Assembly (NCBI GenBank): GCA_006503475.1
Contig: RSEH01000182.1
Location: 32,039 to 96,038, forward strand
Length of the DNA stretch: 64,000 bases
Direction: 5' to 3'
Source of the DNA: Stentor roeselii
Taxonomy: Eukaryota; Ciliophora; Heterotrichea; Heterotrichida; Stentoridae
How positions within the stretch are numbered: position 1 is the first letter of the stretch; each line of letters opens with the position of its first letter. Shown here in pieces: positions 1 to 64,000 of the stretch. The translations under genes were made by a program, and so were the position numbers. The notes beneath the pieces were generated by a model. The model saw only the letters and a program-made list of their open reading frames with translations, ran no database searches and had not been told where the DNA came from.

Positions 1-94
1 TTTATTTAAAATCCTTTGAATAATATCACATTAGCGCCTTGTTTAAAACTTATACTAAGTACTCCATTTTAGTTTAAAACGGATTCTAATAATA

Positions 95-2626
95 ATGCCT
101 TATACACTAAAATTCCTTCCAAGCGTCTTGGTCATCCTAGCGACCTTATCCTTTCTTGTCTTACTTTCCCTGGTCTCAGTTTCGAATCAAGACCAGCAAA
201 TCCAAGAATCCTCTCCAGGGCCTTCAGTCCCTCAAAAAGATCAGAAAGTTTACATCCTCGAAAAAGGTTTCGAGGTAGAATTGAAATTAGATGAAACATT
301 TCACCCATGGAAAGACGAAGAACCCGTATTCGCGGGAGTGTCTTCACAGTTGCTATTCCTCGAAGCGTCAATAACCGACAACCTGACTGAATGCATTCCG
401 ATCGGCTTCGGTTACACAAAAGAAGAATCAGACAAACTCTTCGATCCTCTGGCTTCTTACCCTGACTGTTCATTAGAAACTCCATCTTCAATAAAGATAG
501 AAGGTTCGAAACTGATGAAAACATGTGAAAACATGCATTACTCTTTAGGAAAACCGCCAAATGAAGAAATGTTTGGCAGAGTCTCTTATGACTTGAAATG
601 GACTCCAATGACTACTGATTTCATTGAAACAGGAAATCGAGAATATGTTTTCATTAAATGTGGAGAAAAACGAGAAGCTGCTGTTTTTTTGAAAAGAAAT
701 GAAAAAGCTGCACAAAGGGCTAAACAATTAACTGAGGATCATCGAAAAGCTTTAGGAGTTCAGGGAAAACATCGGCCTTTAACTGTTTTTATGATGGTTT
801 TTGACTCGGTTTCAAGGAGGCATATGTATAGAAGCTTTCCAAGGACTATGGAGTTCTTGAATGCGTCGCTTAGTTATGGCGAGTACTCTAATCATTTCTC
901 GGCTTATGACTTTTTGATTAATCATGCACATGGAGAAAATACTATTCCGAATATGGTTCCTTATTTGTTTGGGTATAGCTTCAAGTATCATAAACAGAGA
1001 CTTGGAAATAGAACTCATCTTAATCCTGAGGACTCTGAATTTTTCTTGAATATTCAGAAGGATTCTATTTGGAAACAGTTTGAAAAAATGGGGTTTATGA
1101 CTATGTTTGGATTTGATATCATTTGGGACTTCTTGGTCCCTGCAGTAGGAAGAGTAATAAAGACCGACCACGTTTTCACCAACTTCTGGAAAGGTGCAAG
1201 TAAAGTATTCGGAACAGACAACTACATAAACGAGCAATGTTGTTTCGGAAGCCACGATTCGCACCACTACATGCTCCAATACGCATCTTCCTACCTAAAA
1301 GAATACGAAGGTATAAACCGTTTCGGTTACGTTCACATCACAACAGCCCACGAGAAATCCGGCACAATAATAAAAACCGTCGACGACGACCTTCTCGACT
1401 TCATGAAAGACCTTCTTCACTTCTACAATAGTCGAAACGAAGACTTAGTCTTCATCATGGCAGGTGATCACGGGAAACATGTAAGTGAAACTGACTTCGT
1501 CAAGCCAGGCTGGCTTGAAAACTTCCTTCCAGGGCAAATCGTGATCACCAACAAAGACCTGATGAGAAGACTCGGCTCTGATTCAGTTTTTCGAATCAAT
1601 ACTCAAAGACTCGTCACTCGGCCTGATTGGCATCTGACTTTGAAGCACTTGTCTTTAGCGCCTTATGGAAAACTCAGTGCTAAAAGTGGAATTTATAATC
1701 ATTGGAAGACTTTAACCGACTCGGACTTCGCAGTTTCTTTGTTGCTTCAGCAGGTCTCTAGTCTTCGCACTTGTCAAGATATGGACATTGAGGAGTACTT
1801 TTGTGTATGTGCGCCTTATGAAGAGATTCCTGCTGAGGACGTGAATAGTGACCCTTATATAAAGCATCTGGTTAATTATGGATTTGAATCAACGATTAAC
1901 TCACCTAAACATGAACTTTGTAGAAAACTTAGCTTTAAACAAATCACTTATGCTGCTGTTAGAGATTTAGCAGAAGGGTTGAAAATTTATAGACTTAGAC
2001 TGACTGTTAATGAAAATCCGGATGTTGTTATTGAAATGTATGCAAGTGTCTTCCTTGGTATGTATGAAAGTAAGTTTAGAAAAATTGATTATGGAGGAAT
2101 GTCGGTGAAAAATCTTCCTGGAAATTTGAAACAAGCTGAAAAAATGCAACTTTTGAAAATTGTTAGAATTGATGAATATGCCGGGTTTATGGAAGAATTT
2201 TCGGTTGCTTTGCAACAGAAACCTACTTTTTGTGTACCTTTCATGCCTGGAGAACTAGGCGTGAAACACTTGGAAAATCAAGAAATGACTGATACTATTG
2301 AAAAAATTACACAGGATATTGTTGTTAGGGTCGCGGAAGAAGGGAATAGTTGTTTTGAAGAATGTAGAAAATTTGAACAGATTTGTCAACCTTGGGCTGT
2401 TCAACTGTTGAGTAATCCTGAAGTTTTTAAAAAGAGTTGGACTAGAATGGAAAATGTTAGAGTTTTGAAAGGAAGAAATCAAGAAAGTATTGATTTTAAG
2501 AAATTTCAAGAAAATTATTCGGATTTTCTGGGAATGAAAAATGATACGATTTATTATTCAAGCTCGAAACCAACTTGTCACACAAAAATATCTTCTGGGC
2601 TGTTGTTTTGTCCTTGCAAGGCTTAA
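95..2626 (+). CDS. DUF229 (alkaline-phosphatase/sulfatase-like) type II membrane protein
   Basis: 843 residues. A hydrophobic stretch at about residues 6-30, with no following cleavage-type pattern, suggests a signal anchor with the catalytic part in the lumen or outside the cell. Residues ~230-245 carry the family hallmark VFDSVSRRHMYR, followed by HAHGENTIPN near 285 and a metal-site GDHGKH near 457-462. This order (DSxSR, then HGENTxPN, then GDHG) is that of the DUF229 branch of the alkaline-phosphatase superfamily. The substrate of this family is not well known and cannot be deduced here. The C-terminal ~250 residues contain several cysteines and end in CPCKA. The ATG follows an A/T-rich leader and no intron is visible. 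Coding-strand composition changes sharply near 1125 (see findings). Confidence 0.8.
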   Translation: MPYTLKFLPSVLVILATLSFLVLLSLVSVSNQDQQIQESSPGPSVPQKDQKVYILEKGFEVELKLDETFHPWKDEEPVFAGVSSQLLFLEASITDNLTECIPIGFGYTKEESDKLFDPLASYPDCSLETPSSIKIEGSKLMKTCENMHYSLGKPPNEEMFGRVSYDLKWTPMTTDFIETGNREYVFIKCGEKREAAVFLKRNEKAAQRAKQLTEDHRKALGVQGKHRPLTVFMMVFDSVSRRHMYRSFPRTMEFLNASLSYGEYSNHFSAYDFLINHAHGENTIPNMVPYLFGYSFKYHKQRLGNRTHLNPEDSEFFLNIQKDSIWKQFEKMGFMTMFGFDIIWDFLVPAVGRVIKTDHVFTNFWKGASKVFGTDNYINEQCCFGSHDSHHYMLQYASSYLKEYEGINRFGYVHITTAHEKSGTIIKTVDDDLLDFMKDLLHFYNSRNEDLVFIMAGDHGKHVSETDFVKPGWLENFLPGQIVITNKDLMRRLGSDSVFRINTQRLVTRPDWHLTLKHLSLAPYGKLSAKSGIYNHWKTLTDSDFAVSLLLQQVSSLRTCQDMDIEEYFCVCAPYEEIPAEDVNSDPYIKHLVNYGFESTINSPKHELCRKLSFKQITYAAVRDLAEGLKIYRLRLTVNENPDVVIEMYASVFLGMYESKFRKIDYGGMSVKNLPGNLKQAEKMQLLKIVRIDEYAGFMEEFSVALQQKPTFCVPFMPGELGVKHLENQEMTDTIEKITQDIVVRVAEEGNSCFEECRKFEQICQPWAVQLLSNPEVFKKSWTRMENVRVLKGRNQESIDFKKFQENYSDFLGMKNDTIYYSSSKPTCHTKISSGLLFCPCKA

Positions 2627-3403
2627 GTTCTAGATAATAATTTTATTTATAAGTTTTTAGGTTGGGTTGTTGATTGGTTTCTTCTGGGAGAAAATATTTT
2701 GAGATAATTATAAGGTTCGTTACGAATACTTTAAAGGTAGATTACTTGATAAATATAATATGGTTTTCCCAATAATTTGTTACAGAGTACCTAAAAATTG
2801 AATAAGTATTTGATATAATCTGACATATTCCTAAAATTAAAACTTAGCTAGTATTTAAAGAATTACTATAAAAGTCCTAGATGATTGATAAGTGGGATTA
2901 TTTTTTATAGATTAATATCTCATTTAAAGATGCGTATTCTCTTTTCTAGGTAGTACAAAAACTTATTAAATTTGAATGATATCTTGATTTTACTATATAA
3001 AGCTTGTTTCTACAAAAATATGATAGATACTTAGGTATTAAATAGAAAATTTCTGCTAAAGACGATTGAAATAGGTATGAATGAATAATCCTTATTATTA
3101 AAATTAAAAATACATAAAGGAATATATTATTATATAAAGAAATCTTTTAAATAGACCCCTTTAGATAAGAATATTTTATTATACTTTAATGATTATAGGT
3201 GAAGCTGTGCTCTCATCAAATCACTTACAAAAAAAGTAACTATAAACATCTAAAACAATTGATATTCCAAAATATTAATCTAAATTAAAAATCCATTTTT
3301 CAGAAATAACCAAAGAAATAAAAACTTAAGAGACCTTCCTTAATTATATATCCTCAAAATACGACAACTAATATCAATTGAAAATAAACCTCTTCATTCA
3401 AAC
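2627..3403. other. Convergent intergenic spacer, no gene seen
   Basis: About 780 bp of AT-rich DNA between the 3' ends of two convergent genes. Stops are frequent in all frames. I see no tRNA, structured RNA, long repeat or protein remnant. Confidence 0.6.
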
Positions 3404-6400
3404 CTAATTATTACTAGCTAAAAATGTCATAATCCTGTCAATCCCACTTTGAATTCCACTGATTTTTCCATCAAGTTCCATAACCTTCTGATTAATTTCA
3501 TTATGACTACAATCAACTTTCCTCCCAAGTGCATCAATTTTAAGGTCAAAATCAGTCTGAGTCAATTTAAGAATTTCCAAAACATTTTCATTTCCAGCAG
3601 GACTATTCATAATCTTAACTAAATTTTCCTGAACAGGTAATATTTTTTCCTCAATAAACTGTTGAGTTTCAATAATCTTTTCATTAATTTTTTCCCCAAA
3701 CCTATTCTGATTTTCAGAGAAGACCTGAGTAACTTTTTCTATTTTTTTTTCCATATAAATCATCCTCCCTTCCCAAGACTCTTGCATTCCAGCAGAAGCG
3801 AAAGATTTCATAACATGCATGAAAAAGTTCGAGTTTATTTCCCTATTCCAAAACATCATCTGTTGTATTTCCAGACTAAGAATTGCTTTTTCTTTATAGT
3901 CAATGATATTTTTTTCTACTTGGAACTGGTCATGTGAGTCTCCAAGAATAGAGACTAATAAATTTAGCATCACGATTACATTGATCATTGTCGCGATTAT
4001 ATAAACTGCTTTGAGTAAAGCTGGAGCCTCTTCAGTCATGTCGTAGCTGCCGAAGTTTAACTTGTAGGGAGTCATCCATAGTGTTTCGAATGTTACTGAA
4101 ATAGCCTTTCCGTCGCTTACCATCACCATTGAACCGAAGGTGATTATTGCGTAGCTTAACATTATTACGAAGAATTTTGTGTCGCTTACTGAACGGAGGA
4201 TTAAACGCACGTAGTAACGAGTACCGTCGAATAAACGAAAAGCTGTCAGTCCTCGTAAGAAGTTTGTGAAAATTACTAACCATAGTAAAGGTCGCCATGA
4301 TATACTGAAAATTATCCATGTAAAAGTTGAGAGGATTCTTAGCATGTCGAATATGTTCCAGGTGTCTGTGAAGTATTCGAACTTTTGGATTGCGATTTGG
4401 ATTCCTTCCCAAGCAACCAATAGTATATTAATCAAAACAAAAATTGAAACATAAAACCAATTATCACTATTCTTATCACCATCAGGTCCCGATTCATCAA
4501 TCAACACAAGTATCAAAGCAATATTAACAAAAAGTAATAAAGAATACCCAATAGTCCAGTACTTAACTCTATTCCATTGAAATTGAATATAATTCTGAAT
4601 AATTTCAGTTTCAAAGATCTGACTGTCAGAGCATTCAAGAATCGAATTCAACAAGTTAATGACTTCTGAAGATCCTACCTGAGAAGGAAGTTCAAACAGA
4701 CTAAAATCAAACTGAATTGGAATTTCTTCTAAATGCTCTTCATCTTTTTGCTCTTCATTTAATAAAGATGGAGTTTCATTCAAACTTGGAAGAAAAGTTG
4801 AACTGAACTGAATCCTTGGCAAGGAAACGGAAAGTTTAGAAAAAAAAACTGGACTTGTTTGAATCATCACGTTTAAGAAGTCTTTTAAATGAACTGAAGA
4901 GTTTGAAATTATCATTGTAAAATCGTGTCGAAGAGAGTAAATCGAACTGAAACATTCAAGTTGTTTTGATTCTTCTATTGATTTGCAGAGGTAGTTTAAA
5001 ATTAAATCTGCACAGTTTTGGTGCTTTTTTATTATTGCGTAGTATATCGGGGATCTACTGAATCGATCAGGCCGGATCAGAGTAGGTTGAGTCAACAAGT
5101 TTTCAATAATATCATCCCTTCCATTAAAGCAAAGTACATGAAGAATAGTGAATTTATATTGAGTAAAAGAAACTTGACTCACTGTTTTAGACATAAAAGA
5201 ATACTCATCACTTCTAATATTTTCATAAATATTGTAAAAAACTAATTTATCCTGACAATAAGGATCAAAAGTATTCTTAATACTCCAATTTTCCCTTTCC
5301 ACATTCTTCAAAATAGTATTCAAAGTTCTATTACTAGTATAATAATTCTTAAAATCCCAAAGTTTCAAGGCCTGATCAGCTGATCCAGTCAACAAATAAT
5401 TATTTCCCATGATAGCAAGTGAAGTGATACTATCAGAATGAGCTCTAAATGAAAATTCAACACATTTTTCTTTTAAATCCCAAATCTTAACCAAACAATC
5501 ATCACCTCCACTGATAAGTCTTTCCTGATCCTCACTTTCACAGATCGCGACAACTTTTCCAGTATGTCCAAACAAGAAAAAATTTTCATTCCCATAAAGA
5601 AAATCCCAAATCTTAATCGAAGAATCTTCCGACCCAGTCGCTAAAAGTGTTTCATTTCTTATCAAAGCAGAGCAAATCACAGGTCCTTTATGATTTTTCA
5701 TCACTTTCAATTCAGACCTTTCAGCAATATCCCAAATTTTAATAGTTTTATCAAATGACGTGCTGATTATCCAGTTATTTTGAGAGAAAAGTAATAAACT
5801 TTGTATTGCTCTACGATGTCCACTCAAAGTGAACTTTAAACGTTCTTTATCTTTCCACTGAGGAGATTCTGAAGGTAGTCCAGAAATATCCCAAATCTTG
5901 ATACTTGAGTCTAAACCGCCACTTATTCCAATATTAAGGTCTTGAGTCACTTCTACCGCACTAATCGAATTTGTATGACCCGGCAAGCCACAGCTGATAT
6001 TTTTCTCCAAGTCAAAAACAATGAAATTTTTATCTCCTCCTCCAGCGACCATGACAGTTCCATTAGAATGAACCCTTAAATCACTGATAAAAGTATTAGA
6101 AACAACGAAGTATTTACAAAATTTGTTGGTAAGAGCATCATAAACACAAACACTCCCGTTGGACATGCCAATATAAAAAAAATCATGAAACCTTCGAATC
6201 ACGTAGGCTGTGGCCGAAGGCCACAGCATGACAGTCTTTTGACGACATGTTTCAATGTCCCATAATGTTAAACTCTTGTCACTTGCTGCAATTAATAAAG
6301 AGTCACTGCATAACTCAATTGCTCCGAAAATATTAAAACTCGCTGCAATGCAAGAGGCTTTTAAAGTAAAATCATGAACGTTCCATAGTTTAAATGTTCG

Positions 6401-9400
6401 GTCATATGAAGCACTCACTAGAAATTCACCTGATTTTATAAAGGTTAAACATGATATTTCTTTTGAATGGCCTGGAAGAGTCTTTTGAGGCTTTCTTGAT
6501 GATAGGTCCCAAATGGTTATTGAAGAATCTTGACAACCGGAGGCTAGATGGGATGAGGATGGGTTGAAAGCTAGAGATGATATCGGCGATTTTGAACCTG
6601 GAAGGGAAAATTTTTCTTCCATTTTGGACAGGTCCCAGAATTTTATGGTTTTGTCGAAGGAACAGCTTATTAATGTTATAGGGTCTGCGATGACTAGAGA
6701 ACATACTGAACTTGTATGGCCTAAAAGTTCATTTATTAAATTTCCTGAATGAAAGTCCCAAATCTTAATTGTCTTGTCCCATGAAGCACTTATCAAAATA
6801 TCATCAAGAAAGACAAGTGCCTTAACAAGATCCCCGTGTCCTTGAAGAGACTTTAAAAATATTCTCATCTGAAAGTTCCAAATTTTAATGCTTTTGTCCT
6901 TACCAGCACTAGCAATAAGTTGATACTTGTCACTAAAAGCTAGTGCTCGAATCGCTTCCTGATGCTCCTGAAATTTCATCAACAAGCCACCAGAGGTATT
7001 CCAGACAATCAACCAACCATCCTCAGTTCCAGCAATAATAAGTCTTTTCTCAGCATCTGTGCAAATTGCCAGAACTGAAGAGTTAACTCCTACAAACTTT
7101 GCCCTTTCGCACATGTTTTTAATATTCCAAAGCTTGATACTTGAATCAGCCGATGCGCTGATGACATATTTGCCATTAGGACTAAAGAGCACTGATTTGA
7201 TAACTTCTCTCAAATGTCCTTCTAAGGTTAGTACTCGATGACTGTCTTCTAAGTTAAAGATATGGATTTTGTTGTAGTCGTTCCAAACTGCAAGCTTTTG
7301 ACTTGGGTGGATATCGATGCAGTTTGCTGCATAGACTATGTTTTGGAAGGTGTTTTCTAGTTTTTTGTTTGTTAAGGACCAAATTTTTATTGATTTATCC
7401 GCTGATACTGAAAAAATTCGCCCTCCTACTACTTTTATTTGGTTTATTATTCCTGTATGTCCGAGAAACTGATGTTCTATTCTTTTAAATGTGATTGACC
7501 ACATTTTAATCTTGTCATTATTCGCAGAAATTAAAAACAGTGAATCATCTGTAAAAGCCAAAGAGCTCACAACACCAGTCTCAGGAAACGAAACAACAAG
7601 TTTTTTCGAACTAGTACTCCAAAGTTTAATCTCACCATCCGAGCTGCCTGTAACAAAATTAGAGTCATCAGGAGATAATTCAAGACATTTGATATCTTTG
7701 GTGTGTGCCTTATCACAAGAATCTTCTTGTTTGCTATTCACATTAAAAAAGCGAACTTCTCCGAATTCGTGACCAGTGATGATAGTTTTTTTATCTTTTG
7801 TTAAGCTAAAGCAAAAAATTTTTCCATAAATCGTATTCACTGTTTTCAGTGGTGACTTTGAGTTTAATATCCAGAGTCTTATTGATTTATCTTTAGATGC
7901 GGAAAAGAAGTGTTTAGGATTTGTTGATAAGACCAGAGAGTGAATAGTTCCTGAATGTCCTTCAAAAATAGTACAGCATTTTTTAGTCTGCAGGTCGAAC
8001 GAAAGTATTTTTGAGTCTTGCATCCCTGCCAAAAGGTAAGCATCATCATAAGAAATTTCAATAGAATAAATCATAGTAGCAGTCTTTATAACAGAAACCT
8101 CAGACCCCGTTGTAAAATTAGTAATAATAATCGACCTACACTGAGTTGCAACTAACACCCATTTTTTCGATTCTAAAACCTTAACTGCATTAAGATAATC
8201 CGAAAACTTTTTCCTAAACTGCGAAACTCTTGAAGCAGCCTCCCAAACTTCAACCTCTCCACCCAAGCTGCAAGCTGCAAAAAAAATCTCATTTTTCGAC
8301 TTACAAGTATCAACAACTGGAAATAGAAATTCTTTAACCACATTAAAATTTTCCATTCTCAAAGTATCCCAAATAACCAAAGTCTTATCATTTGAACTAC
8401 TCATCAAGAAGCTATTAACAAAAAGTAACGAAGTGATTTTTTCCCGATGATAATTCAATGAAAGTACCACCTCTCTCGATGAAAAACTCCAGATCTTAAC
8501 CTGAAAATCAGCAGAAGCAGAAGCAGCGAGTTCATTTTTCAAATCACTAGCAATACACGTGACTTCCTTCTGATGAAACGAGAGAGTTTCAAGTAACTCA
8601 GCTTTATCCGTATTCCAAATTCTTATAAGTGAGTCAGAGTATCCAGCAACGATATTATTTTTCAATGCAAGGGCGATACACAGTACTTCAGGAAGTCCAA
8701 AAGTAATGACTTGATTTTTTTTCTCAATGTCCCAGACCTTGAGAGTTGAGTCACTCGAGGCACTGACGAGGTAGTCGCCACAACTGGAGACTTTTATCAT
8801 GTTGACTTCTGACTGATGTCCGAAAAGTGTGCAGTAGTCTTTCCTGCTCACTGTGTTGAAGACTTTTATTGTCTTGTCGCTGAGACCTGTTATGATTTTC
8901 TGAAGGTCGCTTGTGGCACAAACCGCCAGGGTGGTGTTCGGATAGTAAGTCAGGCCGTAAACCTTCTTTTCCAAGCTTAGGTCCCAGATAGTCATGTAAA
9001 AAGCATCAGAACAAGTTAAAAGCAACTTTGAGTCATCAGCGAGTTTTAAAGATTTCACACCTCTTGAGTCTGTTAAATGACATTTTAATGTCCAATCTTC
9101 TTGATTCCAAACTTTTATTGAAACTCCTGCAGATGAGGCAAGGAAAACCTGGTCGATATCTAGACAAGTCACACTTTCATTGAAAATTTCTAAGATTTTC
9201 TCGTTTTTCTTATCAGATATCTCGAATAACCGAAGACTCTTATCAGAGCATCCGGAGATTAAGTACTTTAAATCATTTGAAATCTGGATTGAATTCACTG
9301 CAGAAGGCATTTCGATGTTTTGAATTAAAATTCCTTCTATTGTCCATTGTTTTATCAACTTGTCGTCTGAACAGCTGAAGATTTGGTCAGAACCTAAGAA

Positions 9401-9808
9401 AAGTGCAGAGTTGACTTTTTCACTGTGGCCTGTAAAGGTTCTGATTAGGGATCTACTTGCAAAGTCCCAAAGTTTTAAAGTCGTGTCAGATGATGAGCTC
9501 AGAAACATGGAATTTTCTTGGTTGAAGGAAAGACTTAACACGTCTGCGCTGTGGGACTTTAAAGTTTGAACTAGCTTTAGATCTGTCAGGTCCCAGATTA
9601 TGATGGACTTGTCGGTGGAACCACTTAAAAGTGAATGGTCGTCGGAGGATAAGGCGAAACAGAGGATGGAACCTGAATGGGACTTTAATTCACCTTTTAT
9701 TTCGATTAACTCTCTTTGGAGAACTTCAAAGTCCTTGGGTTCAGGATTTGGATTCCCGTTTTGAGCTTCAAGAAGCTTTAAGGTTAGATCTGAACCTGTT
9801 GAAACCAT
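3404..9808 (-). CDS. WD40 (35 blades) - ankyrin-like - TRP-like cation channel fusion
   Basis: 2134 residues in one uninterrupted frame. Residues ~40-1495 hold 35 recognisable WD40 blades, each ending in a strand such as SIKIWDL or TLKLWDF. Thirty-five equals five seven-bladed propellers. Residues ~1559-1612 (ILHVLCFNGRDDIIENLL, SPIYYAIIKKHQNCADLIL) look like two ankyrin repeats. Residues ~1745-1955 contain about six membrane segments, with a TRP/polycystin-like layout: a pore-like stretch near 1905-1922 and a last helix rich in N, V and L (NVIVMLNLLVSILGD). A charged, coiled-coil-prone tail follows to 2134. The likely role is a cation channel carrying a very large cytoplasmic scaffold. Ion selectivity and gating cannot be read. 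The ATG lies in ATATAAATGG on the minus strand. Confidence 0.85.
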   Translation of the reverse strand: MVSTGSDLTLKLLEAQNGNPNPEPKDFEVLQRELIEIKGELKSHSGSILCFALSSDDHSLLSGSTDKSIIIWDLTDLKLVQTLKSHSADVLSLSFNQENSMFLSSSSDTTLKLWDFASRSLIRTFTGHSEKVNSALFLGSDQIFSCSDDKLIKQWTIEGILIQNIEMPSAVNSIQISNDLKYLISGCSDKSLRLFEISDKKNEKILEIFNESVTCLDIDQVFLASSAGVSIKVWNQEDWTLKCHLTDSRGVKSLKLADDSKLLLTCSDAFYMTIWDLSLEKKVYGLTYYPNTTLAVCATSDLQKIITGLSDKTIKVFNTVSRKDYCTLFGHQSEVNMIKVSSCGDYLVSASSDSTLKVWDIEKKNQVITFGLPEVLCIALALKNNIVAGYSDSLIRIWNTDKAELLETLSFHQKEVTCIASDLKNELAASASADFQVKIWSFSSREVVLSLNYHREKITSLLFVNSFLMSSSNDKTLVIWDTLRMENFNVVKEFLFPVVDTCKSKNEIFFAACSLGGEVEVWEAASRVSQFRKKFSDYLNAVKVLESKKWVLVATQCRSIIITNFTTGSEVSVIKTATMIYSIEISYDDAYLLAGMQDSKILSFDLQTKKCCTIFEGHSGTIHSLVLSTNPKHFFSASKDKSIRLWILNSKSPLKTVNTIYGKIFCFSLTKDKKTIITGHEFGEVRFFNVNSKQEDSCDKAHTKDIKCLELSPDDSNFVTGSSDGEIKLWSTSSKKLVVSFPETGVVSSLAFTDDSLFLISANNDKIKMWSITFKRIEHQFLGHTGIINQIKVVGGRIFSVSADKSIKIWSLTNKKLENTFQNIVYAANCIDIHPSQKLAVWNDYNKIHIFNLEDSHRVLTLEGHLREVIKSVLFSPNGKYVISASADSSIKLWNIKNMCERAKFVGVNSSVLAICTDAEKRLIIAGTEDGWLIVWNTSGGLLMKFQEHQEAIRALAFSDKYQLIASAGKDKSIKIWNFQMRIFLKSLQGHGDLVKALVFLDDILISASWDKTIKIWDFHSGNLINELLGHTSSVCSLVIADPITLISCSFDKTIKFWDLSKMEEKFSLPGSKSPISSLAFNPSSSHLASGCQDSSITIWDLSSRKPQKTLPGHSKEISCLTFIKSGEFLVSASYDRTFKLWNVHDFTLKASCIAASFNIFGAIELCSDSLLIAASDKSLTLWDIETCRQKTVMLWPSATAYVIRRFHDFFYIGMSNGSVCVYDALTNKFCKYFVVSNTFISDLRVHSNGTVMVAGGGDKNFIVFDLEKNISCGLPGHTNSISAVEVTQDLNIGISGGLDSSIKIWDISGLPSESPQWKDKERLKFTLSGHRRAIQSLLLFSQNNWIISTSFDKTIKIWDIAERSELKVMKNHKGPVICSALIRNETLLATGSEDSSIKIWDFLYGNENFFLFGHTGKVVAICESEDQERLISGGDDCLVKIWDLKEKCVEFSFRAHSDSITSLAIMGNNYLLTGSADQALKLWDFKNYYTSNRTLNTILKNVERENWSIKNTFDPYCQDKLVFYNIYENIRSDEYSFMSKTVSQVSFTQYKFTILHVLCFNGRDDIIENLLTQPTLIRPDRFSRSPIYYAIIKKHQNCADLILNYLCKSIEESKQLECFSSIYSLRHDFTMIISNSSVHLKDFLNVMIQTSPVFFSKLSVSLPRIQFSSTFLPSLNETPSLLNEEQKDEEHLEEIPIQFDFSLFELPSQVGSSEVINLLNSILECSDSQIFETEIIQNYIQFQWNRVKYWTIGYSLLLFVNIALILVLIDESGPDGDKNSDNWFYVSIFVLINILLVAWEGIQIAIQKFEYFTDTWNIFDMLRILSTFTWIIFSISWRPLLWLVIFTNFLRGLTAFRLFDGTRYYVRLILRSVSDTKFFVIMLSYAIITFGSMVMVSDGKAISVTFETLWMTPYKLNFGSYDMTEEAPALLKAVYIIATMINVIVMLNLLVSILGDSHDQFQVEKNIIDYKEKAILSLEIQQMMFWNREINSNFFMHVMKSFASAGMQESWEGRMIYMEKKIEKVTQVFSENQNRFGEKINEKIIETQQFIEEKILPVQENLVKIMNSPAGNENVLEILKLTQTDFDLKIDALGRKVDCSHNEINQKVMELDGKISGIQSGIDRIMTFLASNN
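6207..6227. repeat. GC-rich perfect inverted repeat inside the WD40 coding region
   Basis: GCTGTGGCC, a 3-nt GAA loop, then GGCCACAGC: a 9-bp perfect stem in otherwise AT-rich coding DNA. It encodes LWPSATA within a blade and keeps the frame. Confidence 0.7.
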
Positions 9809-10061
9809 TTATATGATGGTTTAAGAATTAGGGAATAAATAATTTTGAATCTAGAGATGGGTTTTTATGTTTTTATATGAAGGTGATAATTTACCCCTAA
9901 TATTTTTTTAAAACCTAAAACTATCTTAAATATTAGATGTCGGTACTTATCCAACTCTTAATTCTTCCAATCATCAATCAATTTCAAAGATTAAATGATA
10001 GACTCATAAAATCTAATAATTTTAAAAATACAAATCTCTTCAAAATGAACCATTTTATAAA

Positions 10062-10973
10062 ATGAAACTAGAAGACTTACGAAACAACTGCTTCCTTGAA
10101 ATAATCGAGTTTCTCACCTTTTCAGAAATAGCGAGTCTCCGAGTAATCTGCAAGTTCTTTCAGAAATTAATATCAAACAACTATCAATTTATTCAAAACC
10201 TGCTCTCATCAAGATACCTGATCGAAAATTCTGAAAACTTGAGAAACTGGGACGAAATCTCTGAAAAGATAAAAAAAGGATTAGACTCAAACACAATCGA
10301 GTATTTTTACCCTTATTACACCAACGGAGGGACTTATCATAATTATTCTGCTTATTTCATTCAAAATATTCTCAATGGTCGTGTTTACTGCACAACTGAA
10401 AAGAACAATATTCTTGTGAAGTACGGTTTCACGAGAAGCGAACCAATGCCTGAAACAGATCCATTAGATCATAAAATATCAGACACCGAATTCTGCATAA
10501 AAAGCATCGAAGACTCGATGGATATTGACTGGAAAAATATTTCATTTATACATTCGGTCAAAATAAGCATTCCTATACATGGCTTCACTTGCCCTGTTTC
10601 CACCTTGATGGTATTCAGTAGTATTGAAAAAGAAGACCTTGGAATGATCAAGTTATTTTATAATACTTTTGATGTTGATCAAGTTGTTCATATCGCGAAT
10701 TCTTTGAACTTGAATCCAATTGTTGATAGTTCGGATAGTCGTACTAAAGTTACTTTTGATAGACGTGAACTTGGACTAGCTCCTTTGATGTGGGTCAAAG
10801 TGAAAAGTGTTTATACTAGACAAGAACATTACTTTTCGGAAAAACTGCAGAAAAGTCGATTCGCGAGATACTTTTATTTGCTTTTAATTGAGGCTGAGAA
10901 TCTTGGAAGCGATTTTAATATTGACTGTGGCGAAGTTATTCCTGTATTCAAATTGATTAGAATCAAGAATTAG
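10062..10973 (+). CDS. F-box protein with unknown C-terminal region
   Basis: 303 residues. The first ~40 residues fit an F-box: NNCFLEIIEFLTFSEIASLRVICKFFQKLI, with the usual hydrophobic/leucine spacing. This suggests a Skp1-binding adaptor of an SCF ubiquitin ligase. The remaining ~260 residues match no repeat class I recognise (no LRR, kelch or WD40), so the substrate is unknown. The start is ATG in TTTTATAAAATG. Two decayed copies lie 1 and 3.5 kb downstream, which shows the gene belonged to a small local tandem family. The other copies are clearly broken, whereas this one is intact. Confidence 0.7.
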   Translation: MKLEDLRNNCFLEIIEFLTFSEIASLRVICKFFQKLISNNYQFIQNLLSSRYLIENSENLRNWDEISEKIKKGLDSNTIEYFYPYYTNGGTYHNYSAYFIQNILNGRVYCTTEKNNILVKYGFTRSEPMPETDPLDHKISDTEFCIKSIEDSMDIDWKNISFIHSVKISIPIHGFTCPVSTLMVFSSIEKEDLGMIKLFYNTFDVDQVVHIANSLNLNPIVDSSDSRTKVTFDRRELGLAPLMWVKVKSVYTRQEHYFSEKLQKSRFARYFYLLLIEAENLGSDFNIDCGEVIPVFKLIRIKN

Positions 10974-11939
10974 ATTTAGAGATAGAATATAGTTAAAAAT
11001 AGTTAAAAATGCTGTATGATGGATGCTGAGGAATTTTTCAAGGATTAACAATAATTTTGTTGACTCATCGAAAATTTAACCTATTGTTTGATAATCATTT
11101 AATATATTAAAAATATTCTTTATCTTAATCATAAGATCCAAGCAGATCTGAATGAGTACGTGGAGATGTTTCTGAGGTTTACCTTTTAAGTAATATTTTT
11201 TCGTCCTTGAAATTTTTACCCAAGCATTCGAGTATTTCTTTTTCAAAGATTTAAGATCTTTAAATAAATTTAATTCTTGTGGTGAATTCGTAAAGACATT
11301 TTAACTCTATCAAAAATTCACTTGCTTCTAAAAGAATTTTTCAGAAGAGTATTACATTAAAGACTCAGCTATTAAGTGCTAAAATAATAAATATAATCGA
11401 GTTTGAACTTAAAGAGGCAGAATCAACTTTTCTTCACAAATAAAAATCAAAGATTTAGACCAATTGTCTAACAAAAGGGAGAGAAGGAAAAGAATAAAAC
11501 AAAAAAACTACAAAAAGAGAGCTGTGACTAATTGGAAGCGGGCCTTATGAAAATCCCTAATAAAAAGGTAAAGTTTATACCATAACCAAAATGCATTGAG
11601 AAATTGACTAAATCCAATAATTAGGAATTTTCTTTTTGTTTTCTTATATGCTCGATATATAATTTTGCAACTTTATGTTTTATCTTATAATTAGAGTACC
11701 TAATCAACAATCCCCTTAAATTGCATTAAAGGTAATAAATTATAATACTATATATATAAAAGATTTTTCAAACTTAAAATTACACTGATTTTGTATAAAT
11801 TCAGCTTATTTGTTAATTATCATCTAAATCTTGTTAATATCTTATAAATCTTTTTCTATTCCTAAACCTTACCCAGATTTAAGTATTTCAACAAAAAAAA
11901 CTGCGGAAATATTGAATCCTTATAAATCCCTATTAGTTA
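10974..11939. other. AT-rich spacer with one possible RNA-like stem
   Basis: No open frame of useful length. Complementary ends at 11528-11535 and 11614-11624 could close a ~97-nt stem-loop (see findings). Otherwise I see nothing. Confidence 0.4.
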
Positions 11940-12510
11940 ATAAAAAAATTTTTAGAGCTTGAAAACAATATCTTGCTTGATGTCCTTGAGTTTCTTATCT
12001 TTGCAGAAACACTCAGTAAGAAAAATCTAGAAATGTTCTTGTCAAGCACTTTTGTACCAACAATAAATATGCACCTGTTCATCCCTTAAGTAAATGAGTA
12101 TCGAAAATGTTTATTATATTGATAACATTGAAGCGTATATAGTACTCTAATAAACGAAATACCAGTTATTCAGTCAATTAAAATTAATGCACCTTTTCCT
12201 TCTTGTTTTTCTTGCCCTGTTTCTTCTTGACAGTTTTTAGCAGTGCTGAAAAAAAGAGAGCTTGATTTAATAAAACTATTTTATGATGCTGCTAATATTT
12301 AAAAGTTATCGAAATTGCAATAATTATGAAATTTAACCCGATTGCTGATAGCTCAAATAATCTTATTGAGTTACTTTTTGTAGAAGAACCTGGAAATAGC
12401 TTTTTGTTGTGGGTTATACTGAATTGTACTTTTAATAGACAAATCATAAATATTTGGAGAAAATGCAGAAAGTCTTTCGATATTTAATACCAAAAGAAAT
12501 AAATAAGAAA
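11940..12510 (+). pseudogene. Decayed copy 1 of the F-box gene at 10062
   Basis: Translated pieces match the intact neighbour in the same order but in shifting frames with stops. LELENNILLDVLEFLIFAET (11955-12015) corresponds to LEDLRNNCFLEIIEFLTFSE. FSCPVSS (~12220) corresponds to FTCPVST. KKRELDLIKLFYDAANI (~12250-12305) corresponds to KEDLGMIKLFYNTFDV. Part of the centre is not alignable by eye. Boundaries are approximate. Confidence 0.75.
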
Positions 12511-13539
12511 GCGATTTAAACCTCACAACAAAAGTTTCTCTAAACTGATAATTGAAGTTTTACTTCTCTTGAAATCTCTCCTAAAAAGCCTCTTAATCAC
12601 AAAATCGTGAATTCAATAGTCAGATTTAGGGCATCACGATGAAAAGCCTTGAATTACCACAAAAGTAAGTAAACTCTTTAACTTTTTCAGCCGATTCTCA
12701 ATTCCTCATGACTAGCATAAAAACAAGACTTTAATATTATAAGATTTGATCACGAAGCATCGATTCGAGTTATTCATGCAATCAAATGCAAAGCAAGCCC
12801 TCATTCAACTAAGATTCAATTCAACCAATATCGCGAAGTTCAAACCAAGAACTGATCATTTGGAGAAAGAATCCCAAATTTTTTAAATCGAATCTTGGTT
12901 GTTAATTGGCATTTGGTTGACTTAAGCTGGGATTTTAGTTCTTTTCTATTTTCGAGTAATTCCTATAGCGCTGCCATAACTGCCAGGCTTTAAATTTAAT
13001 GGATGCTGTGAATTGTTCGTCTTTCAGGGCATTCAATCAGTATCTTCTGTTCAATTCGTTTAAGCAGATTATATGTGGTTTTAGAAAAATATGAGTAAAA
13101 TTCATAATTCAGAAACTGCAAAATTTTAATTGAAGACAATTAGATGAGCATTTAGAATTAGCAAGCATGATTTTGTTAACATCAATGAAAAGATATGGGT
13201 TGTGAAAATGAAGAAGGAATCATGATTTGGAACTTTGAGATTGGATGACTTTAAAATTTTTTCAAGATCTACTGAGTAAAGAACTTGCTAGGGCGAAATC
13301 ATTTATTTGAGAAAACTACAGAGGATAATTTTACCATCATAAAGTTTCGAAAAGCCTATATCAAAAAAGAAGTTAATCAATCGCACCTGGAGCAAGTAAA
13401 TATTTTCAAAACTATAAATATATCAATATGTTGAAATAACATTTATTTGCTTAAAACTTTTCATTCCTGGACAGGGTATCAAAACATTAGAAAGCATTTG
13501 CCAGTCAATCCCATATTAAATCTTCAAAAAGAATCCTTC

Positions 13540-13545
13540 TATAAA
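13540..13545 (+). promoter_or_regulatory. TATA box for the RNase P RNA gene
   Basis: TATAAA begins 28 bp upstream of the first base of the inferred P1 helix. That spacing is typical of external (U6/H1-type) RNA polymerase III promoters. I could not identify a proximal element upstream of it. Confidence 0.6.
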
Positions 13546-13567
13546 CACTTTCCTCACCCTCTTAATT

Positions 13568-13788
13568 GGTCAAGTCCAAGTTTGCGCCTAGATAAGCACT
13601 AAAAGCGAAAGCTCTTTATCTGGGAAGGTCTGAGGTGCCCGTCATCCGAGAGGAAATACACGAGAGTGTAGAGATGGTCAACAGAAACAAACCAGCAATG
13701 TGTTGAAAGGGCCATTAGGCATGCAGCTAAGTCCAATGCGCAAAGGCTTTAAGCTAACTCAATTCAGACTACTCTGGATTTGACCTTT
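13568..13788 (+). ncRNA. RNase P RNA
   Basis: About 220 nt encoding the catalytic RNA of RNase P, which matures tRNA 5' ends. The ends pair as P1: GGTCAAGTCCA (13568-13578) with TGGATTTGACC (13775-13785), 11 bp with one G-U. TGGGAAGGTCTGAG at 13621-13634 is conserved region I, as I remember it from human H1 RNA. CAATTCAGACTACTCT at 13760-13775 is conserved region V, and the two form the P4 pairing (GGTCTGA with TCAGACT). Between them, GAGATGGTCAACAGAAAC (~13671-13688), followed by AAACCAGC, resembles the CR-II/III/IV core. The layout fits RNase P rather than RNase MRP, which has GAAAGTCC in region I. The island is visibly less AT-rich than its surroundings. A T run follows immediately. Confidence 0.9.
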
Positions 13789-13789
13789 T
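13786..13789 (+). terminator. Pol III-type T4 terminator of RNase P RNA
   Basis: TTTT directly follows the 3' strand of P1, and the Pin4 start codon is 6 nt further on. Four Ts are the minimal Pol III terminator in many eukaryotes. Confidence 0.55.
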
Positions 13790-13795
13790 CCATAA

Positions 13796-14194
13796 ATGCC
13801 GAAAGGAAAAGCAAAAAAAGGCAAAGGAAACCAACCCGAAGAAGAAGAGAAAAAAGGGCCAACAAAGTTGAAAGCTTGCAAGTAACATCTAAATAGTTTC
13901 GTAAAAGCCCGACATATTCTCTGTGAAAAGCAATCTAAAGCTTTAGAAGCCTTGGGCTTGTTAAGGGCTTCTTCTGGAAACAGACCCAGTCCTGCTGAAT
14001 TCGGAAGAATCGCTGAACAGTTCTCAGAATGCTCAAGTGCGAAAAGAGGAGGAGATCTTGGATGGTTCCCCAGGGGAAAAATGATTGGAGCCTTTCAGGA
14101 TGTCGCTTTTGGACTTGAACCTGGCAATATGAGTGATGTTTTTAGAACTGGAGAAGGGTATCATATTGTTTTGGTTGAAGGTAGAAGGGCTTAG
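13796..14194 (+). CDS. PIN4: Parvulin-type peptidyl-prolyl isomerase, Pin4-like (one 15-nt intron)
   Basis: 127 residues after removing intron 13882-13896. The protein begins with a basic, low-complexity tail (MPKGKAKKGKG, then acidic and KKGP) as in Pin4/Par14. A single parvulin domain follows: VKARHILCEK, then SPAEFGRIAEQFSEC, GGDLGWFPRGKMIGAFQDVAF and a terminal GYHIVLVEGRRA. It has no WW domain, so it is Pin4-like rather than Pin1-like. Length agrees with the usual ~131 residues. Pin4 proteins catalyse prolyl cis-trans isomerisation and are linked to ribosome biogenesis. The start lies in CATAAATG immediately downstream of the RNase P RNA terminator, so the promoter probably overlaps that RNA gene. 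Confidence 0.9.
13882..13896 (+). other. 15-nt intron in Pin4
   Basis: GTAACATCTAAATAG. Removal joins AA to T, giving ACNFVKARHIL in frame. Without removal the frame stops at once. Confidence 0.92.
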
Positions 14195-14489
14195 GTAGAT
14201 AATAGCACAGTTGAGATGAAATGAATGTAGAAGGTGGTGGAATTTATTTTGGAAAAGTTTGGGTTTTGATTTAGCAGGGTTTAGAGTTTGGTGGTTTTGG
14301 GTTAAGTGGAGTTTTTTGAGGAGGTTATGATGATTGAGAGATTGAAGAATGTTTAAGATTATTTGGATTATATAAGTTTAATTTCGATAAAAGGAAAGAA
14401 TTAAAGACTATAATCAATTCTCTTGTATTAAAAATTATCGAATTAGACCAAGTTTTTACAGAGCTTTTCTAGGACTCGTTTTATTAAAT
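14195..14489. other. G/T-rich trailer after Pin4, no gene
   Basis: The stretch from ~14210 to ~14350 is markedly G/T-rich on the plus strand (runs such as GTTTGGTGGTTTTGGG), then becomes AT-rich. No coding or RNA signal recognised. Confidence 0.5.
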
Positions 14490-14945
14490 TTGAGAAATAA
14501 TTGTTTCCTTGAAATATAAGAATTTTTTAATTTTCAGATATCGAAACCTTCGAAAAACTTGCAGGTTGCTTCAATCCCTAATGTGTATTAACCACGAAGT
14601 AATGAATGTTTATTTTATAACAGATTTTTATAGAGAACACAGAAGATTTATATAAAATGGACTAACTATGCGATGAAATAATACCTCATAAGACTGTTAA
14701 TCATTTGAGAATTTTTATCTATTTTATGGCTTATGAAAGTTACTTTTGATAGAAAAGTACAGGCATGTCTTCGTTGTTGTAATCAAGGTAAATACATATT
14801 TCAATAGGAGAAAGTGGAATTTCTGGGAAAGCTAAAAAAGCAGATTCTCAAGGTATTTTATTTCTTTTAATTGAAGCGCAAAGTACTTTTAATAATATTG
14901 ATTTTGGAGAAGTCACTCCTGTGTTTAATTGATTAGAATAAAGGA
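14490..14945 (+). pseudogene. Decayed copy 2 of the F-box gene, internally deleted
   Basis: Begins LRNNCFLEI, identical to the intact gene at 10077-10103, then a stop. LIENTEDLYKMD (~14630-14665) matches LIENSENLRNWD. The copy then jumps to KVTFDRK (~14738) and ends DSQGILFLLIEAQSTFNNIDFG (14838-14900) before a form of VTPVFN with a stop, matching the parent C-terminus. The middle ~130 codons are missing. Confidence 0.8.
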
Positions 14946-15180
14946 ATGAAAAATGATTAATAGAGATTAACTGATAAATTTAGTATTTCACTATTTTTAA
15001 ACCAAATTTGAAGTAATAAGTTTATCTGATATTAAATCTTATTCTTTTAATCCTAATTAGTATGGGTCTATTGGATATAACTTATTTTTTATAAGGCTAT
15101 AAAGACTTTTAACGAATTAAGATTAATACTCAGTAATTCAAAAATTTATCTTATTAAAGGTCTAATCTAGATAAAATACA

Positions 15181-15735
15181 TTAAAATCTCAAGGATCCTG
15201 CTTTTTTCAAAGAATTTTGCAACGAGTTTTTCTCTATCACAATTAATTGTTTGAAAGACTCTCGAGAATTGAAAATCGAGGAGCATTCAAAATTACTATA
15301 AATCTTCTCATAACTTGATTCGAGGTCTTGAGGATTCAAACTTGGTGTAAGTGACAATGGATGAGATAGGGAATCTCTTGAATTGAAAAAATCTGGAGTC
15401 TTAGCAAAGTATTTTCGACCTAAACACGAATGGCCGACTGTTTCAAATACCTCTGCTCTTTTCGAAGTGAAACCTGTTTGGGAAGTCTCTTCATTATCTA
15501 AAGATTTCAATGATTTTGAAAAAATCACAGAATTATCAAGAGTCTCACCAATAATCTCCTGAAATGGAAGATCTTGATCACCTTTATTTGATTTAACCTT
15601 AACCGATATAAACCTAGGTTCTAATTTCAAGTGATTTCTATTAAAATTTGATTTAAATTCAAAAAAATCATCAGTTTGAGTCGAATTTTCTTTTACCTCC
15701 AGATTTCCTTTACACTTTTTACATTCTCTATACAT
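15181..15735 (-). CDS. Unknown 184-residue protein with N-terminal CxxC
   Basis: Starts MYRECKKCKGNLEV: the ATG at 15735 is preferred to an upstream GTG that would add five residues. Only a short CKKCKG knuckle and several SLxxP/S-rich low-complexity stretches are visible, with no membrane segment. It is read divergently from the SAXO-like gene 150 bp away and may share its promoter region. I do not recognise the family. Codon use matches its neighbours, so I take it as a real gene. Confidence 0.55.
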   Translation of the reverse strand: MYRECKKCKGNLEVKENSTQTDDFFEFKSNFNRNHLKLEPRFISVKVKSNKGDQDLPFQEIIGETLDNSVIFSKSLKSLDNEETSQTGFTSKRAEVFETVGHSCLGRKYFAKTPDFFNSRDSLSHPLSLTPSLNPQDLESSYEKIYSNFECSSIFNSRESFKQLIVIEKNSLQNSLKKAGSLRF

Positions 15736-15885
15736 GATAATTATGATCACATATAAATTTTCATTAAATATAAAACTCCCTAACCAAAAACCTTATTATC
15801 CAAATAATCCAACTCTAAACAAAACTCTCAAAAAAAAAATCCTTCCTTCTTAACCCTCACCAGTTCTTTTAAACCCCTATAAAAA

Positions 15886-16689
15886 ATGTCAGAATCTTGC
15901 AAACTTCTCGATTTACCTCCAGTAGGCGAGATGGACCACAGCATCGGAATCTGTTACTGTCAGTTCTGCACATGTGGACATCACAAATGCCCAGGAGACC
16001 CAATGAAATCTCGTAGTTACCTTCCCTCCTCCCTTCGTTCTCTCTACAAAAACGATTTCACAAAGAAGTCACGAATAATCTCAGAGTACTCTAAACTTAG
16101 GCCAGTCCCAAGAGACAACGCATTAAGTTCCCCTCACAACCGAATGGACTTAAAAACAATAAACCAGCAGGACTTTGTGCGATTTGACAACACATCTAAA
16201 ACCCCTTCAGCGAAATTTGAAAAAGAAAGTCACAGTGGCGTGTTGAAGTTTTCAGGAATGTCTCAATATCAGTCTGAATTTCCTAATTGGGGCCATTACG
16301 AGTTCATCAGCATGAAAAGTCCTCGAACTATGATCGCGAATAGTTCAGTTAAACTTGACTCGACTACGACTTATAAGCAGAATTTTGGAAAAAATTACTC
16401 TTCTCAGCCTAATTTGAGTAGAAGGAAAGTACAGATTAGCAACCCTCTTACTCTTGGAAGTACTTTTTTTCCACAGACTACTAATGAAGCTACTTATAAA
16501 GCTTTTCAAAGACATCATTTCCCTGAACGAGCGGAAAATAAAGCCTTTGGAATCACGCCGTTGGTGACTGTTCCGGATAATTTCAAGTCGATGTATAGTT
16601 CGGAATTTTCACCCAAGGGGGCTCCTGTAGTGATTCAGAAGAAAAGAGACTCAATTTTGCATCCTAACAATGTTTCTCTTAATCAGTAG
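15886..16689 (+). CDS. SAXO/FAM154-like axonemal microtubule protein
   Basis: 267 residues. The N-terminus holds ICYCQFCTCGHHKCPGDP, close to the cysteine-rich Mc motif (CICxLCTCGRHxCPH) of SAXO proteins. The rest is low in hydrophobics, with repeated short T/S-x-Y-x-x-F and FP-type motifs (SQYQSEF, TTTYKQNF, EATYKAF, SMYSSEF) that resemble the Mn microtubule-binding repeats. Members bind and stabilise ciliary and basal-body microtubules. The next gene encodes a tubulin-modifying TTLL, so two axoneme-related genes are adjacent on the same strand. Start context is TATAAAAAATG. No intron seen. Confidence 0.75.
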   Translation: MSESCKLLDLPPVGEMDHSIGICYCQFCTCGHHKCPGDPMKSRSYLPSSLRSLYKNDFTKKSRIISEYSKLRPVPRDNALSSPHNRMDLKTINQQDFVRFDNTSKTPSAKFEKESHSGVLKFSGMSQYQSEFPNWGHYEFISMKSPRTMIANSSVKLDSTTTYKQNFGKNYSSQPNLSRRKVQISNPLTLGSTFFPQTTNEATYKAFQRHHFPERAENKAFGITPLVTVPDNFKSMYSSEFSPKGAPVVIQKKRDSILHPNNVSLNQ

Positions 16690-16948
16690 GTATTATTATG
16701 AGTTGAGAGATAAGGACTTTTGTTGGAAGGATTAATGTGGTTTATTAAAGGATTGTCAAGATTTATTAAAGGTTTATTTAAATAGCTTTAAGGTGGAATT
16801 AATTTATTAAAGCTACAAAGTTTCTAAAGTTCAAAATCATTCTTCCTAATGTAAAAACCTACTAAATTCATCCATAAATAAAAACTTTCAGTTCTATCAT
16901 TGTAACTGATAACATTATCTCTATCTTCAATGTTTTCATAATAATAAA

Positions 16949-18721
16949 TTGATGTCTTATGATAAACAAGCCACTCTAACCCCAACGCGAAAACAAATGA
17001 AAAAACTCATAATAAACACATTCAATACTCAATACGAAATCATCACAGAAATCGCGAAATCCTTCAACTGGCGCATTAAACTCACAGAAGACGAAGAAGA
17101 TGAATCCGATGTTTACTGGGTGGACTTCGCTGTTCAACCAGAGCGTTTCTGCAAACTAAAGCCTTACCAAAAAATCAACCATTTTCCCAACATGCACGAA
17201 CTAGCCCGAAAGAACTTCTTAGCAAAAAACCTGAACAAAATGAAGAAACTTTTTCCTAACGAATACGATTTTTACCCTAAAACTTGGCTTTACCCTGCAG
17301 AACTTCCTGCTTTAAAGTTAAACCACACGAATAAAGCTGTTTATATCGTGAAACCTGAAGCTTCTTGTCAAGGTAAAGGCATTTTTCTCACTCGAAACCT
17401 GGAAGGTTTCGAGGAAAACGAAAGATATGTCATTCAAGAGTACTTGAAAAATCCTTTATTGATTGATGGGCTTAAATTTGACCTTCGTATTTATGTTTTA
17501 GTTGCTGGATGTGATCCACTTAAGATTTTTATTCATAAGGAAGGACTTGCGCGGTTCGCTACAGACGAGTACTTCCCTCCAACGCCCAGTAATTTTTCTA
17601 ATCCTTGCATGCATCTGACGAACTACGCGATAAACAAGACAAGTGAAAACTTTATATTTAACCATGACAGTTCCTTGGACAACGTCGGGCACAAGCAAAG
17701 TCTACAAGCAGCTTTTGCAAAAATAGAAAAAAAAGGCTTTTCAGTTGAAAAGCTTTGGAAGGATATAAAAGGAATTGTAGTGAAAACAATAGCTTCAGTG
17801 CAACCTTCGTTGTCACATGTTTATAAAGCTTGTCAACCTGATGACCCTTACAATGGAATGTGTTTTGAGTTACTGGGGTATGACATTATTCTTGATGAGA
17901 CTGGAAAACCTTGGCTTCTTGAAGTGAACCATTCTCCTAGTTTCAACATTGACAGCCCTTTAGACCTGAAAATCAAGCAAAAAGTCATTTCAGACGCGTT
18001 GATTCTGATGAACATTCACCCAGACAGCAGAAAAGAATACGAAGAAAGGAAAAAAAAGCAAATCTTACTTAGAACCCTCGCTCATAACAAAGCTCAAGAA
18101 AAAGAAAATAAAATTCAAGATATTCGCAATGCCCAGATGAGAAGAGCCTTATGGGAAAGCACGCATTTAGGAGGGTTTGAAGTCGTTTTTCCAGATATTG
18201 AGGGAAAGTTCGAGGTTTTCATTCAAGCTTCACAGAAAATCTGGGTCGAGTCCACTGGTGGAAGATTGCCGAGTAAGGACAGGCCTCATACGCAGGAGTC
18301 GATTCATAAGTCGATTCAAAAGAGATCTCCTCAGAATATTAATGAAGTCTTTAATAGGCTTTATAATACGAAAAAGACTAAAGTGGAACCTCCACCTATT
18401 GCACCTTGTTTTCAGCTTGATGAAGCTTTTCGAACACAGTACTTTAAAAATGAGTCACCTTATAGCTTTATTGAACTTGTCGTTCCTGCCAAAAGTCATG
18501 AAAAAGCTAGGTTTAAAAGCATGCCGAAAAAAAGAATTGCGCTGAATAACCACTTGGATGATATCTTGAAGGAAAGGAGGAATTGGGATGTCAGTAAGAA
18601 AAAAATGAATTATAATGAAACTCCTTTACAGATATGCTCGGTTTTAACGGATGAGAAGATTTTAGGGGATCATAAAAAGGATAAAATTCTTCAACAATTG
18701 GTTATGAGGAAGATTTTTTAA
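16949..18721 (+). CDS. Tubulin tyrosine ligase-like protein, probable polyglutamylase
   Basis: 590 residues. The TTL/ATP-grasp core spans residues ~70-360: YIVKPEASCQGKGIFLT near 131-147 (nucleotide binding), KFDLRIYVLVAG near 175-186, PCMHLTNYAINK near 219-230, and LLGYDIILDETGKPWLLEVNHSPSFN near 306-331 with the metal-binding E and N. MHLTNYAINK and LEVNHSPSFN are typical of the TTLL4/5/6/7 polyglutamylase side rather than of TTL itself or the glycylases. The tail from ~370 is basic and charged, as in long glutamylases that use it to grip microtubules. Start is the ATG at 16949. Likely substrate is ciliary or cortical tubulin, inferred from family membership. Confidence 0.88.
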   Translation: MMSYDKQATLTPTRKQMKKLIINTFNTQYEIITEIAKSFNWRIKLTEDEEDESDVYWVDFAVQPERFCKLKPYQKINHFPNMHELARKNFLAKNLNKMKKLFPNEYDFYPKTWLYPAELPALKLNHTNKAVYIVKPEASCQGKGIFLTRNLEGFEENERYVIQEYLKNPLLIDGLKFDLRIYVLVAGCDPLKIFIHKEGLARFATDEYFPPTPSNFSNPCMHLTNYAINKTSENFIFNHDSSLDNVGHKQSLQAAFAKIEKKGFSVEKLWKDIKGIVVKTIASVQPSLSHVYKACQPDDPYNGMCFELLGYDIILDETGKPWLLEVNHSPSFNIDSPLDLKIKQKVISDALILMNIHPDSRKEYEERKKKQILLRTLAHNKAQEKENKIQDIRNAQMRRALWESTHLGGFEVVFPDIEGKFEVFIQASQKIWVESTGGRLPSKDRPHTQESIHKSIQKRSPQNINEVFNRLYNTKKTKVEPPPIAPCFQLDEAFRTQYFKNESPYSFIELVVPAKSHEKARFKSMPKKRIALNNHLDDILKERRNWDVSKKKMNYNETPLQICSVLTDEKILGDHKKDKILQQLVMRKIF

Positions 18722-18803
18722 TGTAAAATAAACCTGTGGTCTCTCTAAAACTCCAGCAATCCCAAAGAAAGCCAAAAATCTCTAAAACAATAAATAATCC
18801 TAT

Positions 18804-19715
18804 CTATATCTTCGGACTAGCCTGAGCAAAAGCAAGTACTTTTCCAATAGTCTCATTATTGGTCTTAGGGTAGTCATTATTTCCATTAAAATCATTGATT
18901 TTAGCCCATTCCCTCCTCAAGTCCTCAGGAGTGACTTTCCCCTTCAAAAAGCTTCCTTCAGCCCTTTGCCACCTAAGCCTTGTATACCATCCTCCAGCAG
19001 CTTCAAAAAGTCCTCCATTTTCCTTGCAGCTTTCATGACTTAAATAAACCACAAGTGGAACAATTTTCTCAGGCACCAGAAGTTCTTGAATATCAGGAGG
19101 AAACAAGTCTCTAGTCATCCTAGACGTAGCAATAGGAACAATAGAATTCGCGAAAATTCCATATTTTTCTCCTTCCCTAGCCAAAACATTAGTAAACCCA
19201 ACGATTCCCATCTTAGCCGCTCCATAATTTGCCTGTCCGAAGTTGCCATAGACTCCAGATCCACTTGAAGTGTTGACGATTCGACCGTATTTATTATCTC
19301 TCATGTACTTCCAAGCTGCCCTCGTCACACTAAAGGCGCCTCTCAGGTGGACTGCCATTATCTGGTCCCATTCCTTAGTCGTCATCTTCAACATCGAGAC
19401 GTCTCGAAGAATGCCTGCATTGTTGATGACCACGTCGACTTTGCCGAAGGCTTTTACTGCTGTTTCGATGATGGCCTCGCCGTTTTCCACTGAGTCGTAG
19501 TTCGAAACTGCTTCTGAGCCGAGTTTTTTTATTTGTTCAACTACCTCATCGGCGGCCTTTGAGGACTTGCCTTCGCCGACTACTGAACCTCCCAAATCGT
19601 TGACTACGACTTTGGCGCCTCTTCGGGCGAATTCCATTGCGTAGGCTTTGCCGATTCCGCTTCCTGCTCCTGTAACGACGACGACTTTCCCATCAAATCT
19701 TAGTGATTCAGACAT
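18804..19715 (-). CDS. (3R)-3-hydroxyacyl-CoA dehydrogenase, HSD17B4/MFE-2-type SDR domain
   Basis: 303 residues of the short-chain dehydrogenase family. TGAGSGIG at residues 15-22 binds the nucleotide, VINNAG follows near 95, and SGSG plus YGAAK (Tyr near 165, Lys four later) is the catalytic set. KVVVNDLGG and the SHESCKENGGLFEAAGGWYTRLRWQRAEG segment are specific to the dehydrogenase part of peroxisomal multifunctional enzyme type 2, which oxidises 3-hydroxyacyl-CoA in peroxisomal beta-oxidation. Here that domain stands alone: no hydratase or SCP2 domain follows, and the C-terminus is SPKI, not a clear PTS1. Location is therefore inferred only. Confidence 0.88.
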   Translation of the reverse strand: MSESLRFDGKVVVVTGAGSGIGKAYAMEFARRGAKVVVNDLGGSVVGEGKSSKAADEVVEQIKKLGSEAVSNYDSVENGEAIIETAVKAFGKVDVVINNAGILRDVSMLKMTTKEWDQIMAVHLRGAFSVTRAAWKYMRDNKYGRIVNTSSGSGVYGNFGQANYGAAKMGIVGFTNVLAREGEKYGIFANSIVPIATSRMTRDLFPPDIQELLVPEKIVPLVVYLSHESCKENGGLFEAAGGWYTRLRWQRAEGSFLKGKVTPEDLRREWAKINDFNGNNDYPKTNNETIGKVLAFAQASPKI

Positions 19716-19828
19716 TTTTATCGGTCACATGATTCAACACGTCACTAAGTTGATATTTTTGTATTTAAAGTAGAATTGGGGATTTTAGGGATGGGTTTGA
19801 AGTGGTCGGAAAGGGTTTGAGGGTTAAG

Positions 19829-22627
19829 TTATACAAATAAGAGTTTTCGTAGTTCTTCGAATCCTTGGTTTAGGTTTGTTTGAATTGATATTATTGTGTG
19901 GCCTCCTCTGTTTAGGAAATCGATCAGCTCTTCGGGCGCGGAATCATCGAACATCATGAAGGCTAGCTTTATTTCTCCTAGTTCTTCATCGATGTCTTGA
20001 AGTCTTCCTGGACCTAGACAGTCATGGAGAGCTTTACAAAAGATGACTAATGTATTGTCAAGTGAGTTTTTTGGAAACTTTTGGATTGCCTGAAGGACGA
20101 CATCATAAACATGGTTTCTATTGAGACTCAAAATAATGCTACTAATAAGATTTTCAATATCAAGTCCAGGATAATCCCTTTCAATACATTCCATCCAATA
20201 CTTACTATCAATATTTTCAGTAATCGCTCCAAAATTCTCAATCTGAGACTGAACCTCATCTCCAACAAACCCAACAATTAACTCATTAATATTCTGTTCC
20301 GCAAATACATCATAACAAAGACAAAAAATAGTCGATTTTTTTTTACTCTGACTTTTTTCATAAAGATTCAACAAAAAAGGTTCATCATGAATAAGTTTAA
20401 ATTTCGAAAAGATCTGATACAAGTTCTCAACCGAATTTTTCCTAATCTCAGGGTCATACCAAGTGCCTTGTTCAACAGCCATGGTAAAATAAAGTGCGGC
20501 TTCATGAAACCTTTCATTTTCCTTATAAATCAAGGCCCGTCGATAGAAAAACGTCTGCCTCAAGATGTCTTTCTCGAAGCTGATTCCACTGACTTGAAAG
20601 TAAAGCTTTCGACTATCAGAGTCCTTTACCTTCAAACTAAGCCTTTTAAGGCGAGTCACATCAATATCAACAGTCAATCCTTTCGCATTAAACTTTGCCT
20701 GCTCAGTGAGTTCAGGTGTGAGTTTCGAGAGTTCTTCATAAACAACATCTAAAAGTTCTAAAGCTGTATGAAAATACTGCAACTTGTGATAAACATAAGA
20801 AATATCTAGAATAACTTTCAACATATTGATATAGTTATTCGAAGACGAGATGTAATGTTGCAGAGCTTTCGTCTGTAACTCAAGAATCGACTTCCACTCA
20901 GCCCTGAGTTCAAAAGCCGAGTCAAGACTACTTTCCAAAGACAACTGTTTCGCCAGGTAAAGCTGTTGAATTCTTTCAGTGATGTTAAAAACAATGCTGG
21001 TTTTTTCCACATCCCAATTTTGTGACTCTTTTCCTGTTTTAATTTTAAGAAGACGTCTTTCTTCAAATGTCAGTTTTGTTTCAGCATGTTCCTGCGCAAT
21101 CACTTCATTGTAAAGTGCTTCCATCTCGCTGAGTGACTCGCGGTACATGTCGATGGCCTTGTCGTAGTCCTGGTCTTCGAGGTGCAGGTTTCCGATGAGG
21201 TTTTTCGTGATTGCGATTCCTTTGTTGTTCTTGATGGTCATGAACAAATTACAGACTTCTCTCAAGTTTTCAAGTCTTTGTCGCTTGTTCGGGTGAAGAA
21301 GAAAGCGAGGGTCGAGAAGTTGTTCAATGGTTTCAAGGATGAGGAGGTACTTGTCAATGTCGTTGACTTCCTTGTTGTACTTCATTCTAGGGATCTTTGT
21401 AGTGAGGCCTCGTAAGTAGTTCTCGATGGTGATGAGAGGGTTGGTTATTCTCACTGTTATTGAACTTGAAATGAAGCAAGTTATGAGTAGTCCTAATAGT
21501 GTGAAGAGAATGAATATTGACACTTGGATTGAGGTGATTAGGTAAATCTTGTCGAAAAAACTGATGAAGTCTTTTAAGGCTAAGGAGTAGTTTATGCCTG
21601 TTATGCAAAGTAAGGAAGTGGTTTTGTTGTCTTCGAATTTTATCAGTGAATATGATCCGAGGTACTCGCTGTTAAGACCTTCGACATCTAGGTACTCGTC
21701 TGATGAGTTCAACTGAAAAAGCAACTGGTCTTCAAAGGTTTTCGATATTTCTATGTCTGAATCTCGCAAGAGTTCTGAGATGTTTGAACCGAAAATTTCA
21801 TCTAAAGGTCCTTGGCTACTGTCGTAAACTTTTTCAGTGCTTTTATCTGACATGAAGTAAAAATAATCATCTAGTCCTGAATCTTCACTTGAGAAGTAGT
21901 TGTTTTCTTGGAAGATGGTTATAGAGAAATTTTCACTTTTCATGAAAAAACTTAGGTTATATTGAAAGTACATTGAAAAGTTCTGGTAAACCTGGCAAGA
22001 TTCACAGTTGTAGATATGAAGACATCGAGAATCATAAACTTTATTAGAGCAAGGGTCAGATGTTTTAATATAATTCATATCTCCTCCTGGAAATCTGAAC
22101 TCGTACCCATTATCCAAAAGTATTCCCATTTGTTTTTCTCTGTTTTTGTTATAAGCTTTTAAAAAAACCAGAAAAAGGTCAAGTTCTTCTGAATTTTCTA
22201 AAGTTTTAAACTGCTGTTCATTGTAAGGACCCATCATTAGCAGTGAATCTTGGTACTTTGATGGATTTTTTAGATATGTACTTAGTTCTACTTTTGATGG
22301 AGATGTCAGGTTTGATGACTTTTTTATTTGGCCTGAAGAGATTTGATAGAATAACTCGGTTAGGAAGGCGGAGTCTTGGTAGTTCTAGGTAATTTTTACG
22401 TTGAAGACTTGAGAAGAGTATCGCTCTGATCTTACTTGAGAAAGCTTTAACAGGTGGTCATGCTCACGGTCTTCTAGGGTTTGTTTCACATCGTTTATCC
22501 AGGAAACTAGTCTTGTGTAGAGAATTGTTAGAGTTAGGATTGAGCAGAGAAGAATTCCTATTATTAGTGGACATATTGTTATGCTTTTTAGTCTTCTACC
22601 GATGCGACGGATGTGCTTGTTGCTCAT
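19829..22627 (-). CDS. Membrane sensor-like protein: two TM, HAMP-like linker, TPRs, vWA-like C-terminus (one 15-nt intron)
   Basis: 927 residues once intron 22385-22399 is removed. TM1 lies near residues 17-40 (ICPLIIGILLCSILTLTILY). About 310 residues of predicted extracellular domain follow, with a cysteine cluster around SRCLHIYNCESCQVY. TM2 (VSIFILFTLLGLLITCFISS) leads into a HAMP-like ITNPLITIENYLRGL. The cytoplasmic half has TPR-like helices and ends with a segment resembling a von Willebrand A fold (STIFCLCYDVF, NTLVIFCKAL, FMMFDD, HTIISIQTN). Architecture resembles a Cache-type sensor without kinase or cyclase output. The ligand is unknown. The start is ATG in CATAAATATG, with the ATG itself at 22627. 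Confidence 0.72.
22385..22399 (-). other. 15-nt intron in the sensor gene
   Basis: GTAAAAATTACCTAG, phase 0. Retention adds a stop. Removal joins SSQVFN to YQDSAFLTELFYQ in frame with the long downstream ORF. Confidence 0.9.
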
Positions 22628-23012
22628 ATTTATGATGAGTTTATGATGAATTAATGAAGATGTTTATTTTAGGTTTAGTGATATTCTGGTAGGATTGTTA
22701 ATGATTTGTTATTGATTCTTGAGAAATTATTATTATATTGAATAATCATTTAGGTTTACTTTTTTATTTTTACTTGGAATTTCTGTTCAATTTCTATTAG
22801 ATTTATATTAAAAGATTAATTTCTATATAAATTGACATTTATATATACCCAACTATAACAGAGTTTGTAAGAAATTATAAATACCCCTTATCATTTTCAT
22901 TTTATAATCAATTTCGTTATAAAGTCGAAAGATTCTTGGTATTAGGCTACTTGATTCTGTAATAAGTCTTTCATCATCTCATAATACTCATTGATTAAAA
23001 TTATCTTCCTAA
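22628..23012. other. AT-rich spacer, no gene
   Basis: Lies between the stop of the TPR gene and the start of the sensor gene (both minus strand). No coding, tRNA or repeat signal seen. Confidence 0.55.
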
Positions 23013-24235
23013 CTATATCGTCCAAACCGGCACATGTAAATAAAAACTTCTTTCACACCATTCAGGTAAATTCTTAGCCATGACCCTAGCTCGATCCTCA
23101 ATCTCAAGATGATTCCCTCCATTAATTTTAACAACAGTAGCAAGTTGCTCAAGTGCGAGAACTTCTCCAAAAGATCGACTCTAATCATTTCTTACTCCTT
23201 TAAACAACTCAACCGCACTTCTAAGTAAACTTTCAGCATGTTTCAAGTCGCCCTTAGCCTTCAAAACGATTCCAGTCAATGCCATGACCCTTGCAATATT
23301 CTGTTGATCAAGATCTTCATAAAACTTGAAAGCAAGTTGAAGCCACTTCAACCCTTTCTACTTACTTTTACATCAGGTTCAAGTAATTCCAAATAAACTT
23401 CAGCAATATTAGTCAAACTCAATCCAGTGAGTTTATTTTTAAACCCAAGTCCAGATTCTAAAGTATAAACATCAGGAAACCCTTCAAACAACTGAATCGC
23501 CTTCTGTAAATTTGCAATAGTTTCAGAAAAATCAAGAGTCGCCTTTTTAAACTCTTCCTGTTCACTTCCAGTTAAAGTTTCAAATTCATTTCCTTCAAAT
23601 TTCCTGAGATGCATCCATTGAGTGGTTCCTAAATTATGATAAACAAAACATGAGTTGCCTTCTGGGTTCATTTTTAAACATTCAATAAAACTTGCTTTTG
23701 CTTTATTAAAATCTTTTCCTTGCAAAGCCAGGGCAGTCTACATAAAACGAACCGCATAAAAAAATTTCACATTTTTTTGAGTTTCTTTTTTGAGCCCTGT
23801 CCAGAGAGAAGGACTTTGCAAGATTTCCCCGAGTTTTACAGCTTTCAAGATATTGCTGGCGAGGTATTGTTTATAAAGAGTTTGATAAGAAAACTCGAGT
23901 TGATCTCGGTATATCTGAGAGTTGACTTGATAATTATGTACTACTTTTTCTAAAGTCTCTTCACATTTTGAGTACTTTCCTTGTGCACGTTGAGTGATTG
24001 CGATTCTTTGAAGTACAAAGTTATGACTTGGTTCAAGAGCTTGTCCTGAATTTTCAATGATTTTTGAGCATTTTTCAAGTTCTTTTTCAGCTTCAGCCCA
24101 TTCTTTCTGAACAATAAAGTCCATAGCTCTTGAATATTCTTTTAAACTTTCAGCGGCTTCGGCTCCGAGGACTGACTCAGGAGTCTTTTCTTGGACGTTT
24201 ATGACTTTTGAGAATCGTCTGAGCATTCGAAACAT
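23013..24235 (-). CDS. TPR-repeat protein (three tiny introns)
   Basis: 392 residues after removal of introns 23738-23752, 23358-23371 and 23181-23195. Helical pairs with TPR spacing are seen throughout: AMDFIVQKEWAEAEKELEKC, AITQRAQGKYSKCEETLEKV, ATALALQGKDFNKAKASFIECL, GIVLKAKGDLKHAESLLRSAV. The N-terminus (MFRMLRRFSKVI) is basic and amphipathic, and a mitochondrial presequence is possible but not proven. The protein ends YLHVPVWTI. The specific family is not recognised. Its stop is followed 385 bp later by the sensor gene, and its ATG is only 6 bp after the stop of the coiled-coil gene. The exon joins were derived by frame continuity; the middle intron is an unusual 14 nt. Confidence 0.78.
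23181..23195 (-). other. 15-nt intron 3 of the TPR gene
   Basis: GTAAGAAATGATTAG. Removal joins VELFKG to SRSFGEVLALEQL and removes an in-frame stop. This is the one intron without an A six bases from its 3' end. Confidence 0.85.
23358..23371 (-). other. 14-nt intron 2 of the TPR gene
   Basis: GTAAAAGTAAGTAG. Only removal of 14 nt restores the frame from LLEPD to KGLKWLQLAFKFYED. A one-base assembly error in a 15-nt intron cannot be excluded. Confidence 0.7.
23738..23752 (-). other. 15-nt intron 1 of the TPR gene
   Basis: GTTCGTTTTATGTAG, phase 0, joining FFYA to TALALQGKDFN. The donor is GTTC rather than the common GTAA. Confidence 0.88.
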
Positions 24236-24241
24236 TTATTA

Positions 24242-26692
24242 CTAATTAACTAAGGACTTACTTGATGTCCAGCTTTGGTTCGATGAAGTTTCTTGGTTTT
24301 TAGGTCTTCTAGTTTTGCGCTTTACTGGAAATGAAGGGAAAGACTTGGGGTCGTGTTTGAAGGTCTCGAGAACTTTACTGAAATCGCTGTGAAAAGAGTA
24401 AAAAAGATGAGAGGCTTGAGTTTTTAATGAAGTGTGCATTGAACGTGTGTTCACCACAACTGAAACTAATGATTTTTTTAGATTTTTTGATTTGGATTTG
24501 ATGTGCTTGTATTTGTTTTGAAGTAACTCGATTTCTTTCAGGCATCTTTCAACGACTGAGGAGAGTTCTTCGTTGATTTTGTCTTTTTCTTCTAGACTTT
24601 GACGGAATTTTTCGAGTTTTTTGTTTGCTCGGTCGTGTTTTCTTGTAAGACTTTCGAGGTCTTTGTTGAAAAATTCAGTTGGAAGGGTTTCTTTTGGCTT
24701 TTCAGGGTTTTTTGTGGTTTCCTCGCGAATTATTTCATTTTCCTTTTTGAGTTCTTTGACCTTTGCAGTGAGTTCCATTCTTTTCTGCTCCAAGTTCCAG
24801 TTACGAACTTCCAGATCTTTTATAAGAGAGTCTTTATTCTCTATTTCCATTGAAAGTATTTGAATTTTTTCAGTCATTTCTTCAGTTTTCGAGTTTTCTT
24901 CTGAATTTTTTTTTATTAGTTGAAGTTCAGCGTCTTTAACACGAGCTTCATATCCTTCAAGTGCATTTTTGTACATTTTTATGTTTTTATCAAAAGAACT
25001 GTGCTTTGAGGTCAGGTCTTGATTTTCCGCTTTGAGTTGATCGATGAGGTCCTGCTGTCCTCTTAGTTTATCTTCCATTGTTTGGAAGACAAGAGTGATT
25101 TCTTGTCTTTTTAACAAGTTTTGCTGGTTTTCTGCAGTGATTTTCTCGTACTCGTAAAAAACCTTTTCATTGGTTTTTTTCAGTTGTTTTACTTCAGACT
25201 CGAGTTGGGAAAGTTTTATTTTAAACTCGTTGTTTTGACTTACAAGCTGAGATTTTTCGTTGTTTCTTGTTTGGATTTCTTTGAAGACTTTCTCGATTTT
25301 TTGACTGAGTTCGTCGTTTTCAGTGGAAAATCCTTTTAATTTAGACCTGGCCTCGTCGAGGTTGTTGACGAGTTTTAAGTTCTCTGAAGTGATTTTATTG
25401 ATTTCTTTCATGTACATCCTCTCCTTGCTCTCCATATCAAGGATTTTTTTTTTCATGGAAACCTGAACAAGTTTCGCTTTTTTTACCCAAAGTTTCAAAG
25501 TTTCAAGTTTTTCCTGATTTTCTTCAAGTTGACCCAAAACAGGAATTTTGAAGTTTTTATCGAATTTTGCTAACACCTTAGAAATTTTTCCAGGTAAAAT
25601 TCGAATAAGTTCAAAATTCGCAGCAACTGAAAGTCTAGGAGACAAGAGTGGAGAAACAACTTCTCTTCTAAACTCTCCACTTTCCATCAGGGTGTTATTT
25701 TCATTGATTTTTACCTCCAAAGCCTCTCGAATGACGAGTTTCTGATTTTCAGTCCTAAGTCTTTCAATTTCTTCATAAAGTCCACAGTTCTCCCTTTCAA
25801 GTAATTCAAGTTTATTACGATAAGGATTCGCTTCTTGCAGATGTTTATGCAGTTCTTCAATCGAATCTTCAAAAAACTGAAGTTTTTCAAAAAAAACCTC
25901 AAAAGTTTTCTTAGACTGATAAACATTTGCTACTTTTTCAAAGAACTCTTTCGATTCCGCTAATGTTTTCACAGCACTCGCCAAATACTTCGACAACTGA
26001 AAGCCTTCATCAAGCTTTTCAGTAAGATACTGCTTGTCATGTATGATATCTTTATAATTGCTTTGCAAGTTGAACAGGTCTGACTGACTTGAAATCAAAG
26101 AATGTCGAAGTGATTTAGTAAAAGTCGTAATTCCTGAAAGTTTAAATTCGAGATGTGCAAGTCGCGAGTTGACTGTTTCAAGAAGCCCGAAAATGAAAGA
26201 TTTTATTTTTTCTTCGAAGTTTTCGAGTTTGCTTTGGATTTCGCTGAGATGTGACTGGAAAAACCTAACGTGCTGTTTGAGGACTGAGACCAGGTTGTGC
26301 TCGAGCAGGTCGATGGAGTGGAATGAGTCTTTCTGTGACTCTTCTAAACGACTTGCTAGGAACCAGTTCTCGCTTTCAAGGTCTTTGTTCTCTTGCATCA
26401 CCTGGTCTACTAAAGAAGATAGCGACATTGATGAGATCTCTTTGACCAGCGCTGAAACGTTGAAGACTGCTTTGGAAGTTGATGGCTCTAGGCTGATGTT
26501 TAGGACTTCTGATACTTCTTTGCTTCTTCTTGTGTACTCTTTCCAGGCTTTGTCTGAGACTTGAAGATTCAGCTTTAAACGACCAGAATTGCCGGAAAAG
26601 GAGTCGTTGTTGGATGATCTTTGGTCTAAACTTTGACTTTTTTCGAGGTTGGTTATGGGCAAGGGTTTCTGACAGTAGTTAAATGTGGCCAT
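24242..26692 (-). CDS. Long coiled-coil protein, function unknown
   Basis: 816 residues, almost entirely charged heptad-like sequence (E, K, L, Q, N) from about residue 90 to 740, for example LRTENQKLVIREALEVKI and LEVRNWNLEQKRMELTAKV. The N-terminal ~90 residues are less charged and the C-terminus is basic and serine-rich (KRKTRRPKNQETSSNQSWT). There is no motor, kinase or membrane segment. It is probably a structural or cytoskeletal/basal-body component, but nothing in the sequence names a family. Its TAG stop is 6 bp before the next start codon, so the 3' UTR must overlap the promoter or transcript of the TPR gene. Confidence 0.75.
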   Translation of the reverse strand: MATFNYCQKPLPITNLEKSQSLDQRSSNNDSFSGNSGRLKLNLQVSDKAWKEYTRRSKEVSEVLNISLEPSTSKAVFNVSALVKEISSMSLSSLVDQVMQENKDLESENWFLASRLEESQKDSFHSIDLLEHNLVSVLKQHVRFFQSHLSEIQSKLENFEEKIKSFIFGLLETVNSRLAHLEFKLSGITTFTKSLRHSLISSQSDLFNLQSNYKDIIHDKQYLTEKLDEGFQLSKYLASAVKTLAESKEFFEKVANVYQSKKTFEVFFEKLQFFEDSIEELHKHLQEANPYRNKLELLERENCGLYEEIERLRTENQKLVIREALEVKINENNTLMESGEFRREVVSPLLSPRLSVAANFELIRILPGKISKVLAKFDKNFKIPVLGQLEENQEKLETLKLWVKKAKLVQVSMKKKILDMESKERMYMKEINKITSENLKLVNNLDEARSKLKGFSTENDELSQKIEKVFKEIQTRNNEKSQLVSQNNEFKIKLSQLESEVKQLKKTNEKVFYEYEKITAENQQNLLKRQEITLVFQTMEDKLRGQQDLIDQLKAENQDLTSKHSSFDKNIKMYKNALEGYEARVKDAELQLIKKNSEENSKTEEMTEKIQILSMEIENKDSLIKDLEVRNWNLEQKRMELTAKVKELKKENEIIREETTKNPEKPKETLPTEFFNKDLESLTRKHDRANKKLEKFRQSLEEKDKINEELSSVVERCLKEIELLQNKYKHIKSKSKNLKKSLVSVVVNTRSMHTSLKTQASHLFYSFHSDFSKVLETFKHDPKSFPSFPVKRKTRRPKNQETSSNQSWTSSKSLVN

Positions 26693-27857
26693 CTTGTAAT
26701 TATTTTAGATTTTTTTTATCCTGCACTGGCTTTTAGAGACTGATTGAAAATTTAGGTAATTCAATGAGAGGGACTATACAATCCTATATAAAATATATCA
26801 TCTTACATATATTGAAAATAAAGTGAAAAGCAAAGAATCTTATGGATGATGTCTGAGTGTTTTATTCTAGGTTAATTTATTCAAATTCCTACGCAAGAAG
26901 TTAAAATATTAGTTTTTTTCTATGTGGAAATTCCAAGGTATATTTATATCTCTAATCCATACTCTAACCTTAGATTTGATTAGATGTCGTTGAATGACTA
27001 AAGAAAATTTATTTAGATTATTCAAAGACTTCAACGAATTTTTCGATCTTAAACTTTACAAATTCAGAACATCTATTTTTTTCGAATTTTCAAATAAAAA
27101 TCCAGATAAACCTTAAATATTTCTTAATATTAAAATGAAGATTGATCAATATACTATCGATGACTCTAAAAAAAAATTCTAAACAGACAGAAGTTTTGAA
27201 AAATGCTGGAATATTAGGAATCTGGCTTGAAGGTGAATATGATGTGGAATATTTTAAATCATGGTATGGTTTCTTAATTTCAATATTACAAATATGCCAA
27301 TTTTCTCTTTTTATTATTACGGGATAAAATTATATTGTATGATACTGATGAATATGCGATATTAATTATTTACGACTTAGTCGCTGTCATAATTGAAGAA
27401 ATATATTGGCGGACATTCTTGAATTGCTATTTTTCTTTACTGTATCAGTTAACACCAATGATGGAACCATAGAACTAGTATAAATATGATAATATGTATT
27501 TATTACGGAAGATATGACAGTGAAAATCGTTATAAAAACAATAAAACTTTATAATCTTATAAGATTGTCGTGAAATTTTAAGATCTTAATAATATTTCCT
27601 TTCAAATAAAACGTTTTAAAATTAATCTCTGAATGCTCAATAAATCCCATTTGATATTCAGGCTGCTATTACGAAACTGATTGAAAGAGCTTCACTTTCA
27701 ATAAAATCTTAAGAATTGATTTAAAGTAGTGTTGTCAGCCTGTAAAGCCATTTGGTCTGGAAATTATCTAAGTGATCATAGTAAGGCTAATGCGCTAGGC
27801 CCTATATGCAATTCAAAATTTACGATTTACTCTTTAACTTCAAAAGTTCATTTATAA
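26693..27857. other. Divergent intergenic region, no convincing gene
   Basis: About 1.16 kb, AT-rich, between divergent gene starts. A 61-codon open frame at 27142-27327 has no similarity I recognise and a codon composition unlike neighbouring genes. A slightly GC-richer patch lies at 27720-27830 (see findings). Confidence 0.45.
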
Positions 27858-28679
27858 ATGGACAATCCTTTTGTTAGAGGTTCAGTTTCAGGACTGGTGA
27901 CTTGCACCCTTGTGCAGCCCTTCGACGTGATAAAAACGAACATAATAACAGTAAACAAAGAGTTCTCGATTTTTCAGTCGTTTCAGTACGTTCATCAAAA
28001 GTACGGGCCGCAGGGCTTTTGGAGAGGAATGAGACCTGCGGGGTACAAGGCCATTATTGGCTCTGGTATGAGTTTTAGCTTATTCGAGACTTTTAAGGCT
28101 CTTGTGCCGCCTTCCAGTACTGGCTTCGCCTCTAACAGCCTTGTTGCTTTGGTATCCCGTGGAGTATGCATTACGGCCATGGCTCCTTTAAGCATCTTGA
28201 AGGTCAGGATGGAAGCTCCTCAGGTTGCTGGGTATAAAACTGTCTTTGAAGGATTTCAAAGCATTTATATCAATGAAGGAATCAGAGGATTTTACCAGGG
28301 ACTTGGCTCTTGTTTGATGAGGGATCTACCGTTTTCTGGACTTGCTTATGGACTTTATGAAAAGTTCTATGAATTATCCTCGGAGAGATATGGGACTAGT
28401 ATTTGGATCAGAGCCATATGTGGAGGGGTTGCTGGGTTCACTGCTACTCTTTTGACACAACCTTTCGATGTGATTAAAACAAGACAACAATTCAGAAAGA
28501 TTGGAGATCATCAGAATTTTGAATATAAAAATCTTTTAGATGCCTTGATAAAGATTTATCAACAGGAAGGAATTAAAGGATTCACTATTGGACTGAATAT
28601 TCGACTTGTTGAACGGTCTACTGCTTTTGCTATCGTTTGGTTTATTTACGAACGGCTAAAGTCCTTTTCACACACTTAG
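27858..28679 (+). CDS. Mitochondrial carrier, SLC25A38/Hem25-like (glycine import for haem)
   Basis: 273 residues with the three-fold carrier repeat. Signature motifs are QPFDVIKT (~residues 20-27), PLSILKVRME (~113-122) and QPFDVIKTR (~201-210). YINEGIRGFYQGLGSCLMRDLPFSGLAYGLYE in the second repeat resembles the EGxRGLFxGLxATLLRDAPFSGIYxMFY stretch of SLC25A38, and the second repeat's PxxxxKxRxE variant fits too. The yeast and human orthologues import glycine into mitochondria for 5-aminolevulinate synthesis. Subfamily assignment is from memory of this motif only. The start codon lies in TTTATAAATGG, a clear example of the local start motif. Confidence 0.78.
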   Translation: MDNPFVRGSVSGLVTCTLVQPFDVIKTNIITVNKEFSIFQSFQYVHQKYGPQGFWRGMRPAGYKAIIGSGMSFSLFETFKALVPPSSTGFASNSLVALVSRGVCITAMAPLSILKVRMEAPQVAGYKTVFEGFQSIYINEGIRGFYQGLGSCLMRDLPFSGLAYGLYEKFYELSSERYGTSIWIRAICGGVAGFTATLLTQPFDVIKTRQQFRKIGDHQNFEYKNLLDALIKIYQQEGIKGFTIGLNIRLVERSTAFAIVWFIYERLKSFSHT

Positions 28680-28728
28680 CCTTCATGTAAATTAGTTAGT
28701 TAGTCGAGGATTATTCAATAATTTTTTC

Positions 28729-29610
28729 ATGGAAGAAGGGAAAAAACCTGAAAGCGAAAAAATTTTGATGTTGAAAATTTCTCATTTAAAAGAAGAGCTT
28801 AAAGAAAAGGCTGAAGTGATCCAAAACTACGAAACCCAATTCAAAAAGTTATACGAAGACTTCAACTACAACGTCGAACTGATCTACGAGCGAGATCGCG
28901 ACATCGAAGTTCTAAACGAAAAACTCTCAGAGTCCTCATCACTCCTCCTAAAAAAAGACTCAGAAATCCAAGACTTAAAAGTACAACTAGGGCGGCTAAA
29001 AGACCTAGAGCAAGAAAACTATTTGTTAAACAAGAAACTCGACGCTTTCCTAAGTGAACGGTCAGAAAAACATTTAAACTTCAAGCCAGAGCTGCGAGCT
29101 CCACGTCTTGACTACAAAAACCTATTAAAAGACAACCGCCTCTCCGGTAAAAAAATCGGTTATCTTCACAACCACCACCAAATCGAAAAGCCAGGATTTT
29201 TAAGGTCCGAAAACAGTTTAGACCAAAGTTCGAACCCGATAAACGACTTGAATTTCGACTTAGAAGCTCGAATAAAAGCCTTAGAAGTAGAAAATTCAGT
29301 GAAAGAGCGAAAAAGTGCAAGTTTATCTAATTCTAAAGTTCATGATAACTCACTTGAACTGGACTCTGATGTTGTCGACGCACGGCAGAAAGTGAAAAAG
29401 CAAGAAAAAGAAATCTCTGAGTTGATTCGTAGTCTTCAGGTCTACAAAAAACAAAATGACTTGACAAGCCGGTCAAAGCTGAAAGTTTATGACGACCAAA
29501 TCGTTGCTTTGAATGAAGATATCAAAAGACTGAAAAAAGAAGAAGTGGATGATAAAAAATATCGACAAATGGTCAGGCCGCGGTCGTCAGCTGACAAGAG
29601 ATTTGGCTGA
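28729..29610 (+). CDS. Coiled-coil protein, function unknown
   Basis: 293 residues. Coiled coil at ~10-110 (SHLKEELKEKAEVIQNYETQ, VELIYERDRDIEVLNEKLSE) and again ~215-275, separated by a polar region with KNLLKDNRLSGKK. Ends in TGA, one of the clear uses of TGA as a stop in this window. No domain recognised; a cytoskeletal or ciliary role is possible but unsupported. It starts 49 bp after the carrier gene and ends 26 bp before the next gene on the same strand. Confidence 0.65.
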   Translation: MEEGKKPESEKILMLKISHLKEELKEKAEVIQNYETQFKKLYEDFNYNVELIYERDRDIEVLNEKLSESSSLLLKKDSEIQDLKVQLGRLKDLEQENYLLNKKLDAFLSERSEKHLNFKPELRAPRLDYKNLLKDNRLSGKKIGYLHNHHQIEKPGFLRSENSLDQSSNPINDLNFDLEARIKALEVENSVKERKSASLSNSKVHDNSLELDSDVVDARQKVKKQEKEISELIRSLQVYKKQNDLTSRSKLKVYDDQIVALNEDIKRLKKEEVDDKKYRQMVRPRSSADKRFG

Positions 29611-29636
29611 GTGATTATTTATCCTATATAATAAAT

Positions 29637-30602
29637 ATGAAGATTTATATTCCCTTTGCTGCTTATGTTGTTAACAACCATTTTGACCAGCAAGACTTGA
29701 TCTATCTTCTCGGCAGGGTTTTCGTCAAAATGCGGCGAAAAAAAACAGAAGTTTTTCACATTGTTCATGAAAATATCAGTGTTCGGCCTACAAAAGACGC
29801 ACGTCTTAAGTTCAAAATTAAAGGAATTCAAAAACAAGAGGAAGAAATAGTTGAAAGTGAGAAAATCTTCCCTTTCTGTGATTTTATTGTTAGTGTTATT
29901 TATAAGAACTCGACTTATTCACTTGAAGAGATGTATCAGATGTTTTTTGAGGATTTATATGTAATCAAGGAATTGAAGAACTTGGTCAAACATTCTTATC
30001 TTCCTGGATCGCTTTATTCTTTTAAGATGTTTGCTTCGAGGATCTTTGAGCTTAACTTGAAAATCGAGGAGCCGAACATTTTTATGTATGATTTGCTTAT
30101 TGATGACGGAGTTTTGTTTGAAGATCACTCTGAGAATAAGAAAAAAAGGGTCAGTCTGGAGATTTGCTGTTGTTGTCGAGGAGTTAATCTTGAACCGATG
30201 TACTTTTTAAGTGAATGTGAATGCTTTATACATAAAAATTGCTTTGAAAATGAAATCATTGAGTTTATTGAAGACTTTGAGATTAATAAGGAGAAGGGAG
30301 ATAAGAAAATTCATTGTAACAATCCGCAGAACCATCTTAGTATTGAGGACTTGAAGGTCATGGTTGAGATAGAAAAAGGGAAGTTTACTTTAAGTCCTAA
30401 TATCATCTTGATGATCGAGTTTTACTTTTTAAACCCTCTGGAAGATGTGAGTCATTTTTGTAACTGTAACAAAGAACATAAAAAAGTAAGACATGATACG
30501 AAACGGCCTTATTTTCTTTGTAATCAGATTTGCTCGTTTTGTGGAACTAAACACATTTCTCAATGTTCTAAGTTTTCTAAAAGTTTAAACTGGTCTTTAT
30601 AG
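29637..30602 (+). CDS. RING-like zinc-binding protein
   Basis: 321 residues. The N-terminal ~180 residues are mixed alpha/beta with no recognised fold. The C-terminal ~140 residues contain cysteine and histidine clusters: LEICCCCRGVNLEPMY, then SECECFIHKNCF (a RING-like C-x-C-x3-H-x2-C), HCNNPQNH, and a second set, FCNCNKEHKK and NQICSFCGTKHISQC. The two clusters recall RING/RBR-type ubiquitin ligases, but spacing is not canonical and I cannot assign the class. Start context ATAAATATG. The stop is 11 bp before the next ATG. Confidence 0.6.
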   Translation: MKIYIPFAAYVVNNHFDQQDLIYLLGRVFVKMRRKKTEVFHIVHENISVRPTKDARLKFKIKGIQKQEEEIVESEKIFPFCDFIVSVIYKNSTYSLEEMYQMFFEDLYVIKELKNLVKHSYLPGSLYSFKMFASRIFELNLKIEEPNIFMYDLLIDDGVLFEDHSENKKKRVSLEICCCCRGVNLEPMYFLSECECFIHKNCFENEIIEFIEDFEINKEKGDKKIHCNNPQNHLSIEDLKVMVEIEKGKFTLSPNIILMIEFYFLNPLEDVSHFCNCNKEHKKVRHDTKRPYFLCNQICSFCGTKHISQCSKFSKSLNWSL

Positions 30603-30613
30603 TTTGATTATAA

Positions 30614-31678
30614 ATGTTTCTGATTTTTAAGTTTTTATTTGCTCAGGCATCCATCACTATAGGAACAAATCCAACCAGTGTGACAATAGGATCTACATTA
30701 ACCTCACTAAGTTGGAGTTTAGGTGTTTCTGCTACTTACGACTGCACTTTAAATTCTTACAATGGTGAATTGAAGTTCGCTGATTTTTCTTTAGTATCTA
30801 CCAAACAAGAATCCTACGTAGTCGGTACTTATTACAAATCCCTTCGTTTCGGAGGTTCTCAATCCGAAATAAACTCATTTCTCGCTGCTTCAAATGTTGA
30901 GTACAGGCCACAGAACTACTACATAAATTCATCAGATACTATAAATCTAGCTTCAACTGATTATTTAGAGCTAGTTTGCGGTGACGGAACAAATACCTAC
31001 CAATCCGAGTACATCATAGGTATAAATTCCGCATCAGTATCAGGCTGGATCCCTTTATGCACAGCTGGAACTGAATGCACATCAGGACAAGGCCAGTGCA
31101 ACCCATTAGACGGTACATGTGACTGTTTCTACCCTTATTACGGGTCTAATTGTGAAAATATTGACTGTGGCTGGTGTCATAACGGAGGAACTTGCACCAT
31201 TACTACTGGAATATGCAGTTGTCCTACTGGGTACTACGGTGATAACTGTGAATACGCCTATTGCCCTAAAGGCTCATCATCAACTAGTTGCAGCACCAAC
31301 GGGTATTGTGATATCTTCAGTGGAGTTTGCATGTGCTATGAAGGGTACTATGGAGAATCTTGCAATAGGAAAAAGTGCCTCAATGACTGCAATAGTAATG
31401 GAGTTTGTAACTCAGCTAGTGGCGCTTGCACTTGCTATTCTACTTATTATGGAACTGACTGCGCTTATAGAAAGTGCCCTCGAGACTGTGGAGCTTATGG
31501 AGGATGTAACTTGTTAACTGGAGAATGCAATTGTTATGGAAGTTTTTCTGAGAAAGATTGCATGTTTTCTAGTTGTTCTAATGACTGTAGTTCTCATGGA
31601 GTCTGCAATTACTACTCAGGGATTTGTGATTGTGATACTGGGTATGCTGGAGTTGACTGTTCTTTAGTCCAATCTTAG
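30614..31678 (+). CDS. Secreted EGF-repeat protein
   Basis: 354 residues. A short hydrophobic N-terminus (MFLIFKFLFAQA) is likely a signal peptide. About 125 residues follow that are S/T/Y-rich with few cysteines. Six tenascin-type EGF repeats fill ~150-350, each ending in patterns such as CxCxxGYYGxxC (CSCPTGYYGDNC, CMCYEGYYGESC, CDCDTGYAGVDC). No transmembrane segment follows, so it is secreted or surface-attached by other means. Possible roles are adhesion or cortex/lorica-type extracellular material, both speculative. Its ATG is in TATAAATG, only 11 bp after the upstream stop. Confidence 0.8.
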   Translation: MFLIFKFLFAQASITIGTNPTSVTIGSTLTSLSWSLGVSATYDCTLNSYNGELKFADFSLVSTKQESYVVGTYYKSLRFGGSQSEINSFLAASNVEYRPQNYYINSSDTINLASTDYLELVCGDGTNTYQSEYIIGINSASVSGWIPLCTAGTECTSGQGQCNPLDGTCDCFYPYYGSNCENIDCGWCHNGGTCTITTGICSCPTGYYGDNCEYAYCPKGSSSTSCSTNGYCDIFSGVCMCYEGYYGESCNRKKCLNDCNSNGVCNSASGACTCYSTYYGTDCAYRKCPRDCGAYGGCNLLTGECNCYGSFSEKDCMFSSCSNDCSSHGVCNYYSGICDCDTGYAGVDCSLVQS

Positions 31679-31872
31679 GTTTTAGAATTAGTTTAAAAAC
31701 ATTGAAAAACGTTAAATTATCAGGATTTTACTTAAATTCTACTACTGTCCTAAATTAATAATTAGATTTTACATTTAATATAAACTTAATATTTAGTCAT
31801 TCTAAACCTCTTAAAATCTCTCAAGACCTGAAAATTTTACTCTTCCAGTCTCTTTGACCCTGGATAATAAAT

Positions 31873-34076
31873 ATGTCTGATGAAATGCACACTGAATTAG
31901 TTGAAGAAACCTTACTGATCCCAAAACCAAAGCCAAAACAATCCTGTTGCAGGTCATTTGCAAGGTGTATCTGCTGCTGCTTTACAAAAAACACAGTAAA
32001 CTTAAGTAGGTCAAAAACCCTAAAAAAATCTGGGAAAAAATAAAATCTCGGCTTTCAGGAAAACCAAACTTCGACTACGTCTACCTGACCCTTCTCCACC
32101 TTTACACCCAAAACGGAAGAATCGAAGAACTTGACTGTTGCGACGTTTGTCCAGACCCTTCGAAACCGATTCGTTCCGATTTAGAGTTTTACGTTCCTCA
32201 GCTTTGGTAAGCCTTATTCAGCAACTTACTACTTTTCATCTATTCCGAAGACATCAAAAAACTTTTAGCGTCAGTTCTTCGTATTTGTTCTCAGAATTTC
32301 GCTTTTTCTCATCGAGTTCTGTGGTTTTTGTACTCGACTAACTTTTCACAGTTGGACCCTTGCAGATTTGACCCGATTATACTTACGGAAAATATTATCA
32401 AAGTAGCGAAAAATTCTTCTGCTTTGTTTATTGAGAAGTCGGAAGAAATTGAAGAAATTGTTGCTGGATTAGGAATGACGCTTAAGGAAAATGGACTTTT
32501 TCCACCTTCTAGTGATGAAAGGGCGAATGAGGTTAGAGAGGCTTTGGCTCAGTACTCGATTGAACAGGTGAATGTTTTGAAAACTCCTTTGAAGGCCTCG
32601 GATATTTCTTTTCATTTCTTTAAGAGGAATCCGGGTCAGGAACCTTTTGAATCAACTTTAGCATTTATTGAGCAACTTACGGAAATTTCAAATGTTATTA
32701 TGAAGTCAGGGGATAAAAAAACAGTTTTGCAGAAGGAACTTATGAGGGTTAATCAGAAATTACCTGCTTGTGCTTATCTGCCTTTTAGTGATTCGAAGAT
32801 CAGGAATTCTTTTGTTTTGCATATACCTGTTAGTGAAGCTAAGGTTTTTACTACTAAAGAAAGAGCACCCTATCTAATCTGCCTAGAAGTTTTCAGTCCT
32901 TACGAAGAATTCAAAACCGAAAGCATCTTAAAAAGTCGAGACCGTATCCATTCCCGTTCATTTTCAGAAACTCGTCAAACCTACGCACGTAGTTTCGCTC
33001 ACCCAAGCAGTGCTTATCTCGAAAGCACCTTAAAAGAAACCCTAAGCAAAATTCCAATCCGAGCTCCAACAATGAGTGTAATAATTCAAAGTACCCGTCC
33101 AAGTTCATTATCAGTTTCAGACATTCACTATTCAGACTTTCCAAGAAATTCGGCAGTCGGTTCACTTGCAGCAGTTTACGAAGCCGACGACGATTCCAAG
33201 TCAGAAGACGTGATAAAGTCCTTCCAAAGTCAAGCCGAGCGTATCAGAAAAGCCAGTCCTTTCGGGTCTTTAAAGACGTGGGCGTTGGTTCACGTGATCG
33301 TCAAGAGCGGAGACGATTTGAGACAAGAACAGCTGGCCATGCAGTTGATTTCGTTTTTTCTTCAAACTTTTAAAGAGAAAAAATTGAAACTTTGGCTTTA
33401 TCCTTATGATATAATCGCCACAGGACCTGAATGCGGCATCTTGGAATGTGTTCCTGATGCGATCTCAATTGACGCCTTGAAAAAAGCTACGCAGAGAAAG
33501 TCCTTGTTTGAGCACTTTGTCCAGATGTATGGAGGTGATGATAGCAGAAGGTTTAAAAGAGCTCAGAAGTGCTTTATGAGAAGTTTAGCTGGGTATAGCT
33601 TACTTTGTTATATATTGCAGATTAAAGACAGACATAATGGGAATATTTTAATTGATCGTGATGGACATTTGATACATATCGACTTTGGGTTCATGCTTTC
33701 TAATGCTCCTGGAAAAGGGGTCAAGTTTGAAAAAGCACCTTTTAAACTTACTGAAGAGTGGGAAAACTTACTTGGAGGGAGAAGGTCTCACTTGTTTCAG
33801 AAGTTTCGCTCACTTTGTGTCAAGGGATATGTCGCACTCAAGGAAAAAGCTGAACAGATCAATCTGATGGTGGAAATGATGAGGACTGGATCTGGAGCTA
33901 GTCTTGGATGCTTCTCTGCTGGGGAACAGGCGACTAGTATGCTTAGGGATCGACTTAATCATCAGAGAGGAGTTAATGATAGGGAGTATATCAATCAGTT
34001 GATTGATCAGAGTCTGGATAATTGGACCACGAGATGTTATGATCGCTTTCAGTATTGCTGCCAGAATATTTATTAG
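31873..34076 (+). CDS. Phosphatidylinositol 4-kinase beta-like (two tiny introns)
   Basis: 724 residues after removing introns 31996-32009 and 32207-32221. It phosphorylates phosphatidylinositol at the 4 position, typically at the Golgi. The N-terminus carries a cysteine cluster (SCCRSFARCICCCF), possibly palmitoylated. The helical (PIK) part includes FDYVYLTLLHLYTQNGRIEE and RICSQNFAFSHRVLWFLYS. The catalytic core holds VHVIVKSGDDLRQEQLAMQL, the loop KDRHNGNILID (~576) and DFGF (~592), followed by FKLTEEW as in PI4KB. The start was chosen as the ATG at 31873, which reads through into the helical domain once a 14-nt intron is removed; exon 1 itself has little similarity evidence. Confidence 0.87.
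31996..32009 (+). other. 14-nt intron 1 of the PI4K gene
   Basis: GTAAACTTAAGTAG. Removal joins FTKNT to VKNPKKIWEKIKSRL. The 14-nt length is needed for frame. It resembles the other 14-nt intron (both end AAGTAG). Confidence 0.68.
32207..32221 (+). other. 15-nt intron 2 of the PI4K gene
   Basis: GTAAGCCTTATTCAG, joining VPQL to CNLLLFIYSED. It ends in CAG rather than TAG. Confidence 0.88.
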
Positions 34077-34612
34077 ATAAGATTTTAATCACATTTTGGA
34101 TGAGGGATTTTTTAGGTGAGTTTTTTGGGGCTTTATGATTTCAAGATTTTATTGTGGAGAGTTTTTGGGTTGGAGGATGTTATTAAGAATTATTAGGAGG
34201 GTTAATAGTAATTTTTAGGTTCGGAAGTCTTGGATCATTATAATTTGGAATTGTTTTGGGAGGTGTTGATTTATGATGGATTTTGATGTCTGGAGGCTTT
34301 TTGGTTTAGACTATATTATTTATTTATAATTAAGTCACGGTGTTTGTCATAGAGAATCAGCTTGAAGGAAACACTTATAAAGGCAAAGAAATACAATAAG
34401 ATCCTTGCTATAGTGCCGAAGTTAACTTAACCACTTAGTCATTTTCAATCAGAGTTGAATTCATTCAACATTGAAAACGTCTCAATCTTCACCAATTCTT
34501 TATTACTTTATAAATTAAGTTCTAAATTATAAGATCATAGATTCAAGACTCTAATATTCGATTCCAAAAAAAACTTAAAAGATACTCCAAATATTTTTAA
34601 TTATGACCATAA
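34077..34612. other. Spacer: G/T-rich trailer then AT-rich leader
   Basis: 34085-34315 is conspicuously G/T-rich on the plus strand. 34320-34612 is AT-rich and becomes C/A-rich toward the next start codon. No gene or RNA recognised. Confidence 0.5.
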
Positions 34613-35695
34613 ATGGATGAAAATATAGGACAAAGAATCGGAATGGCTCTTTTCGGTGGTGCATTGATAGCTCTGTCATCATCATTAAATTATATTTTCT
34701 TCGGTAAAATAACAGGACTGAGTGGTTATTTGTTTTATGTCCTGGGCTTCAAATTCGGTCCATTATTCCGTTTGCGTCTGTGCTTTTTAGTAGGGATGGT
34801 TACAGTAGTTGACCTTTACTACAACTTTGCGGGTAGATTCATGTGGGGACTTCCCGTTTTAGACAAAGAAGAATCAATCAACATACTTTCCTGGATCCTC
34901 GGCGGCTTACTGATCGGATTTGGTGTCCGATGGAGTGGAGGCTGCACAAGTGGACACGGAGTATGTGGTCTTCCTCGCTTTTCAAAAAGGTCATTAATAG
35001 CAGTATGCATCTTCATGTCAACAGGTATCGGAACCGCTTCAATAAACGCAGTGATCGGTCCTCTTCCACCAGAGCTAAAGTTCGACTTCGAATCAAAATA
35101 TTGGTACAACATAATCCCCCGAATATTCCTCTCAGCATATCAGCTATCAACAGCAATTTACATCATTTTTTACCTGTTCACAAATCGAAGCAGAGTCGAC
35201 AAAATAGCTCCTTTGGCTTATTTCGTGATGGGCTGCATCTTCGGACTGGGACTTCTAATCTCTGGAATGTGCAGCAGGCAAAAAATCTTACATTTTTTAG
35301 CACTTAATAAAGACTGGGACCCGAGTCTTGCTTTTGTGATGGCCTCTGCGGTGGGGATCAATTTATTAACTTTTCAGTATATTATTAGAAGGAAATCTGC
35401 GGTCTTCGTGCAGGAAGTCGACTTGCCGGATACTTACTTGGATAAAGGGATTTATATCGGACCTGCCATGTTTGGAGTGGGATGGGGACTTACTGGCTTG
35501 TGTCCTGGACCGGCTTTGACGAATATTACGGTTTTGGGATTTGCGTTGTTTTTAGTTGTGCTTATTTTTTCTGGACAGTATTTGCATGACTTTGTTGAGA
35601 AGAGGATTCATTCAGAGCAGGAAGAAAAGTCTCATAGTCAGAAACTGGGAATAGATATTACTAATAATGAAGCTAGTGCCCTTGGGCATAAGTAG
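34613..35695 (+). CDS. YeeE/YedE-family sulfur transporter
   Basis: 360 residues, about nine to ten hydrophobic segments. The two internally related halves each carry the family signature: GFGVRWSGGCTSGHGVCGLPRFSKRS (~100-125) and GVGWGLTGLCPGPAL (~285-300), plus GLLISGMCSRQKILHFL in the middle. The conserved cysteines in these motifs are those proposed to relay thiosulfate in bacterial YeeE (TsuA). Bacteria often split the two halves into separate genes; here they are fused. The likely role is thiosulfate or other sulfur-species uptake. The family is mainly prokaryotic, so an old transfer is plausible, but composition does not stand out from the neighbours. Start in CATAAATGG. Confidence 0.85.
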   Translation: MDENIGQRIGMALFGGALIALSSSLNYIFFGKITGLSGYLFYVLGFKFGPLFRLRLCFLVGMVTVVDLYYNFAGRFMWGLPVLDKEESINILSWILGGLLIGFGVRWSGGCTSGHGVCGLPRFSKRSLIAVCIFMSTGIGTASINAVIGPLPPELKFDFESKYWYNIIPRIFLSAYQLSTAIYIIFYLFTNRSRVDKIAPLAYFVMGCIFGLGLLISGMCSRQKILHFLALNKDWDPSLAFVMASAVGINLLTFQYIIRRKSAVFVQEVDLPDTYLDKGIYIGPAMFGVGWGLTGLCPGPALTNITVLGFALFLVVLIFSGQYLHDFVEKRIHSEQEEKSHSQKLGIDITNNEASALGHK

Positions 35696-35959
35696 ATTAG
35701 GAGGAATTAGAATTAGTTTTTTTAGTTTATGAAGAGGGATGGTTTTGGAATACAGAGTTGAAGGAATTATCAGTGATAAGGATTATCTTGAAGGAAGTTA
35801 TCTTGAAAAGATTATGTTGAAGGTTATCTTAAAATATTAAGATTTTAATTAATATCAGTTTAATTATAACTTAAACTTTAAGTTATTATCGAAATAATTT
35901 ATAGTGATAGGTACTTGAATTTACTTTTATCTTATTCATCTCTTTATATTAATTTACAT

Positions 35960-36580
35960 ATGGATGCCAAATCAGACCGAGGCGAAACCAGGTCCTGCCC
36001 TCAAAGAAGACTAACCCTAGTCCTTCATAACTACTACAAAGACTTCGAAAAATACGACAGCACCTCTCTAAAGAAAGAACTAAAAAAAAAGAATTCAATT
36101 ATTCGATCATCAATAAGAAAACCTGAAAAAACAACTGAAAAAATCATTTATTATCCATCAAACCTTGAACTCATTCAAAAAATGAAAAAATTCAAGTCTA
36201 TTAACGAGCCACTCACAACATTCACCTTCGATAAAAATGAAAAGTTTTGTATTATTCAAACAGGTTACGGAAAAAAAAGCCTAACATTTAATCGAAAAAC
36301 AAATGAAAGGAAGAATTTTCTTGAATATGAACTACCTGAAGACCCCAATGAACTTGATTTGCTTTTAAGGACTATCAAAGAAACTGAAAGAGTTATTCGA
36401 CAAGAAAATGAATTTATTTATAAGGTTCGTAAGTTCAAACCGAAAATACAGCTTAAGTTAAGGACTAGGAGTGATTCTGAGAGCAGTGAAGGGAAAATGA
36501 AAGGGTTGAGTAAGAGATGGAATAAAACTCCTGTTCCTTTGAGTAGATCAGGCATTCAAACTTTAACATTTAATCAGTAA
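35960..36580 (+). CDS. Unknown basic 206-residue protein
   Basis: The frame opens at 35915, but the second ATG (35960, MDAKSDRGETRS) follows the A/T leader and begins the compositionally coding part, so I chose it. The protein is charged, Lys/Arg/Glu-rich, with no membrane segment or recognised domain. A central FDKNEKFCIIQTGYGKKSLTF is the only hydrophobic patch. The tail is serine- and lysine-rich. Real on codon use; function unknown. Confidence 0.5.
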   Translation: MDAKSDRGETRSCPQRRLTLVLHNYYKDFEKYDSTSLKKELKKKNSIIRSSIRKPEKTTEKIIYYPSNLELIQKMKKFKSINEPLTTFTFDKNEKFCIIQTGYGKKSLTFNRKTNERKNFLEYELPEDPNELDLLLRTIKETERVIRQENEFIYKVRKFKPKIQLKLRTRSDSESSEGKMKGLSKRWNKTPVPLSRSGIQTLTFNQ

Positions 36581-37081
36581 TTGTGCGACTGGTGGAATAT
36601 TGGTTGAATTATCGAAAGAAGGTATTAGTGAGCATGGTTTGTTAAAATATGTAATAAACATGATGAAACTTTTTGTAATTCGGAAGTAACTATGATAAAA
36701 GATGAGGGGTTTTTAATATTGTTGATCTTTTTTAAAGTTGATAAGGTTTTTAGTCTTCTCTTGAATTTCACTAAGGAATTTCTTGATATAGTTGTTCCTA
36801 TCAAATGATTTAATTGCTTATCATCAAATCAATCTATACTTAACTTTAAAAAATCATAAAATTAAACGTTACTTCAATAATGATCCTTGTTTCTTTTCTC
36901 TCAATAGTAAGTTAACTTATCCTAATACTTCCAAAATCATTACTTCACTTCAATTCAAAATTTATGAAACACTAATCCTCAACTCACTAGAAAACCCGAT
37001 CAACAACCAATAAAGCCCTTCCCTTCCTTGCCAAAACCTCATCCACACTCGAACCAGTACATCCCAATAATCAAATTTCTA
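36581..37081. other. Spacer, no convincing gene
   Basis: A 73-codon open frame at 36792-37013 has no start motif and no recognisable similarity. I regard the stretch as noncoding. Confidence 0.5.
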
Positions 37082-38521
37082 ATGAACATGTCAAATTTTG
37101 TAAATACTCCAAGAGCAACAGCCTCATCAACCTTCCGAGAGTTACTAATCGAAAAAAAGCGTGATCAAAAGCTTCCAGAACTAGTAAAACTTTCATCAAG
37201 AACTCCAAAGTTGCAGTTAACAATAACCCAAAACTTCGCATTACCCGACATATCAAGAATGCACACACCAAAGCCCCGTCGAATCTCTCCAATTCTAGCC
37301 CACACCTTAGAAAAGCCTTTAGAAAAGCAGCTAATAAACCTAGAAAGACTGATTCAAAGAGAAGAAAAACTATCAGTGATCCACGATTCACTATCACAAG
37401 ACATATCTCTGGGCAACATCTGCACTGACTACTGGGAAATCTCCAACGATGAGGCACTTTGGTCAGTGGAGCGTCTTTTAAAAGACAGCCGAACGAAAAA
37501 GTCGATGGTTGACAGCATAATCCTTGAAAGTCTTGCCATTTCACTTCTAATCTTCTGCAGTGGGCACATAAACGACTGGTCACCAATAGTAAACCAACTT
37601 CGAAACATGATTTATTTCATTCATCAAAACTTTCTCACCCTTGTCGACCTGGTCCTTTCTCGACTCCCGTTGGAAGCCTCTCCTTCCACCTGGGTGTTAA
37701 CTTTAAAGACAGTCCTCAAGTCAAAAAAAACCAAATCAGCGAAGCGTTCAGAGCATTCAACTTGTTTAAAGCAAAACAATGAAATAATCGCAAACTGTAT
37801 TCGAACAATAATCCGGCTGATGCCGATAAAATCAACTCCAGCCCTTTCAATGATAATGCACATTTTATCAAATCGCGACAAGTTTTCAATTCCAGTGGCT
37901 CGAAGTTACGTGTTTCAACAGCCAAGCATGCAAGAGTCCTCAGTGCTTCCGCCTTATCTTCCTGAGATCCGAGGAAAGACCTTGACTTTAGTACTTGACC
38001 TCGACGAAACTTTAGTCCATTACTCAATTCAAGGCACCAGTGGGCAGCTGCTTATTCGGCCGAATTGCGAAGCCTTTCTTGACTCAGTGGCTGAAGTCTT
38101 CGAACTTGTTGTTTTCACTGCTGGCCTTCAAGAAGTAAGAGAAAATTAGTACGCCGACTGGGCAATCGACCTTGCAGACCCGAAGAGACTTGTCCAGCAT
38201 CGGCTTTATCGCCAACATACTTTACAGATTGGAGCTGTTTATATCAAGGATCTTAGCAAACTTGGAAGGGACTTGAAGAAAACGATTATTGTTGATAATA
38301 TGCCTTCTAATTTTCAACTACAACCTGATAATGGAATTTTTATTAAAAGTTGGGTGGGAGATGTAAGTGATTCGGTACTTTTAGAAATGGCGGAAAATCT
38401 TAGGAGTAAGGATTAGACAGAAATTGCGGATAGTGCTGATGAAGATATTAGGAATGCTGTTAGGGCTGGAAGGACTAGGAAGAAAAATGAGTTGGATAAT
38501 GTTTTGAATCTTTCGATGTGA
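37082..38521 (+). CDS. FCP1/SCP-family (HAD) protein phosphatase (two 15-nt introns)
   Basis: 469 residues after removing introns 38135-38149 and 38406-38420. The C-terminal third is a NIF/FCP catalytic domain: TLVLDLDETLVHYS with catalytic D306 and D308, RPNCEAFLDSVAEVFELVVFTAGLQEYADWAIDLADP, then KTIIVDNMPSNFQLQPDNGIFIKSWVGD. The end, IADSADEDIRNAVRAGR, aligns with the usual last helix and is only reached by splicing intron 2. Members dephosphorylate phospho-Ser/Thr proteins such as the RNA polymerase II CTD. The N-terminal ~250 residues are unique, with a basic, serine-rich start. The ATG at 37082 is used because the upstream extension begins at a TTG. Confidence 0.88.
38135..38149 (+). 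other. 15-nt intron 1 of the FCP/SCP gene
   Basis: GTAAGAGAAAATTAG. Removal joins TAGLQE to YADWAIDLADP, the conserved FTAxxxxYAxxVxDxLDP motif. Confidence 0.95.
38406..38420 (+). other. 15-nt intron 2 of the FCP/SCP gene
   Basis: GTAAGGATTAGACAG. Removal bypasses a TAG and joins AENLR to KIADSADEDIRNAV. Confidence 0.82.
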
Positions 38522-38588
38522 TTTTTAATGAGTAGGTTTGGAAGGTTTTTGAATGGGGTTAGTTTAGAAGGGATAGATTTGAAGAGGT

Positions 38589-38810
38589 TTAATCTTTGTG
38601 TCGGAATAGCTTTTCTTCTTCTTCGTCTTTGAACTCGTGCTCTGGTGCTGTTCGTTTTAGCTTTTTTAGATTGGAGATTAGGGTGTAGCAGTAGCCGAAA
38701 GATAGTAGGGAGAATTCTAGGAAATAGATTAGGGTTGGTAGTTGATGTTGGTCTGTAAAAGTGTATTGAACCATGAACAGAATTATTATCAAGAAGTTCT
38801 CGTAATACAT
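38589..38810 (-). CDS. Small membrane protein, 73 residues
   Basis: MYYENFLIIILFMVQYTFTD opens with one hydrophobic segment, and TLIYFLEFSLLSFGYCYTLISNL forms a second. The end is highly acidic and charged (HEFKDEEEEKLFRHKD). Its ATG is in GATATAAATG, the local start motif, and the codon composition is gene-like, so I prefer it to the longer overlapping frame. It sits between the convergent FCP/SCP gene (67 bp) and the R-SNARE (45 bp). Function unknown. Confidence 0.55.
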   Translation of the reverse strand: MYYENFLIIILFMVQYTFTDQHQLPTLIYFLEFSLLSFGYCYTLISNLKKLKRTAPEHEFKDEEEEKLFRHKD

Positions 38811-38855
38811 TTATATCCATCTGTAATTAACATGAGAATTTACTAGCTCTATTTA

Positions 38856-39533
38856 CTAACATGAACTAAAAGTGAAGCCTCCACAAGAAAAAACGATAAT
38901 AAAAAAGACGATAGCCTAAATACCAAATACCAAAAGAATTCCACAAACAATCAAACTCATCTTAAAGTTTTTCCACCACATATGAGACCTAACACTAGAT
39001 GCAGTCTTCCTAAGCGAAATGGCACTATCAGTCATATGAGCAGTTTTCTGAACAAGCAAGTCAATTTTATCTCCCCTCTCTAAAATCTTCTCAATATTCT
39101 CAATCATAACATCTTTAGTCCTTTCAATATTTTGCTTAGCAGCTCTAAGTTTATCAGCATTAGGGTCAGTGTTATAATAAACAATTCTCGCTTTAATCTC
39201 ATCTGAGAACTCTTTATTCGCTCCAAGTCCAATAGCCCGATGAGCATCTTCACCAAACCTTCGCGTAAACCTATCTTTTATATCAAAAAGGAAGGTGTAA
39301 GCCGTCCGATTCGAGAAGTTCGCATCAGTCATGCAAAGATAAGTAAGACCCCCTTCGTTGAGATGGTGAAACATGAACTTATCTTCATAAGAATAAGAAA
39401 TCGACGTGTTCGGCTTGATTTTTGACAGAAGTTTCACTGCGATTAGAGGAAAATTACCATCTGCCATCGCAACTTCTACTAAAGGCGTCGGGTTATTCTC
39501 GCTTGCGATGAGACAATAAATAATGCAAGCCAT
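38856..39533 (-). CDS. VAMP7-like R-SNARE with longin domain (one 15-nt intron)
   Basis: 220 residues after removal of intron 38916-38930, the same length as human VAMP7. The longin domain fills ~1-125 (FMFHHLNEGGLTYLCMTD is its typical core). The R-SNARE motif runs ~128-190, with the central arginine in EKILERGDKIDLL. WWKNFK leads into a single C-terminal membrane anchor that the intron interrupts. The spliced tail, ILLAIVFFIIVFSCGGFTFSSC, resembles the VAMP7 end CGGFTWPSC. It mediates fusion with endolysosomal or plasma membranes. Start in CTTATAAATGG, 10 bp from the divergent neighbour's ATG. Confidence 0.9.
38916..38930 (-). other. 15-nt intron inside the SNARE membrane anchor
   Basis: GTATTTGGTATTTAG, phase 0. 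If retained, translation ends VFGI and the anchor is cut short; if removed, CGILL joins AIVFFIIVF. Confidence 0.9.
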
Positions 39534-39543
39534 TTATAAGGGT
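39534..39543. promoter_or_regulatory. Ultra-short divergent promoter interval
   Basis: Only TTATAAGGGT separates the ATG of the SNARE gene (minus) from the preferred ATG of the coiled-coil gene (plus). Both promoters must overlap each other's coding sequence. Confidence 0.5.
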
Positions 39544-40053
39544 ATGAAGAAAGCCACTGAGAGTGAATTTTCCAGAATTAAACGAAATTTAGAAGATGTT
39601 GATCTTAGAGTCGATAAAAGTTTTAGTCAAGCTGAAGATTTCTCTCGTGGTTTTCAAAGGGCTGAAAAAAAGGCGGTAGAAGAACTGTCTGTGAGCTCTG
39701 ATATCTTAGATGAAGTCGCTGGACAGTTTAAAAACGCGATGGGAGAGCTGGATAAGGTTTTAAATGGACAAGAAATTGTACTTCGAGAACTTGAAAACAT
39801 CAGAAAAGGCTTCAACCAGGTAGAAAAACGATTTTCTATTTATACCTTAGGAAAACATGATGAACTAGAAACTTTTCAAGACAAGTGCCGTTCAAGTCAA
39901 AGGTTCGTGGAAGATACCTTCGCAAGTCTCTGCAGCAGCAGCTACGCGGAAGACCTGATGAGCGAGTTAAACAAGATAGAACTGGAAATAGTAAGATTTA
40001 AGCAGCTGAAGACCTCAGGCGAAATTGACCTGTGCGTAAGTCATTACCTCTAA
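39544..40053 (+). CDS. Coiled-coil protein, 169 residues
   Basis: MKKATESEFSRIKRNLEDVDLRVD onwards is one long amphipathic, coiled-coil-prone chain to the C-terminus. An in-frame ATG at 39523 would overlap the divergent SNARE start by 11 bp and adds only MQAIYKG, so I prefer 39544. The layout (heptads, QVEKRFSIYTLG, FQDKCRSSQRFVEDTF) has no named family that I know. It converges on the importin-like gene with an 11-bp gap between stops. Confidence 0.6.
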   Translation: MKKATESEFSRIKRNLEDVDLRVDKSFSQAEDFSRGFQRAEKKAVEELSVSSDILDEVAGQFKNAMGELDKVLNGQEIVLRELENIRKGFNQVEKRFSIYTLGKHDELETFQDKCRSSQRFVEDTFASLCSSSYAEDLMSELNKIELEIVRFKQLKTSGEIDLCVSHYL

Positions 40054-40064
40054 CCATAAAATAA

Positions 40065-41546
40065 CTACTCGAATTCCCAAAACCTCTGAATGAACCTTTT
40101 GCAGGAAGAGTAAACTTCATGACTTTCATGATACTGCAACTTTTCTAATACATCAAGTCCTCCAAACTCCCCGAATTTCAAATAAAATTCTCTCTTGTTC
40201 CCTGTAAGCATCTCCAGTTCTTCCTCGTCTTCGAAAAGTTTAAACAAAATCCTGAGAGTGACAAGAATATTAGAAAAACAGGCAGTTTTCAAGTTAAAAA
40301 CAACTGAAAAAAAAAGACTTTCCATTCTTCTGAAAAGAGAAACGGATTCAACGTAGTCCAGTTCTTTTAAACAAGATTCAATGAAGTCCAAGCTTCTCTT
40401 TTTCAAGATCTCGTCAATTGAAGTGACTGCCGCGGTGATTGAAGAGAAGCTTTCAAGAGAAATGATTATCAAGAGATAGTCTTTTCCCTGTTCTCCGAGA
40501 ATAATTAACACCCAAAGAACGTCCATCTTGGTATTCGTGTCCAAGTCGTTAAAATTCCTTAAAAAGTACTCAGCAAGGCCTGAATCTAAAAAATCCTTCG
40601 CATGAATCGGCCGATGACTGAGCAAAAGCCCGACGCAGCGAATGGCAGGGACTTCCAAGGTCTTGTTAGTGGCAAGGCTGGAAAACAACTGAAAATCCAC
40701 CACGTCCAAAACAAGAGAAATCAACTTCGGGTGCTCTAAGATGTAAGAGTAACCCCAGAGGATCTCTGCAAGGTCTTCATCGCTGGAATGGCTTAGGTAC
40801 TGAAAGGTCTGCTCTACAAATGACTTCACGTAGAATAATGGAGGTGGAGGATGTCCTTTCAATAGGGTGCTCAAAAGCCAGAAAATGTTTGAAAGACTTG
40901 AAAGAACCACTTTTTTCTCTGATGTGATTTTTAGAATTGACTTCCAAACCTCGAGTCTTATTATTGAGTCTCTTTTTTCTATGTCGCAGGCGAGGTTACC
41001 GATTATTACCACAAGGGTTTCGAAGTCTTTTAGGAAAAATCGATGATTTAGAAGTTTTGTTAGAATCATCAGATGCTTTTCGGTGAACTTGCTTGAGTCA
41101 TCTTCGTAAGAGATCTTACCGATCAGCTTGATTAAATGGGAACTCATTGGAGAGTCTAGGTTTAAAAGCTCGTCAAAGGCCATGTCGAGGAAGTTTTTCA
41201 AAAATGTCATGATTTTCACACCTTTTTCATTCAAGTTTTCGATGTTTAGTAAAGCTTGCACGATACTTGGGAAGTACTTCTTGTTGGCTGGAGTTGAAAA
41301 GTTGTCGAGGTCTTTAATTTTTTCTTCTAGTGGATGGTCTGGATTGAACAACGAAGGGATGATCGACATAAGATCAGGCGGGAATTCTTTGTAGGGATTA
41401 GCTTGAGTTTTCCGCTTTGATGAAATGTGAGAGTTTCTTTTTGATTTGCGCAGCTTGATTGAGAACTCAAGTGATTGGGAATCCCCTGAAATTTGGTGTT
41501 TTTGGAAGTACTTGTTTCTGAGATGAACTCTTTCTAACACCGACAT
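40065..41546 (-). CDS. Importin-alpha-like armadillo protein
   Basis: 493 residues. The N-terminus (RVHLRNKYFQ, then KLRKSKRNSHISSKRK) is basic like an importin-beta-binding region. Ten or so armadillo-like helical repeats follow. The most telling stretch, VVIIGNLACDI ... SNIFWLLSTLLKGHPPPPLFYVKSFVEQTFQYLSHSSDEDLAEILWGYSYI, parallels the importin-alpha NATWTLSNxCRGKxPPP and ACWALSYLSDG ladder. Several ladder Trp/Asn positions are changed, so cargo binding may differ. The role would be adaptor in nuclear import. The start is ATG in CTAAAAATG. This is a divergent copy rather than a canonical importin alpha. Confidence 0.72.
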   Translation of the reverse strand: MSVLERVHLRNKYFQKHQISGDSQSLEFSIKLRKSKRNSHISSKRKTQANPYKEFPPDLMSIIPSLFNPDHPLEEKIKDLDNFSTPANKKYFPSIVQALLNIENLNEKGVKIMTFLKNFLDMAFDELLNLDSPMSSHLIKLIGKISYEDDSSKFTEKHLMILTKLLNHRFFLKDFETLVVIIGNLACDIEKRDSIIRLEVWKSILKITSEKKVVLSSLSNIFWLLSTLLKGHPPPPLFYVKSFVEQTFQYLSHSSDEDLAEILWGYSYILEHPKLISLVLDVVDFQLFSSLATNKTLEVPAIRCVGLLLSHRPIHAKDFLDSGLAEYFLRNFNDLDTNTKMDVLWVLIILGEQGKDYLLIIISLESFSSITAAVTSIDEILKKRSLDFIESCLKELDYVESVSLFRRMESLFFSVVFNLKTACFSNILVTLRILFKLFEDEEELEMLTGNKREFYLKFGEFGGLDVLEKLQYHESHEVYSSCKRFIQRFWEFE

Positions 41547-41842
41547 TTTTAGTCTTTATCAATTTTAAAAAGACTTAAAATTAGATTTTTAGGGTATTTA
41601 ATGGGTTTAATCGTTTATATTTAGAATTATCATGTTGAAAGCTTTATGATTTTAATTTAAAAATTTAAAAATTGATGCAAATCTTTTATATTGACACTTT
41701 TTTAATTATTAAAGTTTTTGCAAGAGATTTGTATTGTTTGAGGTTGAGAGTGGAAAATAGGGCGTATTCAACATCATTGGGTTATTCATTCAGTTCAATT
41801 TTATGGATCTTTAATATAAGCTGTCAAGTATCTTTTTTATAA

Positions 41843-44677
41843 ATGTCAGAGCACTCGCGGGAGAGTATTAAAGATCCATATTCTAGTCATTTAGACAATT
41901 TATTTGAGTTTTTTTCTGTTAAGGGGATCAAAGTCGATAAATTGGGCCGATCTTGGCATGAGCTAAACAAATCAGATCAATTTCAATCAGTTTATTCAAT
42001 TTTCCGACTACTAACAAATTCTTGTGGAATCGACTTTTCAATCGAAGACTTCAAAAACCTTCGCAAAAAGCCAAGACAACTTCAAATCTCCCTTCAAGAG
42101 CAAGGCAAAAATATCCAGAACTACCCTCTTCAATCCTTATTAAAATCCAAAAAAATCAAAGACTTCCAAGATTTCTTCAAAACTCTAGTTCTCCAAAGTG
42201 AAGACAATCCAGAATCCTTATCAAGTCTTTTAAAACTAGTGAAACAACTTTCATCCTCCTCCCTTCGAAACCTGCGCCAATCCTGCATCTGGATGATATC
42301 AGGTCTAGTCGAAGGTTATTCAAAGCTTCTAAAAACCTACCTTTCCAAAATCCAAAGCCAAAAATCGAGTTCCCGCTCAGAAATACAAAAAGAACATCAA
42401 AACACCCAAGATCGAGCAGAGTTCATAAAAGCAATCCTCGAAGACATCATTTCAAACATCTTGCTAGTCCGTTCTAATGACATCCTGCAAGACATCCGAG
42501 TCCAGGTGATTCAAATCCTTTCAAAACTCCAGACCTCAAAATTCTCCTTCAACTTATCAGAGCACCTCTTCGAGCTCTCAAAAGACTCTAAAGCTGAAGT
42601 GCGCCTTGAAGTGCTTAAAACATTAGAAAATCTGAAATCAGAAGAATTTGTCAGGTTCAAGTCAAGAATTTTAGAGATGTGCTTTGATAAAGACAACAAA
42701 TGCTGCATTTTTGCTATTAAACTATGTAAAAACCCTTCTCTAAACCTGGACATCTCTGAAGTGAACCGTATTAAAGACCTGCTTTGGAGTGAAAATAAAG
42801 AAATTCGAAGAGCTGCTAATGACTTCGTCGTTTTTCATGTGTTTAAAAATGCTCTTCCCCAGACTGTCAGTGAGACCTTCGGCGGGCTTGACCAGAACAA
42901 ATGCTTGACGATAGAAAATGCGTTAATTGCCCTTGCTGAGTACTTTCGTGATAATTCTCCGTCTTTGGCATTTGCTGAACAGTTTGTGGAGATGATGTGG
43001 CATAAAACTAGCGCAATTCGCTCTTGTGACTCGATGTGCGAACTTTTATTGAGAGGAGGTGCGAGAGGGTCTCATTCGGCGTCTTTGGACCTTAACTTAA
43101 AAATTGTTTTGTGTTGTTTTCTGGAAGCTGCTCTTAGATTTTTGGGTAAAGATTCAAAATTTAATGAAAAACTTAATAGTTTTTCTGGAATGCTTATTAA
43201 AAAAATTCCTGATTTGATTGGGTTTTATTTTGGTGAATTGAATGTTTTGAGGAATTTGGTTAAAGTTTTACCTTTACTTGATTTGAAAGCACTTGCTTCT
43301 AATGATTTGAGGTCTTGCTTTTTGGAACTTTTGAATAGGATTTCGACTACTTTTCTTAAGGTTCAGGACTGGGAGATTATGAAAAGTTGTGCTCATGCTA
43401 TTTTTAAGTTTTCGGATGTACATTATCCTTTGAGGAAGGAAGGACAGGCTGAATTGATTAGTGTTTTGAACGTGATCAGTACAGGAAACTTCAAAAAACA
43501 TCTTCCACAGTTAAGCGCACTGATGAAAGTCAAAGACCTAACAGAATACGTAGATGTAAAGCTATTGAAAACCATAAATGACTTGCAAGACGTTCCTTCT
43601 GAAGTAATTTGCCATCTAATGTTTTACTGGCAGTTCTGGCTTCTAAAAAAATCCTTAGAAGACACAACAAAAGAACATGACTATTTACTTATCAGGAACA
43701 AATCCTTCGAGATATTAACATCAGTGATGGAAAAAGAAGCCTATTACCCTTCAAGTCTCGAAGCCCTCATTTACTTATGCGAAATATTATTTCACATAGC
43801 AGATGATTCCTCTTTAAAGTTAAAACTTGAGTTCAAAATAGAAGATTTCATCTGGCAAGCAATCGAAAAATACATGATTTACATGTATCTCCCTACAAAC
43901 CCCGAAGAAGACTCAAAAGAAGCTGAAAAAGTTTGCATCTCTGTTTCTAGAATCATTGTAAAATGTTCAGAAATCATGAATTCTCATCTTTGTTCAAGTT
44001 TTCTCGGCTTTTTCGGAAGAAGTAAGTTGATTCGAATCAGTACAATAGTCAAGCAAGTTCTTCAATTCTTCAAAAATGAAGACACCTTATCAAAGGGGTT
44101 ATTTTCAGATAGAAAATTTTTTTATTCAATGAGTTTTCAAGCGATTCTCAAAGTGATCTGCAAAGGAGAGCCTGAGAACGTGGAAGACATGAAAGAAACA
44201 TGTAAAAAACTAGTGATTTTCCTTCCAAACGAGAAAAACGACAACAGCAGTGAAAGGTTTAAGTCCTTTTTAAATGAAATCATTGAGTTCACTTTTACTG
44301 ATCCAAGTACTTTGCCTGTTCTGCAGTGTTTGACAGTCTTCGTCACCAAGTCGACGATGGGAATAAAAGACATTGAAGAAATTTATGATCATGTCAAGTT
44401 CTACTCGAAAGGACTTTCGAGGACTAGAGAACATGTTGAAGCTGTGATTAAGTATTTAAAGAAAATTTTAAAAAAAAAAGAAGAACGGGATGAAGAGGAA
44501 GAATTCGCTGAACCGAAAACTGATAAAAAATCAAGAAAAAGTCAGGCTGAAAAAGAGAAAAAAAATACTCCGAAAGTTGTGAGTACTCGAAAAAGAACTA
44601 GGAAATCGATTAAAAGTAGCGAAAAGGCAAAAAATAAGAGTGTGGAGAAATATGTAAAAAAGAAGAAAATAGATTAA
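41843..44677 (+). CDS. Cohesin subunit SCC3/STAG-like HEAT-repeat protein
   Basis: 944 residues of helical repeats. The N-terminal third matches the STAG layout: SSLLKLVKQLSSSSLRNLRQSCIWMISGLVEGYSKLL (~120-165), then FIKAILEDIISNILLVRSNDILQDIRVQVIQILSKL (~195-230) and LFELSKDSKAEVRLEVLKTLENL (~240-265). These correspond to the FRHTAT, YRDxxxxIRxxCIxELG and DxxxxVRLxxLxALxxLY segments of SA/Scc3. The rest is HEAT-like, and the C-terminal ~75 residues are very lysine-rich, nuclear in character. It would clamp the kleisin in the chromosome-holding ring. Divergent, so assignment rests mainly on the STAG region. Start in TTTATAAATG. Confidence 0.7.
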   Translation: MSEHSRESIKDPYSSHLDNLFEFFSVKGIKVDKLGRSWHELNKSDQFQSVYSIFRLLTNSCGIDFSIEDFKNLRKKPRQLQISLQEQGKNIQNYPLQSLLKSKKIKDFQDFFKTLVLQSEDNPESLSSLLKLVKQLSSSSLRNLRQSCIWMISGLVEGYSKLLKTYLSKIQSQKSSSRSEIQKEHQNTQDRAEFIKAILEDIISNILLVRSNDILQDIRVQVIQILSKLQTSKFSFNLSEHLFELSKDSKAEVRLEVLKTLENLKSEEFVRFKSRILEMCFDKDNKCCIFAIKLCKNPSLNLDISEVNRIKDLLWSENKEIRRAANDFVVFHVFKNALPQTVSETFGGLDQNKCLTIENALIALAEYFRDNSPSLAFAEQFVEMMWHKTSAIRSCDSMCELLLRGGARGSHSASLDLNLKIVLCCFLEAALRFLGKDSKFNEKLNSFSGMLIKKIPDLIGFYFGELNVLRNLVKVLPLLDLKALASNDLRSCFLELLNRISTTFLKVQDWEIMKSCAHAIFKFSDVHYPLRKEGQAELISVLNVISTGNFKKHLPQLSALMKVKDLTEYVDVKLLKTINDLQDVPSEVICHLMFYWQFWLLKKSLEDTTKEHDYLLIRNKSFEILTSVMEKEAYYPSSLEALIYLCEILFHIADDSSLKLKLEFKIEDFIWQAIEKYMIYMYLPTNPEEDSKEAEKVCISVSRIIVKCSEIMNSHLCSSFLGFFGRSKLIRISTIVKQVLQFFKNEDTLSKGLFSDRKFFYSMSFQAILKVICKGEPENVEDMKETCKKLVIFLPNEKNDNSSERFKSFLNEIIEFTFTDPSTLPVLQCLTVFVTKSTMGIKDIEEIYDHVKFYSKGLSRTREHVEAVIKYLKKILKKKEERDEEEEFAEPKTDKKSRKSQAEKEKKNTPKVVSTRKRTRKSIKSSEKAKNKSVEKYVKKKKID

Positions 44678-44686
44678 GTTGATTTA

Positions 44687-46267
44687 TTACTTGGTCATTG
44701 TTCTGTTGTTTAGGATGTATAATCTTGAGTCTTCATCGTAAAATCTACTTAAGTCTCGCATTCCTATCATGAAATTTGGAGGTGGAACTCTTTTCAACTT
44801 TCTTGGAGTTGCTACTGATTCTTTTTGAATGGTTTTTTCACGTTTAGGGGAATGATTTCTTCTTGGGGAAGGAAAAGTTGCATCTAGTGAATGTCTTCTC
44901 TGGTCAGTTGATCTGACAGCATACCAGGTACTATCAAAATTTTTCAGAATTTTAGCCTTATGTACTTTTTGTCTTAAACTTTTAAGTCTATTTCTCATAT
45001 TCTGAATTTCTTCTTCACTAATAAAACTCTCAAACCTTGTAGTTCCTTGTTTATCAAAAGATGACATATTAGTCAAGATTTCCTCAGTATTTTCAATCTC
45101 GGACTCTCTTCTCGATATGAATTTTTTTCTATTATTTAAGTATGCTTTGGACTCAGGATTAGAAATTCGAGCTTTAAACTCAGACTTGCTTATTGCATAA
45201 ACAACTCCAACAGTTGATACACAAACAACGCTGAAGTCTCTTTTTTCTAAGTTTTGAGTGATTTCTTCTTGACCGAAAATTTCAAAGATTGACTTGATAC
45301 TGAACTGCAGGTCGATGCCTTGAGGAATTTCTCGAACATTTGAAAATTTAAGTAGCATATCTGACCCTTGATTAATGACTGGACGAGACTTAAAAGATTT
45401 CCACTTCGCCATTTTGAACTCTCCTGATTTGATAAAAAAGACCTGATCAGCTGGATCACCTGCCTTGTAAACAAATTTATTTTTTCGAAAAATGATTTCA
45501 GTGAAATAAAACGACAACTTGATCAAGTAACTTTTTGCAAGACGCGAAAAAATAGGGACTTTTTGAAGAAAGTTTGCTTTTTCTTCTAGTGATTTTTCAG
45601 TTTCTTTGCTGAGAATTCTTGTAAACTCTGTCTTGTTCAAAGTTGCAAAAACACAAAACTCTTTACAAATGATGGTCGCTGCCCGAGGTTTGTCACTTAT
45701 AAGAGAAAGCTCACCAAACGAATCACCTTCTTTTAAAACAGCAACTTCTTTCAACTCTTCAATCTGTCCAAACTTCCTAAGAAACTTAACATCAAGTTTA
45801 CTGTGAGCTCTTCTGAGTATACAAATATGATGCAAGATCTGGTCCTCAAAAATCTTTCTAATAAGTTCTTCATTAGCAGAAACATCATTAAAAGTTTGAG
45901 AATTGCTATCCAAAGCTTTTCGAATCATATTTTTCTTCATATCCTCAATACTTGAAACCTGCCTGAACTTTGCAACCTTAGCAGGTATAAAAACTCCTAC
46001 TTTTCCCTTCAAAATAATAAAAAAATCTTCCCCAATTTCCCCAAAATTAATAACAGGTTCTTTCCTCTCAAAAACCTGAAGTTTTAAAAACTTGCAAGCT
46101 TCTCTATGAATGAAGTCATTGTTTTTTTCTTTAGTAATCTTTTTAAAAAAGGGCACCTGTGACGTTAGCTCTAAAATTTGATTCAAGTCTTCAAGATTCC
46201 TCTGATTTGGTGGTTTTGCGAAGCTTTGTAGCTCTTTTTTGAGGATCTCTAAGTTGGAAATGTCCAT
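44687..46267 (-). CDS. Protein with two cyclic-nucleotide-binding domains
   Basis: 526 residues from the ATG at 46267; two further upstream codons begin with TTG and are excluded. The first cNMP domain (~45-220) has INFGEIGEDFFIILKGKVGVFIP and a full phosphate-binding cassette, FGELSLISDKPRAATI, with the Glu and Arg needed to bind cAMP/cGMP. The second (~235-370) has KAGDPADQVFFIKSGEFKMAKW, but its cassette region reads IFGQEEITQNLEKRDFSVVCV and lacks a clear PRAA, so it is probably degenerate. No kinase or channel domain follows; the tail is basic and serine-rich. Convergent with the SCC3-like gene (9-bp gap). Confidence 0.8.
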   Translation of the reverse strand: MDISNLEILKKELQSFAKPPNQRNLEDLNQILELTSQVPFFKKITKEKNNDFIHREACKFLKLQVFERKEPVINFGEIGEDFFIILKGKVGVFIPAKVAKFRQVSSIEDMKKNMIRKALDSNSQTFNDVSANEELIRKIFEDQILHHICILRRAHSKLDVKFLRKFGQIEELKEVAVLKEGDSFGELSLISDKPRAATIICKEFCVFATLNKTEFTRILSKETEKSLEEKANFLQKVPIFSRLAKSYLIKLSFYFTEIIFRKNKFVYKAGDPADQVFFIKSGEFKMAKWKSFKSRPVINQGSDMLLKFSNVREIPQGIDLQFSIKSIFEIFGQEEITQNLEKRDFSVVCVSTVGVVYAISKSEFKARISNPESKAYLNNRKKFISRRESEIENTEEILTNMSSFDKQGTTRFESFISEEEIQNMRNRLKSLRQKVHKAKILKNFDSTWYAVRSTDQRRHSLDATFPSPRRNHSPKREKTIQKESVATPRKLKRVPPPNFMIGMRDLSRFYDEDSRLYILNNRTMTK

Positions 46268-46281
46268 AAACAATATAAACT
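46268..46281. promoter_or_regulatory. 14-bp divergent promoter interval
   Basis: AAACAATATAAACT lies between the ATGs of the cNMP-binding gene (minus) and the calcium channel (plus). It contains a TATAAA on the plus strand. No room exists for separate 5' UTRs. Confidence 0.55.
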
Positions 46282-49200
46282 ATGCTAAATGGAGAGAATT
46301 CAGAAACTTTAAATGTTTCCTATGAAATCCCAAGAAAGTCGAACCCGATAAGTCTTTTGCAAGACCCAAGCTCGACGCAAGTCGGGACTTCAGACCAGTC
46401 ATCATTTTTAAAGTTATCAGTTTTTAAGTCAAAAATGAGAAAACTTAAAAAACTTCAGTCATTTCGGAATGTTTCTCAATGCAAAGTAAAGTCACAAGAG
46501 AAAGAAAGTTATGCGGAAATCATAAAACTTCGACCTATCACGAGGTATGAAGTTTTGCAGCAGTATTCAGATACATATCCTCTGCTTGAGAGTCGACTGG
46601 CGATACTGAGGATAAAACACGCTTGTACTGAAATAAGTCTTTCGATTATAGGACATAAAGTATTTGAGTACTTTATTATTCTCATTATTTTGATCAATAC
46701 TGTCACTTTAGCTATTTTCGATGCGAATACGAACTCAAATGTACAGCAGGATTTAGACTTTTTCTTTTTAGTTATTTACACTATTGAGATGTGTTTGAAA
46801 ATCACTGCGAATGGACTCGGTGTGGTCTCTTCAGGGTATTTAAGAGACTACTGGAATATCCTAGACTTTTTCATAGTAGTCACAGGGTGGATCTCTTATC
46901 AAGGCTCCGCAAATGTCAACATCAACTCACTCCGAACTCTTCGAATCCTTCGACCATTACGAGGAATTTCTTCAATAGGAGGTCTTCGGGTGTTATTCGT
47001 GGCATTGGTAGGTTCAGTGCAGCAACTACTAGCTTCATTATTCCTTTTACTTGTCTTTCTCATCATCTTCGCAATTGCAGGTCTTCAGCTGTGGTCAGGA
47101 GTCCTGAAGTCAAAGTGCATGAACATCGAAACTGGAGTTTTTCTTTCAGACTCTTGTGGAGCACTTGTCTGCCCGTTTGACTCAGAATGTGTCAAAAGTT
47201 TAGACAATGCTCAGTTCGGGGTCACTTCTTTTGATAACCTCCTGGCGTCGATGTTGGTCGTTTTTCAATGTGTGACTCTTGAAGGATGGACTGATGTCCT
47301 TTTCACTGTTCAGAAGGTTTTCAGCAGATACTCTGTTGTTTACTTTGTTTTACTTGCTTTTATTGGAGCTTACATGCTGGTTAACCTTACTCTAGCGGTT
47401 ATTAAAGGAGCCTTTACTGTTGCCATGAATGATGTTCGTGCAAAGGAAATGAATGAAAAAAATGCTGATGAAATTATTCATTCACAGATTATTGCTCAGC
47501 AGTTGAAAGAACCTCGCGACTTTAGAACTGCTGCCGTTTCTGAGATTGATTTGTCTGATGATGAGGAACAGGAAGAAGGTGAGGAAGAAAGGGTTAATCA
47601 GAATCTTAGTGCTCGGCATAGACCTAAACATCTTAGACATCTTTTTGAAGGGTCTCGATCTGGAGTCACTGAAGAGTTTTCAGCGATTGGGAATACTCTT
47701 GTTAGGAGATTGACTCAAAATTATCAGAGACAACTCACGCATGTTTATGATAATGAAAGCTCGAATAGCTTAACTCCACATCTTATTTCTATGAACTCTT
47801 CTATTGGAGTTAATAGAAATTTACTATCGAAAATTGGGACTACTGCTTCTTTGCAGAGTATTAAAGTGCAAATTCTTGCTAATCAGTTGGTTAAATCGGA
47901 GTCAGTTTACGACATCTTACCTAAAAAATTCGGATACAACCTGCTAGACACCTTGAGTTTTCAAACCGAGTACAAATTTCGTTACAAACAACCTCTAGAA
48001 AAACTTCAAGGAATGGACGAAATCGAAGACCAAGTGCTAACCTTTTTCGAATCCCTAAAAAACGGTGACCGTCGAAAAATCTTCAGTCACTTCTCAGAAG
48101 TTTCTCTGAAACTCGGTGCGAAAAAGGCATTTTGGAAGGTAAAAGTATGTGTAAAAGAGTTCATAAAAGTAATAAAAGAACGTGACAACATAAGCAAAAA
48201 CATCATCGCAATCCACAGTGAAGTAGACCCAGAGAAGCCTTTAAAGCCAAGAACCTTAATAAGTCTATCAACAATGCCCTACTCATTATGGAAGCCCGGT
48301 TATTTAGGTTGTTTCGAAAAATTTTCAACTCCAATAAAACTGATGATAACTTCAAGAATCTCTACTTTTTTCATATCTCTGATCGTGATCTCAAACATAG
48401 TGACTTTATCTTTAAACAGATATGGGATGTCAAGTTCCCAAGAAGAAATTTTAACCAGTATGAACACGTCCTTTACTCTTATCTTCGCCGTGGAAATGGG
48501 TTTAAAGCTGATAGGACTCGGCCCAAAGCAATACGTCCGCGATCGAATGAACTACTTAGACCTGATAATCACTCTTCTCAGCATAGTCGAGTTAATTTTC
48601 ATCACCAAAAGTGGTTCAGCGATTTCTGCTTTTCGAGGCGTGAGAGTCTTTCGGTTAATCCGAGTAGTTCGAATAGTGAGACTCTTCAGGTACCTCCAGT
48701 CAATGGCTCATATTTTCCAGGTGATTTCAAGGTCGATATCTAAGTTTATTTACTTGGCTTTGTTTTTATTGCTGTTGATTGTGATTTATAGTCTTCTTGG
48801 AATGAGAATATTTGCTGGGAAAATGGATAGTTCGATTACTAGAAGCAATTTTGATAGTTTTCATTGGGCTTTTATTACAGTTTTTCAGGTACTTACTTTA
48901 GAGAATTGGCAAACTGTGCTTTATGCCGTTGTTAATTCTAATGCTGGATATGCCAGTTCTATTTATTTGATTTCTTGGATTTTTATTGGTAATTATGTTG
49001 TTTTGAACTTGTTTCTTGCGATTTTACTTGATGCTTTCAGTGAAAATGATGAGGAAGAAGAACCTGTTGAGGATGGGGAGGATGAAGGACCTAATAATAG
49101 AAGAAGCTCGCTTTATGGAAATTATAAGGAAAGGTTGAATAAGAAAAGGGAACTTAATATGAAGAGGATTCAGGATATACCTGAACAGGATAGCGATTTT

Positions 49201-51555
49201 GAATTTGATCATTTGAACTCTATGACTAAATTGGAGATGATTTATGATGGCATTGAATGTGAGAAAAGTTTTGGAATTTTTTCGAAGAAGAATAAAGTCA
49301 GGATTTTTTGTATTAAGGTTTCGAATAGTACAAAGTTTGAATGGATTATTTTGGCTGTTATTACTTTGAGTAGTATTAAACTGGTTGTTGACACCTACCT
49401 AGCCCCTTCAGAAATTTCAACCTACATCGACGCTTGTTTCACCTTAGCCTTTACCTTAGAATCCACGATTCACTCAGTGAGTTTAGGTTTCTTCATGAGT
49501 AAAGGTTCCTATTTACGCGACTGGTGGAATTTGACAGATTTTCTAATAGTCGTGATATCAATAATAGACTTTTCCGTAAGTGGAATCTCAGTAAAGTACA
49601 TAAAAGTCTTCCGACTTCTGCGAACACTTCGACCACTTCGATTTGTCTCTCACAACGTTTCAATGAAAATAATAGTAAAAGCTTTACTAGAGTCAATAGT
49701 TGCGATTATCAATGTAGTCGTTGTTTGCATGATAATCTGGTTAATGTTCGCAATTCTTGGAGTTTCCCTCTTCGGAGGGAAACTTTACCAATGTTCCAAC
49801 GAGTCGATTGACTCGATGTCGGAATGTGAGAAGACTGGGAATGACTGGGAAGTGACTTACCCGAACTATGACAATATCATGAGCGCCATGGTCACTCTTT
49901 TCATTCTTAGCTCACTTGAAGGGTGGCCTGATTTGATGTATGCGGGGATCGACGCCCGAGATATTGGAATATCTCCGCAAAAGAACTACAATCCTTATGT
50001 TGCTTATTATTTTATCGGCTTCGTCTTTGTAGGGTCTTTGTTCTTTTTGAACTTATTTATCGGAGTTATTTTTGAAAAATTTAACGAAGCTAAAATTAAT
50101 GAAACTGGATCTTCAGCGATGTATTTAAATAAAGAACAGATCATCTGGGTGGAAATGCAGAAACTTATCATCAACTCAAAGTTAAAACTAGAAAATTCTG
50201 TGAAAAAAGACTCGAAAGTACAGGTTTTTTTCTTTAAAATCGTGAAAAGCTCGTGGTTTACCTATTTTATCCTGACATGCATTGTGCTTAACATGGCGCA
50301 AATGGCGATGATTTATGATGGGGCTTCAGCAGAATACTCTCAAGCCCTGGACGGAATCAACTTGGCTTTTACTTTGATATTCATTCTAGAAGCAGTGATA
50401 AAACTAGCAGGACTAGGAGGTAAAGAGTACTTTAAAAGCAACTGGAATCGATTTGACTTCTTTGTTGTGATGACCTCGGTGATTGACTTGACTATTTCTT
50501 ACTTCATCAACTATAACTTGTACATACTTCGCATTGGTCCACAGTTGATCAGGGTGTTGCGAGTTCTGCGAGTTTCACGATTAGTGCGATTGTTTAACTT
50601 TTTGAAGCCGCTTCAGAATCTGCTTACAATTATGTCTTATTCTTTACCAGCGATTATGAATGTTTTGAGTCTTCTTTTACTGTTTTTTTTTATTTATGCT
50701 GTCCTTGGGGTTTACTTGTTCAGCGAAACAGATGACACAGATATCATTGATGACTACTCGAATTTTAAAAATTTTGGAATGGCGATGATCACGTTGTTTC
50801 GATGCTCGACAGGAGAGAACTGGTATCAAATAATGCAAGCTTTTTATAAGTCTCATGGAGTGACTCTGAGCTGTGCTTATTTTATGTCGTTTATAACGAT
50901 ATCCACCTTTGTCATGTTCAACTTATTCATAATGGTAATTCTTCAAAACTACGACGATTATATGAGCAACCCAGATTCCCTAATCAAGAACTTTACCACA
51001 AATTACAAAGAAATCAAACTTGCCTGGACAAATCACTGCGAAGGCGAACTCATTTATTTCAAAGAACTCAGAAACATAATGTATGACCTTGGCGAAAACC
51101 TAGGAGTCCCTCCAGATACAAACTTCGAAAAACTTTCTAGAATTTTAGCATCACTTAACTTAGAGTTCACTTCAAACGGTCAAGTTTATTTCAAGGACTT
51201 TTTATTCTGCATTTTGAGAAGAAAATATGGAAAAAAGGTGAAAATCACTAAAAAGTTGAGGAACATTGCAATAAAAGAAGAACAAAGCACTCGTAAAAAA
51301 ATTAAACAAATGAGAAATAAACTTGAAAATAACAACCGTGAAAGAGTTCATCGCAAAAGCAGAGCTGGAATCGACGATCAAGGAGGAAATTACTTCATGG
51401 AAATGATGTCAGCGAAAATGGCTTTTAAGGCATGGAGAGGTTATTCCCAGAGAAGAAGACAAAAACACATGGAAATGCTTTGCAGTCTAAGTGTCACTCC
51501 AAGAGATGATGAAGAAGAGTTCCCAGGTATGAACAGTATCACTTCCTATAGTTAG
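46282..51555 (+). CDS. Four-domain voltage-gated calcium channel alpha1 subunit (EEEE)
   Basis: 1757 residues, four repeats of six membrane segments. S4 sensors are visible at ~214-235 (RTLRILRPLR), ~784-808 (RVFRLIRVVRIVRLFR), ~1105-1125 (KVFRLLRTLRPLR) and ~1421-1440 (RVLRVLRVSRLVRLF). Selectivity glutamates are E334 (TLEGW), E874 (TLENW), E1213 (SLEGW) and E1512 (TGENW), so the filter is EEEE: calcium-selective, not sodium. The I-II linker is long (~300 residues) and acidic. The C-terminus has an EF-hand-like region and an IQ-like helix (AFKAWRGYSQRRRQKHM) that could bind calmodulin. It probably carries the calcium current for ciliary reversal or contraction. No intron is visible. Confidence 0.93.
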   Translation: MLNGENSETLNVSYEIPRKSNPISLLQDPSSTQVGTSDQSSFLKLSVFKSKMRKLKKLQSFRNVSQCKVKSQEKESYAEIIKLRPITRYEVLQQYSDTYPLLESRLAILRIKHACTEISLSIIGHKVFEYFIILIILINTVTLAIFDANTNSNVQQDLDFFFLVIYTIEMCLKITANGLGVVSSGYLRDYWNILDFFIVVTGWISYQGSANVNINSLRTLRILRPLRGISSIGGLRVLFVALVGSVQQLLASLFLLLVFLIIFAIAGLQLWSGVLKSKCMNIETGVFLSDSCGALVCPFDSECVKSLDNAQFGVTSFDNLLASMLVVFQCVTLEGWTDVLFTVQKVFSRYSVVYFVLLAFIGAYMLVNLTLAVIKGAFTVAMNDVRAKEMNEKNADEIIHSQIIAQQLKEPRDFRTAAVSEIDLSDDEEQEEGEEERVNQNLSARHRPKHLRHLFEGSRSGVTEEFSAIGNTLVRRLTQNYQRQLTHVYDNESSNSLTPHLISMNSSIGVNRNLLSKIGTTASLQSIKVQILANQLVKSESVYDILPKKFGYNLLDTLSFQTEYKFRYKQPLEKLQGMDEIEDQVLTFFESLKNGDRRKIFSHFSEVSLKLGAKKAFWKVKVCVKEFIKVIKERDNISKNIIAIHSEVDPEKPLKPRTLISLSTMPYSLWKPGYLGCFEKFSTPIKLMITSRISTFFISLIVISNIVTLSLNRYGMSSSQEEILTSMNTSFTLIFAVEMGLKLIGLGPKQYVRDRMNYLDLIITLLSIVELIFITKSGSAISAFRGVRVFRLIRVVRIVRLFRYLQSMAHIFQVISRSISKFIYLALFLLLLIVIYSLLGMRIFAGKMDSSITRSNFDSFHWAFITVFQVLTLENWQTVLYAVVNSNAGYASSIYLISWIFIGNYVVLNLFLAILLDAFSENDEEEEPVEDGEDEGPNNRRSSLYGNYKERLNKKRELNMKRIQDIPEQDSDFEFDHLNSMTKLEMIYDGIECEKSFGIFSKKNKVRIFCIKVSNSTKFEWIILAVITLSSIKLVVDTYLAPSEISTYIDACFTLAFTLESTIHSVSLGFFMSKGSYLRDWWNLTDFLIVVISIIDFSVSGISVKYIKVFRLLRTLRPLRFVSHNVSMKIIVKALLESIVAIINVVVVCMIIWLMFAILGVSLFGGKLYQCSNESIDSMSECEKTGNDWEVTYPNYDNIMSAMVTLFILSSLEGWPDLMYAGIDARDIGISPQKNYNPYVAYYFIGFVFVGSLFFLNLFIGVIFEKFNEAKINETGSSAMYLNKEQIIWVEMQKLIINSKLKLENSVKKDSKVQVFFFKIVKSSWFTYFILTCIVLNMAQMAMIYDGASAEYSQALDGINLAFTLIFILEAVIKLAGLGGKEYFKSNWNRFDFFVVMTSVIDLTISYFINYNLYILRIGPQLIRVLRVLRVSRLVRLFNFLKPLQNLLTIMSYSLPAIMNVLSLLLLFFFIYAVLGVYLFSETDDTDIIDDYSNFKNFGMAMITLFRCSTGENWYQIMQAFYKSHGVTLSCAYFMSFITISTFVMFNLFIMVILQNYDDYMSNPDSLIKNFTTNYKEIKLAWTNHCEGELIYFKELRNIMYDLGENLGVPPDTNFEKLSRILASLNLEFTSNGQVYFKDFLFCILRRKYGKKVKITKKLRNIAIKEEQSTRKKIKQMRNKLENNNRERVHRKSRAGIDDQGGNYFMEMMSAKMAFKAWRGYSQRRRQKHMEMLCSLSVTPRDDEEEFPGMNSITSYS

Positions 51556-51591
51556 TACTAATCTGTTAATTTTTAATGATTTGTGATATAA

Positions 51592-53238
51592 ATGGCTTTC
51601 GTGTACCAGTCTAAAAGAGATTTTAACTTTTCAAAAAATGAAAACATCACATTAGGCCCTGGCGCTTATATCGGTCATCAAGAAATTCGATTTCAAAAAA
51701 GTGAAATCCCTTTTCAAACCTCTGCCCTTCGAGACTCTTCCTCAAAAACATCTCAAATTCCAGGTCCAGGTTCATACAACTCTTCAAAACAAAACTTAAA
51801 AGTCGATCAATTCGGTCGATATCGTTGTTCATCTTCATTCGCAAGTAACCAGGACCGTTTCACAAAAGCGACAAATGAGTTAAACCCAGGTCCAGGCAGT
51901 TACAACCAGAAATCAATTTGGAATAATTCAAAACGTTCTCAGTCAACAAAGTCATCTGCGAAAGTGATGAAGTCTTTTCCTTCAGTGCCTTCAATTCCTT
52001 CGCAAGGCCAGGCCTTTGGCTATGACGAGACCGAGTCAGGTGACTTGATTTGTCAAAAGAACCCGACACAAGTTCACTCAGGACTGGGAATCGACTCTAT
52101 CGGCCCAGGGCATTATGACCCGAGGCCTGTCAGTGAGATTTATGGCGCTAAAGGCACTGCCTGGCATAAAAGTTCAACAAAACGACAGAAAACACCGAAA
52201 GACTCTTGTAATCTTGGACCTGGAAGCTATTCAGATTATAGAACTAGCAATCTTTATAAACTTAAAAGTAGCCCTGCTTTTGCAAGTACTTGTAAAAGAG
52301 AAAGTTATATACCTGTACAAGAAGACTACTCGGATGATGAAGGGAATTCTTTTGATGGAAACCCAGGACCTGGAAAGTACTTTCTTAGTAATGGAAATCT
52401 TGGAAAATCACAGAAAACGTTTCAGAAGTTTGGAAGTGGAAGTAAAAGATTTGTAAGTGATCAAAAATTAGTACCTGGACCTGGGTATTATGGAAAGAAT
52501 GAAAAACAAGAGGTGAAGATGCAGAAGGCTCCTTTCGCTTCAAGTGATTCGAGGTTTTCCTCGAAACCGAATAAAATCCCTGGACCTGGAACTTACAATG
52601 AACCGAATTTCGTTGAGGCGATGGGGAAAAAAGTTAAAAGTCAAAATTCCGCAGCCTTTGGCTGCGGGTATAAAAGATTTGAACAAGGTAGTGAAAAAAT
52701 CGGCCCTGGCCCTGGAGAATACGACATAAGTCAACAAATAGGAATTCATAATTCAGCTAAACAGAAACCTTCTGCTGTCTTTGAAAGTGCTTTTGATAGA
52801 AATAAAGTCGCTATTTTAAATGAAGGACCTGCACCAGGGTCTTATGAGATTCCTTCTGGTTTTAATAATAAGACTGGAAAACGACCTGCAGGATTTACTA
52901 AATGGGAAAAACATAAAATACCGGTTGATGAACCTGATGTTGTTGAACAGGATGAAAAAGCTTATAAAAGATTTAATACTGAAGAAAAAATGATTGAAAA
53001 ATATGTAAATTTTGATGGGTTTGAAAAGGACTCGAAAGGCGAAGGAAATCCTGGACCTGGAGCTTATTTCAAAAAAAGTGTGAAATTTGGACTTGAAAAA
53101 GAAAAAGGAGCTGTTGTTAGTAAAGTCAACAGGTTTCAACGAAAGGAAAACCATATTCCAGGTCCAGGTAAATACGAAGGATCAAACAACTGGTGGAATA
53201 AAAAAACATTTAATATAAAGTTCACAGATTTTAAGTAA
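51592..53238 (+). CDS. SHIPPO/STPG-repeat protein (axonemal type)
   Basis: 548 residues with about twelve PGPGxY-type repeats spread along the chain: GPGAYIG, PGPGSYN (twice), GPGHYDP, GPGSYSD, PGPGKYF, PGPGYYG, PGPGTYN, GPGEYDI, APGSYEI, PGPGAYF and PGPGKYE. Between repeats are F-x-S/T and basic segments (RDSSSKT, GSGSKRFVSD). This is the sperm-tail PG-rich repeat family (ODF3/CIMAP, STPGs), microtubule-inner or axoneme-associated proteins. The start lies in TATAAATGG, 36 bp after the channel gene, on the same strand. A GC hairpin occurs at 52649-52667. Confidence 0.88.
   Translation: MAFVYQSKRDFNFSKNENITLGPGAYIGHQEIRFQKSEIPFQTSALRDSSSKTSQIPGPGSYNSSKQNLKVDQFGRYRCSSSFASNQDRFTKATNELNPGPGSYNQKSIWNNSKRSQSTKSSAKVMKSFPSVPSIPSQGQAFGYDETESGDLICQKNPTQVHSGLGIDSIGPGHYDPRPVSEIYGAKGTAWHKSSTKRQKTPKDSCNLGPGSYSDYRTSNLYKLKSSPAFASTCKRESYIPVQEDYSDDEGNSFDGNPGPGKYFLSNGNLGKSQKTFQKFGSGSKRFVSDQKLVPGPGYYGKNEKQEVKMQKAPFASSDSRFSSKPNKIPGPGTYNEPNFVEAMGKKVKSQNSAAFGCGYKRFEQGSEKIGPGPGEYDISQQIGIHNSAKQKPSAVFESAFDRNKVAILNEGPAPGSYEIPSGFNNKTGKRPAGFTKWEKHKIPVDEPDVVEQDEKAYKRFNTEEKMIEKYVNFDGFEKDSKGEGNPGPGAYFKKSVKFGLEKEKGAVVSKVNRFQRKENHIPGPGKYEGSNNWWNKKTFNIKFTDFK
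52649..52667. repeat. GC-rich perfect inverted repeat in SHIPPO gene
   Basis: CCGCAGCC, TTT loop, GGCTGCGG: 8-bp stem. It encodes SAAFGCG in a loop between PGPG repeats. Confidence 0.65.
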
Positions 53239-53455
53239 TCTCCAAACTTAAACCCTTTCCTCCCAAATAAATCTAAACCATTTCCCAAACTTCTCCTAAA
53301 TTCCCATCTAAAAAACCCTCTCAAAAAAAAATCTCTCAAATCTAAAATCTCTCAAATCTCAAAATCTTAAAAAATCAAAACCATTCAACCAAAACCCCAT
53401 CTCTCTAAAAAAACCAAAAAAAAATCCTCCTTCCTTTCACCTAATAAAAAATAAT
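53236..53455 (+). other. 220-nt stretch with no G before the kelch-BTB start
   Basis: From 53236 up to the G of the ATG at 53454-53456, the plus strand contains only A, C and T. It holds an imperfect tandem repeat around 53330-53366 (ATCTCTCAAATCTAAA-like units). It is the 5' leader/promoter of the kelch-BTB gene and the 3' end of the SHIPPO gene. Confidence 0.9.
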
Positions 53456-54997
53456 GGATCACGAGAACACTTCACCCTCTCATTATTCAGACTCCTCAGC
53501 AGCAGCAGGCCATCCAATAGTCGAATTAAACCACGCTCAACGTTGGCGACAGATCACAAGCGAGAACGGTCCACGTCCTGACCCTCGAAGCGGTGCAGCG
53601 AGTGTGGTTCACGAGAACTCCTTATTCATCCTGGGCGGATACGGTGGAAACGGCCGTCTTGACGACCTTTGGGAATACCGTTTTCAGGAAGAGCAGTGGC
53701 ACAAGTTGAATGCAAGAGGACAGATCCCAGCAGGAAGAGAGAACAACGGAGCAGTTATCTATAAAGGAGCAATGTACATCTTTGGAGGGTATTCAGGAGT
53801 CTTCTGGCTGAATGACTTCTACAAACTCGATCTGTGTAAATCTTATATAGAGGCACTTTGGACTGGGCTCCTGTCATGGTCAGAGATGGATACGCGCCAA
53901 GTACGAGGTTTGGATATGTCAGTACGGTCTGGAAAGACACTTTTATCATCTTTGGAGGGTATGACGGGTCCACCTGGCTTAACGACATGCATGAGTTCAA
54001 CTTCACTAAAGCTGTTTGGACTAAACTTGACGTTGTTGGAGTCGTTCCTCCAAAAAGAAGCTGCCCTTCTTGGGCAACTTATAAACATTCACTTTTTGTC
54101 TTTGGAGGATATGATGGCGTTCATAGAATGAATGACTTCAACGAATTTGACTTGAAATTGAAGGTCTGGAGACAAGTCGTGTTTTCAGGACCAGCACCTG
54201 CACCTCGGTACTTTCACTCGTCAGTTGTTTATGGGGACTACATGTATATCTTCGGAGGGTACAGCGGGGTTGAAAGGCTTCAGGACCTTTACCAGTACAG
54301 CTTTGAAAAAAACTCTTGGACTTGCTTAGATGTCGAAAAACCACCTTCGGGAAGGTCAAGTCTCGTCGCTCAGGTCTATAAAAACTCTTTGTATATCTTC
54401 GGAGGGTATAATGGAAGTTTGGTCTTGAATGACTTTCACGAGTTTCGATTTGAACTGATTTCAGTCCCGCAGTCGAGTTTTATCAATGATCTGAGAAGTA
54501 TGATTAATTCTTCAGTGTTTTCTGATGTGACTTTTATTATTGAAGGAAAAGAAATCAAGGCGAATAAAGCGATTTTAGCGGCTAGATGTGATCACTTTAG
54601 AGCTTGTTTTTACTCGGGCATGAAGGAAATGTATGAGTCGAAGATCACTTATGACGACATCGCTTACAATGTATTTGAAGCGATTTTAGAATATTTGTAT
54701 ACTGATACTGTCCGTGGCATGAATGTCGATATGACTGTTTCTTTGATGATTGCTTCTGAGAGGTTCATGCTTGACAGGTTGAAAGCGATGTGTCAAGACA
54801 GTATTAGAAAAAATATAACAACAGATAATGTGGTTCCTATTCTTCGTGCTTCTCATATTCATAACGCCTCTGCTTTGAAAGATATTTGCTTGGACTTTAT
54901 TTGTTCAAGGAGTGAAGAAGTGAAAAAAACGAGAAGTTTCACTGAATTGGTTAATGAACCTGAACTTTTATTGGAACTTGTGATGAGACTCAAGTAA
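53454..54997 (+). CDS. Kelch-BTB protein, kelch N-terminal (one 17-nt intron)
   Basis: 508 residues after removal of intron 53834-53850. Six kelch blades lie in ~30-330, each with a G-G-Y/F and W: FILGGYGGNGRLDDLWEY, YIFGGYSGVFWLNDFYK, IIFGGYDGSTWLNDMHEF, FVFGGYDGVHRMNDFNEF and so on. One BTB domain follows at ~350-455 (DVTFIIEGKEIKANKAILAARCDHFRACF). Kelch-first, BTB-last is the LZTR1-like order, the reverse of KLHL proteins. Likely a Cullin-3 substrate adaptor. Splicing restores LDLGTLDW, the regular blade sequence. The intron is 17 nt long, which is unusual. Confidence 0.82.
53834..53850 (+). other. 17-nt intron in the kelch-BTB gene
   Basis: GTGTAAATCTTATATAG. A 15-nt excision of GTAAATCTTATATAG would leave a TAG stop, whereas 17 nt restores the frame. 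An A lies six from the end as in the other introns. A one- or two-base assembly error is the alternative. Confidence 0.62.
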
Positions 54998-55031
54998 TGA
55001 ATCATAATTAGGTAGATATTTAAGGATATAT

Positions 55032-56948
55032 ATGAAAGTTTTACTTGTTAATGCTTTTAAGCCTGGAGCTGAAGGGGATAAGGCTTTTAAGTACTTTTTT
55101 GCTTGTGTCAAGCAGGCTTTTGACGTGCAGAGGTACTTTTCAAAGGATGGCATCAGTTATACTTGTGTCAATTATGAGAATATTGATGAGTTCTTGTTTG
55201 AACCTTACACGGGATATGTTGATTCTCAGGCTGAAAAGAAATTTGATTATTTGGACTTTGTGTTTATTGATGGGGAACCGAATTTGTTGCCTTGGCTTGC
55301 TAGGGCTAAAAAGTTTTTTATTTTGATGAAAATGTGTAAAAGGACTAAAAAGGTCTTGTTTGCTGCTGGGTGTGGGATGTTCATGCAAATATACCTAAAT
55401 GCCTCAAGATACCAAGTAAACCGTGTAATAAACGGTAACGGAAAAGGTACAAGTTTAAAAAAAATCCACCAATTGAGTCAATCCGACCTAGGAACGATCC
55501 AACAAGGCGACGTGTTCCTCGACAGTGGTACTGGCGACATGTACTGCTACGACAGCGAGTCTTCCGAGTTCTGTCCAATAGTGAACATTGGTTTCCACCA
55601 CCACAAAACAGCAGCAGACATGGAGAACCGTTCATCAATTCTAAAGTCTTTTCGATATATTCCCCGTAACTTCGACTTTTCAGAGCCAGTCCATCCAGGA
55701 AAGCGAACTGAAACAGTTTGCAGGGTCCTGAAGCAGTATGTCCAGCATTGGCTTCTTAAAGATGTCGGGCTTCAGGAGTTCTTAGTCAGTCAGAAGAACT
55801 CTTGGGATATTCATGCCGTTAATGTTTGTGATAAGAGCTCTTGTTTCACTATTCTTGCTGAATCTGATAGGTCTCCTCAGATTATCACTCAGGGAAATTC
55901 GGCTTTGGTTATGTTTAATATTGATGCGCATTATCCGAATTCAGCGAAGATTGTTAGGAATTTTGTTGATCATATGATGCAGGAGTACTCGATTCATCAG
56001 AAGTTGGACTCACCTTTGGCTTCTGTACCTTATGTTGTTATTCCTTGTAAACCTTGTAGAAGTAATGAGTCTGAAAAGTCATTAAGTCGGCCCATAACAG
56101 CCTCAACGGCAAAACTCGACACATTCGTATACCCAGGAAAGACCCACATCGAGATCGGTAGCAGACTACGACCAACATCAAGTCACTCTGGTTTCACAAT
56201 ATCCAAGCGAAAGTACGACCCAGTAATCCTAGCAAACAACGCAACAAAGCAAGAGCCAATCCACATAAACACTTTCTTCCAAATAGAGCGAGCCGAGTCC
56301 TTATTTCTTCCAGTCGGTACCCACACAGACCTAAAAATTCGTGGAAGTTTCGACAAGAAGCCAATAACTCTTCTGAAATCACAACTGGGCATCAGTAATT
56401 CAACAGTCTCAGAATTAAAACGCGCTGCTTCTGAAAGAGACCTGACGTCTTCAACACGTCAAGAAAAGCATCAAAATGAGTTAATGAAAATTTTAAGTAG
56501 TCAAGAGCCTTGCGAGGAAGAAAACGAAGTCACTCATTGGACAAGAAAAGATATTCGGAATATGCTTCATGGAAATGAAAGTAAAGGAAATGATCATCAG
56601 GGCAGGAAGCAGAAAATAAGGATTGTTTATAGGTCTAAGGTGCAGAAACCGAGAATTAATACTAATATCTGCACGACTTTGAATGTGAAGAGCAAGAGTT
56701 CGAAGTACCCTTTTCCTGGATCTGTTACGAATTTGGAGCCTTATGTTGACCCCCAGAAAGTTGAGATAAGACCTAGTAACTCGAATTGTCTTTGGGTTTC
56801 AAAAGAACCGTTTACCTTGGCGATTAAAAAGCAGGAGGAAAGGTTCTCTGGAGTTCATTATTCGGATCCTTATAATCCACCTTCTTCACATAAGTTTAGA
56901 ACGGAAGAAAAGAATAGGTGGGTTAGTGGAGAGTTTAGGGTTGTGTAA
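55032..56948 (+). CDS. Unknown 638-residue protein with amidotransferase-like N-terminus
   Basis: The N-terminal ~330 residues are mixed alpha/beta: MKVLLVNAF, then FVFIDGEPNLLPWLARAKKFFILMKM and KKVLFAAGCGMFMQIYLNA. The strand-then-GCGMFMQ turn recalls the nucleophile elbow of class I glutamine-amidotransferase-like folds, but the rest of that motif set is not clear to me. The C-terminal ~300 residues are low-complexity and basic, and end with FTLAIKKQEERFSGVHYSDPYNPPSSHKFR, a pattern I associate loosely with ciliary proteins. No membrane segment. I do not recognise the family, and the fold call is a guess from one motif. Confidence 0.5.
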   Translation: MKVLLVNAFKPGAEGDKAFKYFFACVKQAFDVQRYFSKDGISYTCVNYENIDEFLFEPYTGYVDSQAEKKFDYLDFVFIDGEPNLLPWLARAKKFFILMKMCKRTKKVLFAAGCGMFMQIYLNASRYQVNRVINGNGKGTSLKKIHQLSQSDLGTIQQGDVFLDSGTGDMYCYDSESSEFCPIVNIGFHHHKTAADMENRSSILKSFRYIPRNFDFSEPVHPGKRTETVCRVLKQYVQHWLLKDVGLQEFLVSQKNSWDIHAVNVCDKSSCFTILAESDRSPQIITQGNSALVMFNIDAHYPNSAKIVRNFVDHMMQEYSIHQKLDSPLASVPYVVIPCKPCRSNESEKSLSRPITASTAKLDTFVYPGKTHIEIGSRLRPTSSHSGFTISKRKYDPVILANNATKQEPIHINTFFQIERAESLFLPVGTHTDLKIRGSFDKKPITLLKSQLGISNSTVSELKRAASERDLTSSTRQEKHQNELMKILSSQEPCEEENEVTHWTRKDIRNMLHGNESKGNDHQGRKQKIRIVYRSKVQKPRINTNICTTLNVKSKSSKYPFPGSVTNLEPYVDPQKVEIRPSNSNCLWVSKEPFTLAIKKQEERFSGVHYSDPYNPPSSHKFRTEEKNRWVSGEFRVV

Positions 56949-57145
56949 AATAGGGAATTGAAGTAGTTTTAGAATACGGAATTTTAGGGTTTTGGGAAGT
57001 TGGGGGAGTGGTTGATGTCTTGGTGATATTCAGTCCTGAATGAAAATAACTTCAGATCTTTCTATATTGAATTCGTATCTTATGTACATATTGTATCGAA
57101 AATAGATACTTTTAACTGTATCCACCTGATAAATATCTTCAAGCG

Positions 57146-60100
57146 ATGAAAGCTTTAACCTTAAGCCTAGTACTTGGATTAATCACTTCAATGAAAGTAT
57201 CAATCTTGCACTCTTTACTAAACCCGAACTTTTTCCTCTCAGAAGTCAAAAACACTTCCTCAAGTCAACTTCTTATAACCCAAACTTCAGACATAATCGA
57301 AAAAGTGAGCCCAGAAGCCGAACTTCTTTACGACTTGACTTTTTCTCCTGTTTATTCAGAGTTAATTAAAGAACTAAGCATAAAAGACGAGAAATTTTAC
57401 ATCAAAGGCTACTCTTTTCTTTCAGAGCCTAATAAATTCGAAATAAATCCAAAAAATGAAGAATCAACCATCTTAAGCCTTTTCAACAGTCTTTTAATAA
57501 AAAACTTTGCAGTGGTTTATTCTCTCCAGTCAACCTCTACTTTTCCTTCACTCCTGGAAAAAGCTAAATTAAAATATCTAATAGAATCAGAAGTTTCACC
57601 AAATACTTTAAAATTTCTTCTACAAGAGTTAAAATTCTCAGAAATTTCAACAATTTTCCTTGCTTTACCTGGAAAAACCACGCTAAATTTCTTTGAACAG
57701 TTGAATAACATAGACTTCTCAAATTACATCTGGATTCTTTCAGAATCTTCAGATTTTCTCGAGTTTTCCATAGAAAAAAAACTAACAAAAGATGGAATTC
57801 TTCGACTTTCAAGAAGTTTTTCCTCAAACTTTATATCTGAAACATTTTCTTTTTTTACAAACTGCGAATTTGAAGAGTTTTTTCAATGTTCGAGATCTTT
57901 TTCCCCTCCTGACTGGCATATTTTAAATGTGGTTGAAGGAAAATATCGAAAAGTAGGTCGATGTGGTTTGACCTGTGAGTTCGAAGCAGATTTTTATTGG
58001 CCGAAGGGAGTTGTTGACATAAAAAACCATAAAAAGTCTTTGATGGTTTCGTTTGAAGCTAGTTTGCAGGATCCTCAAGGGCAAAGTCTTGAGTTTTTGA
58101 GACCTGCTTATCAAGGAATCGAATTAGGACTCGCTTATGTTAATAATATCAGCTCGGCTTTTTCGGTTAATGCTACTCGTCTGGATTTGGGAGGAACTTA
58201 TTTTAATAGATCGTTTGTTAATGAGTCTTTAGAGAAGATTAATTGGAAACTTGGATTGGCAACTATTGCACCTCCTATTTCGGAATTAGCTGTGAGTTTT
58301 TATCAAGAGATGCAGAGTAAAACGATTGTGACTCCTATGATTGGATACTCGAATACAGTTTCGATGATGTCCTCTCAGCTTGAATTTCCGTACTATTCAC
58401 GAGTTTGCATGCCAGATACTTACGTAACTGTTATTCTATCAATGATGGCAAAGTACTTTGGATGGCAGAAATTAGGAGTCTTATATGTTGATAATTTATT
58501 TTCTCGTACTCTTTATAATGAGTTTAAAATTCAGTCCCAGACTTATTCCTTAACGATTTTGAATGAAGGGAACAACAAACTTCCAGCAAACTCAAAACTT
58601 TGGAAAAATCAAGAATTTAATTCTATTTTTGAATCGTTGGGCAAAAGTCAAGCAAGAATTATTGTAGTATTTTGCTTTACTAATGAGATTGAAACTATTT
58701 TGATGAAGATGCATGAGCTTGGGTACTCTGGAGATGAATACGAATACTTAGCAGTAGGTTGGCTAGTCGATGATCTAATAAATCCCAAAGGTAAATTCGA
58801 TCCAACCCATTTGAAAATAATCCGAAACTCCTTAAAAGGTTCCCTGATGTTTTTCCCAGTGAGTTTCGTAGACGATTTCGGTGCATCAATAAAAGAAAAA
58901 TACGAAGCTTCATTCAAGACCTCTCCAGTGGGTTATTCATCTTTCGCTTTCGATTCAGTTTTAGCAGTATTCAACACGCTCTCATCATTGATGTTAAGCC
59001 AAAAAGACTACGAAAACCCTTCGAATTTCATGAGTTCTTTAAGAAGCATAAGATTTTTAGGTACTACAGGTCCAGTGACATTCCAGCAAGGTAAAAACGA
59101 CCGATCTCCAATGGACCACTATATCTTAAATACGAAAAAAGTGAATAATTCCTGGGAAATCAAGAAAATCGGGATTTTTTCTCCTTCGAGTTTAAAAGTT
59201 TTCACTTTTTATGAAAATATTACCTGGCCTGGGGAGAAAATCCCTTCAGATGACCCGATTTCTTATAAATGTCCTTTTTCTCCAGATCAGGTAAAACAAG
59301 ATAAAATAGGAACTGTTGTTCTTTTTATTGTCTTTTTAATTGTGCTTGGATTGGTTTTTTTCTCGATAGTTTCCGGTTGGAATCGTTGGAAAGATGCTGA
59401 AAACATTTCCAGAACTGGAAAAAAATATGAAATGACCTTCACTGATATTTTAAATATCAGTAAAATCCCTATCGAGTTCTTTCAGTACCTCGGACTGATA
59501 CCTTCACTTCCAATAATATTGACTATTTTTAAATCTATTGGAAATGTGGTCTCTCTTGACTTAGAAGCGGTTTACAAACTAGAAAGTTCTATTTTTTGGA
59601 TAGTTTATCAAGTGGTTCTTGCATTTTCAGCCTTTTGCGCATTTCTTCGAGTGCTGAAAGTCTTTCGTATTTCAATTCCATATTCAAATGTCCTTGTTTC
59701 CCTTTCAAGTGACTTGTTTTTTATCTCAACTTTGACGAGTTTGCTGAATATTTACCTCTGCCATGAGAGAAGCTCTTATCCTTTCTTGTACTTTGACTGT
59801 AAAACACGTTGCTGGGAGTCAAGTCATTTAATTTACGTGTTCTTTAACTCAGTTGTTTTGGTTTTTTACTGTCTTGTGATGGTCTACTTGAAGCCTTTCT
59901 GGGCTTCTGGCAGTTTAGAAGACCAAAACGTGGCAATTTCAGGTTCCCATACTTACCTCAAGACTTTCATGCAAGTTTTTCTCATTTGTTTGAAGAAACT
60001 TGTCTGGATAATCGGTTCCAAGGCGTATTCATTGACGATGCTAGTCTGCATTTCAGCTTATCTCGTATTTAACTCACAGAAACAAGCTTTTAATGTTGAA

Positions 60101-60457
60101 ATTTTGCAGCTTTGGCATGTTTTGAGCTACTTTGCTGTTGCTTTTGTTTGTTTCTTTTCTTTTATTTGTGAAGTCACGGGCTCTTATGACTCACCTCTTT
60201 GGCTTATCGCAACTCTTGTCACTTGGGGAATGATTCTAATGGTCGGGCTTTTCATTCAGAAGATGAAGAAAATGTTCTGGCCTTTTAATGGAGGAGTTGT
60301 TGATATCATCTTGTTGAAATTCGCTTTTCAGAATAAGAAAATCGATTGGGTTCATCGGCATAGCAATATTTTTCATCACTTTTGGATTGAAAGAGGAGAT
60401 GATGGCCTGAAAGACGTGCAGGACTGTCGAGCTCCTCCGAATAGTGTTAATTTATAA
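57146..60457 (+). CDS. Venus-flytrap (periplasmic-binding-protein type I) receptor with eight membrane segments
   Basis: 1103 residues. Signal peptide ~1-18. Residues ~300-720 look like an ANF-receptor/Leu-binding domain: SLEFLRPAYQGIELGLAYVNN, APPISELAVSFYQEMQSKTIVTPMIGYSNTVSMMSSQLEFPYYSRVCMPD, KYFGWQKLGVLYVDNLFSRT and VGYSSFAFDSVLAVFNTL. The order is that of metabotropic glutamate/GABA-B receptors. About eight hydrophobic segments occupy ~726-1050. An extra ~280-residue domain precedes the flytrap, and there is no cysteine-rich linker. It probably senses an extracellular amino-acid-like ligand. Whether it couples as a GPCR cannot be said. Confidence 0.78.
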   Translation: MKALTLSLVLGLITSMKVSILHSLLNPNFFLSEVKNTSSSQLLITQTSDIIEKVSPEAELLYDLTFSPVYSELIKELSIKDEKFYIKGYSFLSEPNKFEINPKNEESTILSLFNSLLIKNFAVVYSLQSTSTFPSLLEKAKLKYLIESEVSPNTLKFLLQELKFSEISTIFLALPGKTTLNFFEQLNNIDFSNYIWILSESSDFLEFSIEKKLTKDGILRLSRSFSSNFISETFSFFTNCEFEEFFQCSRSFSPPDWHILNVVEGKYRKVGRCGLTCEFEADFYWPKGVVDIKNHKKSLMVSFEASLQDPQGQSLEFLRPAYQGIELGLAYVNNISSAFSVNATRLDLGGTYFNRSFVNESLEKINWKLGLATIAPPISELAVSFYQEMQSKTIVTPMIGYSNTVSMMSSQLEFPYYSRVCMPDTYVTVILSMMAKYFGWQKLGVLYVDNLFSRTLYNEFKIQSQTYSLTILNEGNNKLPANSKLWKNQEFNSIFESLGKSQARIIVVFCFTNEIETILMKMHELGYSGDEYEYLAVGWLVDDLINPKGKFDPTHLKIIRNSLKGSLMFFPVSFVDDFGASIKEKYEASFKTSPVGYSSFAFDSVLAVFNTLSSLMLSQKDYENPSNFMSSLRSIRFLGTTGPVTFQQGKNDRSPMDHYILNTKKVNNSWEIKKIGIFSPSSLKVFTFYENITWPGEKIPSDDPISYKCPFSPDQVKQDKIGTVVLFIVFLIVLGLVFFSIVSGWNRWKDAENISRTGKKYEMTFTDILNISKIPIEFFQYLGLIPSLPIILTIFKSIGNVVSLDLEAVYKLESSIFWIVYQVVLAFSAFCAFLRVLKVFRISIPYSNVLVSLSSDLFFISTLTSLLNIYLCHERSSYPFLYFDCKTRCWESSHLIYVFFNSVVLVFYCLVMVYLKPFWASGSLEDQNVAISGSHTYLKTFMQVFLICLKKLVWIIGSKAYSLTMLVCISAYLVFNSQKQAFNVEILQLWHVLSYFAVAFVCFFSFICEVTGSYDSPLWLIATLVTWGMILMVGLFIQKMKKMFWPFNGGVVDIILLKFAFQNKKIDWVHRHSNIFHHFWIERGDDGLKDVQDCRAPPNSVNL

Positions 60458-60592
60458 TAAATGAACTTTATGAATAGGAAAATCGCTTTTATAAGATTTT
60501 AGAAAATTTAAACAGGGCTTCTTTGTTGAAATATTTTACTGATTTTCTTTAAATTTTATTGGAGTTGGTGAATTTATTGCAATGGTTTATAA

Positions 60593-61576
60593 ATGTCGCA
60601 AAGCTTCTCAGCTTATATTCTTAACTCAATAGGGAGTCTTGATGGGTGGCAACTGGTCACCAGAGAAGTTCCAGAATTGACTGAGAAGCAGGTTTTGGTG
60701 AAAATGGAATGCAGCACTATTAACCCTAGCGATTATCTTTCAATCTTAGGAGGATATCCAGTGGCAAGCCTTCCCATGTATACTGGGTATGAAGGAAGTG
60801 GAACAGTGGTTAAAGCTGGAAGTTCAGAAGGAGCTCAGTCTTTATTAAACCTCAGAGTCGGTTTAATGACAGCAGGTGCCTGGGGCGAATATGCAGTGAC
60901 CGACTTCGAAGCTGTTTTTCCCCTCGAGGACCATGTTTCCTTCGAGCAAGCTGCCGACCTGATCGTAAACCCAATGACAGTAGCCTATATGATAGAGGTA
61001 TGTCAAAAAAGCAACTCAGGTTTCATCCAAAACGCTGCAGCTTCTTCTTTAGGACAGCAGCTGACTCAATTAGCGACCCGACTGGGCATAAAGCACATCA
61101 ACCTTGTCCGAAGGTCTGAACAAGTCGAAATCCTGAGGGCACTTGGCGCTGAACTTGTTTTTAACACTTCTGAACCTGACTGGCTTGATCATGCAAAAAA
61201 AGCCGCTGCTAACTTTGCACCTGTTGTCGCTTTTGACGCTATTGGAGGCAAAGATACAGCTGTTCTTGGATCTTTGATTGAAAATAAAGGAACTGTTTAT
61301 AATTATGGACTGTTGTCAGGGCTTAATCCTGAATTGTCGAGTTTGCAACTTATTTTTCAGCAGAAGACTTTGACTGGATTGTGGCTTAGACAGTATTTGT
61401 TTGCCAAGTCGGTAGAGGAGAGAAGGGAAGTTGGAAGATTTGTTCAGAAGCATATTGATATCCTTGGATTTAGATATGGGTTTGAAACTAACTTGAGTGA
61501 ACTTAGAGATGCTTTGGTGAGGTATAAGGATAATCCTACTGGAAACAAAGTGCTCATTAGGACAAAATTAGCTTAA
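60593..61576 (+). CDS. MDR-family NAD(P)H oxidoreductase, quinone-oxidoreductase/MECR-like
   Basis: 327 residues. The N-terminal GroES-like part has STINPSDYLSILGGYP and YTGYEGSGTVVKAG. The Rossmann part has SGFIQNAAASSLGQQLTQLATRLGIKHINLVRR, where the usual AxGGVG dinucleotide loop reads AAASSLGQ, as in some enoyl-reductase types. Catalytic zinc ligands are absent, so it belongs to the non-zinc MDR branch that uses NADPH to reduce quinones or 2-enoyl thioesters. Substrate cannot be fixed. The ATG lies in TTTATAAATG, 136 bp after the receptor gene. Confidence 0.8.
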   Translation: MSQSFSAYILNSIGSLDGWQLVTREVPELTEKQVLVKMECSTINPSDYLSILGGYPVASLPMYTGYEGSGTVVKAGSSEGAQSLLNLRVGLMTAGAWGEYAVTDFEAVFPLEDHVSFEQAADLIVNPMTVAYMIEVCQKSNSGFIQNAAASSLGQQLTQLATRLGIKHINLVRRSEQVEILRALGAELVFNTSEPDWLDHAKKAAANFAPVVAFDAIGGKDTAVLGSLIENKGTVYNYGLLSGLNPELSSLQLIFQQKTLTGLWLRQYLFAKSVEERREVGRFVQKHIDILGFRYGFETNLSELRDALVRYKDNPTGNKVLIRTKLA

Positions 61577-61686
61577 TTAGAGTTCTTCTAAGATACTTTA
61601 ATCTCTTGTTTTTTAGAAAGAACATATTAAAGTTTCACTCAGATGTAATAAATTAAAGTAATTATGTATTTTAGATATAATTTATT

Positions 61687-62469
61687 ATGGATATCGATCA
61701 AAGAAAGCTACTTTGTCTCAATGGGAAAAATTTTACCAAATTTTGCATTTTTATTACTCTTTTTGTAGCATCGGGTCGCATCGGACTCTTGGGATTTCCG
61801 AATTGGTATTATCAAGGAAAGGATTCTAAAAAGTGGAAAGGAGGGTTGTTTTCGGTTTATAGTTCTGGTGGACTGATCAAGGAAAAATCCTATTCTAAAC
61901 TATCTGAGCATTATTGTGCAGAAAAAACAAATTATTCGTACACTTATTCCAGTTTCAATATAAGTTACTATGAAGCAGATTCAATGTGCCGTAAGTTTCA
62001 ATCTCTTTCAAGTTCTTCAGGCTTCTATGTAGCTTTTGCAGTGATAGCTTTTATTGTAGCGGCTTTAAGAGTGTTATGCATGGTTAAAAGGATACCTTCT
62101 TTTTATATTTGTGTACTTGTGACATCATTTATTCATTTCATCTTAGAATTCATTTCCGTTATAGTAATCGCAGCAGCTCCCAAGATGACATTCGCAGAAG
62201 ACTGCAATTATTTGTCTTACTTCACTGAATCAACTAATGATTTGAATACTTGTAGTGATACAGGAGCTGCAATTAATCTATTCTTCAATTTTGCCTCTTT
62301 CTTAATCGATATCTTAATCTTTATACTTTTCATTGCTTTTAAAACATCTAGTGAGTTAATTCAAGTTCAAGCAAGACAAGATGAGAGTAGAGGTGAGTAC
62401 CGAATTCCTCCGATAATACCTGTAGAAGATCCTGATTGCAAGGTAAAAGCTGTAGAAAATGTCGACTAG
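61687..62469 (+). CDS. Four-transmembrane protein, function unknown
   Basis: 260 residues with TM segments at about 19-40 (FCIFITLFVASGRIGLLGF), 115-137 (FYVAFAVIAFIVAALRVL), 140-165 (FYICVLVTSFIHFILEFISVIVI) and 200-222. A cysteine-containing loop lies between TM1 and TM2 (YCAEKTNYSYTY, DSMCRKF) and another between TM3 and TM4 (EDCNYL, NTCSDTG). The layout resembles claudin-like or tetraspan families, but no CCG or GLW motif is present, so I leave it unnamed. The C-terminal tail is charged. Codon use is gene-like. Confidence 0.6.
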   Translation: MDIDQRKLLCLNGKNFTKFCIFITLFVASGRIGLLGFPNWYYQGKDSKKWKGGLFSVYSSGGLIKEKSYSKLSEHYCAEKTNYSYTYSSFNISYYEADSMCRKFQSLSSSSGFYVAFAVIAFIVAALRVLCMVKRIPSFYICVLVTSFIHFILEFISVIVIAAAPKMTFAEDCNYLSYFTESTNDLNTCSDTGAAINLFFNFASFLIDILIFILFIAFKTSSELIQVQARQDESRGEYRIPPIIPVEDPDCKVKAVENVD

Positions 62470-62724
62470 AAAGTAAATAGATAGAATAAAAGTTAATTTA
62501 GATGTTGATAATGTAGCAAAACTCTGTATAATTATTCAATCCACTTAAAAAATGATGACTCTATCTCATCTATCAGTCCTAGTTATTTTCAAGTTTGCAT
62601 CTTTCAATATTAAATAAATCCACATCAAATTTCTCACTTCGAGTTTTCTCCTCATTCAATTTATAAATTTTTCCCTAAACAAAATCATGAAAACTCCCCA
62701 GATAAAAAACAAAAAACAACTATG

Positions 62725-63375
62725 ACTCAAAAACACACAAAATTTATGAAAGCAGTCCAAGAAAAAATCCAGTCACTCCCCAACCTGAAAAAATCAGGAA
62801 CAATGAAGATTCTTTAACTTAATGAGTATCAGGAAGATTATTTCTTTTAAAATAATAACTGATTTTTCTTCATTATGTATTGAAAAGTGATACATTAACA
62901 CAATTGCTAAAACCATCACAAAACCAAGACTGGGTCCCAGTGTTCGCTTTATCTATAAGTGGAGAATTTTTTCTACGGCACGTTCCTGAGATCTGAAGTT
63001 CTATTCCGAAGATGCAGCTCGAAGAAGTAAGCTAAACAAGAGAATTTTCTGCTTGTAATGAAGTAGAAGATGTGTGAGTTGATGGAATCGTTAACTTTAA
63101 AATTATTGAATGTCACTATACCAAGGCCATAAAATCCTCACCGAAATGAAAGATTTTTTTAAATAACAAGCAAGTCCATAGATTTCATGTCAATTTATAT
63201 ATCCATCTACAACTTAACTTCAAAGACGATTATCAAACCCCCAATAATCCAAGAGTCAATATTAATCCTTTCTTTTTTATTCAGTACTGGAATCCTTTAC
63301 AGTCCCTTCCTGCGAAGCTTAAATATAGGTCAACAAAAGTTACTATTTCTATCAAAGAATTAGAGATACAATGAA
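62725..63375 (+). pseudogene. Possible decayed protein-coding gene, unidentified
   Basis: Coding-like stretches follow one another but are broken by stops. Around 62725 a short frame reads MTQKHTKFMKAVQEKIQS. Near 62900-63000 another gives NQDWVPVFALSISGEFFLRHVPEI. From about 63055 a frame of over 100 codons with two TGAs gives HVNLYIHLQLNFKDDYQTPN and AKLKYRSTKVTISIKELE. Amino-acid composition and codon choice are gene-like, but I cannot name the parent or find splice sites that would join the pieces. Edges are approximate. Confidence 0.4.
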
Positions 63376-63986
63376 ATAAAGGGTATCCACTTAGTCCAGT
63401 TATTGTACAAAAAAATTATAATCAAAAGAAGAAGATAAGTAAATCAGTGCACCTCTAAAGAATCAGCCCAATCTTCTGGACAATATATTCATTTATATAA
63501 TGATAATTTTATGGTTTTATTAAGGTATTCTATTAGTTTTATATAAGTTTGAATCAAGATATATGAATTTGTCGAACATAAGAAAAATTTTAATAAATAT
63601 CTTTAGTGTTGTTCAGTAACAAAAGTAATTAATAAACTTAATTCTTCAGCTACCAATTAATTCATCGATACTTTCAATAATAATTTACAAATATATATTT
63701 GATTTTAATATTTCCAAATAATCTAATATTACAATCCTGGTGAATTTTATCGAAGACCACCGACAATATAATAATAAAGCATTTCTATTTATTTTCAAAC
63801 TAGAAACAATATAAGCTTCATCATTCATTGAACATAATTTGGTCTAAATCATAAGAAATCCCATAAATTACTCTAAAAAATTATAATTGTTCATATTTTA
63901 AAGGAATTTAAAACCTTCAAGAAAAAAAAATTTCATCAAATTTTAAAAATATATCAAAATCATTTCCTCAATCCTTTGTTTTATAA
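63376..63986. other. AT-rich spacer, no gene
   Basis: Very AT-rich, with no ORF of note, no tRNA and no telomeric repeat. Confidence 0.55.
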
Positions 63987-64000
63987 ATGGTTGTCAAAAT
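63987..64000 (+). CDS. Start of a gene cut by the window edge
   Basis: TTTTATAAATGGTTGTCAAA carries the local TATAAATGG start motif and then MVVK. Too short to assign. Confidence 0.45.

Follow-up and report, generated by a model that had tools for sequence, protein, structure and literature searches.

The window, a stretch of 64,000 nucleotides of the Stentor roeselii genome, carries on its minus strand (3404..9808) a gene for one protein that joins 35 WD40 units, two ankyrin-like repeats and a TRP-like channel. The gene is a single ATG-to-stop frame of 2134 aa without internal stops, and this uninterrupted frame holds all of the parts, as the original prediction had claimed. We favour, with moderate confidence, a reading in which the product would be a TRP-superfamily cation channel subunit with a WD40 propeller arm, tetrameric and modulated by Ca2+, the arm tethering or coupling it to cytoplasmic partners. 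Across this 44.4-Mb genome the channel was matched at 165 places, a count to be read as a lower bound; the window gene is one member of a very large family and not a single curiosity. Relatives were not found in the viral contigs scanned.

The family was followed in 36 ORFs, made up of the best 30 of 68 places (window included) and six hand-picked from further matches, and the channel alignment (A1) contained 29 of the first 30, with C31 excluded. WD40 units lie upstream of the channel and in frame with it in 33 of the 36 ORFs, window included, and in C506 the WD40 propeller-profile matches reached 8.4e-16, under those models' curated cut-offs. Because WD40-type repeats stand in frame with the channel in 34 of the 36 (again counting the window), the WD40-channel fusion is, as judged by sequence, a conserved architecture. 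A rival explanation is that a single frame has been read where two adjacent genes or a wrongly joined contig lie, and since the genome has tiny introns (such as that at window 38135-38149), frames alone can mislead. We regard this explanation as extremely improbable: in-frame WD40-type repeats in 33 of 35 relatives, on many contigs, argue against split transcripts, and selection is similar on either side of the WD40-channel join, with dN/dS of 0.287, 0.372 and 0.174 in three pairs and below 1 in every segment. The lone in-frame GTAAG 15-mer of the channel part falls at residue 1897, where the relatives have residues too. Nine of ten full-length long paralogs align across the entire arm, all deletions in them being shorter than 15 aa. 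By eye, the tiny introns measured 15 bases at 38135-38149 and apparently 17 bases at 53834-53850; a nuclear RNase P was also found. Such features would fit a heterotrich ciliate that uses the standard code, and the stop-codon tally covered 26 of the 28 window ORFs of at least 200 aa, the two that run into introns being excluded.

PF00400 matched the window protein with E=3.9e-171 over 23 stretches, far above chance, and the arm has the repeated units of about 41 aa of WD40 beta-propeller proteins. Hand tiling and script segmentation of residues 32-1485 agreed on exactly 35 units, the number originally predicted, and the script returned it at six of six thresholds; its WD40 profile was trained on units of the same family, so the two counts are not fully independent. 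Tiling and segmentation give the units, and C307, a relative with 28 blades whose blocks match in phase, leads us to infer that they group in sevens. This would delimit propeller 1 (units 1-7, residues 32-318, 8855..9715), propeller 2 (units 8-14, residues 319-606, 7991..8854), propeller 3 (units 15-21, residues 607-895, 7124..7990) and propeller 5 (units 29-35, residues 1185-1485, 5354..6256), and propeller 4 (units 22-28, residues 896-1184, 6257..7123) is the block that has no counterpart in C307; all lie on the minus strand. The multiples of seven and the missing propeller 4 suggest that the units may close into seven-blade rings. A single-sequence AlphaFold model of residues 315-1500 had a mean pLDDT of 33.1 and was unusable.

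The original prediction took the number 35 to argue for duplication of whole propellers, a claim that the similarity of blades inside the arm does not show and that the counts of the relatives and C307 support in part. Blades seven apart within the arm were not more similar than other blades (p=0.85; p=0.36 when ten sequences represented each unit), and duplication read from internal similarity was rejected: there is no mod-7 signal, and no copy signature is left in the arm. Blades were counted in 25 of the 36 ORFs, window included, after exclusion of C31 (stops in the match), C453 (zero WD40 units, motif interrupted) and nine 5'-open ORFs. Numbers cluster mostly at 14, 21, 28 and 35, and 18 of the 25 counts are exact multiples of 7 at all six thresholds; the remaining seven are 11, 13, 20, 24, 24, 25 and 31, and the count of 7 for C12 is probably an undercount. 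When six 35-blade members were averaged, propellers 1, 2, 3 and 4 of C307 (28 blades) corresponded to their propellers 1, 2, 3 and 5 (15.0, 9.1, 15.3 and 17.8; SD 3.55), which leaves C307 without propeller 4 of the 35-blade type. Compared with the window protein alone, propellers 1, 3 and 4-to-5 matched (2.7, 3.3 and 3.0 SD) and propeller 2 was unmatched (0.3 SD). When relatives of 14 and 21 blades were mapped block by block onto the arm of 35, a clear correspondence did not emerge, and the channel tree (32 rows) did not indicate an ancestral blade number. Like-numbered blades were the best match in 17 of 35 rows, against about 1 in 35 expected, once pairs above 35% identity were removed; before removal the figure was 35 of 35, inflated by close paralogs. 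Because counts cluster on sevens and C307 lacks propeller 4, the unit of gain or loss looks like the whole propeller, and the missing seven-blade block would be a natural example of the propeller as an evolutionary unit.

Between arm and membrane lie two ankyrin-like repeats (about residues 1551-1606, 4991..5158, minus strand), likewise anticipated in the original prediction. Ank_2 was weak in the window protein (E=1.6e-4, under the Pfam curated cut-off); at E<=0.1 it was found in 23 of the 29 family members, the best at 2.3e-8; H1557, G1563, D1581 and S1586 of this region are invariant in 29/29. A long ankyrin array of the TRPN/NOMPC type was not found, the repeats numbering about two.

The transmembrane channel domain S1-S6 (about residues 1747-1964, 3917..4570, minus strand) was delimited from PF00520, the family profile and hydropathy. 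Ion_trans (PF00520), whose cut-off is 25 bits, scored 31.5 bits in the window protein (E=1.3e-7) and appeared in 19 of 29 members at E<=0.1. Five hydrophobic segments exceeded a simple hydropathy threshold in the single sequence, four merged segments were seen on the family mean, and the putative count of six comes from alignment to TRP channels. When compared with solved structures, the family membrane profile matched TRPM8 best (E=1.5e-6); TRPV4, the TRP-like channel 6pw4 and TRPV1 were lower matches. TIGR00870 (trp) was found in 11/29 members at E<=0.1, the best at 8.6e-7, and the NCBIfam models gave no match to the window protein itself at that threshold, the trp matches being in other members. 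The six-segment core is thus recognised by ion-transport and TRP profiles, and on this evidence the membrane part is assigned to the TRP superfamily, in agreement with the TRP-like channel first proposed. The same profile also matched PKD2L1 (4.1e-5) and Kv1.2 (9.9e-5), and PKD_channel occurred in 3/29 members at E<=0.1, as would be seen if the core came from a six-segment family other than TRP (Kv, Cav or polycystin). This alternative is quite improbable given the better score of TRPM8 and the trp matches in 11/29 members; moreover, in sequence and in A1 the S4 arginines R1852, R1858 and R1864 stand six apart and form no basic ladder at every third position. Among the solved structures, none from a non-TRP membrane family gave a better match. 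Melastatin homology regions were not found, residues 32-1485 being WD40 tiling and 0 of the 6 Pfam families in residues 1487-2134 being of this kind; in the whole-protein Pfam scan, 25 of 55 families were among the matches listed. A single-sequence AlphaFold model of residues 1487-2134 was unusable (mean pLDDT 40.7).

A predicted cytosolic Ca2+ site would be formed by E1801 and Q1804 in S2 and N1818 and D1821 in S3 (4346..4408, minus strand). All four residues are invariant in 29/29 aligned members, the E-x-x-Q...N-x-x-D pattern occurs in 34 of the 36 ORFs, and the alignment places them in register with E782, Q785, N799 and D802 of TRPM8, so that by sequence the S2/S3 Ca2+ residues of the TRPM2/4/5/8 type are present throughout A1. 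According to PMC9166780, these residues bind Ca2+ in mouse TRPM8, and TRPM2/4/5 share the site. The pore is weakly conserved across the family. After S6, a segment at the position of a TRP helix (about residues 1965-1985, 3854..3916, minus strand), recognised by its conservation, has two glutamates, E1973 and E1980, that are invariant in 29/29. The helical tail at the C-terminus (about residues 2013-2134, 3407..3772, minus strand), which had also been predicted, is supported by a low-confidence AlphaFold model and by scattered coiled-coil family matches in some members (TRPM_tetra in 1/29); that it is a coiled coil is plausible.

In the mechanism we propose, four subunits would assemble through the channel core and the C-terminal helices, and one channel built from 35-unit subunits would carry 20 propellers. 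In line with the earlier idea that a large scaffold in the cytoplasm holds or gates the channel, we infer that the propeller arm may act as tether and docking scaffold in the cytoplasm. The ankyrin-like/pre-S1 linker would relay bound partners or mechanical pull to the pore, cytosolic Ca2+ at the predicted S2/S3 site would gate or modulate the channel, and paralogs with different arms may serve different partners or locations.

The arm could also be a mechanical tether that joins the pore to the cytoskeleton (microtubules are the natural candidate) and opens it by pull, much as the ankyrin spring does in NOMPC. Stentor reportedly has mechanoreceptor channels (Wood, 1988), arm length varies mostly by sevens of blades, NOMPC topped, weakly (E=0.024), the PDB match list of the single sequence, and EML-type propeller models were among the Pfam matches (Beta-prop_EML_2, 347.9 bits, cut-off 90). 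A fusion of partners like the TRP channel ADF1 and the WD40 protein ADF3/FAP16 would fit as well, as far as the cited passages of PMC5068960 describe them. However, a row of propellers resembles beads and offers no continuous superhelix, and a specific cytoskeleton-binding domain was not identified; the EML match is generic, because numerous unrelated WD40 propeller models likewise exceeded their Pfam cut-offs for the window protein. We hold such a spring to be doubtful. The size of the family and the identities between its members bear on another explanation, in which the genes form a chemosensory repertoire: diversified propellers would each bind one of many cytosolic ligands or partners, and the channel would be the common output. 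Between the window protein and nine long paralogs, arms (18-28% identity) are more diverged than channels (34-38%), as such a repertoire would predict, but WD40 cores drift fast in any case, the average dN/dS of arm segments is 0.17-0.50, and an arm assumed to be cytosolic would not directly meet outside ligands. A receptor repertoire is unlikely, and a Ca2+-modulated channel tethered or coupled through its propeller arm remains the reading we prefer.

Outside the pore, the known TRP channels have parts of the ankyrin, melastatin or polycystin type, and a stack of WD40 propellers as the arm would add a new wiring of the TRP pore to the cytoplasm. The original prediction knew of no characterised WD40-TRP channel, and among the matches listed no such fusion was found in open-access titles and abstract openings on WD40 proteins and channels. 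We put forward, tentatively and as possible rather than probable, that 'propeller-armed TRP channels' are a large eukaryotic class with a TRPM-like Ca2+-sensing pore and a modular cytosolic arm of 2-5 complete WD40 propellers, a tetramer having as many as 20. The class would have expanded to 165 or more places in this one genome, and the length and surface of the arm would determine which cytoskeletal or signalling partner gates each channel. If true, its members would be candidates for the mechano- or chemoreceptor channels still sought in large ciliates, and the family would supply concrete candidate genes for ciliate sensory channels.

Among known systems, the window protein resembles TRPM2/4/5/8 in its S1-S6 similarity (TRPM8, E=1.5e-6), in the S2 E-x-x-Q and S3 N-x-x-D motifs in register and in its C-terminal helices. 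TRPM channels have N-terminal melastatin homology regions, whereas the N-terminus here consists of WD40 units and two ankyrin-like repeats. With NOMPC/TRPN and other ankyrin-TRP channels it shares ankyrin-like repeats before S1 and a very large N-terminus on a TRP core; NOMPC has 29 ankyrin repeats, unlike the present protein, which has about two and owes its length to 35 WD40 blades. Tandem WD40 propellers, as indicated by the Pfam propeller matches, recall the scaffolds WDR3, Utp21, EML and TEP1, which to our knowledge are not fused to a channel. TRPA1 has ankyrins, as the window protein has ankyrin-like repeats, and we know of no WD40 in it. TRPA1 also has a Ca2+ site in S2/S3, as predicted here, and according to PMC11530238 its S2 Ca2+ residues, in an alignment with TRPM8, lie lower by one turn of the helix. 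In Chlamydomonas, according to the part of PMC5068960 cited, the TRP channel ADF1 and the separate EML-like WD40 protein ADF3/FAP16 are both needed for deflagellation. By description, a TRP channel and a WD40 protein act there in one process as separate proteins, and here the two kinds of part lie in one frame; the class may be the fused form of this TRP and EML-like WD40 partnership.

The gene at 3404–9808 on the minus strand is a single open frame from ATG to stop, encoding a 2134-aa protein in which a WD40 arm, ankyrin-like repeats, a channel and, as the last part, a helical tail follow one another. Pfam matched WD40 at E=3.9e-171, and tiling on the WD end motif revealed exactly 35 units across residues 32–1485, the number given in the original prediction. 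A dynamic-programming segmentation, whose profile represents the last 15 residues of units and was trained on the same channel family, returned 35 units again at six of six thresholds. The two ankyrin-like repeats C-terminal to the arm fall below the Pfam cut-off in this protein, and Ank_2 was detected at E≤0.1 in 23 of the 29 family members aligned over the channel part. Ion_trans exceeds the Pfam cut-off in the channel domain.

When solved structures were compared with the 29-member membrane profile, TRPM8 came first (E=1.5e-6), followed by PKD2L1 (4.1e-5), Kv1.2 (9.9e-5), TRPV4 (1.8e-4), a chain named Inactive (2.2e-4) and the TRP-like channel 6pw4 (6.9e-4). At E≤0.1, PF00520 matched 19 of the 29 members, PKD_channel three and TIGR00870 (trp) 11, the window protein not being among these last; no NCBIfam model matched the window protein at this threshold. 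Judged by these sequence comparisons, the membrane part is a TRP-superfamily core that fits no one subfamily clearly.

Four residues are invariant in all 29 members, a Glu and a Gln three apart in S2 and an Asn and an Asp three apart in S3 (E1801, Q1804, N1818 and D1821 in the window protein). In the HMMER alignment they fall on E-V-R-Q and N-V-M-D of TRPM8, that is, on the aligned positions of its S2/S3 Ca2+ residues, pointing to a predicted Ca2+ site. In mouse TRPM8, Ca2+ is reported to be bound by Glu782, Gln785, Asn799 and Asp802, and the site is shared by TRPM2, TRPM4 and TRPM5 (PMC9166780). A similar site is reported in TRPA1, where the residues in S2 sit lower by one turn, and TRPV3 is described as lacking such a site (PMC11530238). 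Since N-x-x-D alone is reportedly common among voltage-dependent cation channels (PMC3503820), the case for the site depends mainly on the S2 pair. The S2/S3 pattern was present in 34 of the 36 family ORFs read, and absent from the interrupted C31 and from C453 (relatives named after their contigs). In the C453 member (L052, G000:C453:168900-173500), the S2-like and S3-like motifs are separated by several hundred residues that include low-complexity repeats.

The channel family is large. With the 648-residue C-terminal part of the window protein as query, all 68 scored genome candidates matched; with the membrane part of a divergent member, all 147 did; and with a third query, the 150 scored candidates yielded 152 matches, 150 of which were among those listed. 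Merging the three lists left at least 165 distinct places (147 from the divergent query, 18 further ones from the third and no others from the 648-residue query), a lower bound that includes some broken or partial copies. Open frames at the 147 places were shorter than 1000 aa in 15 cases, 1000–1450 aa in 89, 1450–1850 aa in 17, 1850–2300 aa in 20 and longer in six.

The 36 ORFs, window included, were the best 30 of the 68 matches of the 648-residue query and six chosen from the 147 of the divergent query. In-frame upstream WD40 units were found in 33; C506, matched by Pfam WD40 propeller models (best match 8.4e-16, short of the curated cut-offs of these models), brings WD40-type repeats to 34. 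The other two ORFs were C31, which has an interrupted frame, and C453, where the search for WD40 units found none. Of ten full-length long relatives, nine align to the window protein over the entire arm, any deletions being shorter than 15 residues (identity 18–28% in the arm and 34–38% in the channel). One of these nine, C514_150634, has 93 residues inserted; in C307, the remaining long relative, 269 residues of the arm are missing. With close pairs removed, like-numbered blades of paralogs were more similar than unlike ones, giving the maximum in 17 of 35 rows, with a mean residual of 8.8 against an SD of 4.1. Overall dN/dS in three pairs was 0.287, 0.372 and 0.174, and stayed below 1 in every segment of the arm, linker and membrane part. 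Because of the shared arm alignment, the like-numbered blade similarity and dN/dS below 1 throughout, arm and channel behave as one constrained protein, and the WD40 arm is, by these measures, part of the family's architecture. Separately, two 35-blade channel genes lie in opposite orientation on G000:C425 (L006/L007/L041/L042), near-identical in their first 500 codons (pS 0.003; membrane part pS 0.335), a pattern suggestive of a recent gene conversion covering the N-terminal end of the arm.

Blade count was a multiple of seven in 18 of 25 countable ORFs at each threshold (7 once, 14 four times, 21 three times, 28 once and 35 nine times), compared with two of 25 for multiples of six, two for eight (one at the laxest threshold) and 11 for five, the last mainly because 35 is five times seven. 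The nine 35-blade ORFs, window among them, are related and thus do not represent independent events, and C12's count of 7 is probably too low, as 334 residues separate its last detected unit from the ankyrin region. Off-multiple ORFs had 11, 13, 20, 24, 24, 25 and 31 blades; the 11 became 9 at the two strictest thresholds, and one 24 became 36 at the laxest. C47 (13) and C512 (20) each contain one 71- or 72-residue step that may hide a further unit. Propellers seem to come whole, C307 being the clearest case: averaged over six 35-blade members, its propellers 1–4 match propellers 1, 2, 3 and 5 of the 35-blade type (15.0, 9.1, 15.3 and 17.8; SD 3.55), propeller 4 (residues 896–1184 of the window protein) reaches no more than 3.9 against any of them, and all six top-scoring diagonals run in phase. 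When C307 is compared with the window protein by itself, its propellers 1, 3 and 4-to-5 stand out and propeller 2 does not (0.3 SD). The original prediction had argued for whole-propeller duplication; within the 35-blade arm, blades seven apart are no more alike than others, so a duplication, if there was one, lies too far back to have left a visible trace. In a 14-blade member (L032 and L055, G000:C339:223600-228802), blades are unusually alike by eye, which suggests recent homogenisation of repeats.

The genome comprises 44.4 Mb in 522 contigs. Among window ORFs of at least 200 aa, 26 of 28 were tallied for stops (14 TAG, 11 TAA and 1 TGA), a 15-base intron was read by eye at 38135–38149 in a phosphatase-like gene, and a nuclear RNase P RNA lies at 13570–13783 (+; 87.5 bits, gathering score 28). 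We take tiny introns, stop usage and this RNA to point to a heterotrich ciliate with the standard code. A kelch-like gene occupies two overlapping ORFs at 53454–54997 (+), their frames connected by an apparent 17-base GT...AG intron at 53834–53850, read by eye. A 1757-aa four-repeat voltage-gated-type channel with four Ion_trans stretches is encoded at 46282–51555 (+); about 16 such genes were counted by eye among the matches listed in a genome-wide Ion_trans search. The receptor at 57146–60457 (+) has an ANF-type ligand-binding region (E=6.9e-29), the only part matched by Pfam; its C-terminal part is hydrophobic by eye, and it resembles a class C GPCR.

The sequence data show the architecture, the existence of the family, its constraint, blade counts that fall mainly on multiples of seven, and the conserved Ca2+ residues. 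In the model that we find most likely, the WD40 units would form propeller rings, subunits would assemble as a tetramer conducting cations, and cytosolic Ca2+ would modulate the channel. The arm would dock or tether the channel, and binding or pull on it would reach the pore via the ankyrin-like repeats and pre-S1 linker; alternatively, the arm may have a spring-like mechanical role, or the arms may form a ligand-recognition repertoire. A WD40-TRP fusion was not found in the portions seen of open-access literature pairing WD40 with channel terms, and the combination may already be present, unremarked, in annotations. The TRP core itself is of a known kind; within that literature, its cytosolic WD40-arm architecture was not found described, and the family is much expanded here. 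In Chlamydomonas, deflagellation is reported to need both the TRP channel ADF1 and the EML-like WD40 protein ADF3/FAP16 (PMC5068960), which offers a lead to the arm's partner; there the two are separate proteins, and in the window protein a WD40 arm and a TRP-like channel share one frame.
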